This document shows, in pieces, positions 1 through 64,000 of a stretch of 64,000 nucleotides of DNA. The translations under genes were made by a program, and so were the position numbers. The notes below the pieces were generated by a model. That model had not been told where the DNA came from, ran no database searches, and was given only the letters and a program-made list of their open reading frames with translations. The DNA is from Acidimicrobiales bacterium (GTDB lineage: Bacteria > Actinomycetota > Acidimicrobiia > Acidimicrobiales > Iamiaceae), in the NCBI GenBank assembly GCA_035547835.1, contig DASZTW010000008.1, forward strand, positions 124,001 to 188,000, in the 5' to 3' direction. Position 1 is the first letter of the stretch. Every line of letters begins with the position of its first letter.

Positions 1-875
1 GCGGACGTGGCTCGCTCGGCCAGCCCGATCACGCGCTCGACGCAGGCGTCGAGCTCTGCGGTGCGAAGGGAGCCGTCGTCGAGCGCAGCGAGGACCGACG
101 GGTCGTACGCGCCGGATCCACCTGGCATCTCCAAGTCGAGGCCGGCCTTGACGCCGGCGACGCGGTCGTTGACGGCGCCCCAGTCGCTGACGACCAGCCC
201 GTCGAACCCCCACTCGTCGCGGAGCACCTCGGTGAGCAGCCAATGGTGCTCGCTGCAGTACGGGCCGTTCACACGGTTGTACGCGCACATCACCGTCCAC
301 GGGTGCGCGCGGGCGATGGCGGTCTCGAATGCCGGGAGGTAGATCTCGCGCAGGGTGCGTTCGTCGACGACGGCGTCGACCACCATGCGGTCGGCCTCCT
401 GGTTGTTCACCGCGAAGTGCTTGAGGCTCGTGCCGACCCCGTTGAGCTGCACACCGTTGATGAACGCCGCCGCGAGCACCCCCGAGATGAGCGGATCTTC
501 GGAGTAGTACTCGAAATTGCGGCCGCATCGTGGATGCCGCTTGATGTTGACGCCTGGCCCCAGCACCACGGACACGCCCGACGCTCGGGCCTCGCGCCCG
601 ATCGCCTCGCCGATCTCGCGCACCAGCGCCGGGTCCCACGTGGCGCCGAGCCCGGCCGCGGTGGGAAAGCACGTGGCCGGGGCGGAGCCGGCGATGTCGA
701 TCAAGCTCTCGCTCTCGACTTTGCGCAGGCCGTGCGGGCCGTCGGTCATCATGATCGCCGGCAGCGACCGCTCGGGGATCGCCTCGAGATACCAGTCGGA
801 CCGGCCCGACAGGAGCTCGACTTTGCGCTGCTTGCTCAGGTCCACCCGGTTGAAGGTAGTGCCCGAGCGCGTCAC
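1..875 (-). CDS. Glycoside hydrolase family 3 beta-glucosidase, 3' part missing at window edge
   Basis: The first 291 codons of a GH3 enzyme that removes beta-linked glucose or similar sugars; the rest lies left of the window. The GH3 nucleophile motif VVSDWGA is present, with the Asp at about residue 231, preceded by a typical CAYNRVNG segment and the KHFAVNNQE motif. No signal peptide is visible, so it is probably cytoplasmic. The GTG start at 875 is chosen because it overlaps the TGA of the upstream Rieske gene (GTGA), which implies translational coupling. It is the last visible gene of a TetR-Rieske-GH3 operon. The context suggests a glycosylated substrate that is also oxidised, but this is inference. 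Confidence 0.9.
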   Translation of the reverse strand, partial: MTRSGTTFNRVDLSKQRKVELLSGRSDWYLEAIPERSLPAIMMTDGPHGLRKVESESLIDIAGSAPATCFPTAAGLGATWDPALVREIGEAIGREARASGVSVVLGPGVNIKRHPRCGRNFEYYSEDPLISGVLAAAFINGVQLNGVGTSLKHFAVNNQEADRMVVDAVVDERTLREIYLPAFETAIARAHPWTVMCAYNRVNGPYCSEHHWLLTEVLRDEWGFDGLVVSDWGAVNDRVAGVKAGLDLEMPGGSGAYDPSVLAALDDGSLRTAELDACVERVIGLAERATS

Positions 876-1852
876 CCGGCCCGAGCGCGGACGTCGACGG
901 CTCGCTCCGTGGCTGTCGCCAGGCGGTACCAGAGCGACACCCCGCGGTCGGCCCGGGCGAGCACGTTCTCGTGTGGTCCGCCGACGACCGGCCGGATGGC
1001 GTCGAGCACCCGGCGGTCCTGTCGCTGGGCGATCTGGGCGTCGGCTTGCGCGAACAGCCAACTCGCGGCGCGGGCCACTCGCCCCGAGCCCAGCTGGCGG
1101 AGGTAGTAGCGAGCCGCGACCCATGTGTGGCGGTCATCGATCGGTGCCGCCATGACCACGAACTCGGTGCCGGCGAGGCGGAGGTGGACGGTGGTCGGGA
1201 AGCGCGCGCGGATGTGGAAGTCCATCGGCCGGCGACCCCGTTCGCCCGGCAGTGCGGTGAGGCTGCCGGCGATCGAGATCCGGTCGCCGTCCGCGCCGGA
1301 CTCGGTGAGCGTGACGTGCGAGCCGGCAGTCGGGAGCACCCAGCGGTGCACGTGCGCGAAGTGGTGGACGTCGAACGTGTTCTCCATGAAGCGGCTGAGG
1401 TGGCAGCCGTACTCGAGCGAGACGACTGCCTGGCCCGGGTCGTCGTGCAGGTCGTCGAACCACGGCACCGGCCCGTCGGCGGGCTCGCCTGCGCCCCACC
1501 AGGTCCACACCAGGCCGTGCTCCTCGCGGACAGGCCGGGGAGTGGTGCGCAACCGAGGCGGGCGGCGGGCATCGGGCCCGTCGCAGGGCACGTGCCGGCA
1601 GCCGCCATCGGCGCCGAACGCGAACCCGTGGTAATGGCACACGAGCGCGCCGTCGTGCACGTTGCCTTGTGACAGGTCGGCGCCGCGGTGCGGGCACGGC
1701 GATGGGACGCAGGCGATGGTGCCGTCGGTGTCTCGCCACAACGTGAGGTCGAGGCCGAACCGCCGCACGCCCACCGGGCGCCGGCGCACCCGGGCGGAAC
1801 GTTCGATCGCGTACCAGCCTTCGGGGTAGTGGTGCGTGTCGGTGACGGTCAT
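872..1852 (-). CDS. Rieske non-heme iron oxygenase, large subunit type
   Basis: A 326-residue aromatic-ring or sterol-type oxygenase. The N-terminal Rieske [2Fe-2S] domain shows C53-x-H55 and C72-xx-H75. The mononuclear iron site is recognisable as N158-xx-D161-xx-H164-x4-H169. Length and layout resemble KshA/VanA-like terminal oxygenases, which need a separate reductase; none is seen nearby. An open frame continues 78 codons upstream, but the ATG at 1852 is preferred because it overlaps the TGA of the upstream TetR gene in an ATGA. The next gene starts in a GTGA at this gene's stop. The substrate cannot be told from sequence. Confidence 0.88.
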   Translation of the reverse strand: MTVTDTHHYPEGWYAIERSARVRRRPVGVRRFGLDLTLWRDTDGTIACVPSPCPHRGADLSQGNVHDGALVCHYHGFAFGADGGCRHVPCDGPDARRPPRLRTTPRPVREEHGLVWTWWGAGEPADGPVPWFDDLHDDPGQAVVSLEYGCHLSRFMENTFDVHHFAHVHRWVLPTAGSHVTLTESGADGDRISIAGSLTALPGERGRRPMDFHIRARFPTTVHLRLAGTEFVVMAAPIDDRHTWVAARYYLRQLGSGRVARAASWLFAQADAQIAQRQDRRVLDAIRPVVGGPHENVLARADRGVSLWYRLATATERAVDVRARAG

Positions 1853-2475
1853 GTCGCGGAGCCTCCTTTGGTGCGCGACGCCCGCAACACCGACTCGACG
1901 ATGTCGGTGAGCGAAGCGACGATCTCGGGCACGCGAGGGTCGCTGCCCGGGTCCTGGACGTGGTGGGCCAACCACTGGTCGCCGGCCTCGGCGATCGAGA
2001 ACGTGAGGTGCGCCAGCAGGTCGCCGGGCAGATCGCTGCGGACCGCGCCCACCCGGCGACCCTCGGCGATCAACGTCTCGAACCACTTCTCGCCCGAGGC
2101 GGTCAGCGTCGGGTCGTCGGGGCGGCGGAGCAAACCGATGGCGAGCACGGCTGCTGCCGGTTCCTGGCGATAGAAGTCGCCGATGCGCGCGAACGCGGCG
2201 CGAAAGTCGCGCCAGAACGCCGCTCTCGACGAGGCGACCGGCACGTCGCCGAGCGCGGCGTGCAAGCGGGCGATCGACTCCGCGAGCACGGTGCGGAACA
2301 GGTCTTCCTTGTCCGCGAACCAGTAGTACGCAGCGCCTTTCGACAGCCCGAGGTCGGCCATGATCCGGTTGTAGGAGGTGCCTTCGTAGCCGGCCTGTGC
2401 GAAGACCCCGATCGCATGGTCGAGCACTTCTCGTCGGCGCTCATCGGGCAGCTTCTCGAACCGGGGGAGTGGCAC
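1849..2475 (-). CDS. TetR-family transcriptional regulator, first gene of the Rieske/GH3 operon
   Basis: A 208-residue TetR-type repressor. The helix-turn-helix lies at about residues 28-65 (GYEGTSYNRIMADLGLSKGA followed by YYWFADKEDLF). The C-terminal part is a helical ligand-binding region, which is diverse in this family. Its stop overlaps the start of the Rieske gene by four bases, so regulator and oxygenase are translated together. Two operator-like inverted repeats with AGACCG/CGGTCT arms sit 12-46 bases upstream of the start, which fits autorepression of the whole operon. Confidence 0.9.
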   Translation of the reverse strand: MPLPRFEKLPDERRREVLDHAIGVFAQAGYEGTSYNRIMADLGLSKGAAYYWFADKEDLFRTVLAESIARLHAALGDVPVASSRAAFWRDFRAAFARIGDFYRQEPAAAVLAIGLLRRPDDPTLTASGEKWFETLIAEGRRVGAVRSDLPGDLLAHLTFSIAEAGDQWLAHHVQDPGSDPRVPEIVASLTDIVESVLRASRTKGGSAT

Positions 2476-2486
2476 GCCGGCAGCTT

Positions 2487-2521
2487 AGACCGTTCGGTCT
2501 GAATCTCAAACCACTCGGTCT
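2487..2521. promoter_or_regulatory. Two tandem TetR-type operators
   Basis: AGACCGTTCGGTCT at 2487-2500 is a 6-bp inverted repeat with a 2-base spacer. A degenerate second copy, AAACCACTCGGTCT, lies at 2508-2521. The copies start 21 bases apart, two helical turns, which would let two dimers bind the same face. The site is directly upstream of the TetR gene starting at 2475 and faces the second TetR gene. The operator role is inferred from symmetry and position. Confidence 0.65.
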
Positions 2522-2539
2522 GAAGAGGCGGTCGACTAT

Positions 2540-2555
2540 GGTAACGAGCGTTGCC
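2540..2555. promoter_or_regulatory. Imperfect inverted repeat before the second TetR gene
   Basis: GGTAAC-GAGC-GTTGCC, a 6-bp inverted repeat with one mismatch, lies just ahead of the TetR gene that starts near 2602. It differs from the AGACCG repeats beside it, so each of the two divergent regulators may have its own site. Short and imperfect, so weakly supported. Confidence 0.35.
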
Positions 2556-2601
2556 AACTTCAGGACCTTCCCGTAGTCGAACCCGCCACGACGTCCGCTG
2601 G

Positions 2602-3297
2602 GTGGGACTCACCGCTGACGAGCGTCGAGAGGAGCGACGCCGACTGCTCCTGCGCGCTGCGTACGAACTGCTCGGTACCGAAGGCTGGTCGGCCACCACG
2701 GTTCGGGGCGTCTGCCAGCGTGCCCGCTTGAACCCGCGGTATTTCTACGAGAGCTTCACCGACCTCGATGCGCTGCTGATCGCGGTGTACGACCATGTGG
2801 TGATCGAGATGGGCGAGGCGGTCCGTCAGGCCGTCGAGGCGGCGGGTGGGCCGGCCGACGGTACGGTCGCAGGTGAGCTCGAACCCCAAGTGCGTGCGGT
2901 GCTCGGGGCGGTGTTGCGGTTCATCGAGGCGGACCGCCGGCGCGGTCAGATCCTCTACGTCGAAGCGTTGGGGAACGAAGCGCTGAACCGCCGCCGGCTC
3001 GACACCGGCCACGCGCTGGTCGACTTGGTGGAGCAGGACGCGGTCGCCTGGCATGGTCCCGCAGCAGAAGGCGAGCCGGTGGCGAAGATCAGCGCCGCGG
3101 TCCTCGTCGGCGGCTTCACGGAGCTGGCCGTGGCGTGGCTCGACGGTCGCATCGACGTGTCGATCGACCAGATCGTCGACGATGCCACCGCACTGTTCAT
3201 GGCCGTGAACGACGCGGCGCTCCGGTTGGCCGCCGGCAGGATCAAGCAGGGCGCGACTGCGGGCCGCGGACCAGGCGGCCGGGCGTCGCGCCGGTGA
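2602..3297 (+). CDS. TetR-family transcriptional regulator
   Basis: About 231 residues. The HTH is near the N-terminus (WSATTVRGVCQRARLNPRYF then YESFTDLDALLIAV), with a TetR-like helical C-terminal part. The start is uncertain: GTG at 2602 gives a conventional short N-terminus, and an in-frame TTG at 2551 is also possible; neither has a clear ribosome binding site. It is divergent from the Rieske-operon TetR. Its last 56 bases overlap the 3' end of the convergent D-aminoacylase gene, an unusually long tail-to-tail overlap. Targets are unknown. Confidence 0.85.
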   Translation: MGLTADERREERRRLLLRAAYELLGTEGWSATTVRGVCQRARLNPRYFYESFTDLDALLIAVYDHVVIEMGEAVRQAVEAAGGPADGTVAGELEPQVRAVLGAVLRFIEADRRRGQILYVEALGNEALNRRRLDTGHALVDLVEQDAVAWHGPAAEGEPVAKISAAVLVGGFTELAVAWLDGRIDVSIDQIVDDATALFMAVNDAALRLAAGRIKQGATAGRGPGGRASRR

Positions 3298-4981
3298 ACT
3301 CGTCGTCCTCGCGCACGACATCGCCCCGGCAGATCGTGAAGCGGTAGCCGTCAGAGCCCTGCACGAAGCGCTTGGCGCCGCCGGGCAGGTCGTACGCCAA
3401 CGTCGGCCGATGGACGTCGAGGTGTTCGAGGTCGATCACGTTGACGTCGGCGCGCAGTCCTGGTGCCAACCGGCCCCGGTCGGTCAGCCCGTAGTGCTCG
3501 GCGGTGTCGTGGGTCTGGCGTCGCACGATCAACGGGAGCGGGAGCCGTTCGCCGCGGCGGCGGTCACGGGTCCAGAAGGTGACCATGAAGCTCGGGGTGG
3601 AGCCGTCGCAGATCGAACCGACGTGCGCGCCACCATCGGCCAGACCCATGCGCGTGCGGGGGTGCTGGTGCAACGACCACAACAGGTCGAGATTGCCGTC
3701 GCTGTAGTTGAACAGCGGGAAGTACAGCACCCCTTCGCCGCGGTTGGTCAGCAGGTGGTCGTACGCGACGTCCTCCGGCCGCCGGCCGGTGCGGGCGGCG
3801 ATCTCGGCCACCGAGCTCTCGGGCGGCGGCTCGTAGTCGGTCTCGCCCTCGAAGCAGAACATCTTGTGCCAGCTGGTGGTCAAGAAAGTGGCGAAGTCGC
3901 CGAAGTCGAGGTCGGCCGGCGGGCCGTCGATGAGGTCGTGGCGGACGGTCTCGGTGCGCAGCGCCACCAGACGCTCGGCGGGCGGCAAGAACGCGAGCTG
4001 GCCCCATGCGGCTTTCAGCGAAAAGGGATGGATGGTCGCGCCCCAACCCTGCAACACGCCGACCGGCCGACCGTGCACTTGTGCGAAGACCGGTGTGCCT
4101 TCGGTGGCGCACCGGTCGAGAAACGCGACCGCGTCGTGCCACAAGCCGGGTGCCTGGTCGGTCTGCTGGAGGTTGAACGTGACGCGCCGGCCCGTTCGCC
4201 GTGCCAGCTCGGCCAGCCAGGGAAACGCCTCACGGATGGCCTGGTGTTCGAGCGCGGCTTGGAACACGCCGTGGCCGGCATCGACCATCGCGTCGCCCAA
4301 CGCGAAAACCTCGTCGAGATCCGCGGTGGTGCCGGGCACCAGCTCGCCGTCGACCGACTTGTGCAACGGTGTTCGCGAGGTCGACACGCCGAGCGCGCCG
4401 GCGGCGAGCGCTTCACGGGTGAGGCGGCGCATCGCGGCCCGGTCGGTGGCAGTGGCCGGTTCGTTGGCGGCGCCGCGGTCCCCCATCACATAGGCCCGCA
4501 GCGCGCCGTGGGGCACTTGGGTGCCGACGTCCATGACCCAGCGTCGGGTGTCGAGCGCGTCGAGGTACTCGGGGAACGACTCCCATGACCATTGGATGCC
4601 CTCGTGCAGTGCCGCGCCCGGGATGTCTTCGACGCCTTCCATGAGCCCGATGAGCCAGTCGTGGCGGTCGGGCGCGGCCGGCGCGAAGCCCACCCCGCAG
4701 TTGCCCATGACCACCGTGGTGACGCCGTGCCAGCCCGATGGGGTGAGGTCACTGTCCCAGGTGGCCTGCGCGTCGTAGTGGGTGTGGAAGTCGACCCAGC
4801 CGGGCGTGACGACCAGCCCTGCCGCGTCGATCTCACGCCGGCCCCGATCGAGTGCGCCGGAGCCGGCGCCGGAGGGTTCGACGGCCGTGATGGTGGGGCC
4901 GTCGATGGCGACCGATCCGACGAAGGGCTCGCCGCCCGACCCGTCGACGATCGTGCCGTCGCGGATGACGAGGTCGTGCAT
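3242..4981 (-). CDS. N-acyl-D-amino-acid deacylase / amidohydrolase family protein
   Basis: A 579-residue metal-dependent amidohydrolase of the D-aminoacylase group, which cleaves N-acyl groups from D-amino acids or related amides. The N-terminal beta-sandwich is followed by the metal motif H66-T-H68 in GWVDFHTHYDAQ, and ADGGAHVGSICDGS near the C-terminus fits the late catalytic region. Many actinobacterial members are uncharacterised, so the substrate is open. It is the last gene of a minus-strand run (two enoyl-CoA hydratases, ABC1 kinase, this gene), 57 bases after the ABC1 gene. Confidence 0.85.
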   Translation of the reverse strand: MHDLVIRDGTIVDGSGGEPFVGSVAIDGPTITAVEPSGAGSGALDRGRREIDAAGLVVTPGWVDFHTHYDAQATWDSDLTPSGWHGVTTVVMGNCGVGFAPAAPDRHDWLIGLMEGVEDIPGAALHEGIQWSWESFPEYLDALDTRRWVMDVGTQVPHGALRAYVMGDRGAANEPATATDRAAMRRLTREALAAGALGVSTSRTPLHKSVDGELVPGTTADLDEVFALGDAMVDAGHGVFQAALEHQAIREAFPWLAELARRTGRRVTFNLQQTDQAPGLWHDAVAFLDRCATEGTPVFAQVHGRPVGVLQGWGATIHPFSLKAAWGQLAFLPPAERLVALRTETVRHDLIDGPPADLDFGDFATFLTTSWHKMFCFEGETDYEPPPESSVAEIAARTGRRPEDVAYDHLLTNRGEGVLYFPLFNYSDGNLDLLWSLHQHPRTRMGLADGGAHVGSICDGSTPSFMVTFWTRDRRRGERLPLPLIVRRQTHDTAEHYGLTDRGRLAPGLRADVNVIDLEHLDVHRPTLAYDLPGGAKRFVQGSDGYRFTICRGDVVREDDEFTGATPGRLVRGPQSRPA

Positions 4982-5038
4982 GGTCGGAGCTTACGGGCGG
5001 GTCAGCCGAGCGTCAGCCGAACGGGCGGCGGGGCAGGC

Positions 5039-6385
5039 TCAGTACGGCTGCTCGCCCCAGATCTCGTCGGCGAGCGGGCCCCAGTCGACCGTGCACTCGA
5101 GCTGCGCCAGCACCGAGTTGAGGCCGATCACGATGCGGGTGAGGAACACGTGGTCAGCGGGCATGTCGGTCTGGCGCATGAGCTGCAGCTCCTGCTTGCC
5201 GAGGCGCAGCTGCATCAGCTCCTCGAGCTGGGATTCGATCCACGCTCGGCTGTAGCGGAACGGCTGAGGCCCGTAGATGGGCTCCCAGATCCGTCCGATG
5301 CGGTCGAACAGCACGTTGCTGTCGAAGCCGTCGCGGCTGCGCAGCATCCCGATGTGCACCAGCGCGTCGAGGATGCGGTCCTGCTCGTTGGCTCGCAACG
5401 CCCACGCGAGTTGGTAGAGCCCGTCCATCGTCTCGGGCGTGAACTCCTTCACGCACCCGAAGTCGAGGAACGACACGCGCCCGTCGGCGTGGAACAGGTA
5501 GTTGCCGGGGTGCGGGTCGGCGTTGAACAGCCGGGCGTCGCGCAACGTACCGAACACGAAGCGGCAGATCGCGAGCCCCCACTGGTCGCGCAGGTCCTGG
5601 GGTTGCGCCAACGCAGCCTGCCAACGCATCGCGTCGACGTACTCGGTGGTGAGCACCCGCTCGGTCGACAGCTCGGGCACCACTTCGGGCACGTGGATCG
5701 ATGGATCGCCGCGGTACAGGTCAGCGAACCGCTGTTGGTTTCGTGCTTCGATCCGGTAGTCGAGCTCGTCGGTGACGCGGTCGCGGACTTCGGCGACGAT
5801 CGCCTTGGTGTCGACGTCGCCGACCATCCCGCGCAGCGCGTTCTGCATGACGTTCGTGAGGACGCTGATCAACGCCGCATTGCGCAAGTCGGAGGCGATC
5901 GCTTCGGCCACGCCCGGGTACTGCACTTTCACCACGACCTCGGCGTCACCGAGGTGGGCCATGTGGACCTGCCCGATCGATGCCGCCGCGATCGGCTCCG
6001 GCGAGAACCAGTCGTAGACCTCCTCGGGCCGACCGCCGAGCTCGGACCGGACCACGTCGACCACCAAGTCGTAGGGCATTGGGGGCGCGTCGGCCTGGAG
6101 CATGGCGAGCGCCTCGCGGTACTGCTCGGGCAGGAACGAGTTGTCGACGAACGAGAGGATCTGGCCGATCTTCATGACCGCGCCCTTCATCTCGCCCATC
6201 TGCTTGGCGGCCCGGGTGGCCGCGGCGGCGAGCCGGGGATCGTCGGCCAGGTCGGCCATGCGGTCGCCGCGCAACGCCCGCACCCGGGCTGCGGCGACGG
6301 CGGCGCCCGTGCGAAGCGCGATGGCCGAGGGAAGCGCCGTCCGCTTGAGACGTCCGGTGGGGAGCGCCCGCTTGGAGCCCGCCAT
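5039..6385 (-). CDS. ABC1/UbiB-family atypical kinase
   Basis: 448 residues with the hallmarks of the ABC1 (AarF/UbiB/COQ8) family: the KxGQ motif at about residue 72 (MKIGQILS), the Ala-rich nucleotide loop followed by SIGQVH, and the NADPHPGN / LDFG catalytic and metal motifs. Members act as unusual kinases or ATPases linked to quinone or lipid metabolism. The start lies 4 bases after the stop of the enoyl-CoA hydratase gene at 6390, so they are cotranscribed. The link to CoA-dependent catabolism is by position only. Confidence 0.9.
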   Translation of the reverse strand: MAGSKRALPTGRLKRTALPSAIALRTGAAVAAARVRALRGDRMADLADDPRLAAAATRAAKQMGEMKGAVMKIGQILSFVDNSFLPEQYREALAMLQADAPPMPYDLVVDVVRSELGGRPEEVYDWFSPEPIAAASIGQVHMAHLGDAEVVVKVQYPGVAEAIASDLRNAALISVLTNVMQNALRGMVGDVDTKAIVAEVRDRVTDELDYRIEARNQQRFADLYRGDPSIHVPEVVPELSTERVLTTEYVDAMRWQAALAQPQDLRDQWGLAICRFVFGTLRDARLFNADPHPGNYLFHADGRVSFLDFGCVKEFTPETMDGLYQLAWALRANEQDRILDALVHIGMLRSRDGFDSNVLFDRIGRIWEPIYGPQPFRYSRAWIESQLEELMQLRLGKQELQLMRQTDMPADHVFLTRIVIGLNSVLAQLECTVDWGPLADEIWGEQPY

Positions 6386-6389
6386 CTCC

Positions 6390-7223
6390 TCAGGCCTCTC
6401 CGAGCCGCGGGAAGCGCGGCGGTCGCTTCTCGAGGAACGACTGCACGCCTTCGCGGAAATCGGGCCGGGCGAAGCTCTCGACCATCAACCGTTGCGACTC
6501 GGCCTCGGCCGGTCCCAGCCCCGCGTGCAGCTGCGAGTAGACCTGCCGCTTCATGATGGCGATCGATGCGGCGGAGGACGCGGCCGCGAGCTGCTCGACG
6601 TAACGGCGAGCGTGCGCCACCACTTCGTCGCCGGGCAGCGAGGCGTTGACCAACCCCAGCTGTGCCGCCTCGGCACCGCTCACTTTGCGGGCCGAGAACA
6701 GCAAGTCGAGGGCCACCGCGGGGCCGACCAGCCGCGGCAGGAGCCAGCTGAGCCCCCACTCGGCCACCAGGCCTCGCTGCGCGAACGAGGTGGTGAACAC
6801 GGCGTCGTCGGCCATGAAGCGCACGTCGCAGCACAGCGCGATCGGCACGGCCATGCCGGCCACCGCCCCGTTGATGGCCGCCACGATCGGCTTCCGGCAC
6901 GCCAGCAGGTACGTGTACTCGCCGCGGAAGTCTTCGGGGCGGTCGGGGTCGTCGGGCAGTTCCAGCTCGGGGGCCCCCTCGCCCCACTGCCCGCCCTCGC
7001 TCAGCGTGGAGAGGTCGTTCATGTCGGCGCCGGCGCAGAACCCGGCGCCTGCGCCGGTGAGGACCATGCCGAACACCGCCGGGTCGGCCTCGGCGCGCGC
7101 CACCGCGTGGCGGACTTCGAGCGCCATGCGCTGCGTCCACGCGTTGAGGCGCTCGGGCCGGTTCAACGTGATCGTGGCGACCGGGTCGGCCACCTCGTAG
7201 CGGATCTGTTCGTAGTCGGTCAT
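6390..7223 (-). CDS. Enoyl-CoA hydratase/isomerase family protein
   Basis: A 277-residue crotonase-fold enzyme. The oxyanion-hole segments are GFCAGAD (about residues 61-67) and NGAVAGMAVPIAL. The ATG at 7223 is preferred over an in-frame start 23 codons upstream because a GGGAGGGCGAG ribosome binding site precedes it. The crotonase fold supports hydration, isomerisation or C-C cleavage of acyl-CoAs; the reaction is not determined by sequence. It lies between a second crotonase gene and the ABC1 kinase gene in one operon. Confidence 0.9.
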   Translation of the reverse strand: MTDYEQIRYEVADPVATITLNRPERLNAWTQRMALEVRHAVARAEADPAVFGMVLTGAGAGFCAGADMNDLSTLSEGGQWGEGAPELELPDDPDRPEDFRGEYTYLLACRKPIVAAINGAVAGMAVPIALCCDVRFMADDAVFTTSFAQRGLVAEWGLSWLLPRLVGPAVALDLLFSARKVSGAEAAQLGLVNASLPGDEVVAHARRYVEQLAAASSAASIAIMKRQVYSQLHAGLGPAEAESQRLMVESFARPDFREGVQSFLEKRPPRFPRLGEA

Positions 7224-7288
7224 CTCGCCCTCCCCGGGTGGGAAGTCTCCCCGGCTTCCGTGCGGTCGCACGAATCGGGTGGGTCGCC

Positions 7289-8065
7289 TCAACGCCCTTC
7301 GAAGTGGGGCTCGCGCTTTTCGAGGAACGCCGCTGCGCCCTCTCGATGGTCATGCGTGGTGAACAAGCGGCCCAACGTCGAGGTCACCCACGTCCCCAGG
7401 TCGCGCCAGTCGGGATCGAGCGCTCGGCGCAAGCCGTCCTTCAGGGCTTGCACCGCGAGGGGAGGGTTGGCCGCGATGGCCTCCGCGAGGCTGCGAGCGG
7501 TGGGGAGCAACTCGTCGTGCGGCACGACGCGGGAGACCAGACGCATCTCGTGTGCTTCATGGGCGTCGATCACGCGACCGGTGAACAGCAGCTCGGCGGC
7601 GCGCTCGCGGCCGATCAACTGGGCCAGCCGGCCGAGCCCGCCCACATCGCTGCACAGGCCGCGCACCACGAACAGTTCGCCGAACTTGGCTCGCTCCGAC
7701 GCGACCCGCAGGTCGGCGAACAAGGCGAGCTCCATGCCCCAGCCGACGGCCGCGCCGTTGACCGCGGCGATGACCGGGATGTTCGTGTGCAGCAGCGCGT
7801 CGGCGGCCGGCGTCAGCCCGCCGGAGCCGACCTGCTGGCCGTCGGTGGCGCGATCGCGGGACGCAGCCATCACTTGCTTCACGTCGTCACCGGAGCAGAA
7901 GGCGGGGTCTTCGCCGGTGATCACCAAGCAGCGGGCCGTGCAGCTGCGCACCGCTTCCTCGAGCTCCGCGTACGTCCGGAACGTGAGCGCGTTGCGGGCC
8001 TCGGGTCGACGCAAGGTCAGCAGCGCGACGTGGTCACGTTCCTCGTAGGACAGATCCTCGGGCAC
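7289..8065 (-). CDS. Enoyl-CoA hydratase/isomerase family protein
   Basis: A 258-residue crotonase-superfamily protein, first gene of the minus-strand operon down to 3242. The CoA-binding and oxyanion segments are seen as PAFCSGDDVK and NGAAVGWGMELALFAD. At the usual second-glutamate region the sequence reads GLCSDVGG, without the common Glu, so isomerase or another crotonase chemistry is possible. It ends in the typical FLEKREPHF tail. It is divergent from a TetR gene at 8221, a likely local regulator. Confidence 0.88.
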   Translation of the reverse strand: MPEDLSYEERDHVALLTLRRPEARNALTFRTYAELEEAVRSCTARCLVITGEDPAFCSGDDVKQVMAASRDRATDGQQVGSGGLTPAADALLHTNIPVIAAVNGAAVGWGMELALFADLRVASERAKFGELFVVRGLCSDVGGLGRLAQLIGRERAAELLFTGRVIDAHEAHEMRLVSRVVPHDELLPTARSLAEAIAANPPLAVQALKDGLRRALDPDWRDLGTWVTSTLGRLFTTHDHREGAAAFLEKREPHFEGR

Positions 8066-8092
8066 GACGTGAACTTAGAGGCTCAGCGGATG

Positions 8093-8160
8093 GGCGAGCC
8101 GACCCATCAACTCGGCGCCTGTTCGCCGGGCGCAGCCTGGCGGATCGAACGGTGACCCGC
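8093..8160 (-). repeat. Dispersed intergenic repeat, copy A
   Basis: Read on the minus strand, this 68-bp stretch matches 19838-19923 with about six differences outside a 19-bp duplication present only in the other copy. It starts GCGGGTCACCGTTC and ends GGGTCGGCTCGCC. It fills the gap between the divergent enoyl-CoA hydratase (8065) and TetR (8221) genes. No open frame is shared, so a non-coding repeat family is likely. Confidence 0.75.
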
Positions 8161-8220
8161 GACCCGGGCGACCTATCCGTGCAGGCTTGTGGCGGGCCGG
8201 GTGGTGGCTACCATCGGCTC

Positions 8221-8880
8221 GTGGCGACGAGCGGCGCGGCGGCCGGGACCCGCCGCCGACCTGGGCGTGTGGCGTTGATGCGCACGGCCGTGGGGCTGAT
8301 GGCCGAGCACGGTTACGACGGCACGTCCACGCGCGACATCGCGGCTGCGGCGGGCGTGACGGTCGCCGCGCTCTATTACCACTTCCCCTCGAAGCTCGAC
8401 TTGCTGCGGGAGTTCCTCCAAGAAGCGCACGAAGTGGTGGCGCTGCGCTTGGCGCGCGCGGTGCACGGCGCGGCCGACCGCTCCGCTCGTGAGCGACTCG
8501 ACGTCGCCGTGGCCACGCTGGTGTGGTCGAACGCACACGACGCCTGGGCACGGCACGCATCGCAAGTGGCGTGGCGGGAGCACGGCCGACTCGACCGCCG
8601 CGACCAACTGGCCATCGGTCAGACAATCGCCGAGATGCTCGCCGCCGTCGAGGAGATCGTGGCCGACGGCGTGCGCGCCGGGGAGTTTCACACCGACGAG
8701 CCGAACGAGGTGGCCCGGGCGATCGTGCGGCTCTGCTCGACGGTGGTCGATCCTTTCCCTGAGCCGTCGCGCGGGTCGGGTTCGTCGCGGCGTCGATGGA
8801 CGGCGGCGCGCGTCGACGACCTCATCGGCCAGCAGCAGCGGTTCGCCGCCGCGTTGGCCGACACTCCGCCCCGGGGCTGA
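8221..8880 (+). CDS. TetR-family transcriptional regulator
   Basis: A 219-residue TetR regulator. The HTH is at about residues 32-66 (YDGTSTRDIAAAAGVTVAAL and YYHFPSKLDLL). The GTG at 8221 is taken as start because it gives a normal N-terminal length; a longer frame from 8152 would run through the dispersed repeat. It is divergent from the enoyl-CoA hydratase operon, whose promoter it may control. It converges with the gene ending at 8919. Confidence 0.87.
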   Translation: MATSGAAAGTRRRPGRVALMRTAVGLMAEHGYDGTSTRDIAAAAGVTVAALYYHFPSKLDLLREFLQEAHEVVALRLARAVHGAADRSARERLDVAVATLVWSNAHDAWARHASQVAWREHGRLDRRDQLAIGQTIAEMLAAVEEIVADGVRAGEFHTDEPNEVARAIVRLCSTVVDPFPEPSRGSGSSRRRWTAARVDDLIGQQQRFAAALADTPPRG

Positions 8881-8918
8881 CCGGCGTCGCGGCCGACGCG
8901 GCCCGACCTGTCTCGCCG

Positions 8919-9941
8919 TCAGGCGCCGACGAGCGTGCCCACCGGGCGACCGTCGACGATCTGGTCGAGGTACTCGGCGAGGCCCGAGCCGACGAGCTCG
9001 CCGCAGCGCCAGGTGGTCATGCCCTCCGTGATGCGGGTGACCATGCCGTCGCGCCGGTTGCGAAGGGGGATGTTCGACCAGACCTCACCCACCACCGGAT
9101 ACGTGGTGTCGTCGGTGACGACGTTGGCGTGGACCGCGTGGTGATACCAACCCTCGTCGTAGTCAGACGACAGCTCGACGTCGCGGATCGGGACCCACTG
9201 GTCGTCGCCGTAGCGCGCCTTGTCGTACAAGAAGCCGTGGACGTTGCGCTGGCCGTCTTCGGTGCCGGCGATCGTGGCAGCGAAGCCGAGGTCCGGCCCC
9301 AAGTTCACCGTCAGCCAGCGGTACCACCAAACGGCCTGCCAGTACCGCGGGCCCCACGAGTGGTCGCGCAGGCCGAGGGCGTCGTGCAGTTCGAACGTGT
9401 CGTCGCCGATGGTGACCCTGCCGGTCGACGCCATGTGCTGCTCCGTGTGCCCCTTGGCGAACGACTTCTCGGGGTCGATCTCGCGGAGCTCCTCGCCTTC
9501 TTCGGGCTCGGGCTCGCCGCCGAACGGTTGGGCGACCGCCTTCACTCGGAGGTCGAGCGTGCAGGCGACCCGGGGGTTCTGCGTGAACGCGTCGCGCGGT
9601 TCTTCCATGTCGCGGGGACGGTCGAGCACCACGACCGGCCCGTCATAGGAGATGTGGTGTTCGGCGTAGGGCTCGACGACCTCGAAGCGGAGGCCGCCCG
9701 CGTCGTGCGCGGTGTGGCCGGTGATCTTCGGCCGCCCGTACATGAACGCGACCGAGCCCGACGGCAGGTAGAAGCACGTGGTCATCTCGGCGTAGCCCTC
9801 GTTGGGTCGGTTGCCCATCCGCACCCAGCCGCCGAGCCCGCAACCGCGGTCGAAGAAGTTGTAGTAGCGGCTCTCGTTGAAGTTCGACGCGTCTTCCAGC
9901 GGGTGGAGGTAGTCGTCCTGTGGCGTGCGACGGATGCGCAT
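8919..9941 (-). CDS. DUF7064/7065-like protein, probable lipocalin-like fold
   Basis: 340 residues, no signal peptide. It resembles a large actinobacterial family of unknown function with two lipocalin-like domains, recognised by the LRDHSWGPRYW segment near the middle and conserved NFNESRYYNFFD and GWVRMGNRPNEG segments near the start. Distant similarity to CrtC/AttH-type hydratases or lipid-binding proteins has been suggested for such sequences; no catalytic residues can be assigned here. The ATG at 9941 is preferred over an in-frame start 26 codons earlier, which would enter the promoter of the divergent acyl-CoA dehydrogenase gene. Family naming is from memory. Confidence 0.65.
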   Translation of the reverse strand: MRIRRTPQDDYLHPLEDASNFNESRYYNFFDRGCGLGGWVRMGNRPNEGYAEMTTCFYLPSGSVAFMYGRPKITGHTAHDAGGLRFEVVEPYAEHHISYDGPVVVLDRPRDMEEPRDAFTQNPRVACTLDLRVKAVAQPFGGEPEPEEGEELREIDPEKSFAKGHTEQHMASTGRVTIGDDTFELHDALGLRDHSWGPRYWQAVWWYRWLTVNLGPDLGFAATIAGTEDGQRNVHGFLYDKARYGDDQWVPIRDVELSSDYDEGWYHHAVHANVVTDDTTYPVVGEVWSNIPLRNRRDGMVTRITEGMTTWRCGELVGSGLAEYLDQIVDGRPVGTLVGA

Positions 9942-9990
9942 GAGTCCCCCCGATCGATCGGCCGGACGTGCCCGGCCCGGATCGCGATAA

Positions 9991-10006
9991 CTTAGCGATC
10001 GCTCAG
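9991..10006. promoter_or_regulatory. Palindrome in the divergent promoter region
   Basis: AGCGATCGCT is a perfect 10-bp palindrome at 9994-10003; with flanks CT and AG it forms a 16-bp symmetric site with one mismatched pair. It lies in the 92-bp gap between the divergent genes starting at 9941 and 10034, so one dimeric regulator could control both. The nearby TetR (8221) is a candidate. Confidence 0.5.
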
Positions 10007-10033
10007 CTACGACGCACACCCGTGGAGGACGCG

Positions 10034-11299
10034 GTGGACTTCGACATCCCCGACGATCTGCAGCAGACCCTCGATCAGATCGACGCCTTCATCGAGGCCG
10101 AGATCAAGCCGCTCGAGCAACAAGACGACAACATCCGGTTCTTCGACCACCGCCGCGAATGGGCGCGCACCGACTTCGAAGGCGGCGGCGTGCCACGCCA
10201 GGAGTGGGAGCAGCTCCTCGCCGAGATGCGCCGGCGTGCCGATGCTGCGGGCTGGTTGCGGCTGGCGTTGCCGGCCGAGTTCGGCGGGCGCGACGCCACC
10301 AACTTCGAGATGGCGGTGATCCGGGAGCACTTGGCCACCAAGGGCCTCGGCCTCCACAACGATCTCCAGAACGAGAGCTCGATCGTCGGCAACTTCCCCA
10401 CCGTGTTGATGATGCGCGACTTCGGCACTGACGAGCAGCGAACCGAGTGGATGCCGGGCTTTCTCGACGGGTCACGCCGCTTGGCCTTCGGGTTGACCGA
10501 GCCCAACCACGGCTCCGACGCCACGTACCTCGAGACGACCGCTGTTCGCGACGGCGACGAGTGGGTGATCAACGGCCACAAGCGCTTCAACTCGGGCCTC
10601 CACCACGCCACCCACGACATCATCTTCGCCCGCACATCCGGCGACCCCGGCTCGCCGGTCGGCATCTCGGCGTTCCTGGTGCCCACCGACGCGCCGGGGT
10701 TCTCGATCGACTTCTTCTGGTGGACGTTCAACATGCCGACCGATCACGCCGAAGCGACGCTGACCGACGTGCGCGTGCCGGCGGACGCGCTGTTCGGGCC
10801 CATCGACCACGGCCTCGAGCTCGCCCAGCACTTCGTGCACGAGAACCGGATCCGCCAGGCAGCGTCGTCGCTCGGTGCGGCCCAGTACTGCATCAACGTC
10901 GCGGTCGAGTACGCCAACGACCGCCAGACGTGGGGCCGGCCGCTCTCCACCAACCAGGGCATCCAGTTCCCGTTGGTCGAGCTGCACACCGAGGCCGCCA
11001 TGTTGCGCGAGCTGATCCGCTCGACCGCGCAGCGCCTCGACCGCCAGCACCACATGGAGGTCACCCACCTGGTGGCGATGTGCAACTACCGGGCCAACCG
11101 CCTGGCCTGCACCGCGGCCGACCGTGCGATGCAGACCTGTGGCGGCATGGGCTACACCCGGCACATGCCGTTCGAGCACATCTACCGGCACCACCGCCGT
11201 TACCGGATCACCGAGGGCGCCGAGGAGATCCAGATGCGCAAAGTCGCTCAGCAGCTGTTCGGGTTCGGTCGCAAGCGCCGTCAGGAGGCGTCGTCATGA
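10034..11299 (+). CDS. Acyl-CoA dehydrogenase family protein
   Basis: A 421-residue FAD flavoprotein that introduces a 2,3-double bond into acyl-CoAs. The three-domain ACAD layout is clear, with TEPNHGSDATYLET at the FAD/substrate junction, the MQTCGGMGYTRHMPFEHIYR segment and the RITEGAEEIQMRKVAQQLFG end. The GTG at 10034 (MDFDIPDDLQQTL) is preferred because GGAGGA precedes it by four bases; the frame is open further upstream. The stop overlaps the next gene in an ATGA. The electron acceptor is normally ETF. Confidence 0.92.
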   Translation: MDFDIPDDLQQTLDQIDAFIEAEIKPLEQQDDNIRFFDHRREWARTDFEGGGVPRQEWEQLLAEMRRRADAAGWLRLALPAEFGGRDATNFEMAVIREHLATKGLGLHNDLQNESSIVGNFPTVLMMRDFGTDEQRTEWMPGFLDGSRRLAFGLTEPNHGSDATYLETTAVRDGDEWVINGHKRFNSGLHHATHDIIFARTSGDPGSPVGISAFLVPTDAPGFSIDFFWWTFNMPTDHAEATLTDVRVPADALFGPIDHGLELAQHFVHENRIRQAASSLGAAQYCINVAVEYANDRQTWGRPLSTNQGIQFPLVELHTEAAMLRELIRSTAQRLDRQHHMEVTHLVAMCNYRANRLACTAADRAMQTCGGMGYTRHMPFEHIYRHHRRYRITEGAEEIQMRKVAQQLFGFGRKRRQEASS

Positions 11300-12186
11300 G
11301 CACGGTCGATCCGTCGCGGCGGCTGGCTGCCGCCGTCGAGCCGTTCGCGGCGGGGGTGTACTTCGCGCCCGAGTGCCACGAGGCGTACGCCGCGCTCGGG
11401 TTCGGGGGCAGCCCGGGGAAGATGGGCGACGTCGAGATGCCCGACGGCCCCGCGTACTTCTGCAGCCGTGGCTCGGTGATGGGCCAGGTCACGGGCGAGG
11501 TCGTGGCAGCGGCCTTCGGCGTGTTCAACCCCGTGGTCGTCGGCCCTGCGGTCACCCACGGGTGGACGATCACCGACGCGGCAACCATCGAAGCGGCACG
11601 CACCGAGGGTGCGGTCGGACAGCTGCGCCGGATCCTCGGCCCTTCGCCCGAGGGTCTCGACCGGGGTCTCGCGCTCTTGCACCAAGCGGCCGACGGCCTG
11701 CGACCCGAGGGCAAGCCGCTGTTCGCGGGCCTGGTCGCGCAAGGCCTGCCGGGTGAACCGCTGGCCGACGCCTGGCGGCTCGCGGACCGGCTGCGCGAGT
11801 ACCGGGGCGACGTACACATCAACGCCTGGACCGGTGCCGGTCTCGACGCCACCGAGATCAGCCTGCTCACCGAGCTGTACTGGGGCCTCCCGCTGCGCAC
11901 GTACTCCCGGTCGCGGGCGTGGACCGACGCCGACTTCGACGCCGCCACCGAGCGGTTGGAGCAGCGGGGTCTGGTTGCCGACGGCGCGTTCACCCCGGAG
12001 GGCCGAGCAGCCCGAGAGGCGATCGAAGTGGCCACTGACCAGTCCGTTCAGCCGATCGTCGACGCCTTGGGCGACAACCTCGACGACCTGGTCGGCATCC
12101 TGGCGACCTGGTCGAACGTCATCCGAGACGCGGGCGGCTACCCGCCCGCCGGGCCGCAAGATCTCGCTGGCATGGCCGGCGGCTGA
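11296..12186 (+). CDS. SCO6745-family protein
   Basis: 296 residues, resembling the actinobacterial SCO6745 family (unknown function, helical, winged-helix-like C-terminal part). The N-terminal segment VEPFAAGVYFAPECHEAYAA and the middle AWRLADRLREYRGDVHINAW are the recognisable blocks. The ATG at 11296 overlaps the acyl-CoA dehydrogenase stop and follows a GGAGG, so the two are translationally coupled. No enzyme motif is visible; coupling suggests a role tied to the dehydrogenase. Confidence 0.7.
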   Translation: MSTVDPSRRLAAAVEPFAAGVYFAPECHEAYAALGFGGSPGKMGDVEMPDGPAYFCSRGSVMGQVTGEVVAAAFGVFNPVVVGPAVTHGWTITDAATIEAARTEGAVGQLRRILGPSPEGLDRGLALLHQAADGLRPEGKPLFAGLVAQGLPGEPLADAWRLADRLREYRGDVHINAWTGAGLDATEISLLTELYWGLPLRTYSRSRAWTDADFDAATERLEQRGLVADGAFTPEGRAAREAIEVATDQSVQPIVDALGDNLDDLVGILATWSNVIRDAGGYPPAGPQDLAGMAGG

Positions 12187-12224
12187 GGCCGGGCGGTCGA
12201 CGGCAAGCCGGGCGCCCGGAGCGG

Positions 12225-13832
12225 TCAGGCTTGCGCGAGCAGCTCGCGCAAGCTCATCGCCGGGTCGATCCGGTAGCCCAAGGCGGCGAACGGCTCGGCG
12301 GCTTGCGCGAGGTCGTGGTCGGGCACCGGGAGCAGGTCGCTCGCGGAGCCCGCCGTCAACGGAAGGCCCGGCCCGGGCGTGATCGTGCCGGCCAGCGGTT
12401 GTGTCAGCTGGTCGAGATCGACGCCGAGCGATCGCAACCCCGGGTCGAGCGCGCGCTCGAGATCGCCGACGCCAGGTACGTCTTGGAAGTAGTCGCCCTG
12501 ACACGGCGCCGAGATGGTCACCGGCACCGACCCGCGGCGCAACTCGAAGTCGGTCTGGCGTGTCGTCGCGAGCGACGCGCCGATGTTGTTGGCGTGGCGG
12601 TCGCGCTTGGTGAGCCACCAGCCGCGTCCCGCGCTGCCTTCGGCCGGCGCGCCGAGGAACCGCCACTCGATGAAGCGCAGGATCGACGTGTGGTCATACG
12701 TCCGATGGTCGACCAGGCCGGGTTGGGCGTACGGGGATGCCAGGAAGACCGGTAGCCGGAACCCGGCCTGGCCCCAGTTGGTGGCGTCGACCTTGGTGGC
12801 GCGGTCGTCGGGGAGCACCGGCGGCCGGACGTGGTCGAAGAACCCGCCCCACTCGTCGTACGTGACCACCACGGCGCTGCGGTGCCACTGGGGTCCGCGC
12901 ATCAGCGCGCCGACCACGGCGGCCACCAGTGCCTGGGCGGTGCGAGTGTCGCCGTGCGGATGGTCGTCGGAGCGCATCCCTGACAAGAATCCCGGGTCCA
13001 CGAACGACACGTGCGGCAGGGTGCCGGCCTCGGCTTCGACGAGGTAATCCGCGATCGTGCTGGTGATCGGCAGCAGGCGGGTGCCCCAGAACGCGGTCAC
13101 CGGCAAGTCCGTGGCGAAGTAGCGGCACGACACGCCGCGCGCTTGGAGACGGTCCCAGATGGTCGGGAACGTGAAGCCGGTCGTGCCGTTCACGATCGGC
13201 AGCGATCCGCCCTGGGTGCCGTCGCCTTGCGCCGCGTGCAGGTAGTAGCGGTTCGGGTACGTACTGGTCATCGCCGAGGCGAAGTACCGGTCGAACGTCG
13301 TGAAGTTGCGAGCGAGCTGCTCGTAGCAAGGGTGGTCGCCGGCACCGTAGTAACCAATGGCGTACTCGTCGTTGCCCGAGCCGTTCGCGAGGAAGCCGTG
13401 GTCGCGCTGGGTCCGACCGTTGCTCCAGCCATGGCCGGGGTCCGGGTGGCCGCAGCCACGCCACGGGTTGGTCTCGTCGCTCGCCGCCGACGGGAGGTGG
13501 TACGTCGACACCTTGGCGCCACCCGGCGCGGTGTACGTGAGGTGTTGGCGCCCATCGACGTGGAACGTGGGCCCGTAGCGGGTGCGCCCGGCGTCGAGGA
13601 ACTCCGAATCGGTGGCCAGCCACCCGAGCATGTGGTCGAACGAGCGGTTCTCCATCATCAACACGACGACGGTGTCGATCGGGCAGTCCGCGGCGGGTCG
13701 GGTGAGGATGCTGCGCGCCGTACGGGTGGCGCTCGCCCCAGCCGGCGACGCGCTGGCGGTGGGCAAGTGCGGTGCGGCGAGGCCCGCAGCGGCCAAGCCG
13801 ACGGCGCCTTGGAGGAAGCCTCGTCGGTCCAT
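12225..13832 (-). CDS. Secreted phosphoesterase, phospholipase C / acid phosphatase family
   Basis: A 535-residue enzyme of the bacterial phospholipase C/AcpA phosphoesterase family (PF04185). A twin-arginine signal (MDRRGFLQGAVGLAAAGLAA) implies folded export by Tat. The metal and catalytic signature MENRSFDHMLG lies at residues 60-70, and VVTYDEWGGFFDHV later in the chain supports the family. The start at 13832 is set by the signal peptide; an in-frame start 52 codons upstream is rejected. Likely substrates are phospholipids or phosphate esters outside the membrane. Confidence 0.9.
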   Translation of the reverse strand: MDRRGFLQGAVGLAAAGLAAPHLPTASASPAGASATRTARSILTRPAADCPIDTVVVLMMENRSFDHMLGWLATDSEFLDAGRTRYGPTFHVDGRQHLTYTAPGGAKVSTYHLPSAASDETNPWRGCGHPDPGHGWSNGRTQRDHGFLANGSGNDEYAIGYYGAGDHPCYEQLARNFTTFDRYFASAMTSTYPNRYYLHAAQGDGTQGGSLPIVNGTTGFTFPTIWDRLQARGVSCRYFATDLPVTAFWGTRLLPITSTIADYLVEAEAGTLPHVSFVDPGFLSGMRSDDHPHGDTRTAQALVAAVVGALMRGPQWHRSAVVVTYDEWGGFFDHVRPPVLPDDRATKVDATNWGQAGFRLPVFLASPYAQPGLVDHRTYDHTSILRFIEWRFLGAPAEGSAGRGWWLTKRDRHANNIGASLATTRQTDFELRRGSVPVTISAPCQGDYFQDVPGVGDLERALDPGLRSLGVDLDQLTQPLAGTITPGPGLPLTAGSASDLLPVPDHDLAQAAEPFAALGYRIDPAMSLRELLAQA

Positions 13833-14038
13833 GGACACGAGCTTCCACCCGGGTTCGGGATCGTCCTGCCGAATGCCGGTGATCTCTGGGTGAACGGGTC
13901 CGACCAGTTCACGGCGCGGATCGGGCAGGACTTGGTGGCCCGCGGTCAGAAGTGCTGGCCAGCGCCACACGCCAACCGTTCGGTTCACGGCGGGCGGGCG
14001 GGTCCGCCGGGGGCGCGGTCGACACGAACGGGGGAGCG

Positions 14039-15700
14039 ATGGGTGGATCGGACCTGGGGTCAGCAGCGCGCGGCGCGGCGGAGCCCGTGGCGGCGCCTGG
14101 CGTGACGTCGGGGGGTGCGTGGTCGCGCCGGCGCGTGCTCGGCGGGGGGCTCGCAGCCGCCGCGGTGGCAGGAGCGGCGGTCACCGGCTTGGCCCCGCCC
14201 GTGGCCGCGGCGCCGGCGGCGCCGGCTGTCCCTGCCGGTGTGCGCCGCCCGTCGGGACGGTCCCAATACGGGCCGACCTCGGGGTCGCTTGCGGGCCATC
14301 CGCTGCCCGCGTGGTGGCACGACGCCCGCTTCGGGGTGTTCATCCACTGGGGTGCGTACGCGGTGCCGTCGTACTCGCCGCCGCACTGGATCGCTGAAGG
14401 GTCCGCTTGGTACTGGGCCTTCCAGCAGATCGCCGGCACGCCGCAGTACCAGCACCATCGCGAGACGTACGGCACCAGGTTCCTGTACGACGACTTCTTG
14501 CCCCAGTTCAAGGCCGAGCGGTACGACCCGGCGGCTTGGGTCGACCTGATCGAACGAGCCGGCGCCCGCTACTTCGTCATGACCACGAAGCATCACGACG
14601 GGTTCTGCCTGTTCCCGTCGGCCGTCACGGGACGCCACACGTCGGCCATCGGGCCCGGCCGCGACCTCATCGGGCCAATGGTGGCGACCGCGCGGGATCG
14701 GGGCCTGAAAGTGGGGCTCTATTACTCGGTGCCGGAGTGGTACAACCCTGCGCCCGTCGACCAGCTCACCCTCGACAAGGTGACCAACGTGGCGGGCGAA
14801 CTGCAAAGCGCCCAGGACGACGTGCTGAACAACGAACTGCTCAGCGCCATCAGCCTCGTCGGGTTCAACTTGTCGACACCCAAGAACGCGTACACGGCTG
14901 CAACGGTGCCGTACCGGGGTTACCGGCCAGTGGCCGACTACGCCCAGTTCCAGCGCACGCAGCTGCGCGAGCTGATCGAGCGCTACCACCCCGACGAGCT
15001 GTGGGCCGACATCGGCGGCCCCGAGCAGTACTTCCAGAACAACGGCGTGATCGCCGACTTCTACAACCAGGCGCTCGATCACAACCCCGACGGCGTGGTG
15101 GTCAACGACCGGTTCGGCGACCACACGACCCATCGCGATTACGCCGTGTTCGAGAACGGCGGCAGCTACACCGCGGGCTCCTACACCGGCCGGCCGACCG
15201 AGACCGTGCGGACGATGGGCAGCTCGTGGGGCTACAACCGCTGGGAGATCGACTACGGCGACCCCGGCGAGTACGTCCAGGAGCTCGCCGACGCGGTCGC
15301 CCACAACTCCAACTACGTGTTGAACATCGGGCCGAGGGCCGACGGCACGATCCCGCAGCCGATGGTCACCCGCCTGACCACCGTCGGCGACTGGTTGGCG
15401 ATCAACGGCGAGGCCATCTACGGGAGCCGCCCGTGGGTGCAGGCCGCCGACGGCAACGTGCGCTTCACCCGCCAAGGCGAGGTCGTGTACCTGCTGGCCA
15501 TCGGGTGGCCGGGCGCCGAGCTCACCGTCAAAGCGCCCGTTCCGGTGCGGCCCACCACCAACGTCACGCTGCTCGGGTCCGACGGTAGGCCGCTGCGGTA
15601 CCGCCAAGGCCAGGGCACGTTCACGATCACCACGCCTGCGGGCGGCACGGCGGCCACGCGCAGCCGCCACGTGTTCGTGTTTCGCGTCAGCCCTGCATGA
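14039..15700 (+). CDS. Alpha-L-fucosidase, GH29, Tat-exported
   Basis: A 553-residue GH29 enzyme that releases alpha-L-fucose. The N-terminus carries a Tat-like signal (SRRRVLGGG at about residues 29-37, then an Ala-rich stretch). GH29 blocks are clear: WWHDARFGVFIHWGAY, MTTKHHDGFCLF and DELWADIGG, whose Asp near residue 323 is the expected nucleophile. The ATG at 14039 follows GGGGAG. The last 14 bases overlap the convergent LLM oxidoreductase gene. It belongs to a small sugar-degrading neighbourhood with the GH36-like gene at 17587. Confidence 0.9.
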   Translation: MGGSDLGSAARGAAEPVAAPGVTSGGAWSRRRVLGGGLAAAAVAGAAVTGLAPPVAAAPAAPAVPAGVRRPSGRSQYGPTSGSLAGHPLPAWWHDARFGVFIHWGAYAVPSYSPPHWIAEGSAWYWAFQQIAGTPQYQHHRETYGTRFLYDDFLPQFKAERYDPAAWVDLIERAGARYFVMTTKHHDGFCLFPSAVTGRHTSAIGPGRDLIGPMVATARDRGLKVGLYYSVPEWYNPAPVDQLTLDKVTNVAGELQSAQDDVLNNELLSAISLVGFNLSTPKNAYTAATVPYRGYRPVADYAQFQRTQLRELIERYHPDELWADIGGPEQYFQNNGVIADFYNQALDHNPDGVVVNDRFGDHTTHRDYAVFENGGSYTAGSYTGRPTETVRTMGSSWGYNRWEIDYGDPGEYVQELADAVAHNSNYVLNIGPRADGTIPQPMVTRLTTVGDWLAINGEAIYGSRPWVQAADGNVRFTRQGEVVYLLAIGWPGAELTVKAPVPVRPTTNVTLLGSDGRPLRYRQGQGTFTITTPAGGTAATRSRHVFVFRVSPA

Positions 15701-16553
15701 GGTCCCAAGCGCGGCCCAGCGCGTCGACATGCGCCTCCGCCGAGTCGAGCCCGCACCGCATCGTGTCGACCGACAAGTGCGTGGCGCCCGCTTCGCGCCA
15801 CCGGTCGACGTGCTTGCGGAACTCGTCGGCTTCGTCGTCGCCCAGCCAGCGGACCCGGCCCTCCATCGGCACGTTGCTCGCGTCGCGCCCCTCTGCCTCG
15901 GCTGCGCCGCGGATCGTGGCGAGCGCCGCATCGAGCCGCTCGCCGGGATAGAGCATCGGGAACCAACCGTCGGCCAAGCGGCCGATACGGCGGTACGCAG
16001 GTTCCGACGCACCGCCGAACCAGATCGGGATGGGCTGCTGGATCGGAAGCGGTGCGAGGCCGGCCCCCTCGATCTTCTCCCGCTCGCCTCCGAACGTGAC
16101 CGACCGCTCCGTCCACAGACGGCGCAGCAGCGGTACTTGCTCGTCGAGTCGCCGCCCGCGCCGCGAGAAGTCCTGACCGAGCGCGTCGTACTCCACGGGG
16201 TTCCAACCGATGCCGACGCCGAGCCGGAACCGCCCGCCGGTCAACAAGTCGACTTCGGCGGCCTGCTTGGCGATCAGCGCGGTGGGTCGCTGCGGGGCGA
16301 TGATGATCCCGGTGACCAGCTCGAGGTCGGTGGCCGCGGCGAGATAGCCGAACATCACCAGCGGCTCGTGGAACGTGGTGTCGATGTCGTATGGGCCTGC
16401 CCAGCCCTGGTGGACCTCCGGGTCGGCACCGACCACGTGGTCGTACGCCAGCAAGTGCGCGTAGCCGATGCGCTCCACCCCCTGGCCGTACTCGCGCACG
16501 GCGGCGACGTCGCCGCCGAGCTCGCTTTGTGGGAACACGACACCGATCTGCAT
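15687..16553 (-). CDS. LLM-class F420-dependent oxidoreductase
   Basis: A 288-residue luciferase-like monooxygenase-fold protein of the F420-dependent type common in actinobacteria. Family blocks include RPTALIAKQAAEVDLLTGGR, LGVGIGWNPVEYDALG and PIWFGGASEPAYRRIGRLAD. These proteins transfer hydride or oxygenate small substrates; the substrate is unknown. It is possibly cotranscribed with the aldo/keto reductase upstream (56-base gap). Confidence 0.9.
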   Translation of the reverse strand: MQIGVVFPQSELGGDVAAVREYGQGVERIGYAHLLAYDHVVGADPEVHQGWAGPYDIDTTFHEPLVMFGYLAAATDLELVTGIIIAPQRPTALIAKQAAEVDLLTGGRFRLGVGIGWNPVEYDALGQDFSRRGRRLDEQVPLLRRLWTERSVTFGGEREKIEGAGLAPLPIQQPIPIWFGGASEPAYRRIGRLADGWFPMLYPGERLDAALATIRGAAEAEGRDASNVPMEGRVRWLGDDEADEFRKHVDRWREAGATHLSVDTMRCGLDSAEAHVDALGRAWDLMQG

Positions 16554-16609
16554 CGCCAGAGCACTAGGTCATGCGTCGCGGCTCCGCAAGTTCCTCGCGG
16601 ACGTCGGGG

Positions 16610-17464
16610 TCAGCCGGCGCCGTCCGTGATGGCGGCGACTTCCTCGGGCGTCAGCGCGAGGGCGGCGGCGGCGACGTTGGACTCCAAGTGCGCCCGCGAA
16701 CCGGTGCCGGGGATGACGGTCATGGCCGGCGAGCGGGCCAGCAACCACGCCAGTGCGACTTGGCGAGGAGCGGCGCCATGCGCGTCGGCCGCTGCTTGGA
16801 TGCCGGAGTTGCCGTCGAGGTTCTGGATCGGCGCCCACGGCAGGAAGGCCATGTCCTCCTGCTCGCACAAGTCGACCAGGCCTTCCGACGTGCGATCGCC
16901 GGGGTTGTAGCGGTTCTGGATGGACACCACGGGCGTGATCGCCTGGATCTGGCGCAGCTGCTCTTCGCTCACGTTCGACACGCCGAAGTGCCGGAGCTTG
17001 CCCTGATCCTTCAGCTCGACGAACGCACCCACGGAGTCCTCGAGCGGCACGCTCGAGTCAGGGCGGTGCCACTGGTACAACGCGATCTGCTCGATCCCGA
17101 GCCGGCGCAGGCTGCCCTCGCACGCCGCTTTGATGTGGTCAGGGTGGCCGTTGACCGGCCACTGGTTCGGGCCGGTCCGCTCCAGGCCGGCCTTGGTGGC
17201 GATCACCAGATCGTCGGGGTACGGCGACAGCGCCTCGCCGATCAGGCGCTCGCTCACTTCAGGGCCATACGAGTCGGCGGTGTCGATGAAGTTCACGCCC
17301 AGCTCCACCGCCCGCCGGAGCACGGCTCTGGCTTCGTCGAGGTCGGGCGGATCGCCCCAGATCCCGTCGCCCGTGATCCGCATCGCGCCGAATCCCATGC
17401 GGTTGACCGTGAGGTCGCCCCCGATGTCGATGGTGCCGGCCGCCGAGGCGTCGTTGGTGGACAT
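16610..17464 (-). CDS. Aldo/keto reductase
   Basis: A 284-residue NADPH-dependent carbonyl reductase of the AKR fold. The catalytic tetrad is complete: D61, Y66 (DTADSYG), K91 (ATKAG) and H133 (QWH). The IPGTG segment near the C-terminus fits the cofactor phosphate region. The ATG at 17464 has no upstream rival. It lies upstream of, and probably in one unit with, the LLM oxidoreductase gene. Confidence 0.92.
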   Translation of the reverse strand: MSTNDASAAGTIDIGGDLTVNRMGFGAMRITGDGIWGDPPDLDEARAVLRRAVELGVNFIDTADSYGPEVSERLIGEALSPYPDDLVIATKAGLERTGPNQWPVNGHPDHIKAACEGSLRRLGIEQIALYQWHRPDSSVPLEDSVGAFVELKDQGKLRHFGVSNVSEEQLRQIQAITPVVSIQNRYNPGDRTSEGLVDLCEQEDMAFLPWAPIQNLDGNSGIQAAADAHGAAPRQVALAWLLARSPAMTVIPGTGSRAHLESNVAAAALALTPEEVAAITDGAG

Positions 17465-17586
17465 GGCTGCTCCTCTGATCCGGTTGCCCGGTCAGGCTCC
17501 GGGTTGCGAACGCTCGCGACCGTAGGCGCGGGCGGCGGGCGCGTGACGGGCGCCTGGGCCAGGACGGGGCTGCGAGACTGCCAACC

Positions 17587-19785
17587 ATGCGGCTCGAAGC
17601 ACACGGTGGACTGGCCGCGACGGTCGAAGACGGGCTGTTGCGCATCGGTTGGGGGGCGCCCGACTGGTTCGGGCCAGGGCGGGCGGCGCACCCGCTGGTG
17701 CCCGACGACCCGGTGGAGATGGCAGACGACCTCGGCGGGGCCACGAGCTCGGTGGTGTTCGACGACGGCGCCGTCCGCTTGGCGCTCCGCGCGTACCACG
17801 ACCGCGCCGTGCTGGTGCTGCGTGCCCAAGCGCGTCGCGACCTCGACGGTCTGGCCACGGGCGCGTTCGACCGGCCGTCGGTGCCGTGGCCGGTGTTCTC
17901 ACCGGGCGAGCGAGTGGAAGGGGGCGCGCCGCCCGGGGTGCAGGCGCTGGCGTACCAGCACTGCGAGTTCGGGCTCCCGGCGGTGTCCGGCCCCGACCTC
18001 GACGGGTTCTTCCTGCTGCCGCACCGGCCGCCGACGGGTTGGCCCCTCGTGTTGCGCGCGGGCGACGGTCGTTCGCTGCTCGTCGCGCCGCTCGGCGACT
18101 TCCACGAGGTGACCATCGGCCTGAACGGGGGTACCGTTCGCTGCGGCTGGCACGGTGACCTCGAGAGCGTGCCGGCGGGCTTTTGCACCGACTTGGCGGT
18201 GTTCGCCGGCGACGACCCGCGCTCGTGCATCGACGAGTGGGCCCGCGTGCTGCTCGAGCGATCCGGAACCGTTCGCCCGGGCCGCTGGGCCGACGCGCTC
18301 GCGGCGCGCCCGTCGTACTGGACCGACAACGGCGCGGCGTACTGGTACCGCACCGAGCCAGGCCACGATCCGGCCGGGTCGGTCAGTGCGGCGGTGACCG
18401 AGCTGCGCGACCGCGGCGTGCCGGTGGGTGCCGTGCAGCTCGACTCGTGGTTCTACCCGCACGAGGACCTCCGACCGTTCGACACCGACGAGTGGGTGGT
18501 GCCGCCCTCGGCGATGATGGCGTGGGAGCCCCGACCCGACGTGTTGCCCGACGGCGTCGACGCGCTGCGCCGCCGGTTGGGCTCGCCGCCGCTGGTCGCG
18601 CACATCCGGCACTTGTCGTCCGCGGCGCCGATCGCAGCCGAGCTGCCGATGTACGTCGACGGTCCGTACGCGGCGCCCGCGACCCCCGAGGCCTACGAGC
18701 GCTGGCTCGACCAGTGCGTGGCGTGGGGGGTCACCACGTTCGAGCACGACTGGTTGGTGGAGGTCTTCTTCGGCGTGCGAGGTCTGCGCACCCGACCGGG
18801 GGTCGCCCGAGCCTGGCAGGAAGGGATCGACCGGGCCGCCCGCGAGCGGGGCATCACGTTGCAGTGGTGCATGGAGACGCCGGCTGATCTCGCGCAGACC
18901 ACGACTCTCAGCCAGGTCACGTCGGTGCGCACGTGCGGCGACCACGGCTACATCGCCACGCCGGGCCAGCTGTGGGCGTGGTTCTGCGTCACGAACGCGC
19001 TCGCCCGCGGGCTCGGCCTCATGCCGTTCAAGGACGTGTTCCGCGCCGACCCCGAAGTGGCCGGTGACAACGGCGAGCCCGAGGCGCTCCTCGCCGCGCT
19101 GTCGACTGGCCCGGTCGGCCTCGGCGACCGCGTGGGTCGGATGGACCCGGGGCTCGCGCTGCGCACGTGCCGGGCCGACGGGCGGCTCATCAAGCCACGC
19201 GTTCCCGTTGCCGCGACCGGCGCCTCGATGTTCGCCAACACCGCGTTCGAGCCGGCCTTGATGGTGGCCGAGTGCCACTCCGACCACCCGGCGGGGCGTT
19301 GGACGTACGCGCTCGCGTTGCACTGCCACCCGTCCGACGACGCCGTCGCAGGCGACGTTGACTTCGCCCAACTCGGCGAGTCGTCACCGGTCGGTGACGT
19401 CGTCGTGTGGGACTGGCGTGCGCAGACGGCCTCGAAGGTGGGGCCCGGCCACCGCTGGCCGGTGTCGCTCGGCCGGGAGGGTTGGGCGTATCTGGTGCTG
19501 GCGCCGGTGCTCGACGGCGACCTCGCAGTGATCGGCGACACCACGAAGTTCGTGACGGCGGGCGATGCCCGCATCGAGGTCGCGTCGCTCGACGCGGCCT
19601 CGGGCGGTGGTGTGCGCCTGCTCGTCAAGGGTGCGGGGGAGCGGGTGACGGTGACCGGTTGGTCGGCCGGCCGACCTTCGGCCGGCGACGCTCCGATCAG
19701 TCACGACCCCGCGACAGGTCGGTGGCAGCTCACCGTCGACGTGCCCGAGCGAGGTTGGGCCAGCGTCGTGGTCCGCCCCTCCTGA
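17587..19785 (+). CDS. Putative glycoside hydrolase, GH36/clan D-like
   Basis: 732 residues with an N-terminal beta-rich part, a central (beta/alpha)8-barrel-like part and a C-terminal beta domain. Blocks resembling clan GH-D and raffinose-synthase-like proteins are PSYWTDNGAAYWYRTE (about residue 240), AVQLDSWFYPHEDL, TTFEHDW and GLGDRVGRMD. The Asp residues in QLDSW and GDRVGRMD are candidate catalytic groups. No signal peptide is seen. I do not recognise a characterised close relative, so alpha-galactosidase-like activity is only a suggestion. Confidence 0.6.
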   Translation: MRLEAHGGLAATVEDGLLRIGWGAPDWFGPGRAAHPLVPDDPVEMADDLGGATSSVVFDDGAVRLALRAYHDRAVLVLRAQARRDLDGLATGAFDRPSVPWPVFSPGERVEGGAPPGVQALAYQHCEFGLPAVSGPDLDGFFLLPHRPPTGWPLVLRAGDGRSLLVAPLGDFHEVTIGLNGGTVRCGWHGDLESVPAGFCTDLAVFAGDDPRSCIDEWARVLLERSGTVRPGRWADALAARPSYWTDNGAAYWYRTEPGHDPAGSVSAAVTELRDRGVPVGAVQLDSWFYPHEDLRPFDTDEWVVPPSAMMAWEPRPDVLPDGVDALRRRLGSPPLVAHIRHLSSAAPIAAELPMYVDGPYAAPATPEAYERWLDQCVAWGVTTFEHDWLVEVFFGVRGLRTRPGVARAWQEGIDRAARERGITLQWCMETPADLAQTTTLSQVTSVRTCGDHGYIATPGQLWAWFCVTNALARGLGLMPFKDVFRADPEVAGDNGEPEALLAALSTGPVGLGDRVGRMDPGLALRTCRADGRLIKPRVPVAATGASMFANTAFEPALMVAECHSDHPAGRWTYALALHCHPSDDAVAGDVDFAQLGESSPVGDVVVWDWRAQTASKVGPGHRWPVSLGREGWAYLVLAPVLDGDLAVIGDTTKFVTAGDARIEVASLDAASGGGVRLLVKGAGERVTVTGWSAGRPSAGDAPISHDPATGRWQLTVDVPERGWASVVVRPS

Positions 19786-19837
19786 CGTTTGCAGGGGTGC
19801 GGGGTCCAAGGACCTGCGCGGATGGGTCGCCCGAGTC

Positions 19838-19923
19838 GCGGGTCACCGTTCATTCGCCGGGCTGCGCCTGGCGAACAGGCGCCGTGTTGACGAACAGGCG
19901 CCGTGTTGATGGGTCGGCTCGCC
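19838..19923 (+). repeat. Dispersed intergenic repeat, copy B, with internal 19-bp tandem duplication
   Basis: It matches the minus strand of 8093-8160. Within it, CGAACAGGCGCCGTGTTGA occurs twice in tandem (19872-19890 and 19891-19909), while copy A has a single, slightly different unit. It lies between the GH36-like gene and the alcohol dehydrogenase gene, both on the plus strand. Function unknown. Confidence 0.75.
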
Positions 19924-19981
19924 TGTCCGTGCGGCGTCGAAGGCCCCGATTCTCCGGAGGACCCGACGTAGTGTCGGACCG

Positions 19982-20959
19982 ATGAAAGCTGCGGCACTGA
20001 CGAGAACCGGCACGTTCGAGGTGGTCGACGTCGACGATCCCACCCCCGGGCCGGGCGAGCTCGTGTTGCGCGTGGGCGCGTGCGGGATCTGCGGCTCCGA
20101 CCTCAAGTCGTACAAGTCGTTCCCGGCTGGCGCGGTACTCGGCCACGAGTTCTGCGGCGAAGTGGTGGCGGTCGGCCAAGGGGTGTCGGAGTGGCGCGCC
20201 GGTGCCGTCGCGGCCGCGTTGCCGGTGCGGCCGTGCGGATCGTGTCGCTGGTGCCTCGGTGGCGAACCCGCGCACTGCGAGAAGGCCGACCTCCTCGGTT
20301 TGGGCATCTCGGCTGGCGCGTTCGCCGAGTATGTCCGCGTCGACTCCGCCCTGTCGGTGCCGATCACCGCGGGGCTGGGTCACTACGGCGCGCTGGTGGA
20401 ACCGCTCGCGGTGGGTCTCCACGCGGTGGCCGCCGCGCGGCTCCGCCCCGAGGACCGGGTGCTGGTCATCGGCGGCGGCAGCGTGGGGGTGGCCGTCACC
20501 ACCTGGGCACGTCGGTTGGGCGCCGGCGAGATCGTCGTGAGCGATCCCGCCGCCGATCGTCGTGACAGCGCGGCGGTGTTCGGCGCGACGGCGGTGCACG
20601 ACCCGTCGGCCGGACCGGCACCCGGCGAGTTCGACGCCGTGATCGAGTGCGTGGGCGCGCCCGGGCTGGTCCAGTCGGCGACGCAGGCCGCCACCGTGCA
20701 CGGCCGCGTGGTGGTGGCCGGGGTGTGCCTGGAGACTGATCCGCTGGTTCCGATCGTGTCGCTGATGAAGGAAGTCGAGATCGCCTTCGCCGTGTACTAC
20801 CGGTTGCAGGAGTTCGCGGCGGCCGCTCGCGCACTCGACCGGGGCGAGATCGACCCGGGGCCGTTCGTCACGGACCGGGTGGCGCTCGATCAGGTCGGCG
20901 ACGCGTTCACCCGCCTCGAAGCGACCACGGCCGACCGCAAGATCCTGGTCGAGCCCTGA
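19982..20959 (+). CDS. Zinc-dependent alcohol (polyol-type) dehydrogenase
   Basis: A 325-residue medium-chain dehydrogenase. Catalytic zinc ligands are visible as C37 (GICGSD) and H55-E56 (LGHEFCG). The structural zinc site has four Cys in CGSCRWCLGGEPAHC. The NAD(P)-binding glycine motif GGGSVG is central. Similarity is greatest to sorbitol/threonine-type dehydrogenases, so it oxidises a secondary alcohol or sugar alcohol. Monocistronic by position. Confidence 0.9.
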   Translation: MKAAALTRTGTFEVVDVDDPTPGPGELVLRVGACGICGSDLKSYKSFPAGAVLGHEFCGEVVAVGQGVSEWRAGAVAAALPVRPCGSCRWCLGGEPAHCEKADLLGLGISAGAFAEYVRVDSALSVPITAGLGHYGALVEPLAVGLHAVAAARLRPEDRVLVIGGGSVGVAVTTWARRLGAGEIVVSDPAADRRDSAAVFGATAVHDPSAGPAPGEFDAVIECVGAPGLVQSATQAATVHGRVVVAGVCLETDPLVPIVSLMKEVEIAFAVYYRLQEFAAAARALDRGEIDPGPFVTDRVALDQVGDAFTRLEATTADRKILVEP

Positions 20960-21027
20960 CCCGACCTGGCGCCGCCGAACTTCGGAGGTCCTGGGGTCCT
21001 TGCACCCACAACTGCCCGGGGAACGGG

Positions 21028-21594
21028 TCAGTCGGGTGCGTGCGCCGCCTTCTGCGCGACTTGCAGCTCAGCCCACTCGTCGCCGTGGTCCTCGGCCGCG
21101 GCGTTCATGCGGCGGAGGCGGTCCGCCTGGCCGCCGGGCACCTTCATGTCGAAGGTGGTTCGCATCCGGAACTCCAACACCACCACGCCTTCGGGCCCCG
21201 CGTCGTACCCGTACGGCGCGTGGGCCGGGACGAAGAACCCCTCGCCCGCCTTGACGGTGCGGTTGCCCATGGTGAGCTCGCCCTCGGCGACGTAGTAGAG
21301 GCAGTCGGCGTCGTGCGTGTGGCGGGGCAGCACGTAGTGCGGTGCGAACCAGGTGCGGACCAGGCTGTAACCGTCGTCGCCGTCACCTCGGAACAGCACC
21401 GAGTCGAGGTTGCCGTTGAGGAGCTTGGCGCTGCGAGGCCCGTCGGCTGCCAGGTCGGCTTGATCGTCGGCGTCGAATTCCGGGAACGACATGGTCCCGG
21501 AATCGAACAGGCCCGGCCCTTTGGCGCCGAACAACGCCATGCCCTTGCGGCGCTCCGTGGCCGGGGCGGATCCGTTGGTCGGCTGGCTGTCCAT
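21028..21594 (-). CDS. Cupin-domain protein
   Basis: A 188-residue single-cupin protein. The cupin core runs from about residue 75 to 150, with the metal-type motif PRHTHDADCLYYVAEGELTMG and a second motif around FVPAHAPYGYDAG. The ATG at 21594 is preferred because the 52 codons upstream are Arg-rich and unlike protein. Probable metal-binding small-molecule enzyme or sensor. It is 94 bases downstream of the Cys-rich regulator gene on the same strand. Confidence 0.85.
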   Translation of the reverse strand: MDSQPTNGSAPATERRKGMALFGAKGPGLFDSGTMSFPEFDADDQADLAADGPRSAKLLNGNLDSVLFRGDGDDGYSLVRTWFAPHYVLPRHTHDADCLYYVAEGELTMGNRTVKAGEGFFVPAHAPYGYDAGPEGVVVLEFRMRTTFDMKVPGGQADRLRRMNAAAEDHGDEWAELQVAQKAAHAPD

Positions 21595-21688
21595 GCGGTG
21601 GCTCCCCCGTGTGCGGCCGGTCGCGCAGCCGGCTCGTCGACGACTCACTGGTCGCGCACCAGCGTAGGTCCCGCGCCGCTCTGCGCAG

Positions 21689-22372
21689 CTACGGCTTGAC
21701 GACGCGCACGCAGCAGCCGCCGGGCAACGGATCGAGCCGCGCGTCACCACGGCTGCCCGTCCCGTCGCACACCCCTTGCACGAACGCCACGTTCATGTTG
21801 CAGACGAGGTCGCGGTCCTCCTCGGCGAGCTGGTGGAACGGGCAGTTGTGCAACACGAGGTCGCGCCCGTTCTTCTCAGGCTCGTAGCCGCAGGACTCGA
21901 GGGCCTTGCGGAGTCGGCGCGCTGCGGCGCCGCGGCCTCGCTCCGGCGACGATTCGCTGCCAACGGCACGGCCTTCGGCGGTGGCGAGCTCCGCCAGCGT
22001 GCTCACGAGCGGCCGAGCCGTCCGGCGCGCGGTTGCCACCGCCCGCACGAGGAGCCGGCCGGCCAGGTCGTACCGGCGCGACGGCACGCTCACCTCCACG
22101 TCGCCCACCACTCGGTAGACCTTCGCGGGTCGTCCCGCGCCCGGGCCGCTGCGCCCGGGTGGCCGGCGGTACGACGCCCGGAGGAGGCCGTCGTCGACCA
22201 GACGGTCGAGGTGGAACTTGGCCGCGTGGTGGGCGATGCCGAGCGCCTGGGCCGCCTGCTCACGGCTCACCGGCTCGGGTTGCGCACGCACGAATGCGTA
22301 CAAGTCGCGTCGGAGCGGCTCACCGAGCGACGCCACTTGCTCGATGCGGCGTGCGAGATCGAGGTCGGTCAT
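21689..22372 (-). CDS. ArsR-like winged-helix regulator with Cys-rich C-terminal domain
   Basis: 227 residues. The N-terminal winged helix (about residues 10-75) reads SREQAAQALGIAHHAAKFHL then DRLVDDGLL. The C-terminal half has spaced cysteines: C-x15-C-x13-C-x10-C followed by GGCC near the end, including the HNCPFHQLA segment. The layout recalls iron-sulfur regulators of the SufR type, although the spacing differs and no suf genes are nearby. It is divergent from the DUF2231 gene, and a long inverted repeat lies between them. Confidence 0.8.
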   Translation of the reverse strand: MTDLDLARRIEQVASLGEPLRRDLYAFVRAQPEPVSREQAAQALGIAHHAAKFHLDRLVDDGLLRASYRRPPGRSGPGAGRPAKVYRVVGDVEVSVPSRRYDLAGRLLVRAVATARRTARPLVSTLAELATAEGRAVGSESSPERGRGAAARRLRKALESCGYEPEKNGRDLVLHNCPFHQLAEEDRDLVCNMNVAFVQGVCDGTGSRGDARLDPLPGGCCVRVVKP

Positions 22373-22448
22373 GGTCGACGTCCATTGTGATTGCCGTGGC
22401 GGGCCGGGTGCACCACGCAGCCCGCACCGGCCGTTGACAGGAGACGGC

Positions 22449-22478
22449 TTCTAACAAGTAAGATCCTATCCGTTAGAA
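22449..22478. promoter_or_regulatory. Inverted repeat between regulator and DUF2231 gene
   Basis: TTCTAAC (22449-22455) and GTTAGAA (22472-22478) form a perfect 7-bp inverted repeat with a 16-base spacer, in a conspicuously AT-rich patch. It lies 77 bases upstream of the regulator start (22372) and 57 bases upstream of the DUF2231 gene (22535). A winged-helix dimer site or paired promoter element is likely. Confidence 0.55.
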
Positions 22479-22534
22479 CAGTCGGGTGCCCGGCGCCAGG
22501 ACGCGAGGCCGGGTCGATCGAGGTAGGTGGTGCG

Positions 22535-23101
22535 ATGCGCAAGTTCTCCGTCCGGCCCACGCTCACGCTGCGGGGTCGCACGTTCAAGGGTCTCCGCGGG
22601 TGGTCCGGCAAGCCCCTCCACCCGCCGCTCACCGACTTCCCGATCGCGGCGTATCTCATCGCCGCGGTCTTCGACGTCATCTCTGCGATCGCCGGTGATC
22701 GTCATGCGTGGGCCCATGAGCTGTGGCACGCCGGGACCTTCGTCTTCTTGGCCGGCGCGGCGGTCTCGGTCTTCGCGGCGCTCACGGGCCTGTTCGACGC
22801 GTGGAAGTCGTCCGAAGCCGGCACCCAAGCTCGGCGGACCATCAACACGCACGCCACGGTCATGGTGACCGTGACGGTGCTGGCCCTGGTCGACATCGTC
22901 TGGCGCTTGAACGACTACCACACCGCACTCGTCACGCCAGTTGGGATCGTGGTGCTGTCGGTCGTGGTCGCCGCGCTGGTGTCGGTGGGTGCCACGTTCG
23001 GCGGGACGCTGGTCTACGACTACGGGTTCAACGTCGAGACGGCCGGCGACTCGCCCGTGTGGCACCAGTCGGAGACGGACGTTCTGCCGGGCGACCACTG
23101 A
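22535..23101 (+). CDS. DUF2231 membrane protein
   Basis: 188 residues with four predicted membrane helices, at about residues 35-55, 70-90, 105-125 and 140-165. The GKPLHPPLTDFPIAAYLIAAV segment (20 residues from KPLHPP) is typical of DUF2231. Function of the family is unknown; some members are linked to redox or cytochrome proteins. The ATG at 22535 follows AGGTAGGTGG. Probably controlled by the divergent Cys-rich regulator, which would suit a redox role. Confidence 0.85.
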   Translation: MRKFSVRPTLTLRGRTFKGLRGWSGKPLHPPLTDFPIAAYLIAAVFDVISAIAGDRHAWAHELWHAGTFVFLAGAAVSVFAALTGLFDAWKSSEAGTQARRTINTHATVMVTVTVLALVDIVWRLNDYHTALVTPVGIVVLSVVVAALVSVGATFGGTLVYDYGFNVETAGDSPVWHQSETDVLPGDH

Positions 23102-23160
23102 GCTCGGTCGCACGGCGGCGAGCCGGCTTCGAGGTTGTGGATGCCCGATAGCGTTTCGTC

Positions 23161-23943
23161 ATGAGCGACTCCGCCCGCATGCCCGCGCTGTTCGTCGGTC
23201 ACGGCAGCCCGATGAACACGTTGGAGCTCAACCGCTACACCACTGCGTGGCGTGAGCTCGGCGCGTCGCTGCCTCGGCCGCGGGCGATCCTCGTGGTGTC
23301 CGCACACTGGTATGTCGGCCTGACCGCGGTGACCGCGATGGCGCAGCCGCGCACCATCCACGACTTCTTCGGGTTCCCCGACGAGCTCTTCGCGTTCGAG
23401 TACCCCGCGCCCGGGGCGCCCGATGTCGCGGCCGAGGTCGCCGAAGTGGTCGCGCCGATGTGGGTCGGCCTCGACGGCGACGGCTGGGGGCTCGACCACG
23501 GCGCCTGGTCGGTCCTCGCGCACCTCTTCCCCGCGGCCGACGTTCCTGTCCTGCAGTTGTCCATCAATGCGACGGAGCCGCTGGCATACCACCTCGAGCT
23601 CGGCCGGCGCCTCGCACCGCTGCGCGATCGGGGCGTGCTGATCGTCGGCAGCGGCAATGTGGTGCACAACTTGCGGCGCATCGACTGGAGCCGCCTCGAG
23701 GGCGCACTCGACTGGGCCGAGCGGTTCGACGAGGAAGCGCGGCGCCTGATGACCACCGACCCGGCCGCGGTGCTCGACCTCGAGCGCCACGCGGACTACC
23801 CCCTCGCCGTCCCGACGCCCGACCACTTCCTCCCGCTGCTGTACCTCGCCGGAATGGCCGACGCGGAAGGTGCTGCGGCGCAGACGTTCGTCGACGGCTA
23901 CACGTTCGGGTCGCTGTCGATGACCTCATACCTGCTCACCTGA
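23161..23943 (+). CDS. 4,5-DOPA extradiol dioxygenase-like protein (LigB/YgiD fold)
   Basis: A 260-residue class III extradiol dioxygenase homologue. Metal ligands are expected at the His in [13 protein letters not shown] and [15 protein letters not shown] also matches the family. Family members open catechol-type rings such as DOPA, and several bacterial ones have unknown substrates. A second, truncated copy of the same gene type lies at 55086 behind the catalase gene. Monocistronic, followed by a hairpin. Confidence 0.9.
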
Positions 23944-23951
23944 GGCGTTCT

Positions 23952-23989
23952 TCGGAGAGTTCGGGCGCTCTCGCACCAGAACTCTCCGA
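23952..23989 (+). terminator. Hairpin after the dioxygenase gene
   Basis: TCGGAGAGTTC and GAACTCTCCGA form a perfect 11-bp stem with a 16-base loop, 8 bases after the stop. There is no T-tract, so it may be a non-canonical terminator or an mRNA-stabilising hairpin. Confidence 0.55.
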
Positions 23990-23998
23990 GCGTCGCAG

Positions 23999-24190
23999 TC
24001 ACCAGCCGCCGCCGGCGACTTGGCGAGTCGCCACGTTGAGCCGGTTCCAGACGTTGATCGGTGCGATCGTCAGCAAGATCGCGGCGAGCTGCTCCGTGTC
24101 GAACTGCTCGGCGGCTGCGTCCACACGGCGTCGGGCACCGGATCGGCCGCGTCGGCCTGAGCGGATCGCAGCGCTCGACCTCCCCGGGTG
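23999..24190 (-). pseudogene. Remnant of a carboxymuconolactone decarboxylase / AhpD-like gene
   Basis: Only the C-terminal third can be read. One frame gives AEQFDTEQLAAILLTIAPIN then VWNRLNVATRQV up to a stop at 23999, a typical AhpD/CMD ending. The piece that should precede it (ALRSAQADAADPVPDAVW) is in another frame, so there is a frameshift. The N-terminal and Cys-containing parts of the family are absent upstream. I therefore call it a decayed gene. Confidence 0.6.
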
Positions 24191-24313
24191 ATCGGCTGTG
24201 CCGCCGGCGCGAGCAACTGGGCAACGTGCCCAGCCGCGCGCGAATCGCTTGCGGGGCGACGATCTTGGTGAAAGCCTGCGCCGGCGGCGGGGCGCTGGAC
24301 GAAAGGTGGCGAC

Positions 24314-26218
24314 ATGCCAAAGTTCCGGAAGGGTCTGGCAGCGGTTGCGCTCGGCGCGTTGACCGTGCCGTTGATCGCCATCTCGGCAACCGCTTCGCCG
24401 CCGCAGGCGGCCAACCGCAAGACGCTGCCGGGTAGCGCGCCGGAGTGGGCCAACCCGACCGACCAGGCCACCACTCTGGCTGCTCCGTCGGCCTTGTCGG
24501 CTCGCGTGTACCTGGCGCCGCGAGGCGGGCAGGCGCAGCTCGACGCCGCGGTCGCTGCGGTGTCGACGCCGGGCAGCGCGACCTACCGGCACTTCTTGAC
24601 GCCTGCCCAGTACCGGGCCCGGTTCGCGCCCTCGGCGGCCGAGGTCGACTCCGTCGAGGCCTGGTTGACCGGCGCCGGCCTCCATGTCGACGGCGTCGCC
24701 GCGGGCAACCGCTCCATCTCGGTGTCGGGCACCGCGCAGGCCGTGCAGCACGCGTTCGGCGTCACGGTCGCCGAGTACCACCACAACGGGCGCGTCGAGC
24801 AGGCGCCCAGCAGCGACATCTCGGTGCCGGCGAGCATCGCGGGACAGGTCCTGGCCGTGAACGGGCTCTCGACCCCGCAGCGGGTCCAGCACTCGGTGGC
24901 TCCTCCGCCTGCTGGCTTCCGCAACGCGCAGCCGTGCTCGCAGTACTACGGCCAGGTGGTGGCGGGCTCGTTGCCGTCGTTCAACGGCACGCCCGCGCCG
25001 TACTCCGTGTGCGGCTACACGCCGTCGCAGTTCCGTTCGGCCTACGGGGTGACCGCCAGCGGTCTCACGGGCCAAGGCACCACGGTGGCGATCACCGACG
25101 CGTACGCGGCGCCCACGATCCTCGCCGACGCCAACACGTACTCCACGCGGCGCGGTGACGCGCCGTTCGGCACCGGCCAGTTCAGCCAGTCGGCGCCGGG
25201 CACGTTCACCGACGAAGACGAGTGCGACGCGAGCAGTTGGTACGGCGAGGAAACCCTCGACGTCGAAGCCGTCCACGGGATCGCGCCCGCCGCGAACGTC
25301 ACTTACTACGGCGCGGCGAGCTGCAACGACGACGACCTGCTGTCCACCTTGCAACAAGTCGTCGACGACAACCAGGCATCGATCGTCACCAACTCGTGGG
25401 GCGAGGCCGAGATGTACGAGACCTCGGGTTCGGTCGCCGCGTACGAGCAGGTGTTCCAGCAGGGTGCCATGCAGGGCATCGGCTTCCTGTTCTCGTCGGG
25501 TGACAGCGGCGACGAGCGTGCGGCCACCCACCGCATCCAGACCGACTACCCGACCTCGGACCCGTACGTGACGAGCGTTGGAGGTACCAGCGACGCCATC
25601 GCGGCCAACGGCACGTTCCAGTTCCAGACCGGGTGGGGCACCGACAAGTACGTCCTGTCGAAGAACGGCAAGATCTGGCAGCGCGCCAACCCCTTCTACC
25701 TGTACGGCGCCGGTGGTGGGGTGTCCCGGCTGTCGCCCCAGCCCGCGTACCAGCACGGCGTCGTGCCGCCGGGTGGCCGCAACGGCCGGGCCGTGCCCGA
25801 CATCGCCATGGACGCCGATCCGACCACCGGCATGCTGATCGGTGAGACCCAGACGTTCCCCGACGGCGTGTACTACGACGAGTTCCGCCTCGGCGGCACC
25901 AGCCTCGCGTCACCGCTGATGGCCGGCATGCAGGCTTTGGCCACCCAGGCGGCGGGCGGACGCCTCGGCTTCGCCAACCCCGCCATCTACCAGCGGGCTC
26001 GGACGGCCGGGGTCTACCGCGACGTCACGCTGCGCCCATACGGGCTGGGCAACGTCCGGGCCGACTACGCGAACGGGATCAACGGCGACGGCGGCGTGGT
26101 GTACAGCCTGCGAACCTTCGGCGACGACGCCACGCTCCAGGCCGCGTCCGGGTGGGACGACGTCACCGGTGTCGGCACACCCACCGCTCGCTATCTCGCG
26201 TCATACGCCGTGGGCTGA
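24314..26218 (+). CDS. Secreted S53 peptidase (sedolisin/kumamolisin type)
   Basis: 634 residues: a Sec signal peptide (about 1-28, KGLAAVALGALTVPLIAISA), an activation propeptide (about 50-190) and a subtilisin-fold catalytic domain. The acidic catalytic pair is in EETLDVEAVHG near residue 310, the oxyanion Asp region is FLFSSGDSGDE, and the serine is in GGTSLASP near residue 530. Sedolisins are acid-acting endopeptidases that mature by autocleavage. The ATG at 24314 is set by the signal peptide. It converges with the methyltransferase gene across a long hairpin. Confidence 0.93.
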   Translation: MPKFRKGLAAVALGALTVPLIAISATASPPQAANRKTLPGSAPEWANPTDQATTLAAPSALSARVYLAPRGGQAQLDAAVAAVSTPGSATYRHFLTPAQYRARFAPSAAEVDSVEAWLTGAGLHVDGVAAGNRSISVSGTAQAVQHAFGVTVAEYHHNGRVEQAPSSDISVPASIAGQVLAVNGLSTPQRVQHSVAPPPAGFRNAQPCSQYYGQVVAGSLPSFNGTPAPYSVCGYTPSQFRSAYGVTASGLTGQGTTVAITDAYAAPTILADANTYSTRRGDAPFGTGQFSQSAPGTFTDEDECDASSWYGEETLDVEAVHGIAPAANVTYYGAASCNDDDLLSTLQQVVDDNQASIVTNSWGEAEMYETSGSVAAYEQVFQQGAMQGIGFLFSSGDSGDERAATHRIQTDYPTSDPYVTSVGGTSDAIAANGTFQFQTGWGTDKYVLSKNGKIWQRANPFYLYGAGGGVSRLSPQPAYQHGVVPPGGRNGRAVPDIAMDADPTTGMLIGETQTFPDGVYYDEFRLGGTSLASPLMAGMQALATQAAGGRLGFANPAIYQRARTAGVYRDVTLRPYGLGNVRADYANGINGDGGVVYSLRTFGDDATLQAASGWDDVTGVGTPTARYLASYAVG

Positions 26219-26282
26219 ACCCGGCCCACCAGCAGCGCCCACCAGCGGAGCCCACCGGCGGCGCCGGGCCCCAAGTCCCCGA

Positions 26283-26327
26283 GCTGTGAGCACTTGGCCA
26301 CCTCGGGGGTGGCCAAGTGCTCACAGC
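26283..26327. terminator. Perfect 20-bp hairpin, copy 1, between convergent genes
   Basis: Arms GCTGTGAGCACTTGGCCACC (26283-26302) and its exact complement (26308-26327) with loop TCGGG. It lies between the sedolisin and methyltransferase genes, so it could terminate both. A near-identical element is at 31539-31583, where one stem pair is changed on both sides. Confidence 0.7.
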
Positions 26328-26359
26328 GGGGATGCGGTTGGGGCGGCGGGGGCGCGGGC

Positions 26360-27481
26360 TCAGCCGTGCAGGCGGTAGAAGCGGAACATGTCGTGCTCGA
26401 TCGGCAGGATCTCGACCGTCGAGTAGCCCGCGTCGGTCGCATAGCGCTCGAGGGTGGCGGTGCGAAGGACGGTTCCCGTGGCGGCGGAATCCGGTTCGCT
26501 GCGACCGACGGGCAGGCAGTGCAGCACGCTCGCCGCGTAGAAGAGGTGCTGCATCGGGTCGGGGTCATTCGGGGTCAGCGCGTCGGCCGCCCGCTCGTCG
26601 ACCACGAACACCGCACCATCGGGGGCAGCGAGCTGTCGCATGGCGGCCAGCGCCTCCACCGGGTGGGCCATGTCGTGCAAGGCCTCGAAGCAGCACACGA
26701 GGTCGTAGCCGCTGCCTTCCTCGGTGGCGGCGTCGCGCACGTGGAAGCGAGCGCGGTCGCCCACTCCCGCGGCGGCAGCGTTCGCCTTGGCGGCGTCGAT
26801 CGACGCGGCATCGCTGTCGAACCCGTCGACGGTCGCGCCCGGGAACGCGCGTGCTGTGGCGATCGACGCCCAACCGCTCCCGCAGCCCAGTTCCGCCACT
26901 CGACCACCGTCGCCTTGGAGCCGCGCCACTACGTCGGGCATCGTCGGCAGCCAATCCGCGGCGAGCAGGTTGGTGAACTGCGGGCGGTTCGCTCCCTCCT
27001 GCGCCCGGCGGACCCATTCGCCGTAGCCGGCGAACGAGATGCCGGTCCCGTTGCGGTAGGCCTCGACCAGCTCCGGCAGGACCGCGGGACCGGCGGTCGC
27101 GAACGTGGCCAGCGGCGCCACACACGCCAGGCTGTCCGGGTCGAGCAGGCAGGCCTGGTGGGCGACCGGCAACGAGAACACCCGCCGGTCGGGATCACCG
27201 TCGGTGGGCTCGACGTCGACTGACGCGATGCCGGCCGTCGCTTGCTGCTCCAGCCACTCGCGGGCGTAGCGGGCGTCGATCTTCGCCGCGCGGGCCAGCT
27301 CCGGCGGGGTCTTGGGGCCCTGCGCCAGCGACGCGTACAGGCCCAGCCGCATCCCGAGCTCGATCGTGGCGAGCTCGAAGGTGCCGATCGTGGCCATGGC
27401 CACGCGCTGGGCGAACGCGCCGATCGCCGTGGCCAGCTCGTCGGCGGCCTGGTGGGTGGGTTCGGTGGTGGTCGTGGACAT
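26360..27481 (-). CDS. SAM-dependent methyltransferase with N-terminal winged-helix-like domain
   Basis: A 373-residue class I methyltransferase. The N-terminal 110 residues form a winged-helix-like dimerisation domain as in O-methyltransferases (GTFELATIELGMRLGLYASL, TPPELARAAKIDARYAREWL). SAM motif I is VAELGCGSGWA at about residues 195-205, followed by VDGFDSD. Substrate unknown. The ATG at 27481 is chosen; the 36 codons upstream cross the operator region. Divergent from the large ATPase gene, with a palindrome between the two. Confidence 0.88.
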   Translation of the reverse strand: MSTTTTEPTHQAADELATAIGAFAQRVAMATIGTFELATIELGMRLGLYASLAQGPKTPPELARAAKIDARYAREWLEQQATAGIASVDVEPTDGDPDRRVFSLPVAHQACLLDPDSLACVAPLATFATAGPAVLPELVEAYRNGTGISFAGYGEWVRRAQEGANRPQFTNLLAADWLPTMPDVVARLQGDGGRVAELGCGSGWASIATARAFPGATVDGFDSDAASIDAAKANAAAAGVGDRARFHVRDAATEEGSGYDLVCCFEALHDMAHPVEALAAMRQLAAPDGAVFVVDERAADALTPNDPDPMQHLFYAASVLHCLPVGRSEPDSAATGTVLRTATLERYATDAGYSTVEILPIEHDMFRFYRLHG

Positions 27482-27513
27482 CGGTCTCCTCCTCGGATCG
27501 CTCGACCAGAAGG

Positions 27514-27532
27514 CGCCAGATCGGGTCTGGCG
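27514..27532. promoter_or_regulatory. Operator-like palindrome, copy 1
   Basis: CGCCAGA-TCGGG-TCTGGCG is a perfect 7-bp inverted repeat with a 5-base spacer. It lies 33 bases upstream of the methyltransferase start (27481) and 27 bases upstream of the ATPase start (27559). A second copy precedes the acetyltransferase gene at 30765, which marks the three genes as one regulatory unit. Confidence 0.65.
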
Positions 27533-27558
27533 TCGCCAGCCGCCGATAGCGTGCGCGC

Positions 27559-30500
27559 ATGGGGGATGGGTCGAGCGACGTCGGTGCACCCATCCGGCGC
27601 GCTTTGGTCGCGGCGTTCAGGGCGGCCGGTGAGGCCAACGGCCGTCTGGTCCTGCTCACCGGCGACGCCGGGATCGGCAAGACGACCGCCGCTCGCGAGC
27701 TGGCAGAGCTGGCCCGACGATCAGGTGCGACCGTGCGGTGGGCGGCCTGCTGGCCCGGCGGCGCCACGGTCGCCCACGGCCCGTGGGTCACGTTGCTGTC
27801 TGGCCTCGGCGGCGCGGGGGCGCGGGCGGTCGGGACGCTGTCGACAGCCCCCGGCGACGAGACGGCAGCCGCCACCTCCGCGCGCGCATCGGCGTACGCG
27901 GAGGTGGCCCAGGCCCTCGAAGCGGCGAGTGCGAGCCGGACCATTGTCCTGGTGCTCGACGACCTGCAATGGGCTGACGAAGGCACCGTGCAACTTCTCG
28001 CCGCCGTCGTGGGCAACTTGCCGGGCCTGCCCGTTCTCGTGGTCGGCACGTATCGCGACACCGAGGTGGCGGCGGGTTCGCCGTTGCGACAGCTCGGCGC
28101 GTCGGCGGAGCGTTTCGCGCTCACCGGTCTCGACGTCGGTGGTGTTGGCGGGATCCTGGCGGAGATCGTCGGTGGCGAACGGGCCGCTGCGCTCGCCGCC
28201 GAGACCCATCGCCGCACCGGCGGCAACCCGTTCTTGGTCGTGCAGCTCGGGCGGCTCTTCGCGGGCGATCCGTCCGCCCTCGAGCACGGCACGCTGCCCG
28301 CCGGCGCTCGCGATCTGCTCGAGGGTCGCCTCGCAGGACTCGCCACTGCCGATCGAGGAGTCGTGGTGGCCGCCGCCGTGCTCGGCAGCCGCTTCACCGG
28401 CCGCGACGTCGCGGCCGTGCTGGGCGCCGAGGCGACGTCCGGCGCGCTGGAGCGCGCGGCGGGGCTGCGGATCCTCGAGCGCGCGCCGGGCGTGGGTGTG
28501 TGGTCGTTCGTGCACGAGCTGTTCCGCCAAGCGGTGCTCGATGCGGCCGACCCCGAAGCCGTGCGCCGGCTCCACCGCCGCGCCGCCGCCTCCTTGGCGG
28601 CGGTTGATGCCGAGCCCGCGGTCGTTGCGCGTCACCTGCTCGAAGCTGCAGACGGCGGTTCCGCCGACGCGGCGTGGTGGCTGGTCCGTGCGGGCGACCG
28701 TGCCATCAGCTCCATGGCGTGGGAGGAGGCGAAAGGTCACTACGAGCGGGCGCTGGCGGCGCTGCCGGTAGGCGATCGAGGCCACGACGACACCCGCGCC
28801 GCGGCGCTGCTCGGCCTCGGCCGCGCCCGGTTGCTGGACGGGGACGGAGCCGGCGCGGGACGCGCGTTCGTGCAAGCAGCCGAGCTGGGGGACCGGATCG
28901 GGTCCGTCTCGCTGCTGGCGCAAGCGGCGCTGGCGTTCAGCCTCGACCTGTCGGGTTTCGAGGTGCGGCTGTACGACCAACGCCAGATCGACTTGCTGGA
29001 GCGGGCGGCGCGAGCGCTCGCCGGCAGCGGGTTGCTCGGGTTGGAAGCCACCGTGCTCGCGAGGTTGTCGGTGGCCCTGTCGCTCGCGGCATCGCCGGTG
29101 CGCCGACTCCAGCTCGCGGAGCGGTCCGTCGAGCTCGCCCGCCAGGCGGATGAGCCGGCCGTGCTGGCCAGGGCGTTGGCGGCGCATTGCGACGCGATGG
29201 CGTCACCGGACCATGTCGACAGGCGCCTGCGCGAGGCGAGTGAGGTCGTGGCGATCGGCGAGCGCGTCGGCGACGGCCCGCTCGAGCTGCTCGGCCGGCG
29301 GCTGCGGTACGTCGCGTTGCTGGAGCGTGGCGACGCAGCAGGCGCCCACGACGAGATTGCCGCCTTCGCTCGCCGGGCCGACATCGTCGCCAACCCGCTC
29401 TACTCCTGGTGCGTTCCGCTTTGGCGTGGTCAAGAGGCTCTGGTGGCCGGCGATCTGGCCGGCTGCGAGCAGGCCATCGCCGAAACCGCGGCGTGCGGGA
29501 TCGCGGCCGGCAGCACCAACGCACCGTTGCTCGCGACCGTGCTCGGGCTGGTGCTGTCCCTGGTCCGGGGTGACTTCGTGCAGGTCATCGAGCGGATCGA
29601 TTCGCTCGTCGACGACGCGCCGGAGTTGGTGCCGTACATCACCACCGGCGGCGCGTTCGCCAGGGCGCTCGCCTTGGCCGGCGACGCGTCAGGTGCAACG
29701 GCCGTGCTCGACAGGTGGCAGGGCGCCGGTCTCGACCACGTGCCGTTCGATGGCGGGTGGTTGTCGGAGCTGGCGATGGTGGTCGCCGCAGCAACCCTCG
29801 TCGACCACCCAGTGCTCGCCGACGCGGTGGCCCGGCTCGAACCGTACGCTGAGCTGGTTGCCTTCGAGGGCATCGGCGCTGGGTTGTACGGCGCCGTCGC
29901 CGGCTTCCTCGCAGCGGGAGCCCGGGCCCTCGGTCGGCACGACGACGCCGAACGTCACGCCCGCCAGGCGCTCGAGATCAACCGTCGCTTCGGTGGGGTG
30001 CTGCTGGCCGAAGCGCATCGCACGCTGGCCGACGTGCTCGGCGGCGGCCCGGAAGCTGCGTGGCACGATGCGGCGGCGAACGACGCATATCGGACCCTCG
30101 GCCTCGACCGCCTGGTGCGCCGCGGACCGTCGGGCAGCGCGCGGCCGTCGGGTGGCGCGCGGGCGAGCGAGAGTGAAGCGGCAGACGTCGCGCCGGCGGC
30201 CAGTCCCGTCAACGAGCTGCGCCGCGATGGCGAGGTCTGGCAGGTGTCGTTCGCCGGCCAGACGACCATCGTGAAGCACAGCAAAGGTGTGGCCGACCTG
30301 GCGGTGCTGCTCGCCTCGCCGGGCCGCGAGGTGCACGTCGCCGAGCTCGAAGGCGTCCCGGTTGCAGCGGTCACGACAGCTGGCGACGAAGTGCTCGACC
30401 GCCAAGCCATCGCCGCGTACCGCGAGCGCCTCGCAGATCTCGCCACCGAGATCGATGACGCCGACGCCTCCCACGACCTCGGCCGAGCGGAGCACGCCCG

Positions 30501-30768
30501 CATCGAGTACGACGCGCTGGTCGACCAGCTCGCTGGAGCGGTCGGTCTGGCCGGCCGGGCCCGCCGGTCGGCCAGCAACCCCGTCGAGCGCCTCCGCAAG
30601 GCAGTGTCGGCTCGCATCCGCGACGCCATCCGCCGAATCGACGCGGTCCACCCTGCGCTCGCCCGGCACCTCACCAACGCGGTGCGCACCGGCACGTACT
30701 GCTCCTACCAACCCGAGCAGCCCACCGCCTGGCGGTGCCAGACGCGATCTGGCGCCCAGGAGGCATGA
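27559..30768 (+). CDS. Large STAND/AAA-type ATPase, MalT/LuxR-like but without LuxR HTH
   Basis: 1069 residues. Walker A is GDAGIGKT (35-42) and Walker B is IVLVLDDLQWAD near residue 132-143, as in LuxR-type LAL regulators. A long helical TPR-like region follows (about 350-860). The C-terminal 170 residues do not look like a LuxR HTH; they contain the block VSFAGQTTIVKHSKGVADLA seen at the ends of other actinobacterial ATPases, and a helical segment rich in Arg. It is probably a signalling or regulatory ATPase. Its last bases overlap the acetyltransferase start in an ATGA, and they contain a copy of the operator-like palindrome. Confidence 0.8.
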   Translation: MGDGSSDVGAPIRRALVAAFRAAGEANGRLVLLTGDAGIGKTTAARELAELARRSGATVRWAACWPGGATVAHGPWVTLLSGLGGAGARAVGTLSTAPGDETAAATSARASAYAEVAQALEAASASRTIVLVLDDLQWADEGTVQLLAAVVGNLPGLPVLVVGTYRDTEVAAGSPLRQLGASAERFALTGLDVGGVGGILAEIVGGERAAALAAETHRRTGGNPFLVVQLGRLFAGDPSALEHGTLPAGARDLLEGRLAGLATADRGVVVAAAVLGSRFTGRDVAAVLGAEATSGALERAAGLRILERAPGVGVWSFVHELFRQAVLDAADPEAVRRLHRRAAASLAAVDAEPAVVARHLLEAADGGSADAAWWLVRAGDRAISSMAWEEAKGHYERALAALPVGDRGHDDTRAAALLGLGRARLLDGDGAGAGRAFVQAAELGDRIGSVSLLAQAALAFSLDLSGFEVRLYDQRQIDLLERAARALAGSGLLGLEATVLARLSVALSLAASPVRRLQLAERSVELARQADEPAVLARALAAHCDAMASPDHVDRRLREASEVVAIGERVGDGPLELLGRRLRYVALLERGDAAGAHDEIAAFARRADIVANPLYSWCVPLWRGQEALVAGDLAGCEQAIAETAACGIAAGSTNAPLLATVLGLVLSLVRGDFVQVIERIDSLVDDAPELVPYITTGGAFARALALAGDASGATAVLDRWQGAGLDHVPFDGGWLSELAMVVAAATLVDHPVLADAVARLEPYAELVAFEGIGAGLYGAVAGFLAAGARALGRHDDAERHARQALEINRRFGGVLLAEAHRTLADVLGGGPEAAWHDAAANDAYRTLGLDRLVRRGPSGSARPSGGARASESEAADVAPAASPVNELRRDGEVWQVSFAGQTTIVKHSKGVADLAVLLASPGREVHVAELEGVPVAAVTTAGDEVLDRQAIAAYRERLADLATEIDDADASHDLGRAEHARIEYDALVDQLAGAVGLAGRARRSASNPVERLRKAVSARIRDAIRRIDAVHPALARHLTNAVRTGTYCSYQPEQPTAWRCQTRSGAQEA
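30736..30754. promoter_or_regulatory. Operator-like palindrome, copy 2
   Basis: TGCCAGA-CGCGA-TCTGGCG, the same 7-5-7 design as 27514-27532 with one mismatch in the left arm. It lies inside the last codons of the ATPase gene and 10 bases before the acetyltransferase start, so it could give the acetyltransferase its own regulated promoter. Confidence 0.6.
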
Positions 30769-31520
30769 CGACACTCGCCGACACCTCGACGTTCACCGAG
30801 CGGGCGTTGGCCGCCACCGCCGACCGCTTCGTCCACTTGGCCCGCTCCAGCGGGCGGCCGTACCGGGTCGACGACGACTTGGCGGTCGCGTGGCAGGGCC
30901 CTCGCGGCTTCTACACCAACGTCGCGTGTGTGTTGTCGGCCGAGCCGGACTGGAACTCGGTGCTGGCACGGGTCGATGAGGTCGTGCCGCGCCCCGCGCC
31001 CGCGTTGGTCATCACCAGCGCGATGGAGCCCGACCTGGCGCCGTCGGGGTTCCAGGCCATCGGACGCCCGCCGCTGATGGTGCGCCCGGCGGGACCGTCC
31101 GAACACACCATCCCAGCCGAGCTGACGATCACCGAGGTGGTCGACGAAGCTGGCCTCGAAACCTTCGAGCACACCTTGGTCGACGCCTATCCCGAGCCGT
31201 TGATGCAGCCGTACCGGTGGGGCGAGTTCAACGATGCGCGGGTGCTCGGCGGTCCGACACACTTCTTCACCGGCTACGTGGCCGGTCGGCCGGTGGCCAC
31301 CGCGGCCGGTCACGTCGCGGCCGGCGTGAACCTGGTCGAGTTCGTCGCCACGATGCCCGACGCTCGCGGTCGCGGCTACGGCGAAGCGGTCACCTGGGCC
31401 GCCACGTCGGCCGATCCGACGCTGCCCGCTGTCTTGACCGCCAGCGACCTCGGCCGTCCGGTGTATGAGCGGATGGGCTACCTCGCGGTCTCGCGTTGGT
31501 CGCTGTGGTTCCGCCCCTGA
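30765..31520 (+). CDS. GNAT-family N-acetyltransferase
   Basis: 251 residues. The acetyl-CoA-binding motif A is ARGRGYGEAVTWAA near residue 205, followed by VYERMGYLAV near the C-terminus, as in GNAT proteins. The N-terminal half is less conserved. The ATG at 30765 follows AGGAGG and overlaps the ATPase stop, so the two are coupled. Substrate unknown. Confidence 0.87.
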   Translation: MTTLADTSTFTERALAATADRFVHLARSSGRPYRVDDDLAVAWQGPRGFYTNVACVLSAEPDWNSVLARVDEVVPRPAPALVITSAMEPDLAPSGFQAIGRPPLMVRPAGPSEHTIPAELTITEVVDEAGLETFEHTLVDAYPEPLMQPYRWGEFNDARVLGGPTHFFTGYVAGRPVATAAGHVAAGVNLVEFVATMPDARGRGYGEAVTWAATSADPTLPAVLTASDLGRPVYERMGYLAVSRWSLWFRP

Positions 31521-31538
31521 CCCTCCAAACCCCATCGA

Positions 31539-31583
31539 GCTGTGAGCAGTTGGCCACCTCCAGGGTGGCCAACTGCTCACAGC
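31539..31583. terminator. 20-bp hairpin, copy 2, between convergent genes
   Basis: Arms GCTGTGAGCAGTTGGCCACC (31539-31558) and its exact complement (31564-31583) with a 5-base loop TCCAG. Compared with copy 1 at 26283, the eleventh stem pair is G-C instead of C-G, changed on both sides. It overlaps the last codons and stop of the CoA ligase gene ending at 31577 and follows the acetyltransferase gene. Bidirectional terminator or mobile palindrome. Confidence 0.7.
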
Positions 31584-33124
31584 AGGGATGGTTTGGCCGG
31601 GGGGCCTGCGCGGTCGCGGTACGCGTCGCGCAGGCGGCGCTTGTAGATCTTTCCGTTGTCTTCGCGGGGGAGCTGATCGGTGAACTCGACGAACCGGGGG
31701 CACTTGAAGTGCGCGAGGCGCGCCCGGCAGTGCTCGATCAGCTCGGCGGCCAGGGCGTCGCTGGCCTCGATCCCGTCTCTCAGCTCCACGACCGCGAGGA
31801 CCGACTCGCCCCACTCCGGATCTGGGACGCCGATCACCGCGGCGTCGCCGACAGCAGGGTGCTCGAGCAGCGCCGCGTCGACCTCGGCGGGGTAGACGTT
31901 GACCCCTCCCGAGATGATCAGGTTCGCGTTGCGGTCGGTGACGAACAGGTAGCCGTCGTCGTCGAGGTAGCCGATGTCGCCGAGGGCGAAGTACCCGCCG
32001 CGGTACGTCGAGTCGGTCTTCGCGTCGTCCTTGAAGTAGCGGAACTGACCGGTGGGCGGCGCCTTGATGTAGACGAGGCCGACTTCGCCCGCGGCGAGCG
32101 GCGCGCCGGTCTCGTCGCCGATGATGACCTGACCCCTGCCCAAGGGTCGCCCGACCGTGCCCGGCCGCTGCAACCACGTTGGCGAGTCGACCATGCTGCC
32201 AACCCCTTCGGTCGCCGCGTAGTACTCCCACACCACTGGACCGAACCACTCGATGATCGCCTGCTTGACCGGCACCGGGCAGGGGGCTGCGCCGTGCAGC
32301 ACGTGACGCAAGCTCGACAAGTCGGCCGCGGCCCGATCCTCCTCGGGCAGGGCGAGCAGCCGGTGGAACATGGTGGGCACCATGTGCGTGTGCGTCACGT
32401 GGTGCTCGCCGATCAACCGCAGCGCTTCGGCGGCGTCCCAATGGTCCATCGTCACGACCGTGGCACCGAACGTGAGCGGGATCGTCAGTGAGAAGGCAAG
32501 GGGCGCGGCGTGGTACAGCGGTCCCGTGCAGAGGTGCACGTCGCCGCCAGTTTCGATGTAGCCGTACAAGTTCCGAGCGGGCTCGGCCGGAACCGGGGGG
32601 CGGTACACACCTTTGGGGCGGCCAGTGGTGCCCGACGTGTAGAGCATCGTCGTGCCGGGAGCATCAACGTCGTCGAGCGGGTCACCGGGTTCGGCTTCGA
32701 GCGCAGCGCGGTAGCTGTCGGACCCTGCCGCATCGGGTCCCGCCACCAGGCAGACCTCGCAGGCGGCTGCGCCGGCCAGGCCGTCGCTCGCAAGGGCCGC
32801 GAGCTCGGTGGTGGTGACCAGCGCTTTCGCTTCGCAGTCGCCGATGATGTACCCGGCCTCGTCGGGCGCGAGGTGCCAGTTGATCGGCGTCAGCCGGTAG
32901 CCGCCGGCACGGCACGCGTACACCGTCTCGACGAACGCCGGCCCGTTGCCGGCGAGGAGGGCGACGGCGTCGCCGGGCTCGAGCCCGCGCGATCGCAGCG
33001 CCCGGGCCAGCCGGTTGGCGTTCCCGTCGAGTTCGGCGAACGTCCGGCTGCCGGCAGGCGAGGTGAAGGCCAAGGCGTCGGGGGTTGCTGCGGCCCACTG
33101 GCCGAGGTCAGCCATGCCGGTCAT
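31577..33124 (-). CDS. AMP-forming acyl-CoA synthetase (class I AMP-binding)
   Basis: 515 residues. The adenylation loop is LYTSGTTGRPKGVYRPP, the A5 region is WEYYAATEG, and the hinge and C-terminal lysine regions are GDIGYLDDDGYLFVTDR and DNGKIYKRRL. It activates a carboxylic acid to its CoA thioester; FadD-like, substrate unknown. The start at 33124 overlaps the DUF35 gene by 17 bases; an alternative ATG at 33115 gives a 3-residue shorter protein. Third gene of the operon with the thiolase-like and DUF35 genes. Confidence 0.9.
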   Translation of the reverse strand: MTGMADLGQWAAATPDALAFTSPAGSRTFAELDGNANRLARALRSRGLEPGDAVALLAGNGPAFVETVYACRAGGYRLTPINWHLAPDEAGYIIGDCEAKALVTTTELAALASDGLAGAAACEVCLVAGPDAAGSDSYRAALEAEPGDPLDDVDAPGTTMLYTSGTTGRPKGVYRPPVPAEPARNLYGYIETGGDVHLCTGPLYHAAPLAFSLTIPLTFGATVVTMDHWDAAEALRLIGEHHVTHTHMVPTMFHRLLALPEEDRAAADLSSLRHVLHGAAPCPVPVKQAIIEWFGPVVWEYYAATEGVGSMVDSPTWLQRPGTVGRPLGRGQVIIGDETGAPLAAGEVGLVYIKAPPTGQFRYFKDDAKTDSTYRGGYFALGDIGYLDDDGYLFVTDRNANLIISGGVNVYPAEVDAALLEHPAVGDAAVIGVPDPEWGESVLAVVELRDGIEASDALAAELIEHCRARLAHFKCPRFVEFTDQLPREDNGKIYKRRLRDAYRDRAGPPAKPSLL

Positions 33125-33527
33125 CCCGGAGCGTGAACATCGGCAAGTTGCGGCCGTCCGGCAGTGGCTCCCAGGTGACCGCGACGGACGCGCCGACCGC
33201 GACCGAGGCGGGGTCGACTTCGACCACGTTCGCCATCATGCGGATGCCGTCGTCGAGGTCGATGAGCGCCACGGCGTACGGCGCGCGGTCGGCGAGGCGT
33301 GGGTCTTGTGGCCGGTGCTCGACCGTGACGGCGTACACGCGACCTGTTCCGGCCGAAGGCCGCCACTCGAGGTCGGTGCCGAGGCAGCCGGGGCAGAAGT
33401 CGCGGGGGTACCAGAACGGCTCCGCGCACGTTCGGCACCACTGCACGGTGAGGCGTTGCTCACGCGTGGCGTCCCAGAACGGGGCGGTGGTCGCCGAGGT
33501 GGGCGGTTCCGGTCGAGCGTCGCTCAC
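33108..33527 (-). CDS. DUF35 zinc-ribbon/OB-fold protein
   Basis: A 139-residue acyl-CoA-associated OB-fold protein. A zinc ribbon is formed by C31, C34, C45 and C48 (CRTCAEPFWYPRDFCPGC), followed by a beta-rich OB domain. Proteins of this family are obligate partners of thiolase-like or hydratase proteins in steroid side-chain degradation. The GTG at 33527 overlaps the TGA of the thiolase-like gene in a GTGA, which supports complex formation between the two products. Confidence 0.88.
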   Translation of the reverse strand: MSDARPEPPTSATTAPFWDATREQRLTVQWCRTCAEPFWYPRDFCPGCLGTDLEWRPSAGTGRVYAVTVEHRPQDPRLADRAPYAVALIDLDDGIRMMANVVEVDPASVAVGASVAVTWEPLPDGRNLPMFTLRDDRHG

Positions 33528-34708
33528 AACGTGTCCTCCGTCCCGAGCACGAGGGTCGACATGCACGACAGCACCATCCCCGAGCCGTGTGCCACGGCGA
33601 GCTGCGCATCGGGAACCTGCCGTTGGTCGGCTTCGCCGCGCAGCTGCCGCACGGCTTCGACGATGAGGAACATGCCGTACATCCCGGGGTGCGTGTACGA
33701 CAGGCCGCCGCCGTTGGTGTTCATGGGCAGCGAGCCGCCGGGGCCGGTGCGCCCGTCCTCGACGAACGCCCCGCCTTCGCCTTTGGCGCAGAATCCGAGG
33801 TCTTCGAGATGGAGCAGCGCGGTGATCGTGAAGCTGTCGTAGCCCATCAGCACGTCGATGTCGTCGGGCTTCACGCCGGCCATGGCGAACGCCGCCGGGC
33901 CGCTCACGACGCCCGGCGTCACGGTCAGGTCCGGCATCTGGGAGATCATCTGGTGGTCGTGTGATGTCGACGCGCCGAGCACGTAGATGGGCGGCTTCGC
34001 CAGCGTCGCCGCCCGCTCCGCGCTGGTCAGGACGAACGCACCGGCGCCGTCGGTGACCACGCAGCAGTCGAGCCGGTGCAGCGGGCTCGACTCCATCGGC
34101 GACGCGAGTACGTCGTCGATCGTGATCGGGTCCTGGTAACGGGCCCTGGGGTTGCGGCTCGCCCACCCGCGCGTGCTCACCGCGATCTGTGCGAGCTGTT
34201 CCGACGTGGTCCCGTACTGAGCCATGTGGCGCGACGCGGCCAGCGCGTACGGTCCCATCGGCATCCGCAAACCGTACGGTCGCTCGAACTCGCCCATGGG
34301 GTCGTAGCCGCCCACACCCATGCCGGGGAAGCGGCCGCGGACCTTGCGCTTGCGGTCGCTGCGTGGGGTCGCGGCGTACACGCCCACCACCACCTCGCAC
34401 ACGCCGGCGGCGATGGCGGCGGCGGCGTGCTCGACGTGTACCTCGAAGCTCGACCCGCCCGTGTTGGTGGACTCGGTGAACTTGGTGTCGGTGATGCCGA
34501 GGTGCTCGGCGAACGAAACCGACGACGCGTGGTGGCACACGCCGTCGACGTCGGCGAGCGTGAGGCCGGCATCGTCGAGCGCTTCGCGCACCATCGCCGC
34601 TTCGAGCGCGCGCCCGTACAGGTCGAGCTCGCCGGTGGGTGAGACGGCGTCGGCGACACCGACGAGCGCGGCGGCGCCGCGCAAGGTCCGGTCGTGTCGG
34701 TTGGTCAC
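33524..34708 (-). CDS. Thiolase-like protein (SCP-x/Ltp2-like aldolase candidate)
   Basis: 394 residues of thiolase fold, GTG start. At the position of the acylated Cys the sequence reads TNTGGSSFEVHVEHAAAAI, so the nucleophile Cys is missing. The late segment MNTNGGGLSYTHPGMYG keeps the His region in altered form. Cys-less thiolase-like proteins paired with DUF35 proteins include the Ltp2-type retro-aldolases of sterol side-chain loss. A C-C lyase role is therefore more likely than thiolysis. Coupled to the DUF35 gene by a 4-base overlap. Confidence 0.82.
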   Translation of the reverse strand: MTNRHDRTLRGAAALVGVADAVSPTGELDLYGRALEAAMVREALDDAGLTLADVDGVCHHASSVSFAEHLGITDTKFTESTNTGGSSFEVHVEHAAAAIAAGVCEVVVGVYAATPRSDRKRKVRGRFPGMGVGGYDPMGEFERPYGLRMPMGPYALAASRHMAQYGTTSEQLAQIAVSTRGWASRNPRARYQDPITIDDVLASPMESSPLHRLDCCVVTDGAGAFVLTSAERAATLAKPPIYVLGASTSHDHQMISQMPDLTVTPGVVSGPAAFAMAGVKPDDIDVLMGYDSFTITALLHLEDLGFCAKGEGGAFVEDGRTGPGGSLPMNTNGGGLSYTHPGMYGMFLIVEAVRQLRGEADQRQVPDAQLAVAHGSGMVLSCMSTLVLGTEDTL

Positions 34709-34790
34709 GATGCGTTCATAGCGCGATCGCGGGCGCTTCGTCGGACGACGCTCTGGTCTGGTTGCCCTCGTGGCCCGCCGACACGAACAC

Positions 34791-34822
34791 CGCCGCGGCC
34801 GCCTCAGCGAGCGGCCGCGGCG
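34791..34822 (-). terminator. GC-rich hairpin after the SDR gene
   Basis: A perfect 12-bp stem CGCCGCGGCCGC with an 8-base loop, starting 9 bases after the SDR stop (minus-strand direction). It would end the CoA ligase-SDR transcript and separate it from the thiolase-like operon at 34708. There is no T-tract. Confidence 0.55.
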
Positions 34823-34831
34823 TGCGCGTGG

Positions 34832-35593
34832 CTACTTCGGTGCGAAGCGCTGGCCGGCGTCGAGCCGGAGGCACTGGCCGTTGAGCATCGGGTTGTCGAC
34901 GATGGCGCACACCAACTTGGCGTACTCCTCCGGGCGACCCATGCGCTTCGGGAAGGCGGCATCTTTGGTGAGGGCCTTCTCGAACTCCTCAGGGATGCCC
35001 TTGGTGAGGCCGGTGCCGAACAGGCTCGGGGCGATGGCCAAGGCGCGGATGCCGAGGCTGCCGAGGTCGCGAGCCATGGTGAGGCACATGCCGGCGATGC
35101 CGGCCTTCGCCGCGGTGTACGCCACTTGGCCGATCTGGCCCTCGAACGCCGCGATCGACGCGGTGTTGATGATGACCCCGCGCTCTTCGTCCTCGGGCTC
35201 GTTCCTGCTCATGTGATCCGCGGCCAGCCGGCTGATGTTGAACGCCGAGATCAAGTTGAGCTCGATGCACTGGCGGAACTCGTCGATCGGGTGCGGGCCC
35301 TCGCGCGTGAGGGTGCGCTTGCCGATGCCGCCGCCGGCCGTGTTGACGCTGATGTGGATGCCGCCGAGGGCCTCGGCCGCGCCGTTGATGGCAGCTTCGG
35401 TGGCTTCGTCGTCCATGACGTTCACCGGGAAGAAGCCGACGCCGCCCAGCTCCTTGTTCACGGCTTCCCCCGCCGACGTGGGCAGGTCGAGGATGGCGAT
35501 CTCCGCCCCGCGCTCTTTCAACATGGCCGCCGACGAGTTGGCCATGCCGGAGGCGCCCCCGACGATGATCGCCTTCTTTCCCTTGATGTCCAC
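34832..35593 (-). CDS. SDR-family oxidoreductase, HSD10/3-hydroxyacyl-CoA dehydrogenase-like
   Basis: A 253-residue short-chain dehydrogenase. The cofactor loop is IIVGGASGMANSS near residue 9-21, a variant of TGxxxGxG, with Asp at the end of strand 2 (AILDLP) favouring NAD. The catalytic Tyr and Lys are in AYTAAKAG. The TLTREGPHPIDEFRQCIELN segment and overall length resemble type 2 3-hydroxyacyl-CoA dehydrogenases. The GTG at 35593 follows AAGGAG. It lies 14 bases downstream of the CoA ligase gene. Confidence 0.88.
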   Translation of the reverse strand: MDIKGKKAIIVGGASGMANSSAAMLKERGAEIAILDLPTSAGEAVNKELGGVGFFPVNVMDDEATEAAINGAAEALGGIHISVNTAGGGIGKRTLTREGPHPIDEFRQCIELNLISAFNISRLAADHMSRNEPEDEERGVIINTASIAAFEGQIGQVAYTAAKAGIAGMCLTMARDLGSLGIRALAIAPSLFGTGLTKGIPEEFEKALTKDAAFPKRMGRPEEYAKLVCAIVDNPMLNGQCLRLDAGQRFAPK

Positions 35594-35607
35594 AGATGCT
35601 CCTTGTT

Positions 35608-37164
35608 TCAGGTTGTTGCGGTCTGCTGCGCGTACTCGTCTTTCAGCCAGCGCTTGTAGAGCTTGCCCGTCTCGGTGCGCGGGAGCACATCGCGGAAGTC
35701 GACCGAGCGTGGGCACTTGTAGCCGGCGAGGCGGTCGCGGCAGTACGCGATGAGCTCGGCCGCCAGCTCGTCGCTCGGCGTGGCCGCGTCGACGAGCTCG
35801 ACGATGGCCTTGACCGACTCGCCCCACTCGTCATCGGGCACGCCGATCACGGCCACGTCGTTGACGAGCGGATGAGCGCTCAGCACGCCTTCGATCTCCG
35901 CGGGATAGATGTTGACGCCGCCGCTGATGATCATGTCCTTCGCCCGGTCGCGCAGGAACAGGTAGCCGTCGTCATCGAGGAAGCCGACGTCGCCGAGGGT
36001 GAACGCCTTGCCGCGGTGGACCGACGCGGTCAGCTCCGGGTCGTCTCGGTACTCGAAGGTGCGAGAAGTCGATTCCAGGTACACGTTGCCGGTCTCGCCG
36101 CGGGGCACCTCGTTGCCGTGGTCGTCGAGGATCTTGATGGCCATGCCCTTGACGGCCCGTCCGACGGTGCCCGGCTTCTCCAACCAGCGGTGAGGTTTGG
36201 CGATGGCCGCCGCGCCTTCCATGCCGCCGTACGTCTCCCAGATCACCGGGCCCCACCACTCGAGCATCTGGCGTTTGACCTCGAGCGGGCACGGCGCGGC
36301 CGAGTGCACGACCACCCGGAGACTCGACAAGTCGTACTTCCTACGAACGTCGTCGGGCAGGCGCAGGAGGCGCACGAACTGCGTGGGCACCATGTACGCC
36401 GTGGTCACCCGGTGCTGCTCGATCATCTGGAGCGTGCGCGCCGCGTCGAACTTGCCCATGATCGCCACTGCCTGGCCGACGGTCAGCGCGCCTTGGTAGA
36501 AGCTCTGGCAGCCGCCGTGGTGCATGCCGGCCGACACCAGGTGCACGCCGTCGAAGGGTATGAACTGGAACGCCCGGCCGAACAGCTTCATGGAGTCGGC
36601 GATGGCAGAAGGGTCGCCGGGGACCGACGGGCGCGCGATGGCCTTCGGCTTCCCGGTGGTGCCCGACGAATACGAGATCGGGGTGCCGAAGCTGCGGTCG
36701 GTGGGCTCGGTGGTGGGCTGCCCGGCGACCAGCTCGTCGTACGGCTCGAAGCCGTCGATCGCGCCGCCCACGCTCACGCGGACCTTGATCGACGTGGCGT
36801 CGGTGAGCTCAGCCGACTGCGCGTAGCTGTGGTCGACCACGATCGCCGCCGCGCCCGAGTGCTCGACCACCGCGCGGATCTCGTTGCCGGACAGCGCAGG
36901 GTTCAGCGCGATCGCGTGCATGCCCGACTCTTGGAGCGCGTACTGCCACCACACGATGTCGATGTCGTTCGGCAGCGCGTACGCCACGATGTCGCCGGTG
37001 GCGAGACCGCGGGCGCGCAGCCCATGCACGATCTGGTGCGCCCGACCCGCGAGTTCGCCGAACGTCGCGGTGCGGCCCGACGCGGAGTCGACGATCGCAG
37101 GCTGGTCAGGTCGATCTTCTGCGATCCACCACAGGCCGAGTCGTTGGTCCCACGGATGTCGCAC
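35608..37164 (-). CDS. AMP-forming acyl-CoA synthetase
   Basis: 518 residues. The ATP loop is ISYSSGTTGKPKAIARP, the aromatic/acceptor region is IWETYGGMEG, and the C-terminal catalytic Lys is in RTETGKLYKRWL. FadD-like; it makes CoA thioesters of an unknown acid. The GTG at 37164 leaves only 25 bases to the divergent enoyl-CoA hydratase start, and the GTATAC operator fills that gap. Its minus-strand -10-like TATACT lies 8 bases from the GTG, so the transcript is probably leaderless. Confidence 0.9.
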   Translation of the reverse strand: MRHPWDQRLGLWWIAEDRPDQPAIVDSASGRTATFGELAGRAHQIVHGLRARGLATGDIVAYALPNDIDIVWWQYALQESGMHAIALNPALSGNEIRAVVEHSGAAAIVVDHSYAQSAELTDATSIKVRVSVGGAIDGFEPYDELVAGQPTTEPTDRSFGTPISYSSGTTGKPKAIARPSVPGDPSAIADSMKLFGRAFQFIPFDGVHLVSAGMHHGGCQSFYQGALTVGQAVAIMGKFDAARTLQMIEQHRVTTAYMVPTQFVRLLRLPDDVRRKYDLSSLRVVVHSAAPCPLEVKRQMLEWWGPVIWETYGGMEGAAAIAKPHRWLEKPGTVGRAVKGMAIKILDDHGNEVPRGETGNVYLESTSRTFEYRDDPELTASVHRGKAFTLGDVGFLDDDGYLFLRDRAKDMIISGGVNIYPAEIEGVLSAHPLVNDVAVIGVPDDEWGESVKAIVELVDAATPSDELAAELIAYCRDRLAGYKCPRSVDFRDVLPRTETGKLYKRWLKDEYAQQTATT

Positions 37165-37167
37165 CTA

Positions 37168-37183
37168 AAAGAGTATACCCTAC
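37168..37183. promoter_or_regulatory. GTATAC operator, site 1
   Basis: AAAGAGTATACCCTAC fills the 25-bp gap between divergent starts at 37164 (minus) and 37190 (plus). It contains -10-like hexamers on both strands (TATACC and TATACT). One of seven related sites between 37.1 and 51 kb. Confidence 0.75.
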
Positions 37184-37189
37184 GTATCC

Positions 37190-37969
37190 ATGGAGTTCGA
37201 AGCGATCGAGTTCGAGGTCGACGGCCACGTCGCCACCATCACCCTCAACCGTCCCGACACGCTCAACTGCTTCAACGGGACGATGGCCAAGGAGATCACG
37301 TACGCGTGGCAGACCGTTCGCGACACCGACGAGATCCATGTCGCGGTTCTGCAGGCCAACGGTGAGCGGGCGTTCTGCACCGGCGTCGACATCGGCAGCG
37401 ATGCGAGCTGGTTCCAGACGAACAACGTGTGGAACGCCGTCGACCCCGGCGCGATCCTTGCGCCCAAGCTGGTGCACAAGGTCTGGAAGCCCGTAGTGGC
37501 GGCCGTGCACGGGTTCTGCGCGGGCGGCGGCCAGTACTTCATCAACGAAGCCGACATCGTGGTGTGCTCCGACGACGCCCTGTTCTTCGACCCGCACGCC
37601 AACGTCGGCATCGTGTCGGCGCTCGAACCGATCGGCATGCTGCACCGCGGGGTCCCGCTCGGCGACGTGCTCCGGTGGGCGCTGATGGGCAACGAGGAGC
37701 GCATCACCGCCGACACCGCGCTGCGGCTGGGTCTCGTCACCGAGGTCGTGTCGCGCGACGACCTCCGCACCCGTGCGCGCCAGATCGCCGACTCGATCGC
37801 GGCCCGCAACCCCAAGGCCGTCCAAGGCACGATCCGCGCCATCTGGGAGTCGCTCGACATGAACCGCACCACGTCGATTCAAAACGGCATGAGCTACACG
37901 CACATCGGCAACGCGCCGCCGTGGATGCCGGAAACTCCGCCCGACAAGCGCAAGCCCGAGCTGAGGTAG
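37190..37969 (+). CDS. Enoyl-CoA hydratase/isomerase family protein
   Basis: A 259-residue crotonase-fold protein. Oxyanion segments are FCTGVDIGS and HGFCAGGGQYFIN. At the second catalytic region the sequence is GIVSALEPIG, not the usual Glu pattern, so the reaction is uncertain. The ATG at 37190 is only 7 bases after the GTATAC operator, with no room for a ribosome binding site, suggesting a leaderless message. Divergent from a CoA ligase gene. Confidence 0.88.
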   Translation: MEFEAIEFEVDGHVATITLNRPDTLNCFNGTMAKEITYAWQTVRDTDEIHVAVLQANGERAFCTGVDIGSDASWFQTNNVWNAVDPGAILAPKLVHKVWKPVVAAVHGFCAGGGQYFINEADIVVCSDDALFFDPHANVGIVSALEPIGMLHRGVPLGDVLRWALMGNEERITADTALRLGLVTEVVSRDDLRTRARQIADSIAARNPKAVQGTIRAIWESLDMNRTTSIQNGMSYTHIGNAPPWMPETPPDKRKPELR

Positions 37970-38064
37970 TCGGCTGGCGAAGGCGCCGTCAGCCGCTCGG
38001 CAGCGGCCTTGGCGCGCCGTCGAGCCGGACCGCGCCGACGGCGATGGGCGGCGTGCGCGGCGGA

Positions 38065-39600
38065 TCAGAACAGCGGGCGCAAGTCGCGCTTTCGGACCTT
38101 GCCGGCGGGGGTGCGAGGCAGCTCGTCGACGAGCACGAGCTTCGCAGGGCGCTTGTGCGACGCGAGGCCAGCCGCCTCGCAGAACGCCACCAACTCGTCC
38201 AGCGTCGTGGTGCCGATCACGACCGCCGCAGGGACCTCGCCGAACGTCGGGTCAGGCGCCGGGCACACCGCGACGTCGTGCACGCCGGGGTGTGCCAGGA
38301 GCACTTCTTCGACCTCGCGGGCGGAGATGTTCTCCCCGCCGCGGATGATGATGTCCTTCACCCGGTCGGTGACCACGAGGTAGCCGTCGTCGTCGAAGCG
38401 CCCCAAGTCGCCGGTGCGGAACCACGTGCCGTCCGCGAAGGCGTCGGCGTCGAGCGTCGGGTCGCGGTAGCCCACGAACTGCTTGGGGCCGCGGCACACG
38501 ATCTCGCCTTCCTCGCCGGGCCCGACGTCACGGCCGTCGTCGTCGAGCAAGCGAACTTCGTTGCCGAACGTCACGCGCCCGTCGGTGAGGCTGCGCTTGT
38601 CGGGTGGGTCGTCGGGGCCGCCCGACGAGACAGCCGGGTGCTCGGTGGAGCCGTACGTCCGCCACGTCACGATCCCACTCGCCAAGGCGCGGTCCACCAA
38701 CGCGGGCGGCACCGCCGCTGCGCCGCACAGGAAGCTGCTGAGCGACCCGAGATCACGTCCGGCTCGCTCTGCCTCGTCGAGCAGCGTCTGCAAGAAGAAG
38801 GGCGTGCCGGCACTGGCGGTGATGCGGTGCCGTTCGATCAGCTCGACCGCGGCGCGGGCGCTCCAGCGGTCCATGACGACCGTGTAGCCGCCCACCACCA
38901 GCGGCCGGACGAGGCTCAGCAGGGCCGCCACATGGCCGGCCGGGAAACAGGCCAACATCCTCGTCAGGTCGTTGCCCGGCATGATCGTGAGGCCGAACAG
39001 CAGCGTCTCGTGGGTGTGCTGGACACCTTTCGGCATCGCCGTGGAGCCCGATGTGTAGACGATGACGGCGATGTCGGTCGGTGCCGGCCGTGCCACGTCG
39101 CCCGTCGTCCCCGGCGCCAGCGGCTCGCCGATCACGAGCACGCGCTCGACACCCACGCTGGCCGCGCTCGTTCGGGCTTGTGTGCCGAGGTCGGTGCCAC
39201 GCCACTCGGGCGCCACGATCACGGTGGTCGCGCCGGCCTCGCGCAGCACGTGCGTGAGCTCGTCGGGCGCCGCGCCCGCCACGAGCGGGACCACGGTCGT
39301 GGCCAGGCTCCACAGCGCGATCAGGGCCACGGTCGCGTCGGGATCCGCGGGCGCTTGCAGCACGACGGTGCTGCCGGGCTCGACCCCCGCCCGGCGGTAC
39401 GCGCCCGCGAGCTCTTGGGCGCTTGCGGACAGCTCGGCGAGCGTGACGCGGACTTCGCCGCCATCGGCGGCGGCGAACACCACCTCGGTGTCGCCGTGGG
39501 CGGCCGCGCCTTGGGCGATGGCCTCGCCGACGGTCAAGTCGGGGTACCACCCCTGTGCTCGCCATTGGTCACGAAGCGCATCCCGTCCGGCTCGGCTCAT
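38065..39600 (-). CDS. AMP-forming acyl-CoA synthetase
   Basis: 511 residues, cyclohexanecarboxylate/fatty-acid-CoA ligase-like. The ATP loop is IVYTSGSTAMPKGVQHTHET, and ITASAGTPFFLQTLL, TWRTYGSTEHP and RTPAGKVRKRDLR mark the A4-A10 regions. The ATG at 39600 is preferred; the open frame extends about 100 codons upstream across the divergent HAD gene. GTATAC site 2 lies 18 bases upstream. Monocistronic, with the enoyl-CoA hydratase gene converging from the left. Confidence 0.9.
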   Translation of the reverse strand: MSRAGRDALRDQWRAQGWYPDLTVGEAIAQGAAAHGDTEVVFAAADGGEVRVTLAELSASAQELAGAYRRAGVEPGSTVVLQAPADPDATVALIALWSLATTVVPLVAGAAPDELTHVLREAGATTVIVAPEWRGTDLGTQARTSAASVGVERVLVIGEPLAPGTTGDVARPAPTDIAVIVYTSGSTAMPKGVQHTHETLLFGLTIMPGNDLTRMLACFPAGHVAALLSLVRPLVVGGYTVVMDRWSARAAVELIERHRITASAGTPFFLQTLLDEAERAGRDLGSLSSFLCGAAAVPPALVDRALASGIVTWRTYGSTEHPAVSSGGPDDPPDKRSLTDGRVTFGNEVRLLDDDGRDVGPGEEGEIVCRGPKQFVGYRDPTLDADAFADGTWFRTGDLGRFDDDGYLVVTDRVKDIIIRGGENISAREVEEVLLAHPGVHDVAVCPAPDPTFGEVPAAVVIGTTTLDELVAFCEAAGLASHKRPAKLVLVDELPRTPAGKVRKRDLRPLF

Positions 39601-39617
39601 GAGTCGGCGAGTGTACC

Positions 39618-39633
39618 TATTGGGATACTCTTT
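39618..39633. promoter_or_regulatory. GTATAC operator, site 2 (variant)
   Basis: On the minus strand it reads AAAGAGTATCCCAATA, which keeps the AAAGAGTAT arm but lacks one base in the centre. It lies in the 38-bp gap between the CoA ligase start (39600, minus) and the HAD gene start (39639, plus). Confidence 0.6.
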
Positions 39634-39638
39634 GGACG

Positions 39639-40031
39639 ATGCAGGAGGTGTGGGTCTTCGACGTCGACGGCACCATCGTCGATTCGCACACCGGTTGCTC
39701 GTTGCGTCCCGGCACCATCGAGCTGTTCGCCGACCTGCGCGCCGACGGCTGCTCGATCGTGTTGTGGAGCGCCGGCGGCGCGTCCTACGCACAGGGCCGG
39801 GCCACCCAGCACGGCATCGACCACCTGGTCGACGGGTTCTACGAAAAGGCGGTTCGCGACGACGACGGCCGCTACCGGCCCGCGTTCCTCGCGGACCTCG
39901 CCGCCGCAACGTTCGTCGACGATCGCCCCGAGGACATGCCCGAGGCAGCCACGGTCGTGGCCGTCAGCCCGTATCTCGCTGAAGATCCCTTCGACCGGGG
40001 CCTCACCCGCGCCGTCGACGGCCTTCGCTGA
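39639..40031 (+). CDS. Small HAD-like hydrolase
   Basis: A 130-residue HAD-fold protein. Motif I is FDVDGTIVD (D8 and D10), motif II is VLWSAGG, and the last motif is FVDDRPEDMP. It lacks a large cap domain, so it may act on a macromolecule or a large phosphorylated compound. The start shares GTATAC site 2 with the divergent CoA ligase, tying it to the acyl-CoA regulon. It converges with the tandem GntR gene. Confidence 0.82.
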   Translation: MQEVWVFDVDGTIVDSHTGCSLRPGTIELFADLRADGCSIVLWSAGGASYAQGRATQHGIDHLVDGFYEKAVRDDDGRYRPAFLADLAAATFVDDRPEDMPEAATVVAVSPYLAEDPFDRGLTRAVDGLR

Positions 40032-40045
40032 CCCGCCAGGGCGGC

Positions 40046-41494
40046 TCAGCGAGTCCAACGACGCAGCGCGTCGAGGTGTCGCCGCATGCGGTGGCGCGCG
40101 AGCTCGAGATCGCGGGCGAGGATCGCCTCGACGATGCGGTCGTGGACGTGCATGACTTCCGCGTTGGGCGCGGTGTCGGCCACGACCCCATCGGGTGTGG
40201 AGGCGTGGAACCTGGTCAGCCGGACGAGCACGAGGACCAGCAGCTCGATCACCCGGTTGCCGGCGATGTGGGCGAGCACGGCATGGAGGTCGTGGCCGGT
40301 GATGGCGAACTCGGCCGGCAACGCCGAACGCTCGGCTTCCTGAGCAGCCTCGAGGGCTTGCTCGCCGGCAGCATCGAGGCTCCGGACCGCCAGGTCGAGG
40401 ACCACCATCTCGACGGCCATGCGCAGCTCGAAGAGGTGCGCGGGGGTCATGCCGAGGCGGTCGACCTGCAACGCGACGGCTTCGGTCACCGCCTCGACCC
40501 CGGGCTCGGCCACGATGAGCCCGCCGCCAGGGCCGCGTCGCATGCGGGCCACCTGGTGGTGTTCGAGCACCCGCACCGCTTCGCGGAGCACGGCGCGGCT
40601 GATGTCGTAGCGCGCCATCATCTCGGCTTCCGACCCGAGGACCTCGCCGACCGGCCACCCGCTGGTGGCCACCTCATTGAAGATCTGCCGGGCGATCTGC
40701 TCGGCGCGCTTGTCGCTGCGTCCGACGACGTCGGGCAACTCGGCGAGGCGCCGCCGAGACGGTCGCCGGTTCCGCAAGTAGTCGGCCTCGGCTCGGAGGT
40801 GCTTGTCCATGCGCCGCCGGGCGAGCGCGCCGTCGCCGGCCAAGATGGCGTCGACGATGGCTGCGTGCGCGTCATGCGACGCGACGATCGTGCGCTTTGC
40901 GAACGTCGGTGTCCCGGGCAGGTACAACGTGGCCACCCGGTTCAACAAGTCGACGAAGAACTCGAGGGCAGGGTTCGCGCTGGCCTTGGCGACGAGCCGG
41001 TGCAGCTCGCGCGGGTCCACAAGGCGCCCGGTGCGCTCGTCGTCGACGAGGCCGCGCAGCGCGGCCAGGTCGGTCTCGGTCATGCGTTGCGGCGCCAGTT
41101 CCGCGGCGGTCTCCTCGAGCAGGAGCCGTGCATCGAACACCTCGTCGATCTCGGCGCCCACGTAGTAGAGGTAGACGGACACGGCATCGGTGACGGAGTC
41201 GACGCTGGGCGCCACGACGTGGAGCCCGCCGCCGGGTCCGCGGCGCATCTCGGCCACGTGCAAGTGCTCGAGCAACCGGACGGCTTCCCGCAGCACCGCC
41301 CGGCTCACCTGGTAGCGATCCAGCAGGTCGGCTTCGGAGCCGATGATCTCGCCTTGCGGCCAGCCTCTCGCCGCGATGTCGCCGACGATCTGGTCCGCCA
41401 CGACCGCGGCCAGCGTGGTGCCGTTGGAACGCTCGGACATGCCGGCGATGGCCGGGGGCTTTGGCTTGGTTGCGGATCTGGTGTGCTTCGCCAC
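40046..41494 (-). CDS. Tandem-duplicated FadR/GntR-family regulator (two wHTH + two FCD domains)
   Basis: 482 residues made of two complete FadR-type units. wHTH1 is at about 28-98 and wHTH2 at about 262-333; the recognition segments SRAVLREAVRLLEHL and SRAVLREAVRVLEHH are nearly identical, 235 residues apart, each followed by MRRGPGGGL. Each is followed by a helical FCD effector domain with possible metal-binding His (for example HDAH at 207-210). One chain could thus act as a built-in dimer. The GTG at 41494 follows GGAGG by six bases. A GTATAC site lies 58 bases upstream, suggesting autoregulation. It sits inside the cluster whose promoters carry the same palindrome. Confidence 0.9.
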   Translation of the reverse strand: MAKHTRSATKPKPPAIAGMSERSNGTTLAAVVADQIVGDIAARGWPQGEIIGSEADLLDRYQVSRAVLREAVRLLEHLHVAEMRRGPGGGLHVVAPSVDSVTDAVSVYLYYVGAEIDEVFDARLLLEETAAELAPQRMTETDLAALRGLVDDERTGRLVDPRELHRLVAKASANPALEFFVDLLNRVATLYLPGTPTFAKRTIVASHDAHAAIVDAILAGDGALARRRMDKHLRAEADYLRNRRPSRRRLAELPDVVGRSDKRAEQIARQIFNEVATSGWPVGEVLGSEAEMMARYDISRAVLREAVRVLEHHQVARMRRGPGGGLIVAEPGVEAVTEAVALQVDRLGMTPAHLFELRMAVEMVVLDLAVRSLDAAGEQALEAAQEAERSALPAEFAITGHDLHAVLAHIAGNRVIELLVLVLVRLTRFHASTPDGVVADTAPNAEVMHVHDRIVEAILARDLELARHRMRRHLDALRRWTR

Positions 41495-41551
41495 GGCGTG
41501 CCTCCGAGCGAGCGTAACGGCACCGTCCGGCGGGGGCCGCATGCTGGCCGG

Positions 41552-41567
41552 GAAAAGGATACCCTTC
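41552..41567. promoter_or_regulatory. GTATAC-type operator, site 3, before the tandem GntR gene
   Basis: GAAAAGGATACCCTTC keeps the right arm (TACCCTT) and a weaker left arm. It lies 58 bases upstream of the GntR start, upstream of the ribosome binding site, consistent with autoregulation. It is the most divergent of the sites on the left half. Confidence 0.5.
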
Positions 41568-41731
41568 TCCCGTCGCGCGGGTTGGGAAACGAGGTTCTCG
41601 TCTGACGCGGTCCGTGCTTGGGTCGCCAAGATCCTCTCTTCGGCTTCGGGCGGGGGGCGCGCCACGCGGGCCGGGTGCCCGGACCAGCCGCCCGCCCCCG
41701 CCGCGGCGGCGATCGCAGCCGGCGGCTGGCC

Positions 41732-42712
41732 TCAGGAGCGAAGGCCGGCGAGTCGCTTCGTGATGATCTCGTCGGCGTCGGTGACGATCCGGTCGATCAG
41801 CTCGGCCACGGTGGGGATGTCGTGGATCAGCCCCTGGGCGAGGCTCGCCCAGTAGATCCCCCTGCTCAAGTCGCCGGTGTGGATCACCTCCGCGCCCGAC
41901 GTGCCGGCCACCAGTTCGGCCACGTCACGGAAGCTGGCGCCCTGCTCGTTGAGCCGGCGGACGACCTCGTCGGACACGTCGCTCTTGCCGACCCGCGCCG
42001 TGTTGTGGAGGGAGCGGAAGATCAAGTTGGTCCCGAGCTCGTCGGCGTCGAGGTACACCTGCTTGAGGTCTGGGTGGATGGGCGCTTCCCGGGTGGCGCA
42101 AAAGCGCGTGCCCATGTTGATGCCGTCGGCGCCGAGCGAGAGCGCCGCGGCCAGGCCGCGGCCGTCGGCGAAGCCGCCCGACGCGATCAACGGCAGGCCG
42201 AGCTGGTCGGCGGCGCACGGGATGAGCACGAGGCCCGGCACGTCGTCCTCGCCGGGGTGGCCGGCGCACTCGAACCCGTCGATCGAGATCACGTCGACGC
42301 CGCGGCGCTCCGCCGACAGCGAGTGCCGCACCGAGGTCGCCTTGTGGATCACCACCACCCCGGCTTCCTTGAAGATCGGCCAGACGTCCTTCGAGCCCGG
42401 GCCCGCAGTCTCGGCGATCGGCACCCCGCCCTCCACGATCGCACGCGCGTAGGCCGCGTAGTCGGGCGACTTCGTGGTCGGGAACACGGTCAGGTTCACG
42501 CCGAACGGCTTGTCGGTCATCGACCGGCAGCGTTCGATCTCCGCCGCGAGGTGGTCGGGTGTCGGGTGGGTGAGCCCGGTCAGGATCCCGAGGCCGCCTG
42601 CGTTCGACACGGCCGAGGCGAGCTCGGCGACGCCGACGATCGCCATACCGCCCTGCACGATCGGGTGCTCGATGCCGAGCGCTTCGGTGACCCGGGTGGT
42701 GAACTTCCCCAT
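41732..42712 (-). CDS. Nitronate monooxygenase-like FMN enzyme
   Basis: 326 residues of the 2-nitropropane dioxygenase/TIM-barrel family. The N-terminal PIVQGGMAIVGVAELASAVS, the central IDGFECAGHPGED (with the usual GHxG region) and IASGGFADGRGLAAALSLGA phosphate-binding segment are characteristic. Homologues occur in actinobacterial sterol-degradation regulons with unclear roles, so nitronate oxidation should not be assumed. The ATG at 42712 overlaps the stop of the enoyl-CoA hydratase gene (TGATG), so the two form an operon. Confidence 0.88.
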   Translation of the reverse strand: MGKFTTRVTEALGIEHPIVQGGMAIVGVAELASAVSNAGGLGILTGLTHPTPDHLAAEIERCRSMTDKPFGVNLTVFPTTKSPDYAAYARAIVEGGVPIAETAGPGSKDVWPIFKEAGVVVIHKATSVRHSLSAERRGVDVISIDGFECAGHPGEDDVPGLVLIPCAADQLGLPLIASGGFADGRGLAAALSLGADGINMGTRFCATREAPIHPDLKQVYLDADELGTNLIFRSLHNTARVGKSDVSDEVVRRLNEQGASFRDVAELVAGTSGAEVIHTGDLSRGIYWASLAQGLIHDIPTVAELIDRIVTDADEIITKRLAGLRS

Positions 42713-43500
42713 CAGGAGCCGGTCCACCGCGGGTCGCGCTTTTCGACGAACGCCGTGGCGCCTTCCTTGGCGTCGTTGCTGGCGAACACCTTCGGCTGCC
42801 ACTCGGCGAACAGCTCCTTGGCCTTCGCCATGTCGGTGCTGGCGGCTCGCACGATCAGCTTGGTGGCGTGCAGGGCGAGCGGACCGTTCTTCGCGATCCG
42901 CTCGGCGAGGTCGATCGCTGCGTCGAGCACCCCGTCGGCCGGGACGACTTTGTTCACCAGGCCGAGGTCGTACGCACGCGGCGCGTCGATCGGGTCGCCG
43001 GTGAGCGTCAGCTCCAGCGCAACGGCGAGCGGGATGCGGGTGCTGATGTAGACGCCACCGCCGGCGGCGAACAACGCCCGCTTCACTTCCGGCACCCCGA
43101 ACTTCGCCGAGTCGGCGGCCACCACCACGTCGCAGCCGAGCAGCAACTCGAACCCTCCGGCCACGGCCGTTGCCTGCGCAGCACCGACCACCGGCACCGA
43201 CAAGTCACCGTCGGTGAACTTGGCGAAGCCCTGGAGGCCCTTCGGGTCGGCGTCACCGAGGCCGCCGCCTTCGGCGAAGGCGCGGAGGTCCATCCCCGAG
43301 GAGAACGCGCGGTCGCCCGTGCCGGTGAGCACCACGCACCGGACTTCGGGGTCGGCTTCGGCGTCGAGCAGTGCCAGGCCGATGCCGGTGAGCAGCTCGG
43401 GGTTCAAGGCGTTGCGGGCTTCGGGTCGGTTGAGGCGCAGCACTTGCACCGCGCCTCGCCGCTCTTTGACGAGGACGGGCTCGGTTGCTTCGTCGGACAC
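42712..43500 (-). CDS. Enoyl-CoA hydratase/isomerase family protein
   Basis: A 262-residue crotonase-fold protein with oxyanion segments FSSGMDLRAFAEG and GAAQATAVAGGFELLLGCDV, and ending FVEKRDPRWTG. The GTG at 43500 follows GAAGGA; an ATG at 43518 is possible and adds six residues. First gene of an operon with the nitronate monooxygenase-like gene. GTATAC site 4 lies 48 bases upstream. Confidence 0.9.
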   Translation of the reverse strand: MSDEATEPVLVKERRGAVQVLRLNRPEARNALNPELLTGIGLALLDAEADPEVRCVVLTGTGDRAFSSGMDLRAFAEGGGLGDADPKGLQGFAKFTDGDLSVPVVGAAQATAVAGGFELLLGCDVVVAADSAKFGVPEVKRALFAAGGGVYISTRIPLAVALELTLTGDPIDAPRAYDLGLVNKVVPADGVLDAAIDLAERIAKNGPLALHATKLIVRAASTDMAKAKELFAEWQPKVFASNDAKEGATAFVEKRDPRWTGS

Positions 43501-43547
43501 GGTGGTTCCTTCTTTCATGAGGCCGGGTTCGTCAGCGATCGACCAGA

Positions 43548-43563
43548 AAAGAGTATACTCATG
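43548..43563. promoter_or_regulatory. GTATAC operator, site 4
   Basis: AAAGAGTATACTCATG contains the perfect palindrome GAGTATACTC. It lies 48 bases upstream of the enoyl-CoA hydratase start at 43500 and 124 bases before the divergent thiolase gene. The minus strand provides a TATACT -10-like hexamer. Confidence 0.75.
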
Positions 43564-43686
43564 CCCGGCAAACGACGATGTGGGATCGCGCCGCGATGGT
43601 AGGCATCGGCGCAACGCCGCCAACGCGTGGGACCGCGGGCCCGGTGGCGAATTGCCGCTATGAGGGCACTCAAATAGCCTCGTCGC

Positions 43687-44928
43687 ATGGGAGACGCTTG
43701 GATCATCGACGCCGTTCGCACCCCCCGAGGCATCGGGAAGGTCGGGAAGGGCGCACTCGCTCATCTGCACACGCAACGGCTCGGCGCCACCGTGCTCGAG
43801 GCCATCGCGAAGCGCAACGACCTCGACACCAGAGATGTCGACGACGTCATCTTCGGTTGTTCCGCTCAGATGGGGACCCAGGCCGGTGACCTCGGCCGGA
43901 TGTCGGCCCTCGACGCCGGCTACGACACCGCCGTGAGCGGGGTCACCCTCGACCGCTTCTGTGGGTCGGGCATCACCAGCTCGGGCTTCGCCGCCGCGTC
44001 GATCATGGCCGGCCTCGAGGACGTCGTGGTCGCCGGCGGGGCGGAGATGATGTCGAGCTACGGCGCCAACATGGGCGGCGGCAACCGGACGCCGTTCATG
44101 GACAACGGCAACCTCCACCTCCGGGCGTTGCACCCGCAGACCAACCAGGGAGTCGCGGCCGACGCGATCGCCACCCTCGAGAACATCCCACGGTCTGCAC
44201 TCGACGAGCTGTCGGCCGAGTCCCAGCGCCGGGCGGCGGTGGCCATCGCCGAAGGCCGCTTCGAAAAGAGCCTGGTGCCGGTCCTGAACGAGGACGGCTC
44301 GGTGGCGCTCGACCACGAGGAGTACCCCCGGCCGAACACGACGCTCGAGTCGCTGTCGTCGCTGCCACCCTCGTTCGAGAAGCTCGCCGACATCCCCCTC
44401 GACGAGGAGCAGAACACCTACCGGTCGATGGTGCTGCGCCGCTACCCCGACTTGCAGATCGAGCACGTCCACCACGCGGGCAACAGTTCCGGCGTGGTCG
44501 ACGGCGCGGGCGCGATCTTGTACACGAGCCCCGACTACGCCAAGGCCCACGGGCTCACGCCCCGCGCCCGTGTCGTCGCAGTGGCCAACGTCGGTGACGA
44601 CCCGACGCTGATGCTCAACGCGCCGGTCCCGGCCACCCGCAAGGTGCTCGCCAAGGCCGGCCTGACGCTCGACGACATCGACCTCATCGAGATCAACGAA
44701 GCCTTCGCCGTGGTGGCCGAGAAGTACCAGCGCGACCTCGACGTCGACCGCGACAAGGTCAACGTGAACGGCGGCGCCATCGCGCTCGGTCACCCCATCG
44801 GTGCCACCGGCTCCATGCTGATCGGCACCGTGCTCGACGAGCTCGAGCGGCGTGACGGCCAGTTCGGCCTCGTCACGATGTGCGCAGCTGGCGGCATGGC
44901 GCCGGCGATCATCATCGAGCGGATCTGA
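43687..44928 (+). CDS. Acetyl-CoA C-acyltransferase (thiolase)
   Basis: A 413-residue catalytically complete thiolase: nucleophile C92 in DRFCGSGITS, NEAFAV, GGAIALGHPIGATG with the catalytic His, and the C-terminal CAAGGMAPAIIIERI with the second Cys. It cleaves 3-ketoacyl-CoA in beta-oxidation. The ATG at 43687 is kept though no strong ribosome binding site is seen. It converges with the acyl-CoA dehydrogenase genes across a hairpin. Confidence 0.93.
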   Translation: MGDAWIIDAVRTPRGIGKVGKGALAHLHTQRLGATVLEAIAKRNDLDTRDVDDVIFGCSAQMGTQAGDLGRMSALDAGYDTAVSGVTLDRFCGSGITSSGFAAASIMAGLEDVVVAGGAEMMSSYGANMGGGNRTPFMDNGNLHLRALHPQTNQGVAADAIATLENIPRSALDELSAESQRRAAVAIAEGRFEKSLVPVLNEDGSVALDHEEYPRPNTTLESLSSLPPSFEKLADIPLDEEQNTYRSMVLRRYPDLQIEHVHHAGNSSGVVDGAGAILYTSPDYAKAHGLTPRARVVAVANVGDDPTLMLNAPVPATRKVLAKAGLTLDDIDLIEINEAFAVVAEKYQRDLDVDRDKVNVNGGAIALGHPIGATGSMLIGTVLDELERRDGQFGLVTMCAAGGMAPAIIIERI

Positions 44929-44939
44929 CCGACGCGGCG

Positions 44940-44965
44940 AGCCCTCGGCCTTTCGGCCGGGGGCT
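44940..44965. terminator. Bidirectional hairpin between thiolase and dehydrogenase genes
   Basis: AGCCCTCGGCC and GGCCGGGGGCT form an 11-bp stem with one G-T pair and the tight loop TTTC. It fills the 36-base gap between convergent stops and touches the dehydrogenase stop codon. Confidence 0.65.
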
Positions 44966-46218
44966 CAACTGCGACGCGAGCCCCAGCTCTTCGCGTCGCG
45001 CAGCACGTCGCGGAACGGCTTGTCGCCGTCGACACTCGGCTCCCGGGGGAGCCCGAGCAGCCGTTCGCTCACGATGTTGCGCTGGATCTGGTTGCTACCG
45101 CCGGCGATCGAGAAGATCCGGCCGTTGAGGAAGTTGACCGAAGCGGCGTGGCCCGAGCTGCTCTCGTCGCGCCAGGCGACCGCGGTGCGCCCGGCCAGCT
45201 CCATGGCGACCGCGGCGCGCGCCGGGTCGCGCAGACCGAGCCCCAACTTGATGAGCGAGGCCGAGGTCGGGTCGGCCTTGCCGGCCATCATCGATTGGAT
45301 CACGCGCTTGGTGAGCTGGCCCTGCTCCCAATCGAGGATGTGGCCCCTCGCCACGAGCTGGCGCGCCGCGCCGTCGCCCGCGAGCCCCCGCGCGTCGGCG
45401 AGCTCGACGAGGTCGGGGGCGAGCGGGCGCCGACCGCCGCCACCGCCGAGCACGCGGTGGTCGCCGCCGGCGCCGCGCTCGAACGCGAGCATCGCGTTGG
45501 CGATCGGCCAGCCGCCGTTGACGTCGCCGAGCACCATGTCGTCGGTGACGACCACGTCGTCGAGGAACTCCTCGCAGAACTCCGCGCCACCGTTGATCTC
45601 ACGAATCGGCCGGACCGTGACCTGCGCATCGTGCAGCGGCACTTTGAACCAGGTGAGGCCCTTGTGCTTGGGCGCGTCCCAGTCGCTGCGGGCGAGGCAG
45701 ATCCCGTAGTCGGCGCTCATCGCACCCGACGACCAGACCTTCGTGCCGTTCAGGATCCACACGTCGCCGTCGCGGGTGGCGCGGGTGAGGAGCCCGGCAA
45801 GGTCGCTCCCGGCGCCGGGCTCCGACAGCAGTTGCACCCAGATCTCGTCGCCGCTGAGCATCCGCGGGATCCACCCGCGCTTTTGCTCCTCGCTCCCGTA
45901 CGCCAAGACGGTGGGCAACACGATGCCGAGCGTGACGCCGCTCGCGATGCCGCCCGGCGCCGGCACTTGGAACGCGGCGGACTCCTCGGCCCAGATCCGT
46001 TGGTGCTGGTCGGACAGGCCCTGCCCGCCGTACTCGACCGGGATCGTGATGCCGAAGTAGCCGGCTTCCCACGTGGCCTTCTGCTGCGCCTTGCCAGCCG
46101 CCACCGAGTCGGCATCGAACTCGTGGGCGGTGCGCAGCTCGACCCCTGAGCGGCGCGGCAAGTTCTCCTCCAGCCACGCCCGCATGGTGGACCGGTATCG
46201 GCCGAGGTCGTCGCTCAT
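44965..46218 (-). CDS. Acyl-CoA dehydrogenase, likely subunit of a heteromeric enzyme
   Basis: A 417-residue ACAD-fold protein. FAD/substrate segments are LLSEPGAGSDLAGLLTRA and NGTKVWSSGA, and the C-terminal SIAGGSNQIQRNIVSERLLG is typical of FadE-type dehydrogenases. The ATG at 46218 overlaps the stop of the upstream ACAD gene (ATGA). Adjacent, coupled ACAD pairs of about 375 and 417 residues match the alpha2beta2 dehydrogenases of steroid side-chain degradation; this assignment is inference. Confidence 0.88.
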   Translation of the reverse strand: MSDDLGRYRSTMRAWLEENLPRRSGVELRTAHEFDADSVAAGKAQQKATWEAGYFGITIPVEYGGQGLSDQHQRIWAEESAAFQVPAPGGIASGVTLGIVLPTVLAYGSEEQKRGWIPRMLSGDEIWVQLLSEPGAGSDLAGLLTRATRDGDVWILNGTKVWSSGAMSADYGICLARSDWDAPKHKGLTWFKVPLHDAQVTVRPIREINGGAEFCEEFLDDVVVTDDMVLGDVNGGWPIANAMLAFERGAGGDHRVLGGGGGRRPLAPDLVELADARGLAGDGAARQLVARGHILDWEQGQLTKRVIQSMMAGKADPTSASLIKLGLGLRDPARAAVAMELAGRTAVAWRDESSSGHAASVNFLNGRIFSIAGGSNQIQRNIVSERLLGLPREPSVDGDKPFRDVLRDAKSWGSRRS

Positions 46219-47342
46219 GAGGCCACTCCGAGCCCGTGGAACGCGCACACGCGCTCGCGCTGCAACGCTGGTTCGCCGTACAGCACGCTGTTCGACTGGA
46301 TCCGCCGCAAGTACAGGTGGAGGTCGTGCTCCCACGTGTAGCCGATGCCGCCGTGGACCTGCAGGCACTGCTGGGCGAGCGCGTTGGCGCGCTCGCCAAC
46401 CGACGCCGCCGCCATCGCGACGACTTCGGTCGCGGCGGGGTCCGCTTCTTGCACCGCAGCCGCCGCGGCGACCGCGGCCGCCTTGCAGATCTCGAGGGAG
46501 AGCACCTGGTCGGCGAGGATGTGCTTGATCGCCTGGAACGAGCCGATCGGTCGGCCGAACGCGATGCGGTCGCGGGCGTAGTCGAGCGTCAAGGTGAACA
46601 AGGCGTCGGCGGCGCCGACGGTCTCCGCGGCGGTGAGCGCGGTCGCGGTCTGGTGGGCGACGTCGAACACCTCGGCGCCGCTCCCCACGACTGCGCCGTC
46701 GCCCACGGTCACCCCGTCGAATGACACGTCCGCGAAGCGGCGGCTGAGGTCCAAGCTCGCCAACGGCGTGATCGTGACGCCGCCGGCGGCGGTCGGCACG
46801 AGCACGTGCACGGGCTCGCCGTCCCTGGACGCAGCCACGAGCAGCAAGTCGGCCGACGCCGCGTCCTGCACCGCACCGCGCGCCCCGTCGAGACGCAGCC
46901 GGTCGCCGTCGCCCGTGGCCGTGACCCCCGCGCCGTCGTCCCAACCGCCGTCGGGGCTCGCCCAGGCCCACGTCGCCACCGTCGTGCCGGCCACGACGCC
47001 GGGCAGTACTTCGGCCCGTTGGACGGCGGTCCCGCAGCGGGCGATCGTCGCGGCGACGACGTTCATCGGGACGAACGGTCCCGGCTGCACGTTGCGCCCC
47101 ATCTCCTCGGCCAGGATGGCGGCGTCGAGGAAGCCGGCGCCGCTGACGCTGCCGCCGCCGTCGGCCTCGGGCACGAGCATCGAGAACCAGCCGAGCTCGG
47201 CTGCCTTCTGCAGCCACTTGGGGTCGTAGCCGACGCTGTCGTCGTGCCAAGCACGGGTCTTCGCCACCGGCAGTTCGGCTTCGATGAACCGCACCGTGGT
47301 CTCGTGGAACAGCGCCTGGTCCTCGGTGAGATCCAGCTGCAC
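46215..47342 (-). CDS. Acyl-CoA dehydrogenase, likely partner subunit
   Basis: A 375-residue ACAD-like protein, shorter and more divergent than its neighbour. The N-terminal MQLDLTEDQALFHETTVRF and the C-terminal QQCLQVHGGIGYTWEHDLHL identify the family. The middle lacks a standard EPGAGSD segment (WAWASPDGGWDDGAG instead), so it may be the non-catalytic or FAD-incomplete half of a heteromer. The GTG at 47342 leaves 19 bases to the divergent gene, and GTATAC site 5 lies in that gap. Confidence 0.85.
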   Translation of the reverse strand: MQLDLTEDQALFHETTVRFIEAELPVAKTRAWHDDSVGYDPKWLQKAAELGWFSMLVPEADGGGSVSGAGFLDAAILAEEMGRNVQPGPFVPMNVVAATIARCGTAVQRAEVLPGVVAGTTVATWAWASPDGGWDDGAGVTATGDGDRLRLDGARGAVQDAASADLLLVAASRDGEPVHVLVPTAAGGVTITPLASLDLSRRFADVSFDGVTVGDGAVVGSGAEVFDVAHQTATALTAAETVGAADALFTLTLDYARDRIAFGRPIGSFQAIKHILADQVLSLEICKAAAVAAAAAVQEADPAATEVVAMAAASVGERANALAQQCLQVHGGIGYTWEHDLHLYLRRIQSNSVLYGEPALQRERVCAFHGLGVAS

Positions 47343-47347
47343 GTCGT

Positions 47348-47363
47348 ATAGAGTACACCCAAT
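47348..47363. promoter_or_regulatory. GTATAC operator, site 5
   Basis: ATAGAGTACACCCAAT lies in the 19-bp gap between divergent starts at 47342 and 47362 and touches the plus-strand ATG. There is no room for separate promoters and ribosome binding sites, so shared leaderless promoters are likely. Confidence 0.7.
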
Positions 47364-48159
47364 GCAACCCGTGGTCCGCACCGAGGTCACCGAGAACAAG
47401 GTCGGGATCATCACGCTCGACCGGCCGGAGCGACGCAACGCCGTGAACGGCCCGCTGGCCGAGCAGCTCGACGCCGCGGTGAAGGCGATGGCCGACGACG
47501 ACGGCGTGAAGGTCGTGGTGCTCACCGGTGCGGCACCTGAAGGCGGCACGGGCGGGTTCTGCTCCGGCGGCGACACCAAGCGCGACGCGTCGGACTCGTC
47601 GGGCCTCGCGCTGGGCGTGCCGCCTGACGCGCTCTCGGGCGACCTCGCCCGCCACGACCGGCACGCGTCGATGCTGCTGCACCAGATGCCGAAGGTGTCG
47701 ATCGCCATGGTCGGCGGCCCGGCGGTGGGAGCCGGGTTCGCGCTGGCGGGGGCCTGCGACTTGCGGTTCGCGTCCGACGATGCGCTGTTCTGCGCAGGGT
47801 TCTCGCCCAACGGCCTGAGCGGCGACTACGGCGGCTCCTTCTTCTGGACGCGCATCGCCGGTACGGCACTGACCCGCCGCTTGTACCTGCTGAACGAGAA
47901 GATCGGCGCGGCCCAGGCGCTCGCGTGGGGCATGGTCCACGAAGTCCGGGCCGCCGCCGAGCTGCGCGGCTACACGCTCGAGATCGCATCGATCCTCGCC
48001 CGGACCCCGCGCGAAGTGGTGGCGTTGATGAAGGACAACTTGAACCAGGCCGAAGACGAGGTCGATCGCCGGCGCTGGCTGCTCGCCAACGAGGCGGAGA
48101 ACCAGAGCGCGGCCGGTCGGGCGATGATGGCGCGCATGACCCGCCGACAGCAGGCGTAG
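47362..48159 (+). CDS. Enoyl-CoA hydratase/isomerase family protein
   Basis: A 265-residue crotonase-fold protein. Oxyanion segments are GFCSGGDTKRD and GGPAVGAGFALAGACDL; FSPNGLSGDYGGSFFW marks the second catalytic region with Asp rather than Glu. The C-terminal helix is basic. The ATG at 47362 has no ribosome binding site because the divergent dehydrogenase starts 20 bases away. Probably leaderless and in the GTATAC regulon. Confidence 0.88.
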   Translation: MQPVVRTEVTENKVGIITLDRPERRNAVNGPLAEQLDAAVKAMADDDGVKVVVLTGAAPEGGTGGFCSGGDTKRDASDSSGLALGVPPDALSGDLARHDRHASMLLHQMPKVSIAMVGGPAVGAGFALAGACDLRFASDDALFCAGFSPNGLSGDYGGSFFWTRIAGTALTRRLYLLNEKIGAAQALAWGMVHEVRAAAELRGYTLEIASILARTPREVVALMKDNLNQAEDEVDRRRWLLANEAENQSAAGRAMMARMTRRQQA

Positions 48160-48238
48160 CCCGGCACCGTTGCCCGCCAGCGGCGCGGCGGTGGCCCCCC
48201 TTGGTTCGGTTCCGACCGCCCGGCGGGTTGCACCGTTC

Positions 48239-49501
48239 TCAGCGCAGCGTCCCGACCTTCAAGTCGCGATACCGCACGTCCTTGTCGTCGCCCGGTTCGC
48301 GGGGGAGCCCGCAACCCTTCTCGCCGAGCACGTTGAGTTGGATCTCGTCGGTGCCGCCGCCAATCCGGTTGCCGGGGCTGGCCAAGTTGACCGACTGCAG
48401 GTCGCCGCCCATGGGGGAGTCGCTGCCTTGCAGCAGGCCGTCGGCACCAACGATGCGGTAGCTGAGGTCGCGCGACTCCTGGCAGATACGGGCGGTGGTG
48501 AGCTTCGCGATCGACCCGTCCGCACCGGTCAGCGCACCCCTGGCTGCCGCGATCCGGCGCATCGTCCAGCCGTTCACGCGGACTTGCGCGTGATAGCGGG
48601 CGAGGTCTTGGCGGATCACGGGATCCGAGCTGCGGCCGTACTGCTGTGCCAACTCGATCATCACTCTCGCCGGCACCGCACCGGCGCGGATCCTGCTCTG
48701 GCGTTGCTTGGCCGCTCGCCGGGCGCGCTCGATGACGGCGCCCACCGTCTTGTCGAGGTCGCCGTCGCGGCCCGAGCGCGCCGGCACGAGCCCGCGGGTA
48801 CCGCCGCCGGCCACCATCGTGCGCTCGCTCTGCATGGTCGTCTGCGCCACACGCCACCCGTCGCCCAGCGCGCCGATCTGGCGCCCGGCCGGCACCCGCG
48901 CTTCGGTGAGGAACACTTCGCAGAACTGGCTCGAGCCGCTCATCGTCTTGAGCGGCCGGACCTCGACGCCCGGCTGGTGCATGTCGATCGCGAAGTACGT
49001 CATGCCGCGGTGCTTCGGCACGTCGACATCGGTCCGAGCCAGCAACATGCCCATGTCGGCGGAGTCGGCCGCGGAGTTCCACACTTTCTGGCCGGTCACC
49101 ACCCACTCATCGCCGTCCAGGACCGCCCGGGTACCGACGCTGGCCAGGTCGGAGCCCGATCCCGGCTCGGAGAACAGTTGGCACCACGCCTTCTCGCCGA
49201 GCGCGATGGGGCGGACGAGCTCGTCGACCTGCTCCGGCGTGGCGTGCGCGAGGAGGGTGGGTGCGGCGAGCGCGGTGGCCAAGTGGCCAGCCGGCGGGCC
49301 CACCACTTCATTGGCGGCCAACGCGCGCACGATCGTGCGCGCCTCGCTGCCGTTCGCACCGCGGCCGCCGAGGCCGGCGGGCCAGGCGGGAAACGAGTAC
49401 CCGGCTTCGAACAACCGGCGCCACCACTCGCGCACCGTCAGCGAGTCGCTCCAGTTCCGGTCGACCCACGCCTGGACTTCGGCCGCGAGCGCCTCGCTCA
49501 A
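48239..49501 (-). CDS. Acyl-CoA dehydrogenase family protein, TTG start
   Basis: A 420-residue ACAD. Segments LFSEPGSGSDLASVGTRAV, VTGQKVWNSAADSADMGML and the C-terminal GGGTDEIQLNVLGEKGCGLP are typical. A TTG at 49501 is proposed as start: it overlaps the TGA of the MaoC gene in a TTGA, as the ATGA/GTGA overlaps do elsewhere here, and no ATG or GTG fits the family's N-terminus. Second gene of an operon with the MaoC hydratase, so it acts on the same acyl-CoA. Confidence 0.85.
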   Translation of the reverse strand: MSEALAAEVQAWVDRNWSDSLTVREWWRRLFEAGYSFPAWPAGLGGRGANGSEARTIVRALAANEVVGPPAGHLATALAAPTLLAHATPEQVDELVRPIALGEKAWCQLFSEPGSGSDLASVGTRAVLDGDEWVVTGQKVWNSAADSADMGMLLARTDVDVPKHRGMTYFAIDMHQPGVEVRPLKTMSGSSQFCEVFLTEARVPAGRQIGALGDGWRVAQTTMQSERTMVAGGGTRGLVPARSGRDGDLDKTVGAVIERARRAAKQRQSRIRAGAVPARVMIELAQQYGRSSDPVIRQDLARYHAQVRVNGWTMRRIAAARGALTGADGSIAKLTTARICQESRDLSYRIVGADGLLQGSDSPMGGDLQSVNLASPGNRIGGGTDEIQLNVLGEKGCGLPREPGDDKDVRYRDLKVGTLR

Positions 49502-50787
49502 TCGAGCTCGCCCCGGGCCTTGCGCTCGGCGACGATCTCCACGTGGCGCTGCATCATCCGCGCGGCCTGCTCGGCGAGGTCCGACGGCGGGGTCGGCAGA
49601 GTGACGTCGCCGTGCTCGCGGCTCGGGAGGGCGACGGTAGCCTTGCCGGGGCAGGTGACGGTGTCGCGCTGGTTGGTGCCGCGCATCTCGATGTCGACGA
49701 CCGCGTTGCCGGCATCGTCGATCCGCTTGTCGACGACTTCTCCGGTGATGATGTGGGTGTCGCCGATGTAGTTGAACTTGCGGATCTCGCTCGACTGCTG
49801 CACGAGCCAGCCGTCGTCTCCCATCCAGTCGGTGGAGAAGTGCGACAGGTGGCAGTCGCGCATCACCCCGTAGTCGTAGGCCATCGGGTTGCCGATCGCC
49901 TGGGCCCACGCCGAGTCCCAGTGCACGCGCTGCGCCACGTCGGGCACGCCGTACTCGTTCTTCACGTAGAACGGTGCGATCCGCTGCCGGTTCTTGTACG
50001 CGATGCGGTTCGAGCACGGCGCGTACGGCACGAACCCGTAGCCGCCCGCGTGGAACACGATCATGTCGGTGGTGGTCAGCGGGCCCTTGGCCATGGCGGG
50101 GAGCGAGTCGCCGACCTGCACGTCCTCCCACCAGCGCTTCTCCGCCCCGCGCACGTGCTCGTTGGCGTAGACCTCGTCGATCTTCGCGAGATCGTCGTCG
50201 GTGTAGGTGGCCGGCTCGATCGCGGCGTACTTGCCCTTCTCGCGGGCGGTCTTGCGCTCGGTGTGGATCGCAAGTGTGCGCGAGGTGGCGACGATCTCCG
50301 CGCGCTGGTTGAACTTCACGTTCAAGTACGTCATCAGGATCGAGCGGTTCGCGAACTCGGACTTCTTTTCGATCACCGACTCCGTGCCGCCGAAGCTGTA
50401 GAGCTCGTCGCCTTCTTTGAGTGGCTGGTACCAGTTCCACGTGCTGCCCGACACGAACACGTGGATGCCTCGGAACGACGGTCGGCGGATCTTCTCCTTC
50501 GGCGGGTCGCCGTACAGCGGCCGGTTGAGCGCGATGCCGATCATCGGGGGCGCGATCTGTGCGCCCCACCGCGTGCGCTCGCCGTACGTCTCGGAGTTGT
50601 ACAGCGGGTTGTCGTCGCCGTAGCTGCGAGCGAAGTTCCGGATGCTGTCGCGGTTGACCACCGTGAGGTGCTCGTGCGATCCCAACGGTGCGTACCGGCC
50701 GGCGAGCGACTTCGCCCGCTCGATGTCCTCCTCCTTGAAGGAGTAGTCGGTGGCCTTTTCGAACTCGGCGGAGGTCGCAGAAGACAT
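49498..50787 (-). CDS. Two-domain MaoC/FAS1-type acyl-CoA hydratase
   Basis: 429 residues with two hot-dog domains. The N-terminal one (about 20-170) has DNPLYNSETYGERTRWGAQI and APPMIG, the C-terminal one (about 220-400) has RVHWDSAWAQAIGNPMAYDY and HLSHFSTDWMG. Such fused hydratases hydrate bulky enoyl-CoAs, with one domain usually inactive. The ATG at 50787 is 4 bases from GTATAC site 6, suggesting a leaderless transcript. The stop overlaps the dehydrogenase start. Confidence 0.87.
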   Translation of the reverse strand: MSSATSAEFEKATDYSFKEEDIERAKSLAGRYAPLGSHEHLTVVNRDSIRNFARSYGDDNPLYNSETYGERTRWGAQIAPPMIGIALNRPLYGDPPKEKIRRPSFRGIHVFVSGSTWNWYQPLKEGDELYSFGGTESVIEKKSEFANRSILMTYLNVKFNQRAEIVATSRTLAIHTERKTAREKGKYAAIEPATYTDDDLAKIDEVYANEHVRGAEKRWWEDVQVGDSLPAMAKGPLTTTDMIVFHAGGYGFVPYAPCSNRIAYKNRQRIAPFYVKNEYGVPDVAQRVHWDSAWAQAIGNPMAYDYGVMRDCHLSHFSTDWMGDDGWLVQQSSEIRKFNYIGDTHIITGEVVDKRIDDAGNAVVDIEMRGTNQRDTVTCPGKATVALPSREHGDVTLPTPPSDLAEQAARMMQRHVEIVAERKARGELD

Positions 50788-50791
50788 GGCT

Positions 50792-50807
50792 AAAGAGTAC
50801 ACCCTTT
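50792..50807. promoter_or_regulatory. GTATAC operator, site 6
   Basis: AAAGAGTACACCCTTT, the most symmetric of the long forms: arms AAAGAGTA and, reversed, AAAGGGTG. It lies 4 bases upstream of the MaoC start at 50787. Confidence 0.75.
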
Positions 50808-50931
50808 AGCGGCAGGCCGCCAACGGCCCAATGGCCCGTGGAGGACGGCCCACCATCCCGTTCCGCGCGGAAGATGCGACGGCAGCGGTCACTTCCCACG
50901 CGCAGAAGGGGAGGCGGGGCTCGCTCGGAGA

Positions 50932-50947
50932 GAAGAGTGTACGGTTC
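50932..50947. promoter_or_regulatory. GTATAC-type operator, site 7
   Basis: GAAGAGTGTACGGTTC keeps the GAGTGTAC core; the right arm differs from the consensus. It lies 5 bases upstream of the CoA transferase start at 50953, in the gap shared with the divergent MaoC gene. Confidence 0.55.
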
Positions 50948-50952
50948 TTCCG

Positions 50953-52197
50953 GTGGACCCTGGAGAACAGGATGTCGGCGCGGACCGCGGACCGGCAGCG
51001 CCCGCCGGCAAGGCCCTCGCCGGGTTGCGGGTCCTCGACTTGAGCCTCGCCGAGGCCGGCCCCGTGTGCGCGCAGTGGCTGGCCTGGTTCGGCGCCGACG
51101 TGGTGCGGGTCGACCCTCCGCCGGGCCCGGGTGTGCCGTTGGAGCTGCTCGAGATCGGGCTGCACCTGGCCAACAACATGAACAAGCGCTCGGTCTTCCT
51201 CGACTACCGCCAGCCCGAGGGTCTGGCGCTGCTGCGCCGCCTGGTGCCGCGGTTCGACGTCGTGGTCGAGAACTTCCGCACCGGCGTCGCTGCGTCGTAC
51301 GGCCTGGGCTACGACGATCTCCGCGCGCTCAAGCCCGCGCTCGTGTACTGCTCGATCAAGGGCTACGGCACGACCGGCCCGTACCGCGACTATCCCGCCC
51401 TCGACCCGGTCACGCAGGCGGCGGGCGGCGCGATGTCGATCACCGGCGAGCCCGACGGGCCACCGATCCGCACCGCGTACGTGGGCGCTGACCACCTGTC
51501 GGGCTCGATGGCGGCGACCGCGGTGCTGGCGGCGTACGTGCGGATGCTGCGCACCGGCCACGGCGAGTACGTCGAGCTGTCGATGCAGGAAGCCGTGCTG
51601 AGCGCGCTGCGGTCGATGATCCTCATCGACTCGCCGGACGGCCGCTTCATGCCCCGGGTCGGCAACCGCATGGGCGCCCCGACCGACTTGTACGCCTGCC
51701 CGCCGTTCGGCGCCAACGACTACGTCCAGATCGCCGCGCCGGGCGACAAGCTGTTCGACCGTCTCGCCATCGCCATCGGCCAGCCGGAGCTGGTGACCGA
51801 CGAGCGCTTCGACTCGGTGCGGCTCCGCAACCGCAACCGCGGCGCGCTGCGCGAGATCGTCGCTAAGTGGACCGCGCAGCGCTCGAAGTGGGAGGCGATG
51901 CGCGAGTTGGCCGAGGCCGGTGTGCCCGCGTCGGCGGTGTTCGACAGCGACGACCTCCGCGCCAACGAGCACTTGCGCGAGCGCGGCGCGTGGGTCGAGG
52001 TCACCCACCCCCTGCGGGGCACGACCGAGGTCGTCAACAACCCCGCTCGCATGGCTTCAGCCGTCCCGCTGGCCGCCGCGCCGAAGTACGGCGAGCACAC
52101 CGTGGAGGTCCTTACCGCCGAGCTCGGCCTCGACCGTCCTGAGTTGGAACGCCTCGAGGCGCACCAGATCGTCGACCTCCGCAACGTGCCCGACTGA
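50953..52197 (+). CDS. Class III CoA transferase (CaiB/BaiF family)
   Basis: A 414-residue CoA transferase that moves CoA between acids through an aspartyl intermediate. Family blocks are KALAGLRVLDLSLAEAGPVC, the CoA loop region NKRSVFLDYRQPEGLALL, and YPALDPVTQAAGGAMSITG, where the Asp is the expected catalytic residue. The GTG at 50953 sits right behind GTATAC site 7 without a clear ribosome binding site. It could recycle CoA among intermediates of the same pathway. Confidence 0.9.
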   Translation: MDPGEQDVGADRGPAAPAGKALAGLRVLDLSLAEAGPVCAQWLAWFGADVVRVDPPPGPGVPLELLEIGLHLANNMNKRSVFLDYRQPEGLALLRRLVPRFDVVVENFRTGVAASYGLGYDDLRALKPALVYCSIKGYGTTGPYRDYPALDPVTQAAGGAMSITGEPDGPPIRTAYVGADHLSGSMAATAVLAAYVRMLRTGHGEYVELSMQEAVLSALRSMILIDSPDGRFMPRVGNRMGAPTDLYACPPFGANDYVQIAAPGDKLFDRLAIAIGQPELVTDERFDSVRLRNRNRGALREIVAKWTAQRSKWEAMRELAEAGVPASAVFDSDDLRANEHLRERGAWVEVTHPLRGTTEVVNNPARMASAVPLAAAPKYGEHTVEVLTAELGLDRPELERLEAHQIVDLRNVPD

Positions 52198-52280
52198 AGT
52201 GACCAGGGTGCCGTCACTGCCCACCTCTCTGACGGTGACCAGCAGGTCGGCGCAGCTTCCGTCGCCGGCGGTGCCGCGGC

Positions 52281-53252
52281 TCACGCGGCTCCGGTGGCCC
52301 GGATCGAGTCACGGATGCGGTCGAGGGTGCGGGCCATCGAGATCGTGTCGGCGAGCGGCATCGTGGGGCTCTCGGTGAGCCCTGCCTCGAGGCTGCGGTG
52401 CACCTCATCGATCTCGAAGCGCAGCCCTTCGCCCTCGAAGCTCGCGTCGATGACGTCGACGTCGGTGCCGCGGCGAACGGTCAGCGACTGCGGGCAGTGC
52501 ATGAACGCCGGCAGGTCGATCGTCCCGTCGGTGCCGGCGATCCTGGCGGTGCACGCCATGTTCACGCGGATGGCCGCCTTGACCACGCTGAGGCGGTCGC
52601 CCGGGTGGCGGAGCACCGCGGCGACGTGCTCGTCGACACCGGTCGGTCCGATGACGCCGTCGGCCACGACGTGCTCGACGGGCCCGAGGACCAGGCTCGC
52701 CAAGTGGACGGGATAGATGCCGAGGTCGAGCAGCGCGCCGCCGGCCAGCGCCGGGTCGAACAAGCGGTGGCTCGGGTTGACGGGCACGCGGAACCCGAAG
52801 TCGGCCTCGACGAGTTGCGGCTCACCGATCCGACCGCTGCCGACCAGGTCGACGAGGATGCGGTAGCTCGGCAGGAAGCGGCTCCACAGGGCCTCCATGG
52901 CGAAGACGCCCTTGTCGCGGGCGGCGGCCGCCATACGGGTGGTGGCGGCAGCATCGGGCGCGAACGGCTTTTCGCACAGCACCGCTCTGCCGGCGGCGAG
53001 GAAACGAAGTGCGTCGCGCTCGTGGCGCGAGTGCGGGGTCGCGACGTAGACGGCATCGACGGTCGGGTCGGCGGCGAGCTCATCGTCGTCGGCGTAGCGG
53101 TGGGGGATCCCGAAGCGGTCGCCGAACGCGTTGGCCCGGTCGATCGAACGAGAGCTCACGGCGGCGATCCGACCGTCGGCGACCAGCTCGATCGCTTGCG
53201 CGAACCGGGTCGCGATGCCCCCGGGTCCGACCACACCCCACGAGACCGTCAC
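52281..53252 (-). CDS. Gfo/Idh/MocA-family oxidoreductase
   Basis: 323 residues. The N-terminal Rossmann motif is WGVVGPGGIATRFAQAI, the EKP motif is CEKPFAPD near residue 95, and the second domain carries GGALLDLGIYPVHLA with the conserved His. These enzymes oxidise or reduce sugars, inositols or dihydrodiols with NAD(P). Monocistronic; no operator seen. Confidence 0.92.
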   Translation of the reverse strand: MTVSWGVVGPGGIATRFAQAIELVADGRIAAVSSRSIDRANAFGDRFGIPHRYADDDELAADPTVDAVYVATPHSRHERDALRFLAAGRAVLCEKPFAPDAAATTRMAAAARDKGVFAMEALWSRFLPSYRILVDLVGSGRIGEPQLVEADFGFRVPVNPSHRLFDPALAGGALLDLGIYPVHLASLVLGPVEHVVADGVIGPTGVDEHVAAVLRHPGDRLSVVKAAIRVNMACTARIAGTDGTIDLPAFMHCPQSLTVRRGTDVDVIDASFEGEGLRFEIDEVHRSLEAGLTESPTMPLADTISMARTLDRIRDSIRATGAA

Positions 53253-53622
53253 CGCCGTCGACCTTTGTCACGCACTGCAGACTCCTCGATTCGACCCGAA
53301 CCGTAGACCCACTACCGACGGTCGCAGGGGCCTCGTCGACGCGCCCGCGGGCGCGGAATAGGGGGAGCCGCACGCTCGGTCCGTCAGCATCCGGCGTGCG
53401 GAGCTGGCGATCGCCAGGAGCTCCGACCAGGCGCTCCTCGCCCGCCTCGTCGTGCCCCGGCTGAACGCTTCGCGCCGAGGGTCGTCCGAGCCGTAGTGGT
53501 GTGTCGGGTGGGTGAGGAGGTGGTCACGGCGAGTCATTCGGTGCCGAGGGCCGCCAGGACCGCCCCGCCATTTGCCAGACGCAAAAACTAGGGTCGACCT
53601 CAACCCTCAGATTGGAGCGGCG
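53253..53622. other. 370-bp intergenic region before the catalase gene
   Basis: No convincing gene. Near its right end AGGGT-N8-ACCCT (53590-53607) is a short inverted repeat 15 bases before the catalase start, and may overlap its promoter. Nothing else recognised. Confidence 0.5.
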
Positions 53623-55089
53623 ATGACGAACGCAGCGGATGGTCAAGATCGGTTGACGACGGCGGTCGGAGCGCCGGTTCCTGACAACCAGAACGTGCTG
53701 ACAGCGGGGCCACGCGGCCCGCAGCTCCTGCAGGACGTGTGGTTCCTCGAGAAGCTCGCCCACTTCGACCGTGAGGTCATCCCTGAGCGGCGCATGCACG
53801 CGAAGGGCTCGGGCGCGTACGGCACGTTCACGGTCACCAACGACATCACCCGCTACACCAAGGCGGACCTGTTCGCCGAGGTCGGCCGCAAGACCGAGCT
53901 GTTCGCTCGCTTCTCCACCGTTGCCGGCGAGCGCGGCGCAGCCGACGCCGAGCGCGACATCCGGGGCTTCGCCGTGAAGTTCTACACGCAGCAGGGCAAC
54001 TGGGACCTGGTCGGCAACAACACGCCGGTGTTCTTCTTCCGCGACCCGTTGAAGTTCCCCGACCTCAACCACGCGGTCAAGCGCGACCCGCGCACGAACC
54101 TCCGCAGCGCGGCCAACAACTGGGACTTCTGGACGTCGCTGCCCGAGTCGTTCCATCAGGTCACCATCGTGATGAGCGACCGTGGGATCCCCGCCTCGTA
54201 CCGTCACATGCACGGTTTCGGCTCACACACGTTCAGCTTCATCAACGCGGCCGGCGAGCGGTTCTGGGTGAAGTTCCACCACCGGGTGCAACAAGGGGTC
54301 CGGAACCTCACCGATGAGGAAGCCGGCGCGATCGTGGCCGGCGATCGCGAGAGCCACCAGCGCGATCTGTTCGAGGCGATCGAGCGCGGCGACCACCCGA
54401 AGTGGACGTTGTGCGTGCAGGTGATGCCCGAGGCGGATGCCGCCACCGTGCCGTACCACCCGTTCGACCTGACCAAGGTGTGGCCCAAGGGCGACTACCC
54501 GCTGATCGAGGTGGGCGAGTGGGAGCTCAACCGCAACCCCGACAACTACTTCGCCGAGGTCGAACAAGCCGCGTTCAACCCGGCCAACGTGGTGCCCGGG
54601 ATCAGCTTCTCGCCCGACAAGATGTTGCAGGGCCGCCTGTTCTCCTACGGCGACGCGCAGCGCTACCGACTCGGCGTCAACCACTTCCAGATCCCGGTGA
54701 ACGCGCCCCGCTGTCCGGTTCAGAACTACCACCGTGACGGCGCCATGCGCGTCGACGGCAACCACGGCGGCACGCTCCACTACGAGCCCAACAGCTACGG
54801 CCGCTGGCAGGAGCAGCCCGACTTCCGCGATCCCCCGCAAGCGGTCGGTTCGGTGGCGGATCACTGGAACTACCGCGACGACGACGATGACTACTTCTCG
54901 CAGCCCCGGGCGCTGTTCAACTTGATGACCCCGGCGCAACAGCAGGTGCTGTTCGAGAACACGGCGCGGGCGATCGCCGGCGTGCCCGACCACATCGTGC
55001 AACGGCACATCGACCACTGCACCGCGTGCGACCCGGCATACGGCCAGGGGGTTGCCGCCGCGATCGCCGGGTTGAGCAATCCTCGGTGA
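53623..55089 (+). CDS. katA: Heme catalase, clade 3 monofunctional type
   Basis: A 488-residue small-subunit catalase that splits hydrogen peroxide. The distal His is in [14 protein letters not shown] (about residue 55), the heme-binding [15 protein letters not shown] follows, and the proximal Tyr is in [14 protein letters not shown]. The NADPH-site region and [18 protein letters not shown] end match the family. The ATG at 53623 is set by homology. Its stop overlaps the GTG of a truncated DOPA-dioxygenase gene, so the two were once an operon. Confidence 0.95.
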
Positions 55090-55160
55090 GCGACCAGGGC
55101 ACGATGCCGGCGCTGTTCATCGGGCACGGCAGCCCGATGAACACGCTGGCTGACAACCGT
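55086..55160 (+). pseudogene. Truncated 4,5-DOPA dioxygenase-like gene, N-terminal 25 codons only
   Basis: Starting at a GTG that overlaps the catalase TGA, the frame reads [20 protein letters not shown] then LADNR, closely matching the start of the intact protein at 23161 ([19 protein letters not shown]). After about codon 25 the similarity stops abruptly and the frame continues into unrelated Arg-rich sequence. The rest of the gene is gone from this site. The break marks the left edge of the accessory zone. Confidence 0.8.
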
Positions 55161-55341
55161 CATCGACGGCGACCTCGAGGAGGAGACCCCACCCGCCCTC
55201 ACCGAAGCCATGTAGAACATCAACCGAGGCTGACACGGCGACCGTCAGCTACACCACGACCCGGGACTTGGCCCTCGATGCAAGGTGACTTGGCGCTCAG
55301 CGTGTGGCTGATGCCGGTCGCGTGGCCGCCAGTCCCGTGTT

Positions 55342-55420
55342 GTCTCGCCGTGTCCGGGAGCGTCGATGATGCACGACCGGATGCACAGAGGCGGCGGTGG
55401 CGAGCAGGGGGGATGGTGTA
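55342..55420 (+). repeat. Islet arm repeat, copy C
   Basis: It starts GTCTCGCCGTGTCCGGGAG and contains GATGCAC-GACCG-GATGCAC. It aligns with 57527-57600 over about 75 bases and more weakly with 56536-56605. Paired GATGCAC direct repeats recall integrase arm sites. Confidence 0.6.
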
Positions 55421-55448
55421 CCTCTGATGGCGATGCCGACTGGTGGTG

Positions 55449-55718
55449 TCAGGTCGGTCGACTGGTGAGATGGACTTGCCAGTCGGCGATGAACGAGCGC
55501 AGGGAGCTGGGGTTGGCACCAAGCCCCAGGAGCTCGTCATCGACGAACCGATCGAGTGTGCCAAGCATCTGAACGAGGACGTCGGTGTCGAAGCAGGGGT
55601 CGATGGCGGCGGCTGTGTCGAGGAGACCGTCGAGGTCGAAGCGGTTGCTCGACTCGGGCAGCTCGAAGAAGAGACGGAGCAGCTCACGCTGCGGTTCGGT
55701 GAGCACCGACTCAGCCAC
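55449..55718 (-). CDS. Small unknown protein downstream of XRE-type gene
   Basis: 89 residues, acidic and helical (VAESVLTEPQRELLRLFFEL, then SSNRFDLDGLLDTAAAIDPC). The GTG at 55718 overlaps the end of the HTH gene by 8 bases. No family recognised. The tight coupling with an XRE-type gene suggests a toxin-antitoxin-like or regulator-partner pair, without direct evidence of toxicity. Confidence 0.55.
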   Translation of the reverse strand: MAESVLTEPQRELLRLFFELPESSNRFDLDGLLDTAAAIDPCFDTDVLVQMLGTLDRFVDDELLGLGANPSSLRSFIADWQVHLTSRPT

Positions 55719-56232
55719 CGGGCTCTCGCGCCGCGTCGATGAGCGGTTGCCAGGCGGCGCGCAGCCGCCTGGGCAGTACCAGCTCGGTCCACAGGTCCAC
55801 GAGCAGAGCACCGTCGACGATCATCTCGATGTCGCCTGGCCGACCCTCTCGCAGCACCGTCTCATACACAGACGCGCGTTGCCGACGGTCGCTCAAGTCG
55901 ACGTCGCGATTGCGGCGGGACCATTCCAGATGCAACGGCAGCGACACGATCCGCACCGCATCGTTGACCGGGAGGTCGGGCAGGTGATCGGGAACCGCTG
56001 CTGTGCGGCCGCGCCCTACCTCGACCGATCGCCATTCGACAGTCCGGACGATCTCAAGTCGGCAGCCTGCAGCGGCCACGATGCGTTCGACCGTGTCGAG
56101 CGTCGGCGACACCCGCCCGTGCTCGTACGCAGACAACGTCGGCCTCGATGTCCCCGCGCGCGCTGCCAGATCCGTCATGGACAGACCAGCGGCCACACGC
56201 GCGAGAGAGAGCAACGACGACACAATCAACAT
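55711..56232 (-). CDS. XRE-family HTH protein with unknown C-terminal domain
   Basis: 173 residues. The HTH at about 10-60 reads LARVAAGLSMTDLAARAG then TSRPTLSAYEHGRVSPTLDT. The C-terminal half (LPLHLEWSRRNRDVDLSDRR, DIEMIVDGALLVDLWTELVL) is shared by other actinobacterial HTH proteins as I recall them, often beside small or toxin-like genes. A 22-bp palindrome covers the ATG at 56232, consistent with tight autorepression. Confidence 0.8.
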   Translation of the reverse strand: MLIVSSLLSLARVAAGLSMTDLAARAGTSRPTLSAYEHGRVSPTLDTVERIVAAAGCRLEIVRTVEWRSVEVGRGRTAAVPDHLPDLPVNDAVRIVSLPLHLEWSRRNRDVDLSDRRQRASVYETVLREGRPGDIEMIVDGALLVDLWTELVLPRRLRAAWQPLIDAAREPGG

Positions 56233-56252
56233 CGTATCTGATCCGATACGAT
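56231..56252. promoter_or_regulatory. 22-bp palindromic operator over the XRE gene start
   Basis: ATCGTATC-TGATCC-GATACGAT, a perfect 8-bp inverted repeat with a 6-base spacer that covers the first bases of the XRE start codon. Binding there would block transcription or initiation, as is common for XRE antitoxin-type repressors. Confidence 0.7.
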
Positions 56253-56397
56253 CTGAAAGGGAAGCGACGATCGAGGCCGGGGACTGGGTCTGGGCACCGG
56301 GCTCGTTCTGGCCGCGAAACGCGACGCCCGGCGTCGTGTGACGCGACCAGATCGGTGACGGGGGCTTACGCCACCGGCCCCGCCTCCCGGTTGTTCA

Positions 56398-56440
56398 GCG
56401 CGCTCGGAGGGACTCGAACCCCCAACCTTCTGATCCGTAG
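56398..56440 (-). repeat. att copy 1: 43-bp 3' half of tRNA-Arg
   Basis: Identical to 61216-61258, i.e. from the anticodon loop to the 3' end of the tRNA-Arg gene. The 5' half is absent, so it is not a tRNA gene. It shares GGAC-AT-CC-like flanking bases with copy 2 but not with the intact gene. Interpreted as an attachment-site duplicate left by integration. Confidence 0.85.
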
Positions 56441-56535
56441 GACGATTCCAGTGTCCCGGCTGGTGTCGTGGCGTCGCGCCCCGGGTCAGTGGCCCGGTGG
56501 GCGGCAGTCGGATCGCGCCGTAGGCGTGGCGGACC

Positions 56536-56605
56536 GTCTCGTCGCGTCGCGCCGCGTCCCGTTGCGTCGTTGATGCACGGATGGATGCACGGACGCTCGG
56601 CGCGT
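56536..56605 (+). repeat. Islet arm repeat, copy B
   Basis: Starts GTCTCGTCGCGTCGCG and contains GATGCACGGATGGATGCAC. The first GATGCAC begins 132 bases after the end of att copy 1, nearly the same distance as in islet A (131). Confidence 0.6.
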
Positions 56606-56700
56606 CGTGGTCTTCCGCCGTGGAACCGGACCCTGCGCTGCGTGGACCTCGGCGTCCAGCATGGGCGCTGCCTGTCGCCCGGTTGGTGCATGATGGACGT

Positions 56701-57009
56701 ATGGAGGTCCGACCCGGGATCGAGGTGGACGAGGGAGCCCTTGCCGACTACTGCCGAGGTCATGGCATCCGCAGGTTGGGGCTGTTCGGCTCGGTCGGTC
56801 GCGAGGACTTTACGGACGACAGCGACATCGACGTCCTCGTAGAGTTCGAGCCGGAGCGTGTTCCGGGACTGTTGCGGATCGCGACGATGGAGCTCGAGCT
56901 CAGCGTATTGCTCGGTGGCCGTGAGGTTGAGTTGCGCACGTACGAGGACCTGAGCCGTTACTTCCGTGACGAAGTACGGGCATCGGCCCGCCTCCTCTAT
57001 GCCGCCTGA
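56701..57009 (+). CDS. mntA: MntA-type minimal nucleotidyltransferase antitoxin
   Basis: A 102-residue Pol-beta-fold nucleotidyltransferase. The signature is G30-S31 in LFGSVGRE followed by D42-I-D44 (DSDIDVLVEF), matching GSx10DxD. Such proteins neutralise HEPN toxins by adding AMP to them. The ATG at 56701 is kept as it starts just before the fold. Its end overlaps the HepT-type gene by 11 bases. Confidence 0.88.
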   Translation: MEVRPGIEVDEGALADYCRGHGIRRLGLFGSVGREDFTDDSDIDVLVEFEPERVPGLLRIATMELELSVLLGGREVELRTYEDLSRYFRDEVRASARLLYAA

Positions 57010-57328
57010 CGACGCCGTCCGGTTGCAGCACCTCGTGGACGCGGCCACCAAAGCCGTCAGCTTTTGCCGCGACCGATCTCGGGCGGATCTCGACAGCGAT
57101 GAGCTGCTGCGCCGGGCGTTGACCAAGCTCGTCGAGATCGTCGGCGAGGCCGCCAAGCAGGTGACGCCAGCGACGAGGCGCGAGCTTCCCGGCGTGCCGT
57201 GGGCATCCGCGGCGCGGATGAGAGACCGGCTGGTGCACCACTACTTCGACATCAACCTTGACGTGCTCTGGTCAACGGTGACGGAGGACTTGCCGGCACT
57301 GATCGCTGCGTTGCCGACCAGCTCCTGA
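56999..57328 (+). CDS. hepT: HepT-type HEPN ribonuclease toxin
   Basis: A 109-residue HEPN/DUF86 protein, nearly all helical. The RNase motif is R75-x4-H80 in MRDRLVHHYFDI, and the nearby Y82 is the kind of Tyr that MntA-type partners AMPylate. The pair order, antitoxin then toxin with an 11-base overlap, is usual for this module. It may help keep the islet in the genome. Confidence 0.88.
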   Translation: MPPDDAVRLQHLVDAATKAVSFCRDRSRADLDSDELLRRALTKLVEIVGEAAKQVTPATRRELPGVPWASAARMRDRLVHHYFDINLDVLWSTVTEDLPALIAALPTSS

Positions 57329-57379
57329 CGCCACTCGTCGGACCTGGCGCGAGCCGGACCCTGTTGCGGATCTTGCTTT

Positions 57380-57422
57380 GCGCGCTCGGAGGGACTCGAA
57401 CCCCCAACCTTCTGATCCGTAG
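57380..57422 (-). repeat. att copy 2: 43-bp 3' half of tRNA-Arg
   Basis: Identical over 43 bases to 61216-61258 and 56398-56440. Beyond the core, its right flank (GGACAATCCCA) resembles that of copy 1 (GGACGATTCCA), as expected if both flanks derive from the same kind of element end. Confidence 0.85.
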
Positions 57423-57526
57423 GACAATCCCAACCTCCTTGCGCGTGCCGTTGCGTCGCGCTGTGCCCTAGTGATCCGCCGCACGCCGTGTGTCTAACGA
57501 TGGGGTGTGGCAGCGCATCCCCCTCC

Positions 57527-57600
57527 GTCTCGCCGTGTCGCCGGGAGGCGATGATGCACGGACGGATGCATGTTGCCCGCGGCGAGTATGGGTGATGGTA
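57527..57600 (+). repeat. Islet arm repeat, copy A
   Basis: Starts GTCTCGCCGTGTCGCCGGGAG and contains GATGCAC-GGACG-GATGCAT. It aligns with 55342-55420 with a few indels. The first GATGCAC begins 131 bases after att copy 2. Confidence 0.6.
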
Positions 57601-57660
57601 TTCGAGTCGAAGTCCACGGTGTCCCCGCGGTGTGAGCGTGGCTGCAATCGCGCCAGTGCA

Positions 57661-58245
57661 CTACCCGTCCGGCTCGGGCGCTTGCAGCTCGTGGGGCGGG
57701 TAAAGACCTTGCTTCGCGAAGTACTCCAGCGGTGGCTCCGCCAGTTCCCGAAGGTCCCCCAAGGCACGGCGGATCCAGTGGGTCCCGGCGCCATCGGTGA
57801 ACGCAGCATCGACGCCTCCTCGGCCAGCCATGATGCCGGTCCACCCCTCGCCCGGAATCCAGGTTCGCCACGAACCAGGCGGGAGGAGGCTTACGGTCGT
57901 CAAGGGCATTGGCTCGTCGGGCCATTGTGCTCGACGAGCCTCGATCATCGACTCCGCATCGTGTGGTGCTGCACCCTGTATGAAGACAATGCATACCAGC
58001 AAGGTGTACACGGGTTCGTGGGATCCGTTGAGGAGGTGGATAGGTGTTCGCCAGGCTCCGCTCGCTGTCTTCTCGGCTGGGCCTAACCAGGTGGAAACGA
58101 GCTGCGCTTGGGCTCTGCGGTGCGCTGCTCGGTCCGATGCCTCGCGCGCTAGGCGCCGTCGGCGTTCGTAGCTGATTTGGCCGAGCGCTGCGAAGAGGGC
58201 TCCGACCGTTCCTACGGAACCGACCCACACGGAGATATCACTCAT
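57661..58245 (-). CDS. Unknown protein with one N-terminal membrane helix
   Basis: 194 residues. A single hydrophobic helix (about 6-25, VWVGSVGTVGALFAALGQI) is followed by a basic stretch (YERRRRLAREASDRAAHRR) and a soluble domain with Trp-rich HWIRRALGDL and SWRTWIPGEGW. This fits an inner-membrane anchor with a cytoplasmic domain. No family recognised. The ATG at 58245 is preferred over a start 22 codons upstream because the membrane helix then lies at the N-terminus. Confidence 0.6.
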   Translation of the reverse strand: MSDISVWVGSVGTVGALFAALGQISYERRRRLAREASDRAAHRRAQAQLVSTWLGPAEKTASGAWRTPIHLLNGSHEPVYTLLVCIVFIQGAAPHDAESMIEARRAQWPDEPMPLTTVSLLPPGSWRTWIPGEGWTGIMAGRGGVDAAFTDGAGTHWIRRALGDLRELAEPPLEYFAKQGLYPPHELQAPEPDG

Positions 58246-58433
58246 GACAGCAGCCGACCACGCCGTGCTGATGCGGCGCAATGCACAGGCGGATGCAGCA
58301 ACCTGGCGCAAGCATCCACACGCGATGATGATTCTGTTCTTGCTGGAGTGACACGATCAGTCGCGGCAGCGTGGGAGAGCGAACGCTGGCGGTGGACTGG
58401 GCTCAAACAGCGGTCGCTAGGAGGCCATGCCAT

Positions 58434-58742
58434 ATGAGCTTGCGCCGGATCGAGCTGGATGAGTTGGTGGTGACCTTCGGAGTCAGCGCTCGAACAGGCG
58501 AGATGGACGCCGACACAGTACGCCTCGACGGTGTTCCCGGGTTGCGGCCGCGGGACTTGCGGGAGAGCGAAGGCGACCTCGGCGTCGCCGCCTCGGTAAG
58601 GCTGGGCGGAATCGGCGTTGGCACGTCCGGCCCAGGTATGGATCTGGTTCTTGCCTACGCAAGTATTCCGGGGGACCTCCTCGCTCTGGCACAGATAGGT
58701 AGAGGTCTGCTGAAGGTTATCCAGCGGGTGCGGAAGCGGTGA
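58434..58742 (+). CDS. Unknown small protein
   Basis: 102 residues with no recognised family. The first half (MSLRRIELDELVVTFGVSAR) looks beta-rich and the end is basic (LLKVIQRVRKR). AGGAGG lies upstream of the ATG at 58434. It is the first of two closely spaced plus-strand frames in islet A (15-base gap to the next). Confidence 0.5.
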   Translation: MSLRRIELDELVVTFGVSARTGEMDADTVRLDGVPGLRPRDLRESEGDLGVAASVRLGGIGVGTSGPGMDLVLAYASIPGDLLALAQIGRGLLKVIQRVRKR

Positions 58743-58757
58743 GAGAGACTGGTCATC

Positions 58758-59276
58758 GTGTCACATGGCCCGACTCTCGGCGCACTCGCTGCGGCATCGA
58801 TGCCGGCAGGTGCTGTCGGTCCTATGACCGGCATGGAGTACGCCGGCTGCCGGAACCTCAACGGCAGCGAGCCGCCGAATTGGGTCGGCACTGATGATCG
58901 ACACGTCTGGGTTGTGTTGCTCGAGCACCCGATGAACGGGACGATGGGCCTGGTCTTCATGGCGCCAAGCGGCATCGTGCTCGGCTGGACGGTTGTGCCG
59001 CAATCTCGTGTTCTTCAACGGCAACGATCACGTGTCGCGATCCTCAGGGCAGATCGCAGAATGGCACGCCGGTTAGTAGTCGATATCCGGATCGACGCGC
59101 CGCAATGGCTCGTCAGGGGACGCCATGACGCCAGCGCCCCATATCTCGTCGAACGAGTCAGGGGCGCAACCGGACGTGCGGAACGGACCACCATCGACGT
59201 CATACACCGTCACCTCCCTCGAGCGGCCACGATGCTCCACGCGGAGGTAGAGGACCCAGTCGACCGCCGTCTGTGA
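58758..59276 (+). CDS. Putative unknown protein, end uncertain
   Basis: A 172-codon frame from a GTG. The central segment (NWVGTDDRHVWVVLLEHPMN, GTMGLVFMAPSGIVLGWTVV) looks protein-like. The last 200 bases run antisense to the end of the gene at 59073-59828 and become Arg-rich, so the true end may be earlier or a frameshift may be present. No family recognised. Confidence 0.4.
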   Translation: MSHGPTLGALAAASMPAGAVGPMTGMEYAGCRNLNGSEPPNWVGTDDRHVWVVLLEHPMNGTMGLVFMAPSGIVLGWTVVPQSRVLQRQRSRVAILRADRRMARRLVVDIRIDAPQWLVRGRHDASAPYLVERVRGATGRAERTTIDVIHRHLPRAATMLHAEVEDPVDRRL

Positions 59277-59828
59277 CACGTCGGCTTTGATAAGGAAGTC
59301 CTCGGTCTCTCCGGGCTGGAGTGAGAAGTGCTGTCGATAGAACAGCGGCAAGTCGCCGATGCGGCTGATCGCTCCGTCCTGCCTACCTTCCCACGCCTCC
59401 GGCTCGTCGTCATCGAGGTCGAACAACAGCCATGTGGCTACATGGGCGCCCGCGTCCGGCGACGTGACGAGCGTCTTTGTGATTGGGGGCTGTCGCTGGA
59501 GAATGGCCACCCAAGCATCGCGGATCAGAACTGGCTCGTTCGCGATCGACCGAACCAGGAGCCGCTTCTTCGTGGTCAGGTAGTCAACTGACCCTCGACC
59601 GCGCAAAGACTCGTAGAGCGGCCCGGGGCCGAGATGTTCCGCCGCGCAGCGCAAGTCTTCGTCGTCGATCGGTCGGTTGAGCGCCTGGCTCCAAACGAGC
59701 TGCGCCTTGCCGATAGGCTCGACCTGAGTCTTAACAACCACAACTCGCGAACGGCGCCGAACCGCCCGCACGCCGGCAAGAATCGCTGCCGCCACGATCG
59801 CCGCGACCACCGCTAGCAGAACTGTCAT
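59073..59828 (-). CDS. Unknown membrane-anchored protein
   Basis: 251 residues. A strong N-terminal membrane helix (about 2-21, VLLAVVAAIVAAAILAGVRA) is followed by Arg residues and a soluble, beta-rich domain. The PGETEDFLIKADVSQTAVDW and VLYLRVEHRGRSREVTVYD segments suggest an Ig-like or C2-like fold. The ATG at 59828 is chosen so that the helix is N-terminal. Similar in plan to the proteins at 57661 and 60382, though without obvious sequence identity. Confidence 0.6.
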   Translation of the reverse strand: MTVLLAVVAAIVAAAILAGVRAVRRRSRVVVVKTQVEPIGKAQLVWSQALNRPIDDEDLRCAAEHLGPGPLYESLRGRGSVDYLTTKKRLLVRSIANEPVLIRDAWVAILQRQPPITKTLVTSPDAGAHVATWLLFDLDDDEPEAWEGRQDGAISRIGDLPLFYRQHFSLQPGETEDFLIKADVSQTAVDWVLYLRVEHRGRSREVTVYDVDGGPFRTSGCAPDSFDEIWGAGVMASPDEPLRRVDPDIDY

Positions 59829-60381
59829 AGGTTCCCTCCCGCGTGGCATGTCGCGTGCCCCCCTGGGACATCGGCGGCAGCATCCTGCTTGGAAGGCTCA
59901 ATGTTGTCACTGCTCGATGCTGCAAGTGAGCACAGGCTTGTCCGTGGCGCTCCGGAGCGAGCCCCGATTTGATCGAGTGGCCACCACAGTGGTTCGAGGC
60001 GTTTGCGTTGTCGAAACACTCCGAAAGCAGGGTTCGCCGTGACGAATGCCGGACGTTGTCTCAGCGAGGTGGCTGGCATCGGTCTCACCGCCGCTCGGCC
60101 CGAGAGGCGTGAGCGTCAAGTCACCCAAAGCATGCCAGCCGGGTTTGCCTTCCCCGACGAAGGAGCACTCGGACTGCCTGGTGTCCCGCTCCGTTGGCTC
60201 GATGATCGCCGTATGCTTCGTCCGGGTTCTGGTGACGTACCGATGCGACCGAGGCGATCACCAAGGCTCTGATGAAAACGCACGGCTTCACGGCCTGAGG
60301 ACGGAGTGAGCGGATGAGCGCTAGCGATTGGCGGTTCGGCGGCGCTGGCGTGGCAGGAACTGATCCCGTACAAGTCCGGCG
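59829..60381. other. 553-bp region without a convincing gene
   Basis: It separates divergent membrane-protein genes. Short frames exist on both strands but none looks like protein or has a good start. It probably contains the promoters of both flanking genes; nothing else recognised. Confidence 0.4.
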
Positions 60382-61101
60382 ATGACCATCCTGACGGCAG
60401 TCGGGCTGCTTGTGGCAGGAGCGGTCATCGCAGAGCTCGTTCGCCGCGTTCCGCGCTGGAGAGCGGCCCGTTGCCCTCTCTTCGTCCACGTCGAGACCGA
60501 TCCCACCGCTATCTGGATTGGCCATCCTCCCTGGATTGGGGCCAGCTTTCTTCTTCCACCGGATAGAGACATGATGGAGTTGTCGCCCCCTTCTAACTGC
60601 CTGGAGTGGCGACGCTGGGCTCGTGCCCTCGGCGGTGTCGACGAAGGCCAGACCGACATACTCGTAACGCTGTCCGCGAAGGAAGACCTGACAGTTGTGG
60701 TCTCAGGTCTCCGCGCGGTGGTTTCGAGTCGTCGGGCAGCACCGGCCTGGCACCACGTCTCGTGTGCGGTGGGTGGAGCGGCGATTGTTCCCCGACGTGT
60801 GGAGCTTCACTTCGACGAGTTCCCGGAGACAGCCAATTGCTGGTACGGCCCTGGCGACTGCGAACCCATCGATCCACCTGTGTTCTCGATCTCCGGATCG
60901 GAGGCAGAAGTGCTCCACATACGAGGAGTATCGGGGCGGGACTGGGTTGAATGGACAGCCGACCTGCTCCTCGTCGTCAACGGGCGGCGGGTCACCGTTC
61001 CCATCCGAGAGGGCCGTCGACCATTCGTCACCTCAGGCGCTAGCGGCGTGGTCGAGTCTCACATCTGGCAGGGGAACCAATGGGTGCCCGAGGACAGCTG
61101 A
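60382..61101 (+). CDS. Unknown membrane-anchored protein
   Basis: 239 residues. An N-terminal membrane helix (about 2-20, TILTAVGLLVAGAVIAELV) is followed by RRVPRWRAAR and a soluble beta-rich domain with several Trp and Cys (HHVSCAVGG, ETANCWYGPGDCEP). This is the third protein of the same plan in islet A. The ATG at 60382 is supported by the helix position. No family recognised. Confidence 0.6.
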   Translation: MTILTAVGLLVAGAVIAELVRRVPRWRAARCPLFVHVETDPTAIWIGHPPWIGASFLLPPDRDMMELSPPSNCLEWRRWARALGGVDEGQTDILVTLSAKEDLTVVVSGLRAVVSSRRAAPAWHHVSCAVGGAAIVPRRVELHFDEFPETANCWYGPGDCEPIDPPVFSISGSEAEVLHIRGVSGRDWVEWTADLLLVVNGRRVTVPIREGRRPFVTSGASGVVESHIWQGNQWVPEDS

Positions 61102-61168
61102 CGCCAAGAACTGGGCTTTTGGGGATGGAGGTTGGTTCCCACGGTCAGCCTCCGCTTGCCGCAGACGC

Positions 61169-61200
61169 GATGCAGGGCACCCCGACGGGTGCCCTGCATC
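61169..61200 (-). terminator. tRNA-Arg terminator-like hairpin inside islet A
   Basis: GATGCAGGGCACCC and GGGTGCCCTGCATC form a perfect 14-bp stem with loop CGAC, 13 bases beyond the tRNA CCA end. There is no T-tract. Because the tRNA's 3' flank is islet DNA, the element itself supplies this hairpin. Confidence 0.6.
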
Positions 61201-61213
61201 AGCGCAAACGGCC

Positions 61214-61290
61214 TGGCGCGCTCGGAGGGACTCGAACCCCCAACCTTCTGATCCGTAGTCAGATGCTCTCTCCAATTGAGCTACGAGCGC
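61214..61290 (-). tRNA. tRNA-Arg, anticodon ACG
   Basis: 77 bases including an encoded CCA. Acceptor arms GCGCTCG and CGAGCGC pair fully with discriminator G; the anticodon loop is CTACGGA between TCTGA and TCAGA, giving ACG. The T loop TTCGAGT closes a GGGGG/CCCTC stem with one G-T pair. ACG-decoding tRNA-Arg reads CGN codons after inosine modification. Its 3' half is the core of the att repeats at 56398 and 57380. Confidence 0.95.
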
Positions 61291-61444
61291 CGGGTGGTGA
61301 CGGCCGGCTGTCTCTCCGGGCCACCGATTCGCGCAGGTCGAAGCCGCGCGACGGAGTGGCCACTGTAGCGGTCGGCCGTCGGGGCGAGCCATCCGGGATT
61401 CATCGGTCACGCGGCGCCGGCCGCTGCTTCCTACCATCCAAGCC

Positions 61445-61801
61445 ATGAGCCTCGAGTGGGAACAGATCGTCATCGACGCCCGGGATCCGGTCACCCTCGG
61501 CCGCTGGTGGTGTGAGGCGCTCGGCTGGGTGGTGGTCGACGAGGACGACGAGGGGATCGAGATCCGGCCCGCGCCGGACCGGCCCCCGGGCGTCTTGTTC
61601 CTCGGCGTTCCCGAGGCGAAGGTCGTGAAGAACCGCTTGCACCTCGACTTCCGACCCGACGCCGATCAGCCCGGCGAAGTCGAGCGGCTGCTCGCGCTGG
61701 GCGCCACGACGGTCGACGTGGGGCAGGGCACGCCGACGTGGGTCGTGCTCGCCGACCCCGAAGGCAACGAGTTCTGCGTGCTGTCGGCGCGTGCCACCTG
61801 A
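61445..61801 (+). CDS. VOC/glyoxalase-like domain protein
   Basis: A 118-residue single VOC-fold protein. The opening VIDARDPVTLGRWWCEALGW, the middle LHLDFRP and the end WVVLADPEGNEFCVLS are typical of actinobacterial glyoxalase-like proteins of unknown function. Monocistronic. Confidence 0.88.
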   Translation: MSLEWEQIVIDARDPVTLGRWWCEALGWVVVDEDDEGIEIRPAPDRPPGVLFLGVPEAKVVKNRLHLDFRPDADQPGEVERLLALGATTVDVGQGTPTWVVLADPEGNEFCVLSARAT

Positions 61802-61915
61802 GCGCGCCGCGGTGCCGGGTGGCGCGGCGCGGCGCGGTGCTGCAGTGCGCGCCGCGGTGCCGGGTGGCGCGGCGCGGCGTGGTGCTGCAGTGCGCGCCGC
61901 GGGGCCGGGTGGTGC
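61802..61915 (+). repeat. 45-bp tandem repeat, about 2.5 units
   Basis: Units start at 61802, 61847 and 61892, each opening GCGCGCCGCGG and containing CCGGGTGGCGCGGC; the first two end CGGTGCTGCAGT or nearly so, the third is partial. It fills the gap between the VOC gene and the aldehyde dehydrogenase gene. GC content is extreme. Confidence 0.85.
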
Positions 61916-61933
61916 CGCGTTGAGCGGTGGCCA

Positions 61934-63412
61934 GTGAGCGTCGACCCGCTCGACGTGCCGGGTCTCGTCATCCGCGGTGAGGTCGTGGCCGGCGACGAGC
62001 CGCCGTACCGGGTGGTCGACCCGGGCCGACCCACCGAGGTCGTCACCCACGCGCCCGCGGCCAGCGCCGCGCAGGTCGACGCGGCGGTCGCCGCTGCGAC
62101 GGCCGCCGGGCCTGGCTGGTCGGGCCTGTCACTCGAAGAGCGCATCGCCTGGGTGGTGGCCGCGGCCGAGGTCGCGGTGCAGCCCGAGGAAGTCGAGCTG
62201 TTGGCTCGGCCGCTCACTCGCGAGAACGGCAAGGTCCTGGCTGAAGCCGAGTTCGAAGTGGCAACGGTCAGCGCGATCGCCGAGACGTTCGCCGGCCTCG
62301 CCCGCGAGGCGCTGATGCCGGTGCAGCTTCCCGACGGCGGTCGGGTCACGTTCCACCCACACGGGGTGGTGGCGGCCCTGTTGCCGTTCAACTGGCCGTT
62401 GTCGGTGTGCATGACCAAGATCGCCCCGGCGCTGATGGCCGGCAACACAGTGGTGGTGAAGCCGCCGCCGACCTGCCCGGCCGTGGTCCTCTATGTGGCG
62501 CGCCAGATGGCCGAAGTGCTGCCGCCGGGCGTGTTGAACACCGTGAGCGGTCCCGGCACCGACGTGGCCGAGGCGCTCGTCACCCAACCGGGTGTCGCCA
62601 TGACCACGTTGACCGGCGGCGGGCAGGCCGGACGCGCCATCCTGCGGGCGTCCGCCGACCGGCTCGCACCTGCGCTGCTCGAGTTGGGCGGCAACGACGC
62701 GGGGATCGTGGCTCCCGACGTCGAGCCGACCGAAGACGTCGCCGCCGACCTGTTCGACGCGGCCATGGCCAGCAGCGGGCAGGTGTGCACCGCGCTCAAA
62801 CGGCTGTACGTGCCGGCGCGGCACCTCGACCAATGGGTCGAAGCCCTGGCCGTGTGCGCCGCGGCCACGGTGACCGGTCACGGCCTCAACCCCGACGTCA
62901 CGCACGGACCGGTGCACACGGCCGCCGCCGAGGCCCGGGCCGCCACGCTGTTGGCCGAGGCCATGCGGTCGGGCGCCACCGTCGTGCAACCCGGTGGGCT
63001 CCACACGGGTCCGTCCGAGGTCGGCGGCCATTACGTGCGGCCGGCCGTCGTCGCCCGCCCCGACCCCACTTCGGCGCTGGTCACCGACGAGCAGTTCGCG
63101 CCGCTGCTGCCGGTGCTCGGCTACCGGGCGATCGGCGACGCGGTCACGGCCGCGAACAGCACGCGGTTCGGCCTCGGTGCATCGGTGTGGACGGCTGACG
63201 GCGAGCTCGCCAGCGCTGTGGCCGAGCAGCTCCGGGCGGGCACGGTGTACCGCAACGCCCACGGACCAGGTGGCCTCGACCCGCGGTTGCCGTTCGGTGG
63301 GTGGGGCGAGTCCGGCCTCGGCGTGGAGTTCGGCGTCGACGGCGTGCGGGCCTACACACGACCCCGGTCGCGCCCACGCCCCCGACCGTTGCCAGGCCCC
63401 GCGTCGCGCTGA
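61934..63412 (+). CDS. Aldehyde dehydrogenase family protein
   Basis: A 492-residue NAD(P)-dependent aldehyde dehydrogenase. The catalytic Glu is in LLELGGNDAGIV, the Cys in SSGQVCTALKR, and PFNWPLSVCMTKIAPALMAG and KPPPTCPAV form the cofactor region. The C-terminus is an unusual Arg/Pro-rich tail (TRPRSRPRPRPLPGP). The GTG at 61934 is used; no ATG fits. Confidence 0.92.
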   Translation: MSVDPLDVPGLVIRGEVVAGDEPPYRVVDPGRPTEVVTHAPAASAAQVDAAVAAATAAGPGWSGLSLEERIAWVVAAAEVAVQPEEVELLARPLTRENGKVLAEAEFEVATVSAIAETFAGLAREALMPVQLPDGGRVTFHPHGVVAALLPFNWPLSVCMTKIAPALMAGNTVVVKPPPTCPAVVLYVARQMAEVLPPGVLNTVSGPGTDVAEALVTQPGVAMTTLTGGGQAGRAILRASADRLAPALLELGGNDAGIVAPDVEPTEDVAADLFDAAMASSGQVCTALKRLYVPARHLDQWVEALAVCAAATVTGHGLNPDVTHGPVHTAAAEARAATLLAEAMRSGATVVQPGGLHTGPSEVGGHYVRPAVVARPDPTSALVTDEQFAPLLPVLGYRAIGDAVTAANSTRFGLGASVWTADGELASAVAEQLRAGTVYRNAHGPGGLDPRLPFGGWGESGLGVEFGVDGVRAYTRPRSRPRPRPLPGPASR

Positions 63413-63589
63413 GCGATACCGGCCTGATCGATCGGGTCGCCCGGCGGCCCGTCCGACCGCTTCGGGCTCAGCGGGTTCGGTCAGAGGGCCACCCACCAGC
63501 GGGCCCGGTGCGGCGGGGCAGGCGGGTGCCACCAACGCGCTGTGTCGGGCGGAAGTGGGTGCCGCCGGGCGGCCGTCCGCGGGTGCGGC

Positions 63590-64000
63590 CTACGCGTCGG
63601 TGTCGGGTGGCGCGACCTGCTCCGACGCTCGGATGGCCGACGAGTAGATGCCTTTCGCCATCAGCGACGGCGCTGCCTGGCGACGCCGCTGGTACAGCGC
63701 GGCGCGGATCCGGTGGACGGCGGCGTCGTCGGGCGCGGCGCGCGCGGCCCACTCGACGAGCTGGCACGCGAGCTCGAGGTCGCCCCCGTCAGCAACCTCA
63801 GAAGCCCGATCCGCCAGCCGGCCCGCGCCCCCGGCCATGGTCGCCACCTCCTCGGCTACCGACCGTTCCGGCGGGGGCGAGAGATGTGCGGGATCCGCGT
63901 CCCACCAGCCGCCGTACAGCCGCCAGATATTGCGCACCACGAACTCGGGCTCGTCGTACAGCGGCCGGAGGTACGGCCGGGCGAGGGTCTCGGCCGGCAC
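63590..64000 (-). CDS. Alkyl sulfatase dimerisation region, 5' part missing at window edge
   Basis: The visible C-terminal 136 codons match the dimerisation domain of SdsA1/BDS1-type metallo-beta-lactamase alkyl sulfatases: LRPLYDEPEFVVRNIWRLYG, GGWWDADPAHL, then LACQLVEWAARAAPDD and SLMAKGIYSSAIRAS. The metallo-hydrolase domain that cuts the sulfate ester lies beyond the right edge. The frame runs through position 64000. Confidence 0.85.
   Translation of the reverse strand: MPAETLARPYLRPLYDEPEFVVRNIWRLYGGWWDADPAHLSPPPERSVAEEVATMAGGAGRLADRASEVADGGDLELACQLVEWAARAAPDDAAVHRIRAALYQRRRQAAPSLMAKGIYSSAIRASEQVAPPDTDA

Follow-up and report, generated by a model that had tools for sequence, protein, structure and literature searches.

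A probable REP-like family of hairpins at gene 3´ ends in an Acidimicrobiales genome

The well-studied repetitive extragenic palindromes (REPs) are mostly proteobacterial, and a GTAG foot and a RAYT transposase go with them. Published REPs are located between convergent and unidirectional ORFs, adjoin the 3´ ends of genes and often supply the stop codon, and those of the CGTC super-family have no dedicated transposase (PMC3733652). In long REPs an irregular zone is required by the transposase (PMC8266576), and REPs serve as targets for insertion sequences (PMC1525189).

Here, we followed up two hairpins in a window of 64,000 nucleotides (the whole stretch of DNA that was analysed). They are best read as members of a new REP-like family, which resembles the REP repeats of E. 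coli, and we put the probability that they are copies of such a family at about 80%. The family agrees with REP elements as described in the literature (PMC3733652, PMC8266576, PMC12306157) in where it is located, how many copies it has, its irregular stem, its clusters, its lineage-specific families and its provision of stop codons.

The two hairpins and their genome-wide family

Both inverted repeats that had been pointed out in a sequence-only reading of the window are present, with 20-nucleotide arms that are 100% complementary and a 5-nucleotide loop (Table 1). As had been stated there, the sequences of the two copies differ at one stem pair (C-G versus G-C) and in the loop, and the likeness of the flanks (GA and GGGATG) is real. 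The stem pair is number 11 and the loops are TCGGG and TCCAG, respectively; the flanks are alike because they belong to the family consensus. With TGTGAGCANTTGGCCACC and up to three mismatches, five matches were obtained in the window versus 0.09 expected in shuffles, and the predicted RNA folding energies of the two hairpins are -42 to -43 kcal/mol (z about -8 to -11). Chance is no explanation for them. An Rfam scan of the window gave only one tRNA above the gathering score, and the hairpins match no Rfam family. In the extended stem of copy 1 the left flank is rich in A/C and the right flank in G/T, both being part of the weakly conserved family flanks.

Table 1. Hairpins and neighbouring genes in the window
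Feature	Coordinates	Strand	Remarks
REP-like hairpin (probable class), copy 1	26283..26327	.	GCTGTGAGCACTTGGCCACC - TCGGG - GGTGGCCAAGTGCTCACAGC
Core of copy 1	26285-26325		TGTGAGCA...TGCTCACA
Extended imperfect stem, copy 1	26268..26344	.	predicted fold of 26265-26345
REP-like hairpin (probable class), copy 2	31539..31583	.	GCTGTGAGCAGTTGGCCACC - TCCAG - GGTGGCCAACTGCTCACAGC
Core of copy 2	31541-31581
Extended imperfect stem, copy 2	31521..31601	.	CCAAACC/GGTTTGG; predicted fold
Kumamolisin/S53-like protease gene	24314..26218	+	ends 66 nt before copy 1 core
Methyltransferase gene	26360..27523	-	ends 34 nt after copy 1 core; start codon approximate
GNAT acetyltransferase gene	30735..31520	+	ends 20 nt before copy 2 core
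AMP-binding ligase gene	31577..33124	-	stop codon within copy 2
TGA stop of AMP-binding ligase	31577..31579	-	inside hairpin arm TGTGAGCA

The two hairpins are not a special pair, they are two members of a family of about 100 short palindromic repeats. In the genome (G000; 3.70 Mb in 22 contigs, 71% GC, order Acidimicrobiales) the pattern TGTGAGCA-N25-TGCTCACA was found at 93 sites with up to one mismatch, and the reversed control gave none. An independent anchor in the inner part, TTGRCCACC-N5-SGTGG, yielded 108 matches (control 0), nearly all of them at the same sites. Altogether, at least 98 hairpin copies in at least 72 clusters were located, both numbers being lower bounds since copies in which both arms have diverged would be missed by the search. 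The scan for further stems that had been proposed from the sequence alone supports the repeated palindrome family that had been given there as part of the second alternative.

With the copies oriented according to the better conserved arm, the family consensus reads CSTGC-TGTGAGCA-CTTGR-CCACC-NNNNN-GGTGG-YNNNS-TGCTCACA-GCASG, with flanks that are A/C-rich on the left and G/T-rich on the right across the 72 clusters. The span is constant at 41 nucleotides, the loop is fixed at 5 nucleotides and the outer arms are constant, the invariance of TGTGAGCA being partly ascertainment because TGTGAGCA was the search key. A typical copy is an imperfect hairpin, in which the outer arm TGTGAGCA is followed by a mostly unpaired 5x5 middle, the inner stem CCACC/GGTGG and the loop. 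All five middle positions are paired in 17 of the 98 copies, and it is the 5-nucleotide middle of the second arm that usually remains unpaired. The perfect 20-bp stem is found in only 11 of the 98 copies, which are otherwise mostly polar and imperfect; thus, copies 1 and 2 are the unusual, perfect ones. In a subset of copies the second arm is CGCGCACA, with two mismatches.

Hairpins also occur in tandem with a period of 73 bp (14 cases). Arrays of three to five hairpins with a period of 72-74 bp are located at C17:38007-38340 (L111) and C17:353430-353614 (L116) and can be used as a marker of recent expansion.

A second, unrelated MITE-like repeat of about 115 bp (consensus GAGGCGAGCCGATAGGCGAGCCGACCCATCAACACGGCGCCTGTTCGCCAGGCGCAGCCTGGCGAATCGAACGGTGACCCGCGACTCGGGCGACCTATCCGCGCAGGTC) was observed in the window at 8089-8185 (+) and 19810-19927 (-). 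On its own it is present at about 20 places in the genome, and several of its copies are flanked by CYRAG-like direct repeats. Several hairpin copies also carry it as an insertion in their middle arm, and hairpins split at the CCAAG/CTGAG arm middle were seen at L086:4463-4616, L109:2501-2655, L123:2501-2655, L157 and L170. A 154-bp parent element, first suggested by orphan half-sites, was rejected: its interior of 108 nucleotides is found alone at many places without the TGTGAGCA ends and is therefore an independent MITE-like repeat inserted in the hairpin. Part of the variation in the hairpin middle could stem from footprints left by excision of this repeat.

Position of the hairpins relative to genes

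Genes were called with a simple home-made caller trained on codon usage and seeded from a few unambiguous genes, and element-free gaps of 40-700 nucleotides at the same loci were used as baseline. According to these calls the 98 copies are nearly all intergenic. Convergent genes surround 36 of the 72 clusters, codirectional genes 30 and divergent genes 6, compared to 22, 81 and 51 baseline gaps, respectively (convergent excess versus the rest, Fisher p 3e-8). The nearest stop codon is usually less than 30 nucleotides away from the cluster, and codirectional copies have a median distance of 20 nucleotides to the upstream stop versus 120 nucleotides to the downstream start. The sequence-only reading had placed the two window copies between convergent genes. 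Both gene pairs are indeed convergent (Table 1), and the family as a whole is strongly enriched at gene 3´ ends, where terminators are located.

In 19 clusters the TGA in TGTGAGCA is the stop codon of the neighbouring gene, and at five further gene ends the stop is the TGA of CTTGA. Copy 2 of the window overlaps the last codons of the ligase gene on the minus strand and provides its TGA stop. Copies with the CGCGCACA/CGCTCACA arm were noted at L057, L079, L092, L098, L114 and L116; in six of seven codirectional cases this arm is on the downstream side of the transcript of the upstream gene, a possible strand bias in small numbers.

Base-pair variation within and between genomes

The base-pair swap between the two window copies had been taken as covariation and thereby as a sign either of selection on the structure or of a mobile palindrome family used as terminators. 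The swap itself is present; as a sign of selection it is weak evidence, because the pair is mismatched in 19 of the 72 clusters and matching exceeds independence only weakly. With each arm read on its own strand, so that identical letters mean pairing, the swap pair (positions 8/32) is C-C in 47 clusters, G-G in 6, C-G in 17 and G-C in 2. Matched pairs therefore number 53, compared to 46 if the arms were independent (p=0.012), and the two letters vary nearly independently. At the five middle positions the native arms pair slightly better with each other than swapped arms do (z=3.0). A tendency towards complementarity in the hairpin middle is thus present but weak, with mismatched states being common, and the swap between the two window copies is ordinary variation within the repeat family.

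In the flanks of the clusters no covariation was detected, since flank pairing was no better than with the flanks swapped. The pair at -4/44 relative to TGTGAGCA, just outside the stem, consists of two identical letters, read on one strand, in 51 of the 72 clusters (G/G in 26, C/C in 25). It is complementary in 20 clusters versus 36 expected, thus significantly anti-complementary, and this mismatch seems to be maintained.

With up to two mismatches, 13 sites were found in G021 (same family, other genus) and 20 in G276 (same order, other family), and none in the control. The hairpins of both genomes have the outer arms, the span of 41 nucleotides and the loop of 5 nucleotides as in G000; the inner stems differ, being GTCGA/TCGAC in G021 and GCCGC/GCGGC in G276 (CCACC/GGTGG in G000). 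Among the genomes searched, strong families are present in these three only, each with an inner stem of its own. In G276, 15 of 16 clusters are located no more than 76 nucleotides away from a gene 3´ end, the median distance being about 19 nucleotides. When 51 copies from several genomes were aligned without gaps, pairing was 93.5% for the outer 10 pairs, 93.3% for the inner 5 pairs and only 63% for the middle, and two-sided changes were observed at all five inner-stem pairs. Covariation is stronger between lineages than within G000 and represents few evolutionary events, because copies within one genome share them. Across genera, conservation of the hairpin is highest in the outer arms, in a comparison in which arms and span were fixed by the search.

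The exact symmetric pattern matched no other GTDB genome. A looser pattern was found in Acidimicrobiales MAGs and as scattered single matches in unrelated taxa, which look like chance matches. In an unrelated actinobacterial MAG (L054:818-858) a perfect TGTGAGCAGTTGACGTAG hairpin adjoins, as judged by eye, the apparent end of an RNase P RNA gene.

Alternative readings and comparison with known systems

A possible, though not probable, alternative is that the hairpins are primarily bidirectional intrinsic terminators and that their likeness reflects the spread of a good terminator. Like Rho-independent terminators they are stable, GC-rich hairpins (very stable as predicted) directly downstream of genes, right behind stop codons and between convergent genes, and they can be used from both strands; the A/C-rich left and G/T-rich right flanks also fit this reading. 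However, they have no U-tract and their downstream flank is G-rich, and a terminator scan of 20001-40000 reports neither of the two hairpins. Moreover, a terminator requires a structure but not an invariant arm of 8 nucleotides common to families of an order; here, the arm sequence is conserved across copies and genera, and in many copies the stem is weakened by mismatches. The missing U-tract argues against a classical intrinsic terminator, termination still being possible in an actinobacterium with 71% GC. It is very improbable that the two copies are matched boundary elements around a mobile methyltransferase/ATPase/acetyltransferase cassette. They do flank this block, but each is simply located at a convergent gene junction, and six neighbouring cluster pairs are at most 5.3 kb apart in the genome versus about seven expected at random. 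Two clusters at this distance are expected by chance, so no cassette is implied, and the bracketing of the block, to which the sequence-only reading had drawn attention, is not meaningful.

The hairpins might instead be old, independently maintained structured RNAs, in which selection for pairing made the C-G to G-C change. The complementarity of the middle arms, the slight excess of matches at pair 8/32 and the covariation of inner stems between lineages are consistent with this, but we consider it unlikely, given how often this very pair is unpaired, the lack of flank covariation in the clusters and the anti-complementary position -4/44. In addition, perfect stems can also come from template-switch correction of a quasi-palindrome. 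It is quite unlikely that the hairpins are paired double-stranded sites at which a protein recognises TGTGAGCA, be it as regulatory, nucleoid or uptake-signal sites. The conservation of the outer arms across genera would suit such a protein, but half-sites on their own are not in excess: of the 179 half sites in the 416 kb sampled, nearly all are within paired or MITE-split copies, and only two lie singly in genes, where about six are expected by chance. Divergent gaps, which bear promoters, are avoided. An uptake signal predicts many single copies within genes, and a DNA uptake signal was rejected since single half-sites are not enriched.

If the hairpins are a REP-like family, its amplification within genomes would depend on an enzyme that recognises the outer arms and the irregular hairpin, probably in the form of a folded single strand. 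Copies would be tolerated or kept mainly where they land after a stop codon, and would there be transcribed as 3´ UTR hairpins. Such hairpins, very stable by prediction, might block 3´-to-5´ RNA decay and thus slow it, or might assist termination on both sides of a convergent pair. More tentatively, and with considerable doubt as to the whole, we propose an Acidimicrobiales-wide, RAYT-less REP-like family whose polar hairpin would have invariant TGTGAGCA arms, a middle that must be irregular and, just outside the stem, an S-S mismatch that is maintained. The family would be amplified by a putative ssDNA enzyme recognising the outer arms, and its inner stem would be replaceable between lineages. 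With a REP habit without GTAG or RAYT, outer arms that are kept across genera and an inner stem that is exchanged, the Acidimicrobiales family would be well suited to finding out, in a clean system, what makes REPs spread without RAYT. It also calls for caution: when two repeats differ by one base change on both sides, this should not be read as evidence of a selected RNA structure.

The family shares with Correia-type repeats and MITEs with terminal inverted repeats that it is repeated, palindromic and intergenic with nested insertions. In contrast to these, no target-site duplication was detected at the hairpins (no direct repeat above background for boundaries 3-24 nucleotides outside the core), and the 154-bp long forms are due to the nested other repeat. 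A weak direct-repeat signal at 0-2 nucleotides outside the core stems from position -4/44.

The hairpins are filed as REP-like and not as GTAG or CGTC REPs because both tags and the transposase were tested for and not found. A GTAG tag is present in 0 of 72 clusters within 14 nucleotides of either end. CGTC is located within 14 nucleotides outside either end in only 24% of the clusters, consistent with degenerate flank sequence and not with a tag. RAYT/Y1_Tnp (PF01797) gave no match in G000 (96.7% complete), G021 and G276, with positive controls being detected; the one Y1_Tnp match was in G091, a genome with at most three doubtful hairpin copies and two control matches.

Compared to the REP/BIME elements of Enterobacteriaceae with TnpA-REP group 2 (PMC8266576), the family is of similar size, has many copies, is extragenic and located behind stops, and likewise has an imperfect stem with a conserved irregular zone and tandem or clustered copies. 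It differs in lacking a GTAG foot, in that no TnpA-REP/RAYT gene was found, and in its fixed span of 41 nucleotides and its other conserved arms. The GTAG and CGTC super-families (PMC3733652) are similar in their location in convergent and unidirectional gaps less than about 20-30 nucleotides from 3´ ends and in the provision of stops, with the difference that the hairpins supply TGA and not TAG; as for CGTC REPs, no dedicated transposase was found. The insertion of the MITE-like repeat into hairpins agrees with published REPs, which are known as targets of insertions (PMC1525189). In the broad sense, REP elements are short palindromes (about 20-40 bp) that are extragenic and present in many copies, as is the 41-nucleotide hairpin family. 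Their preference for 3´ ends and for convergent or unidirectional gaps is found here (36/30/6 versus 22/81/51) and also in G276, and their patchy, lineage-specific families, homogenised per genome, have a counterpart in G000, G021 and G276.
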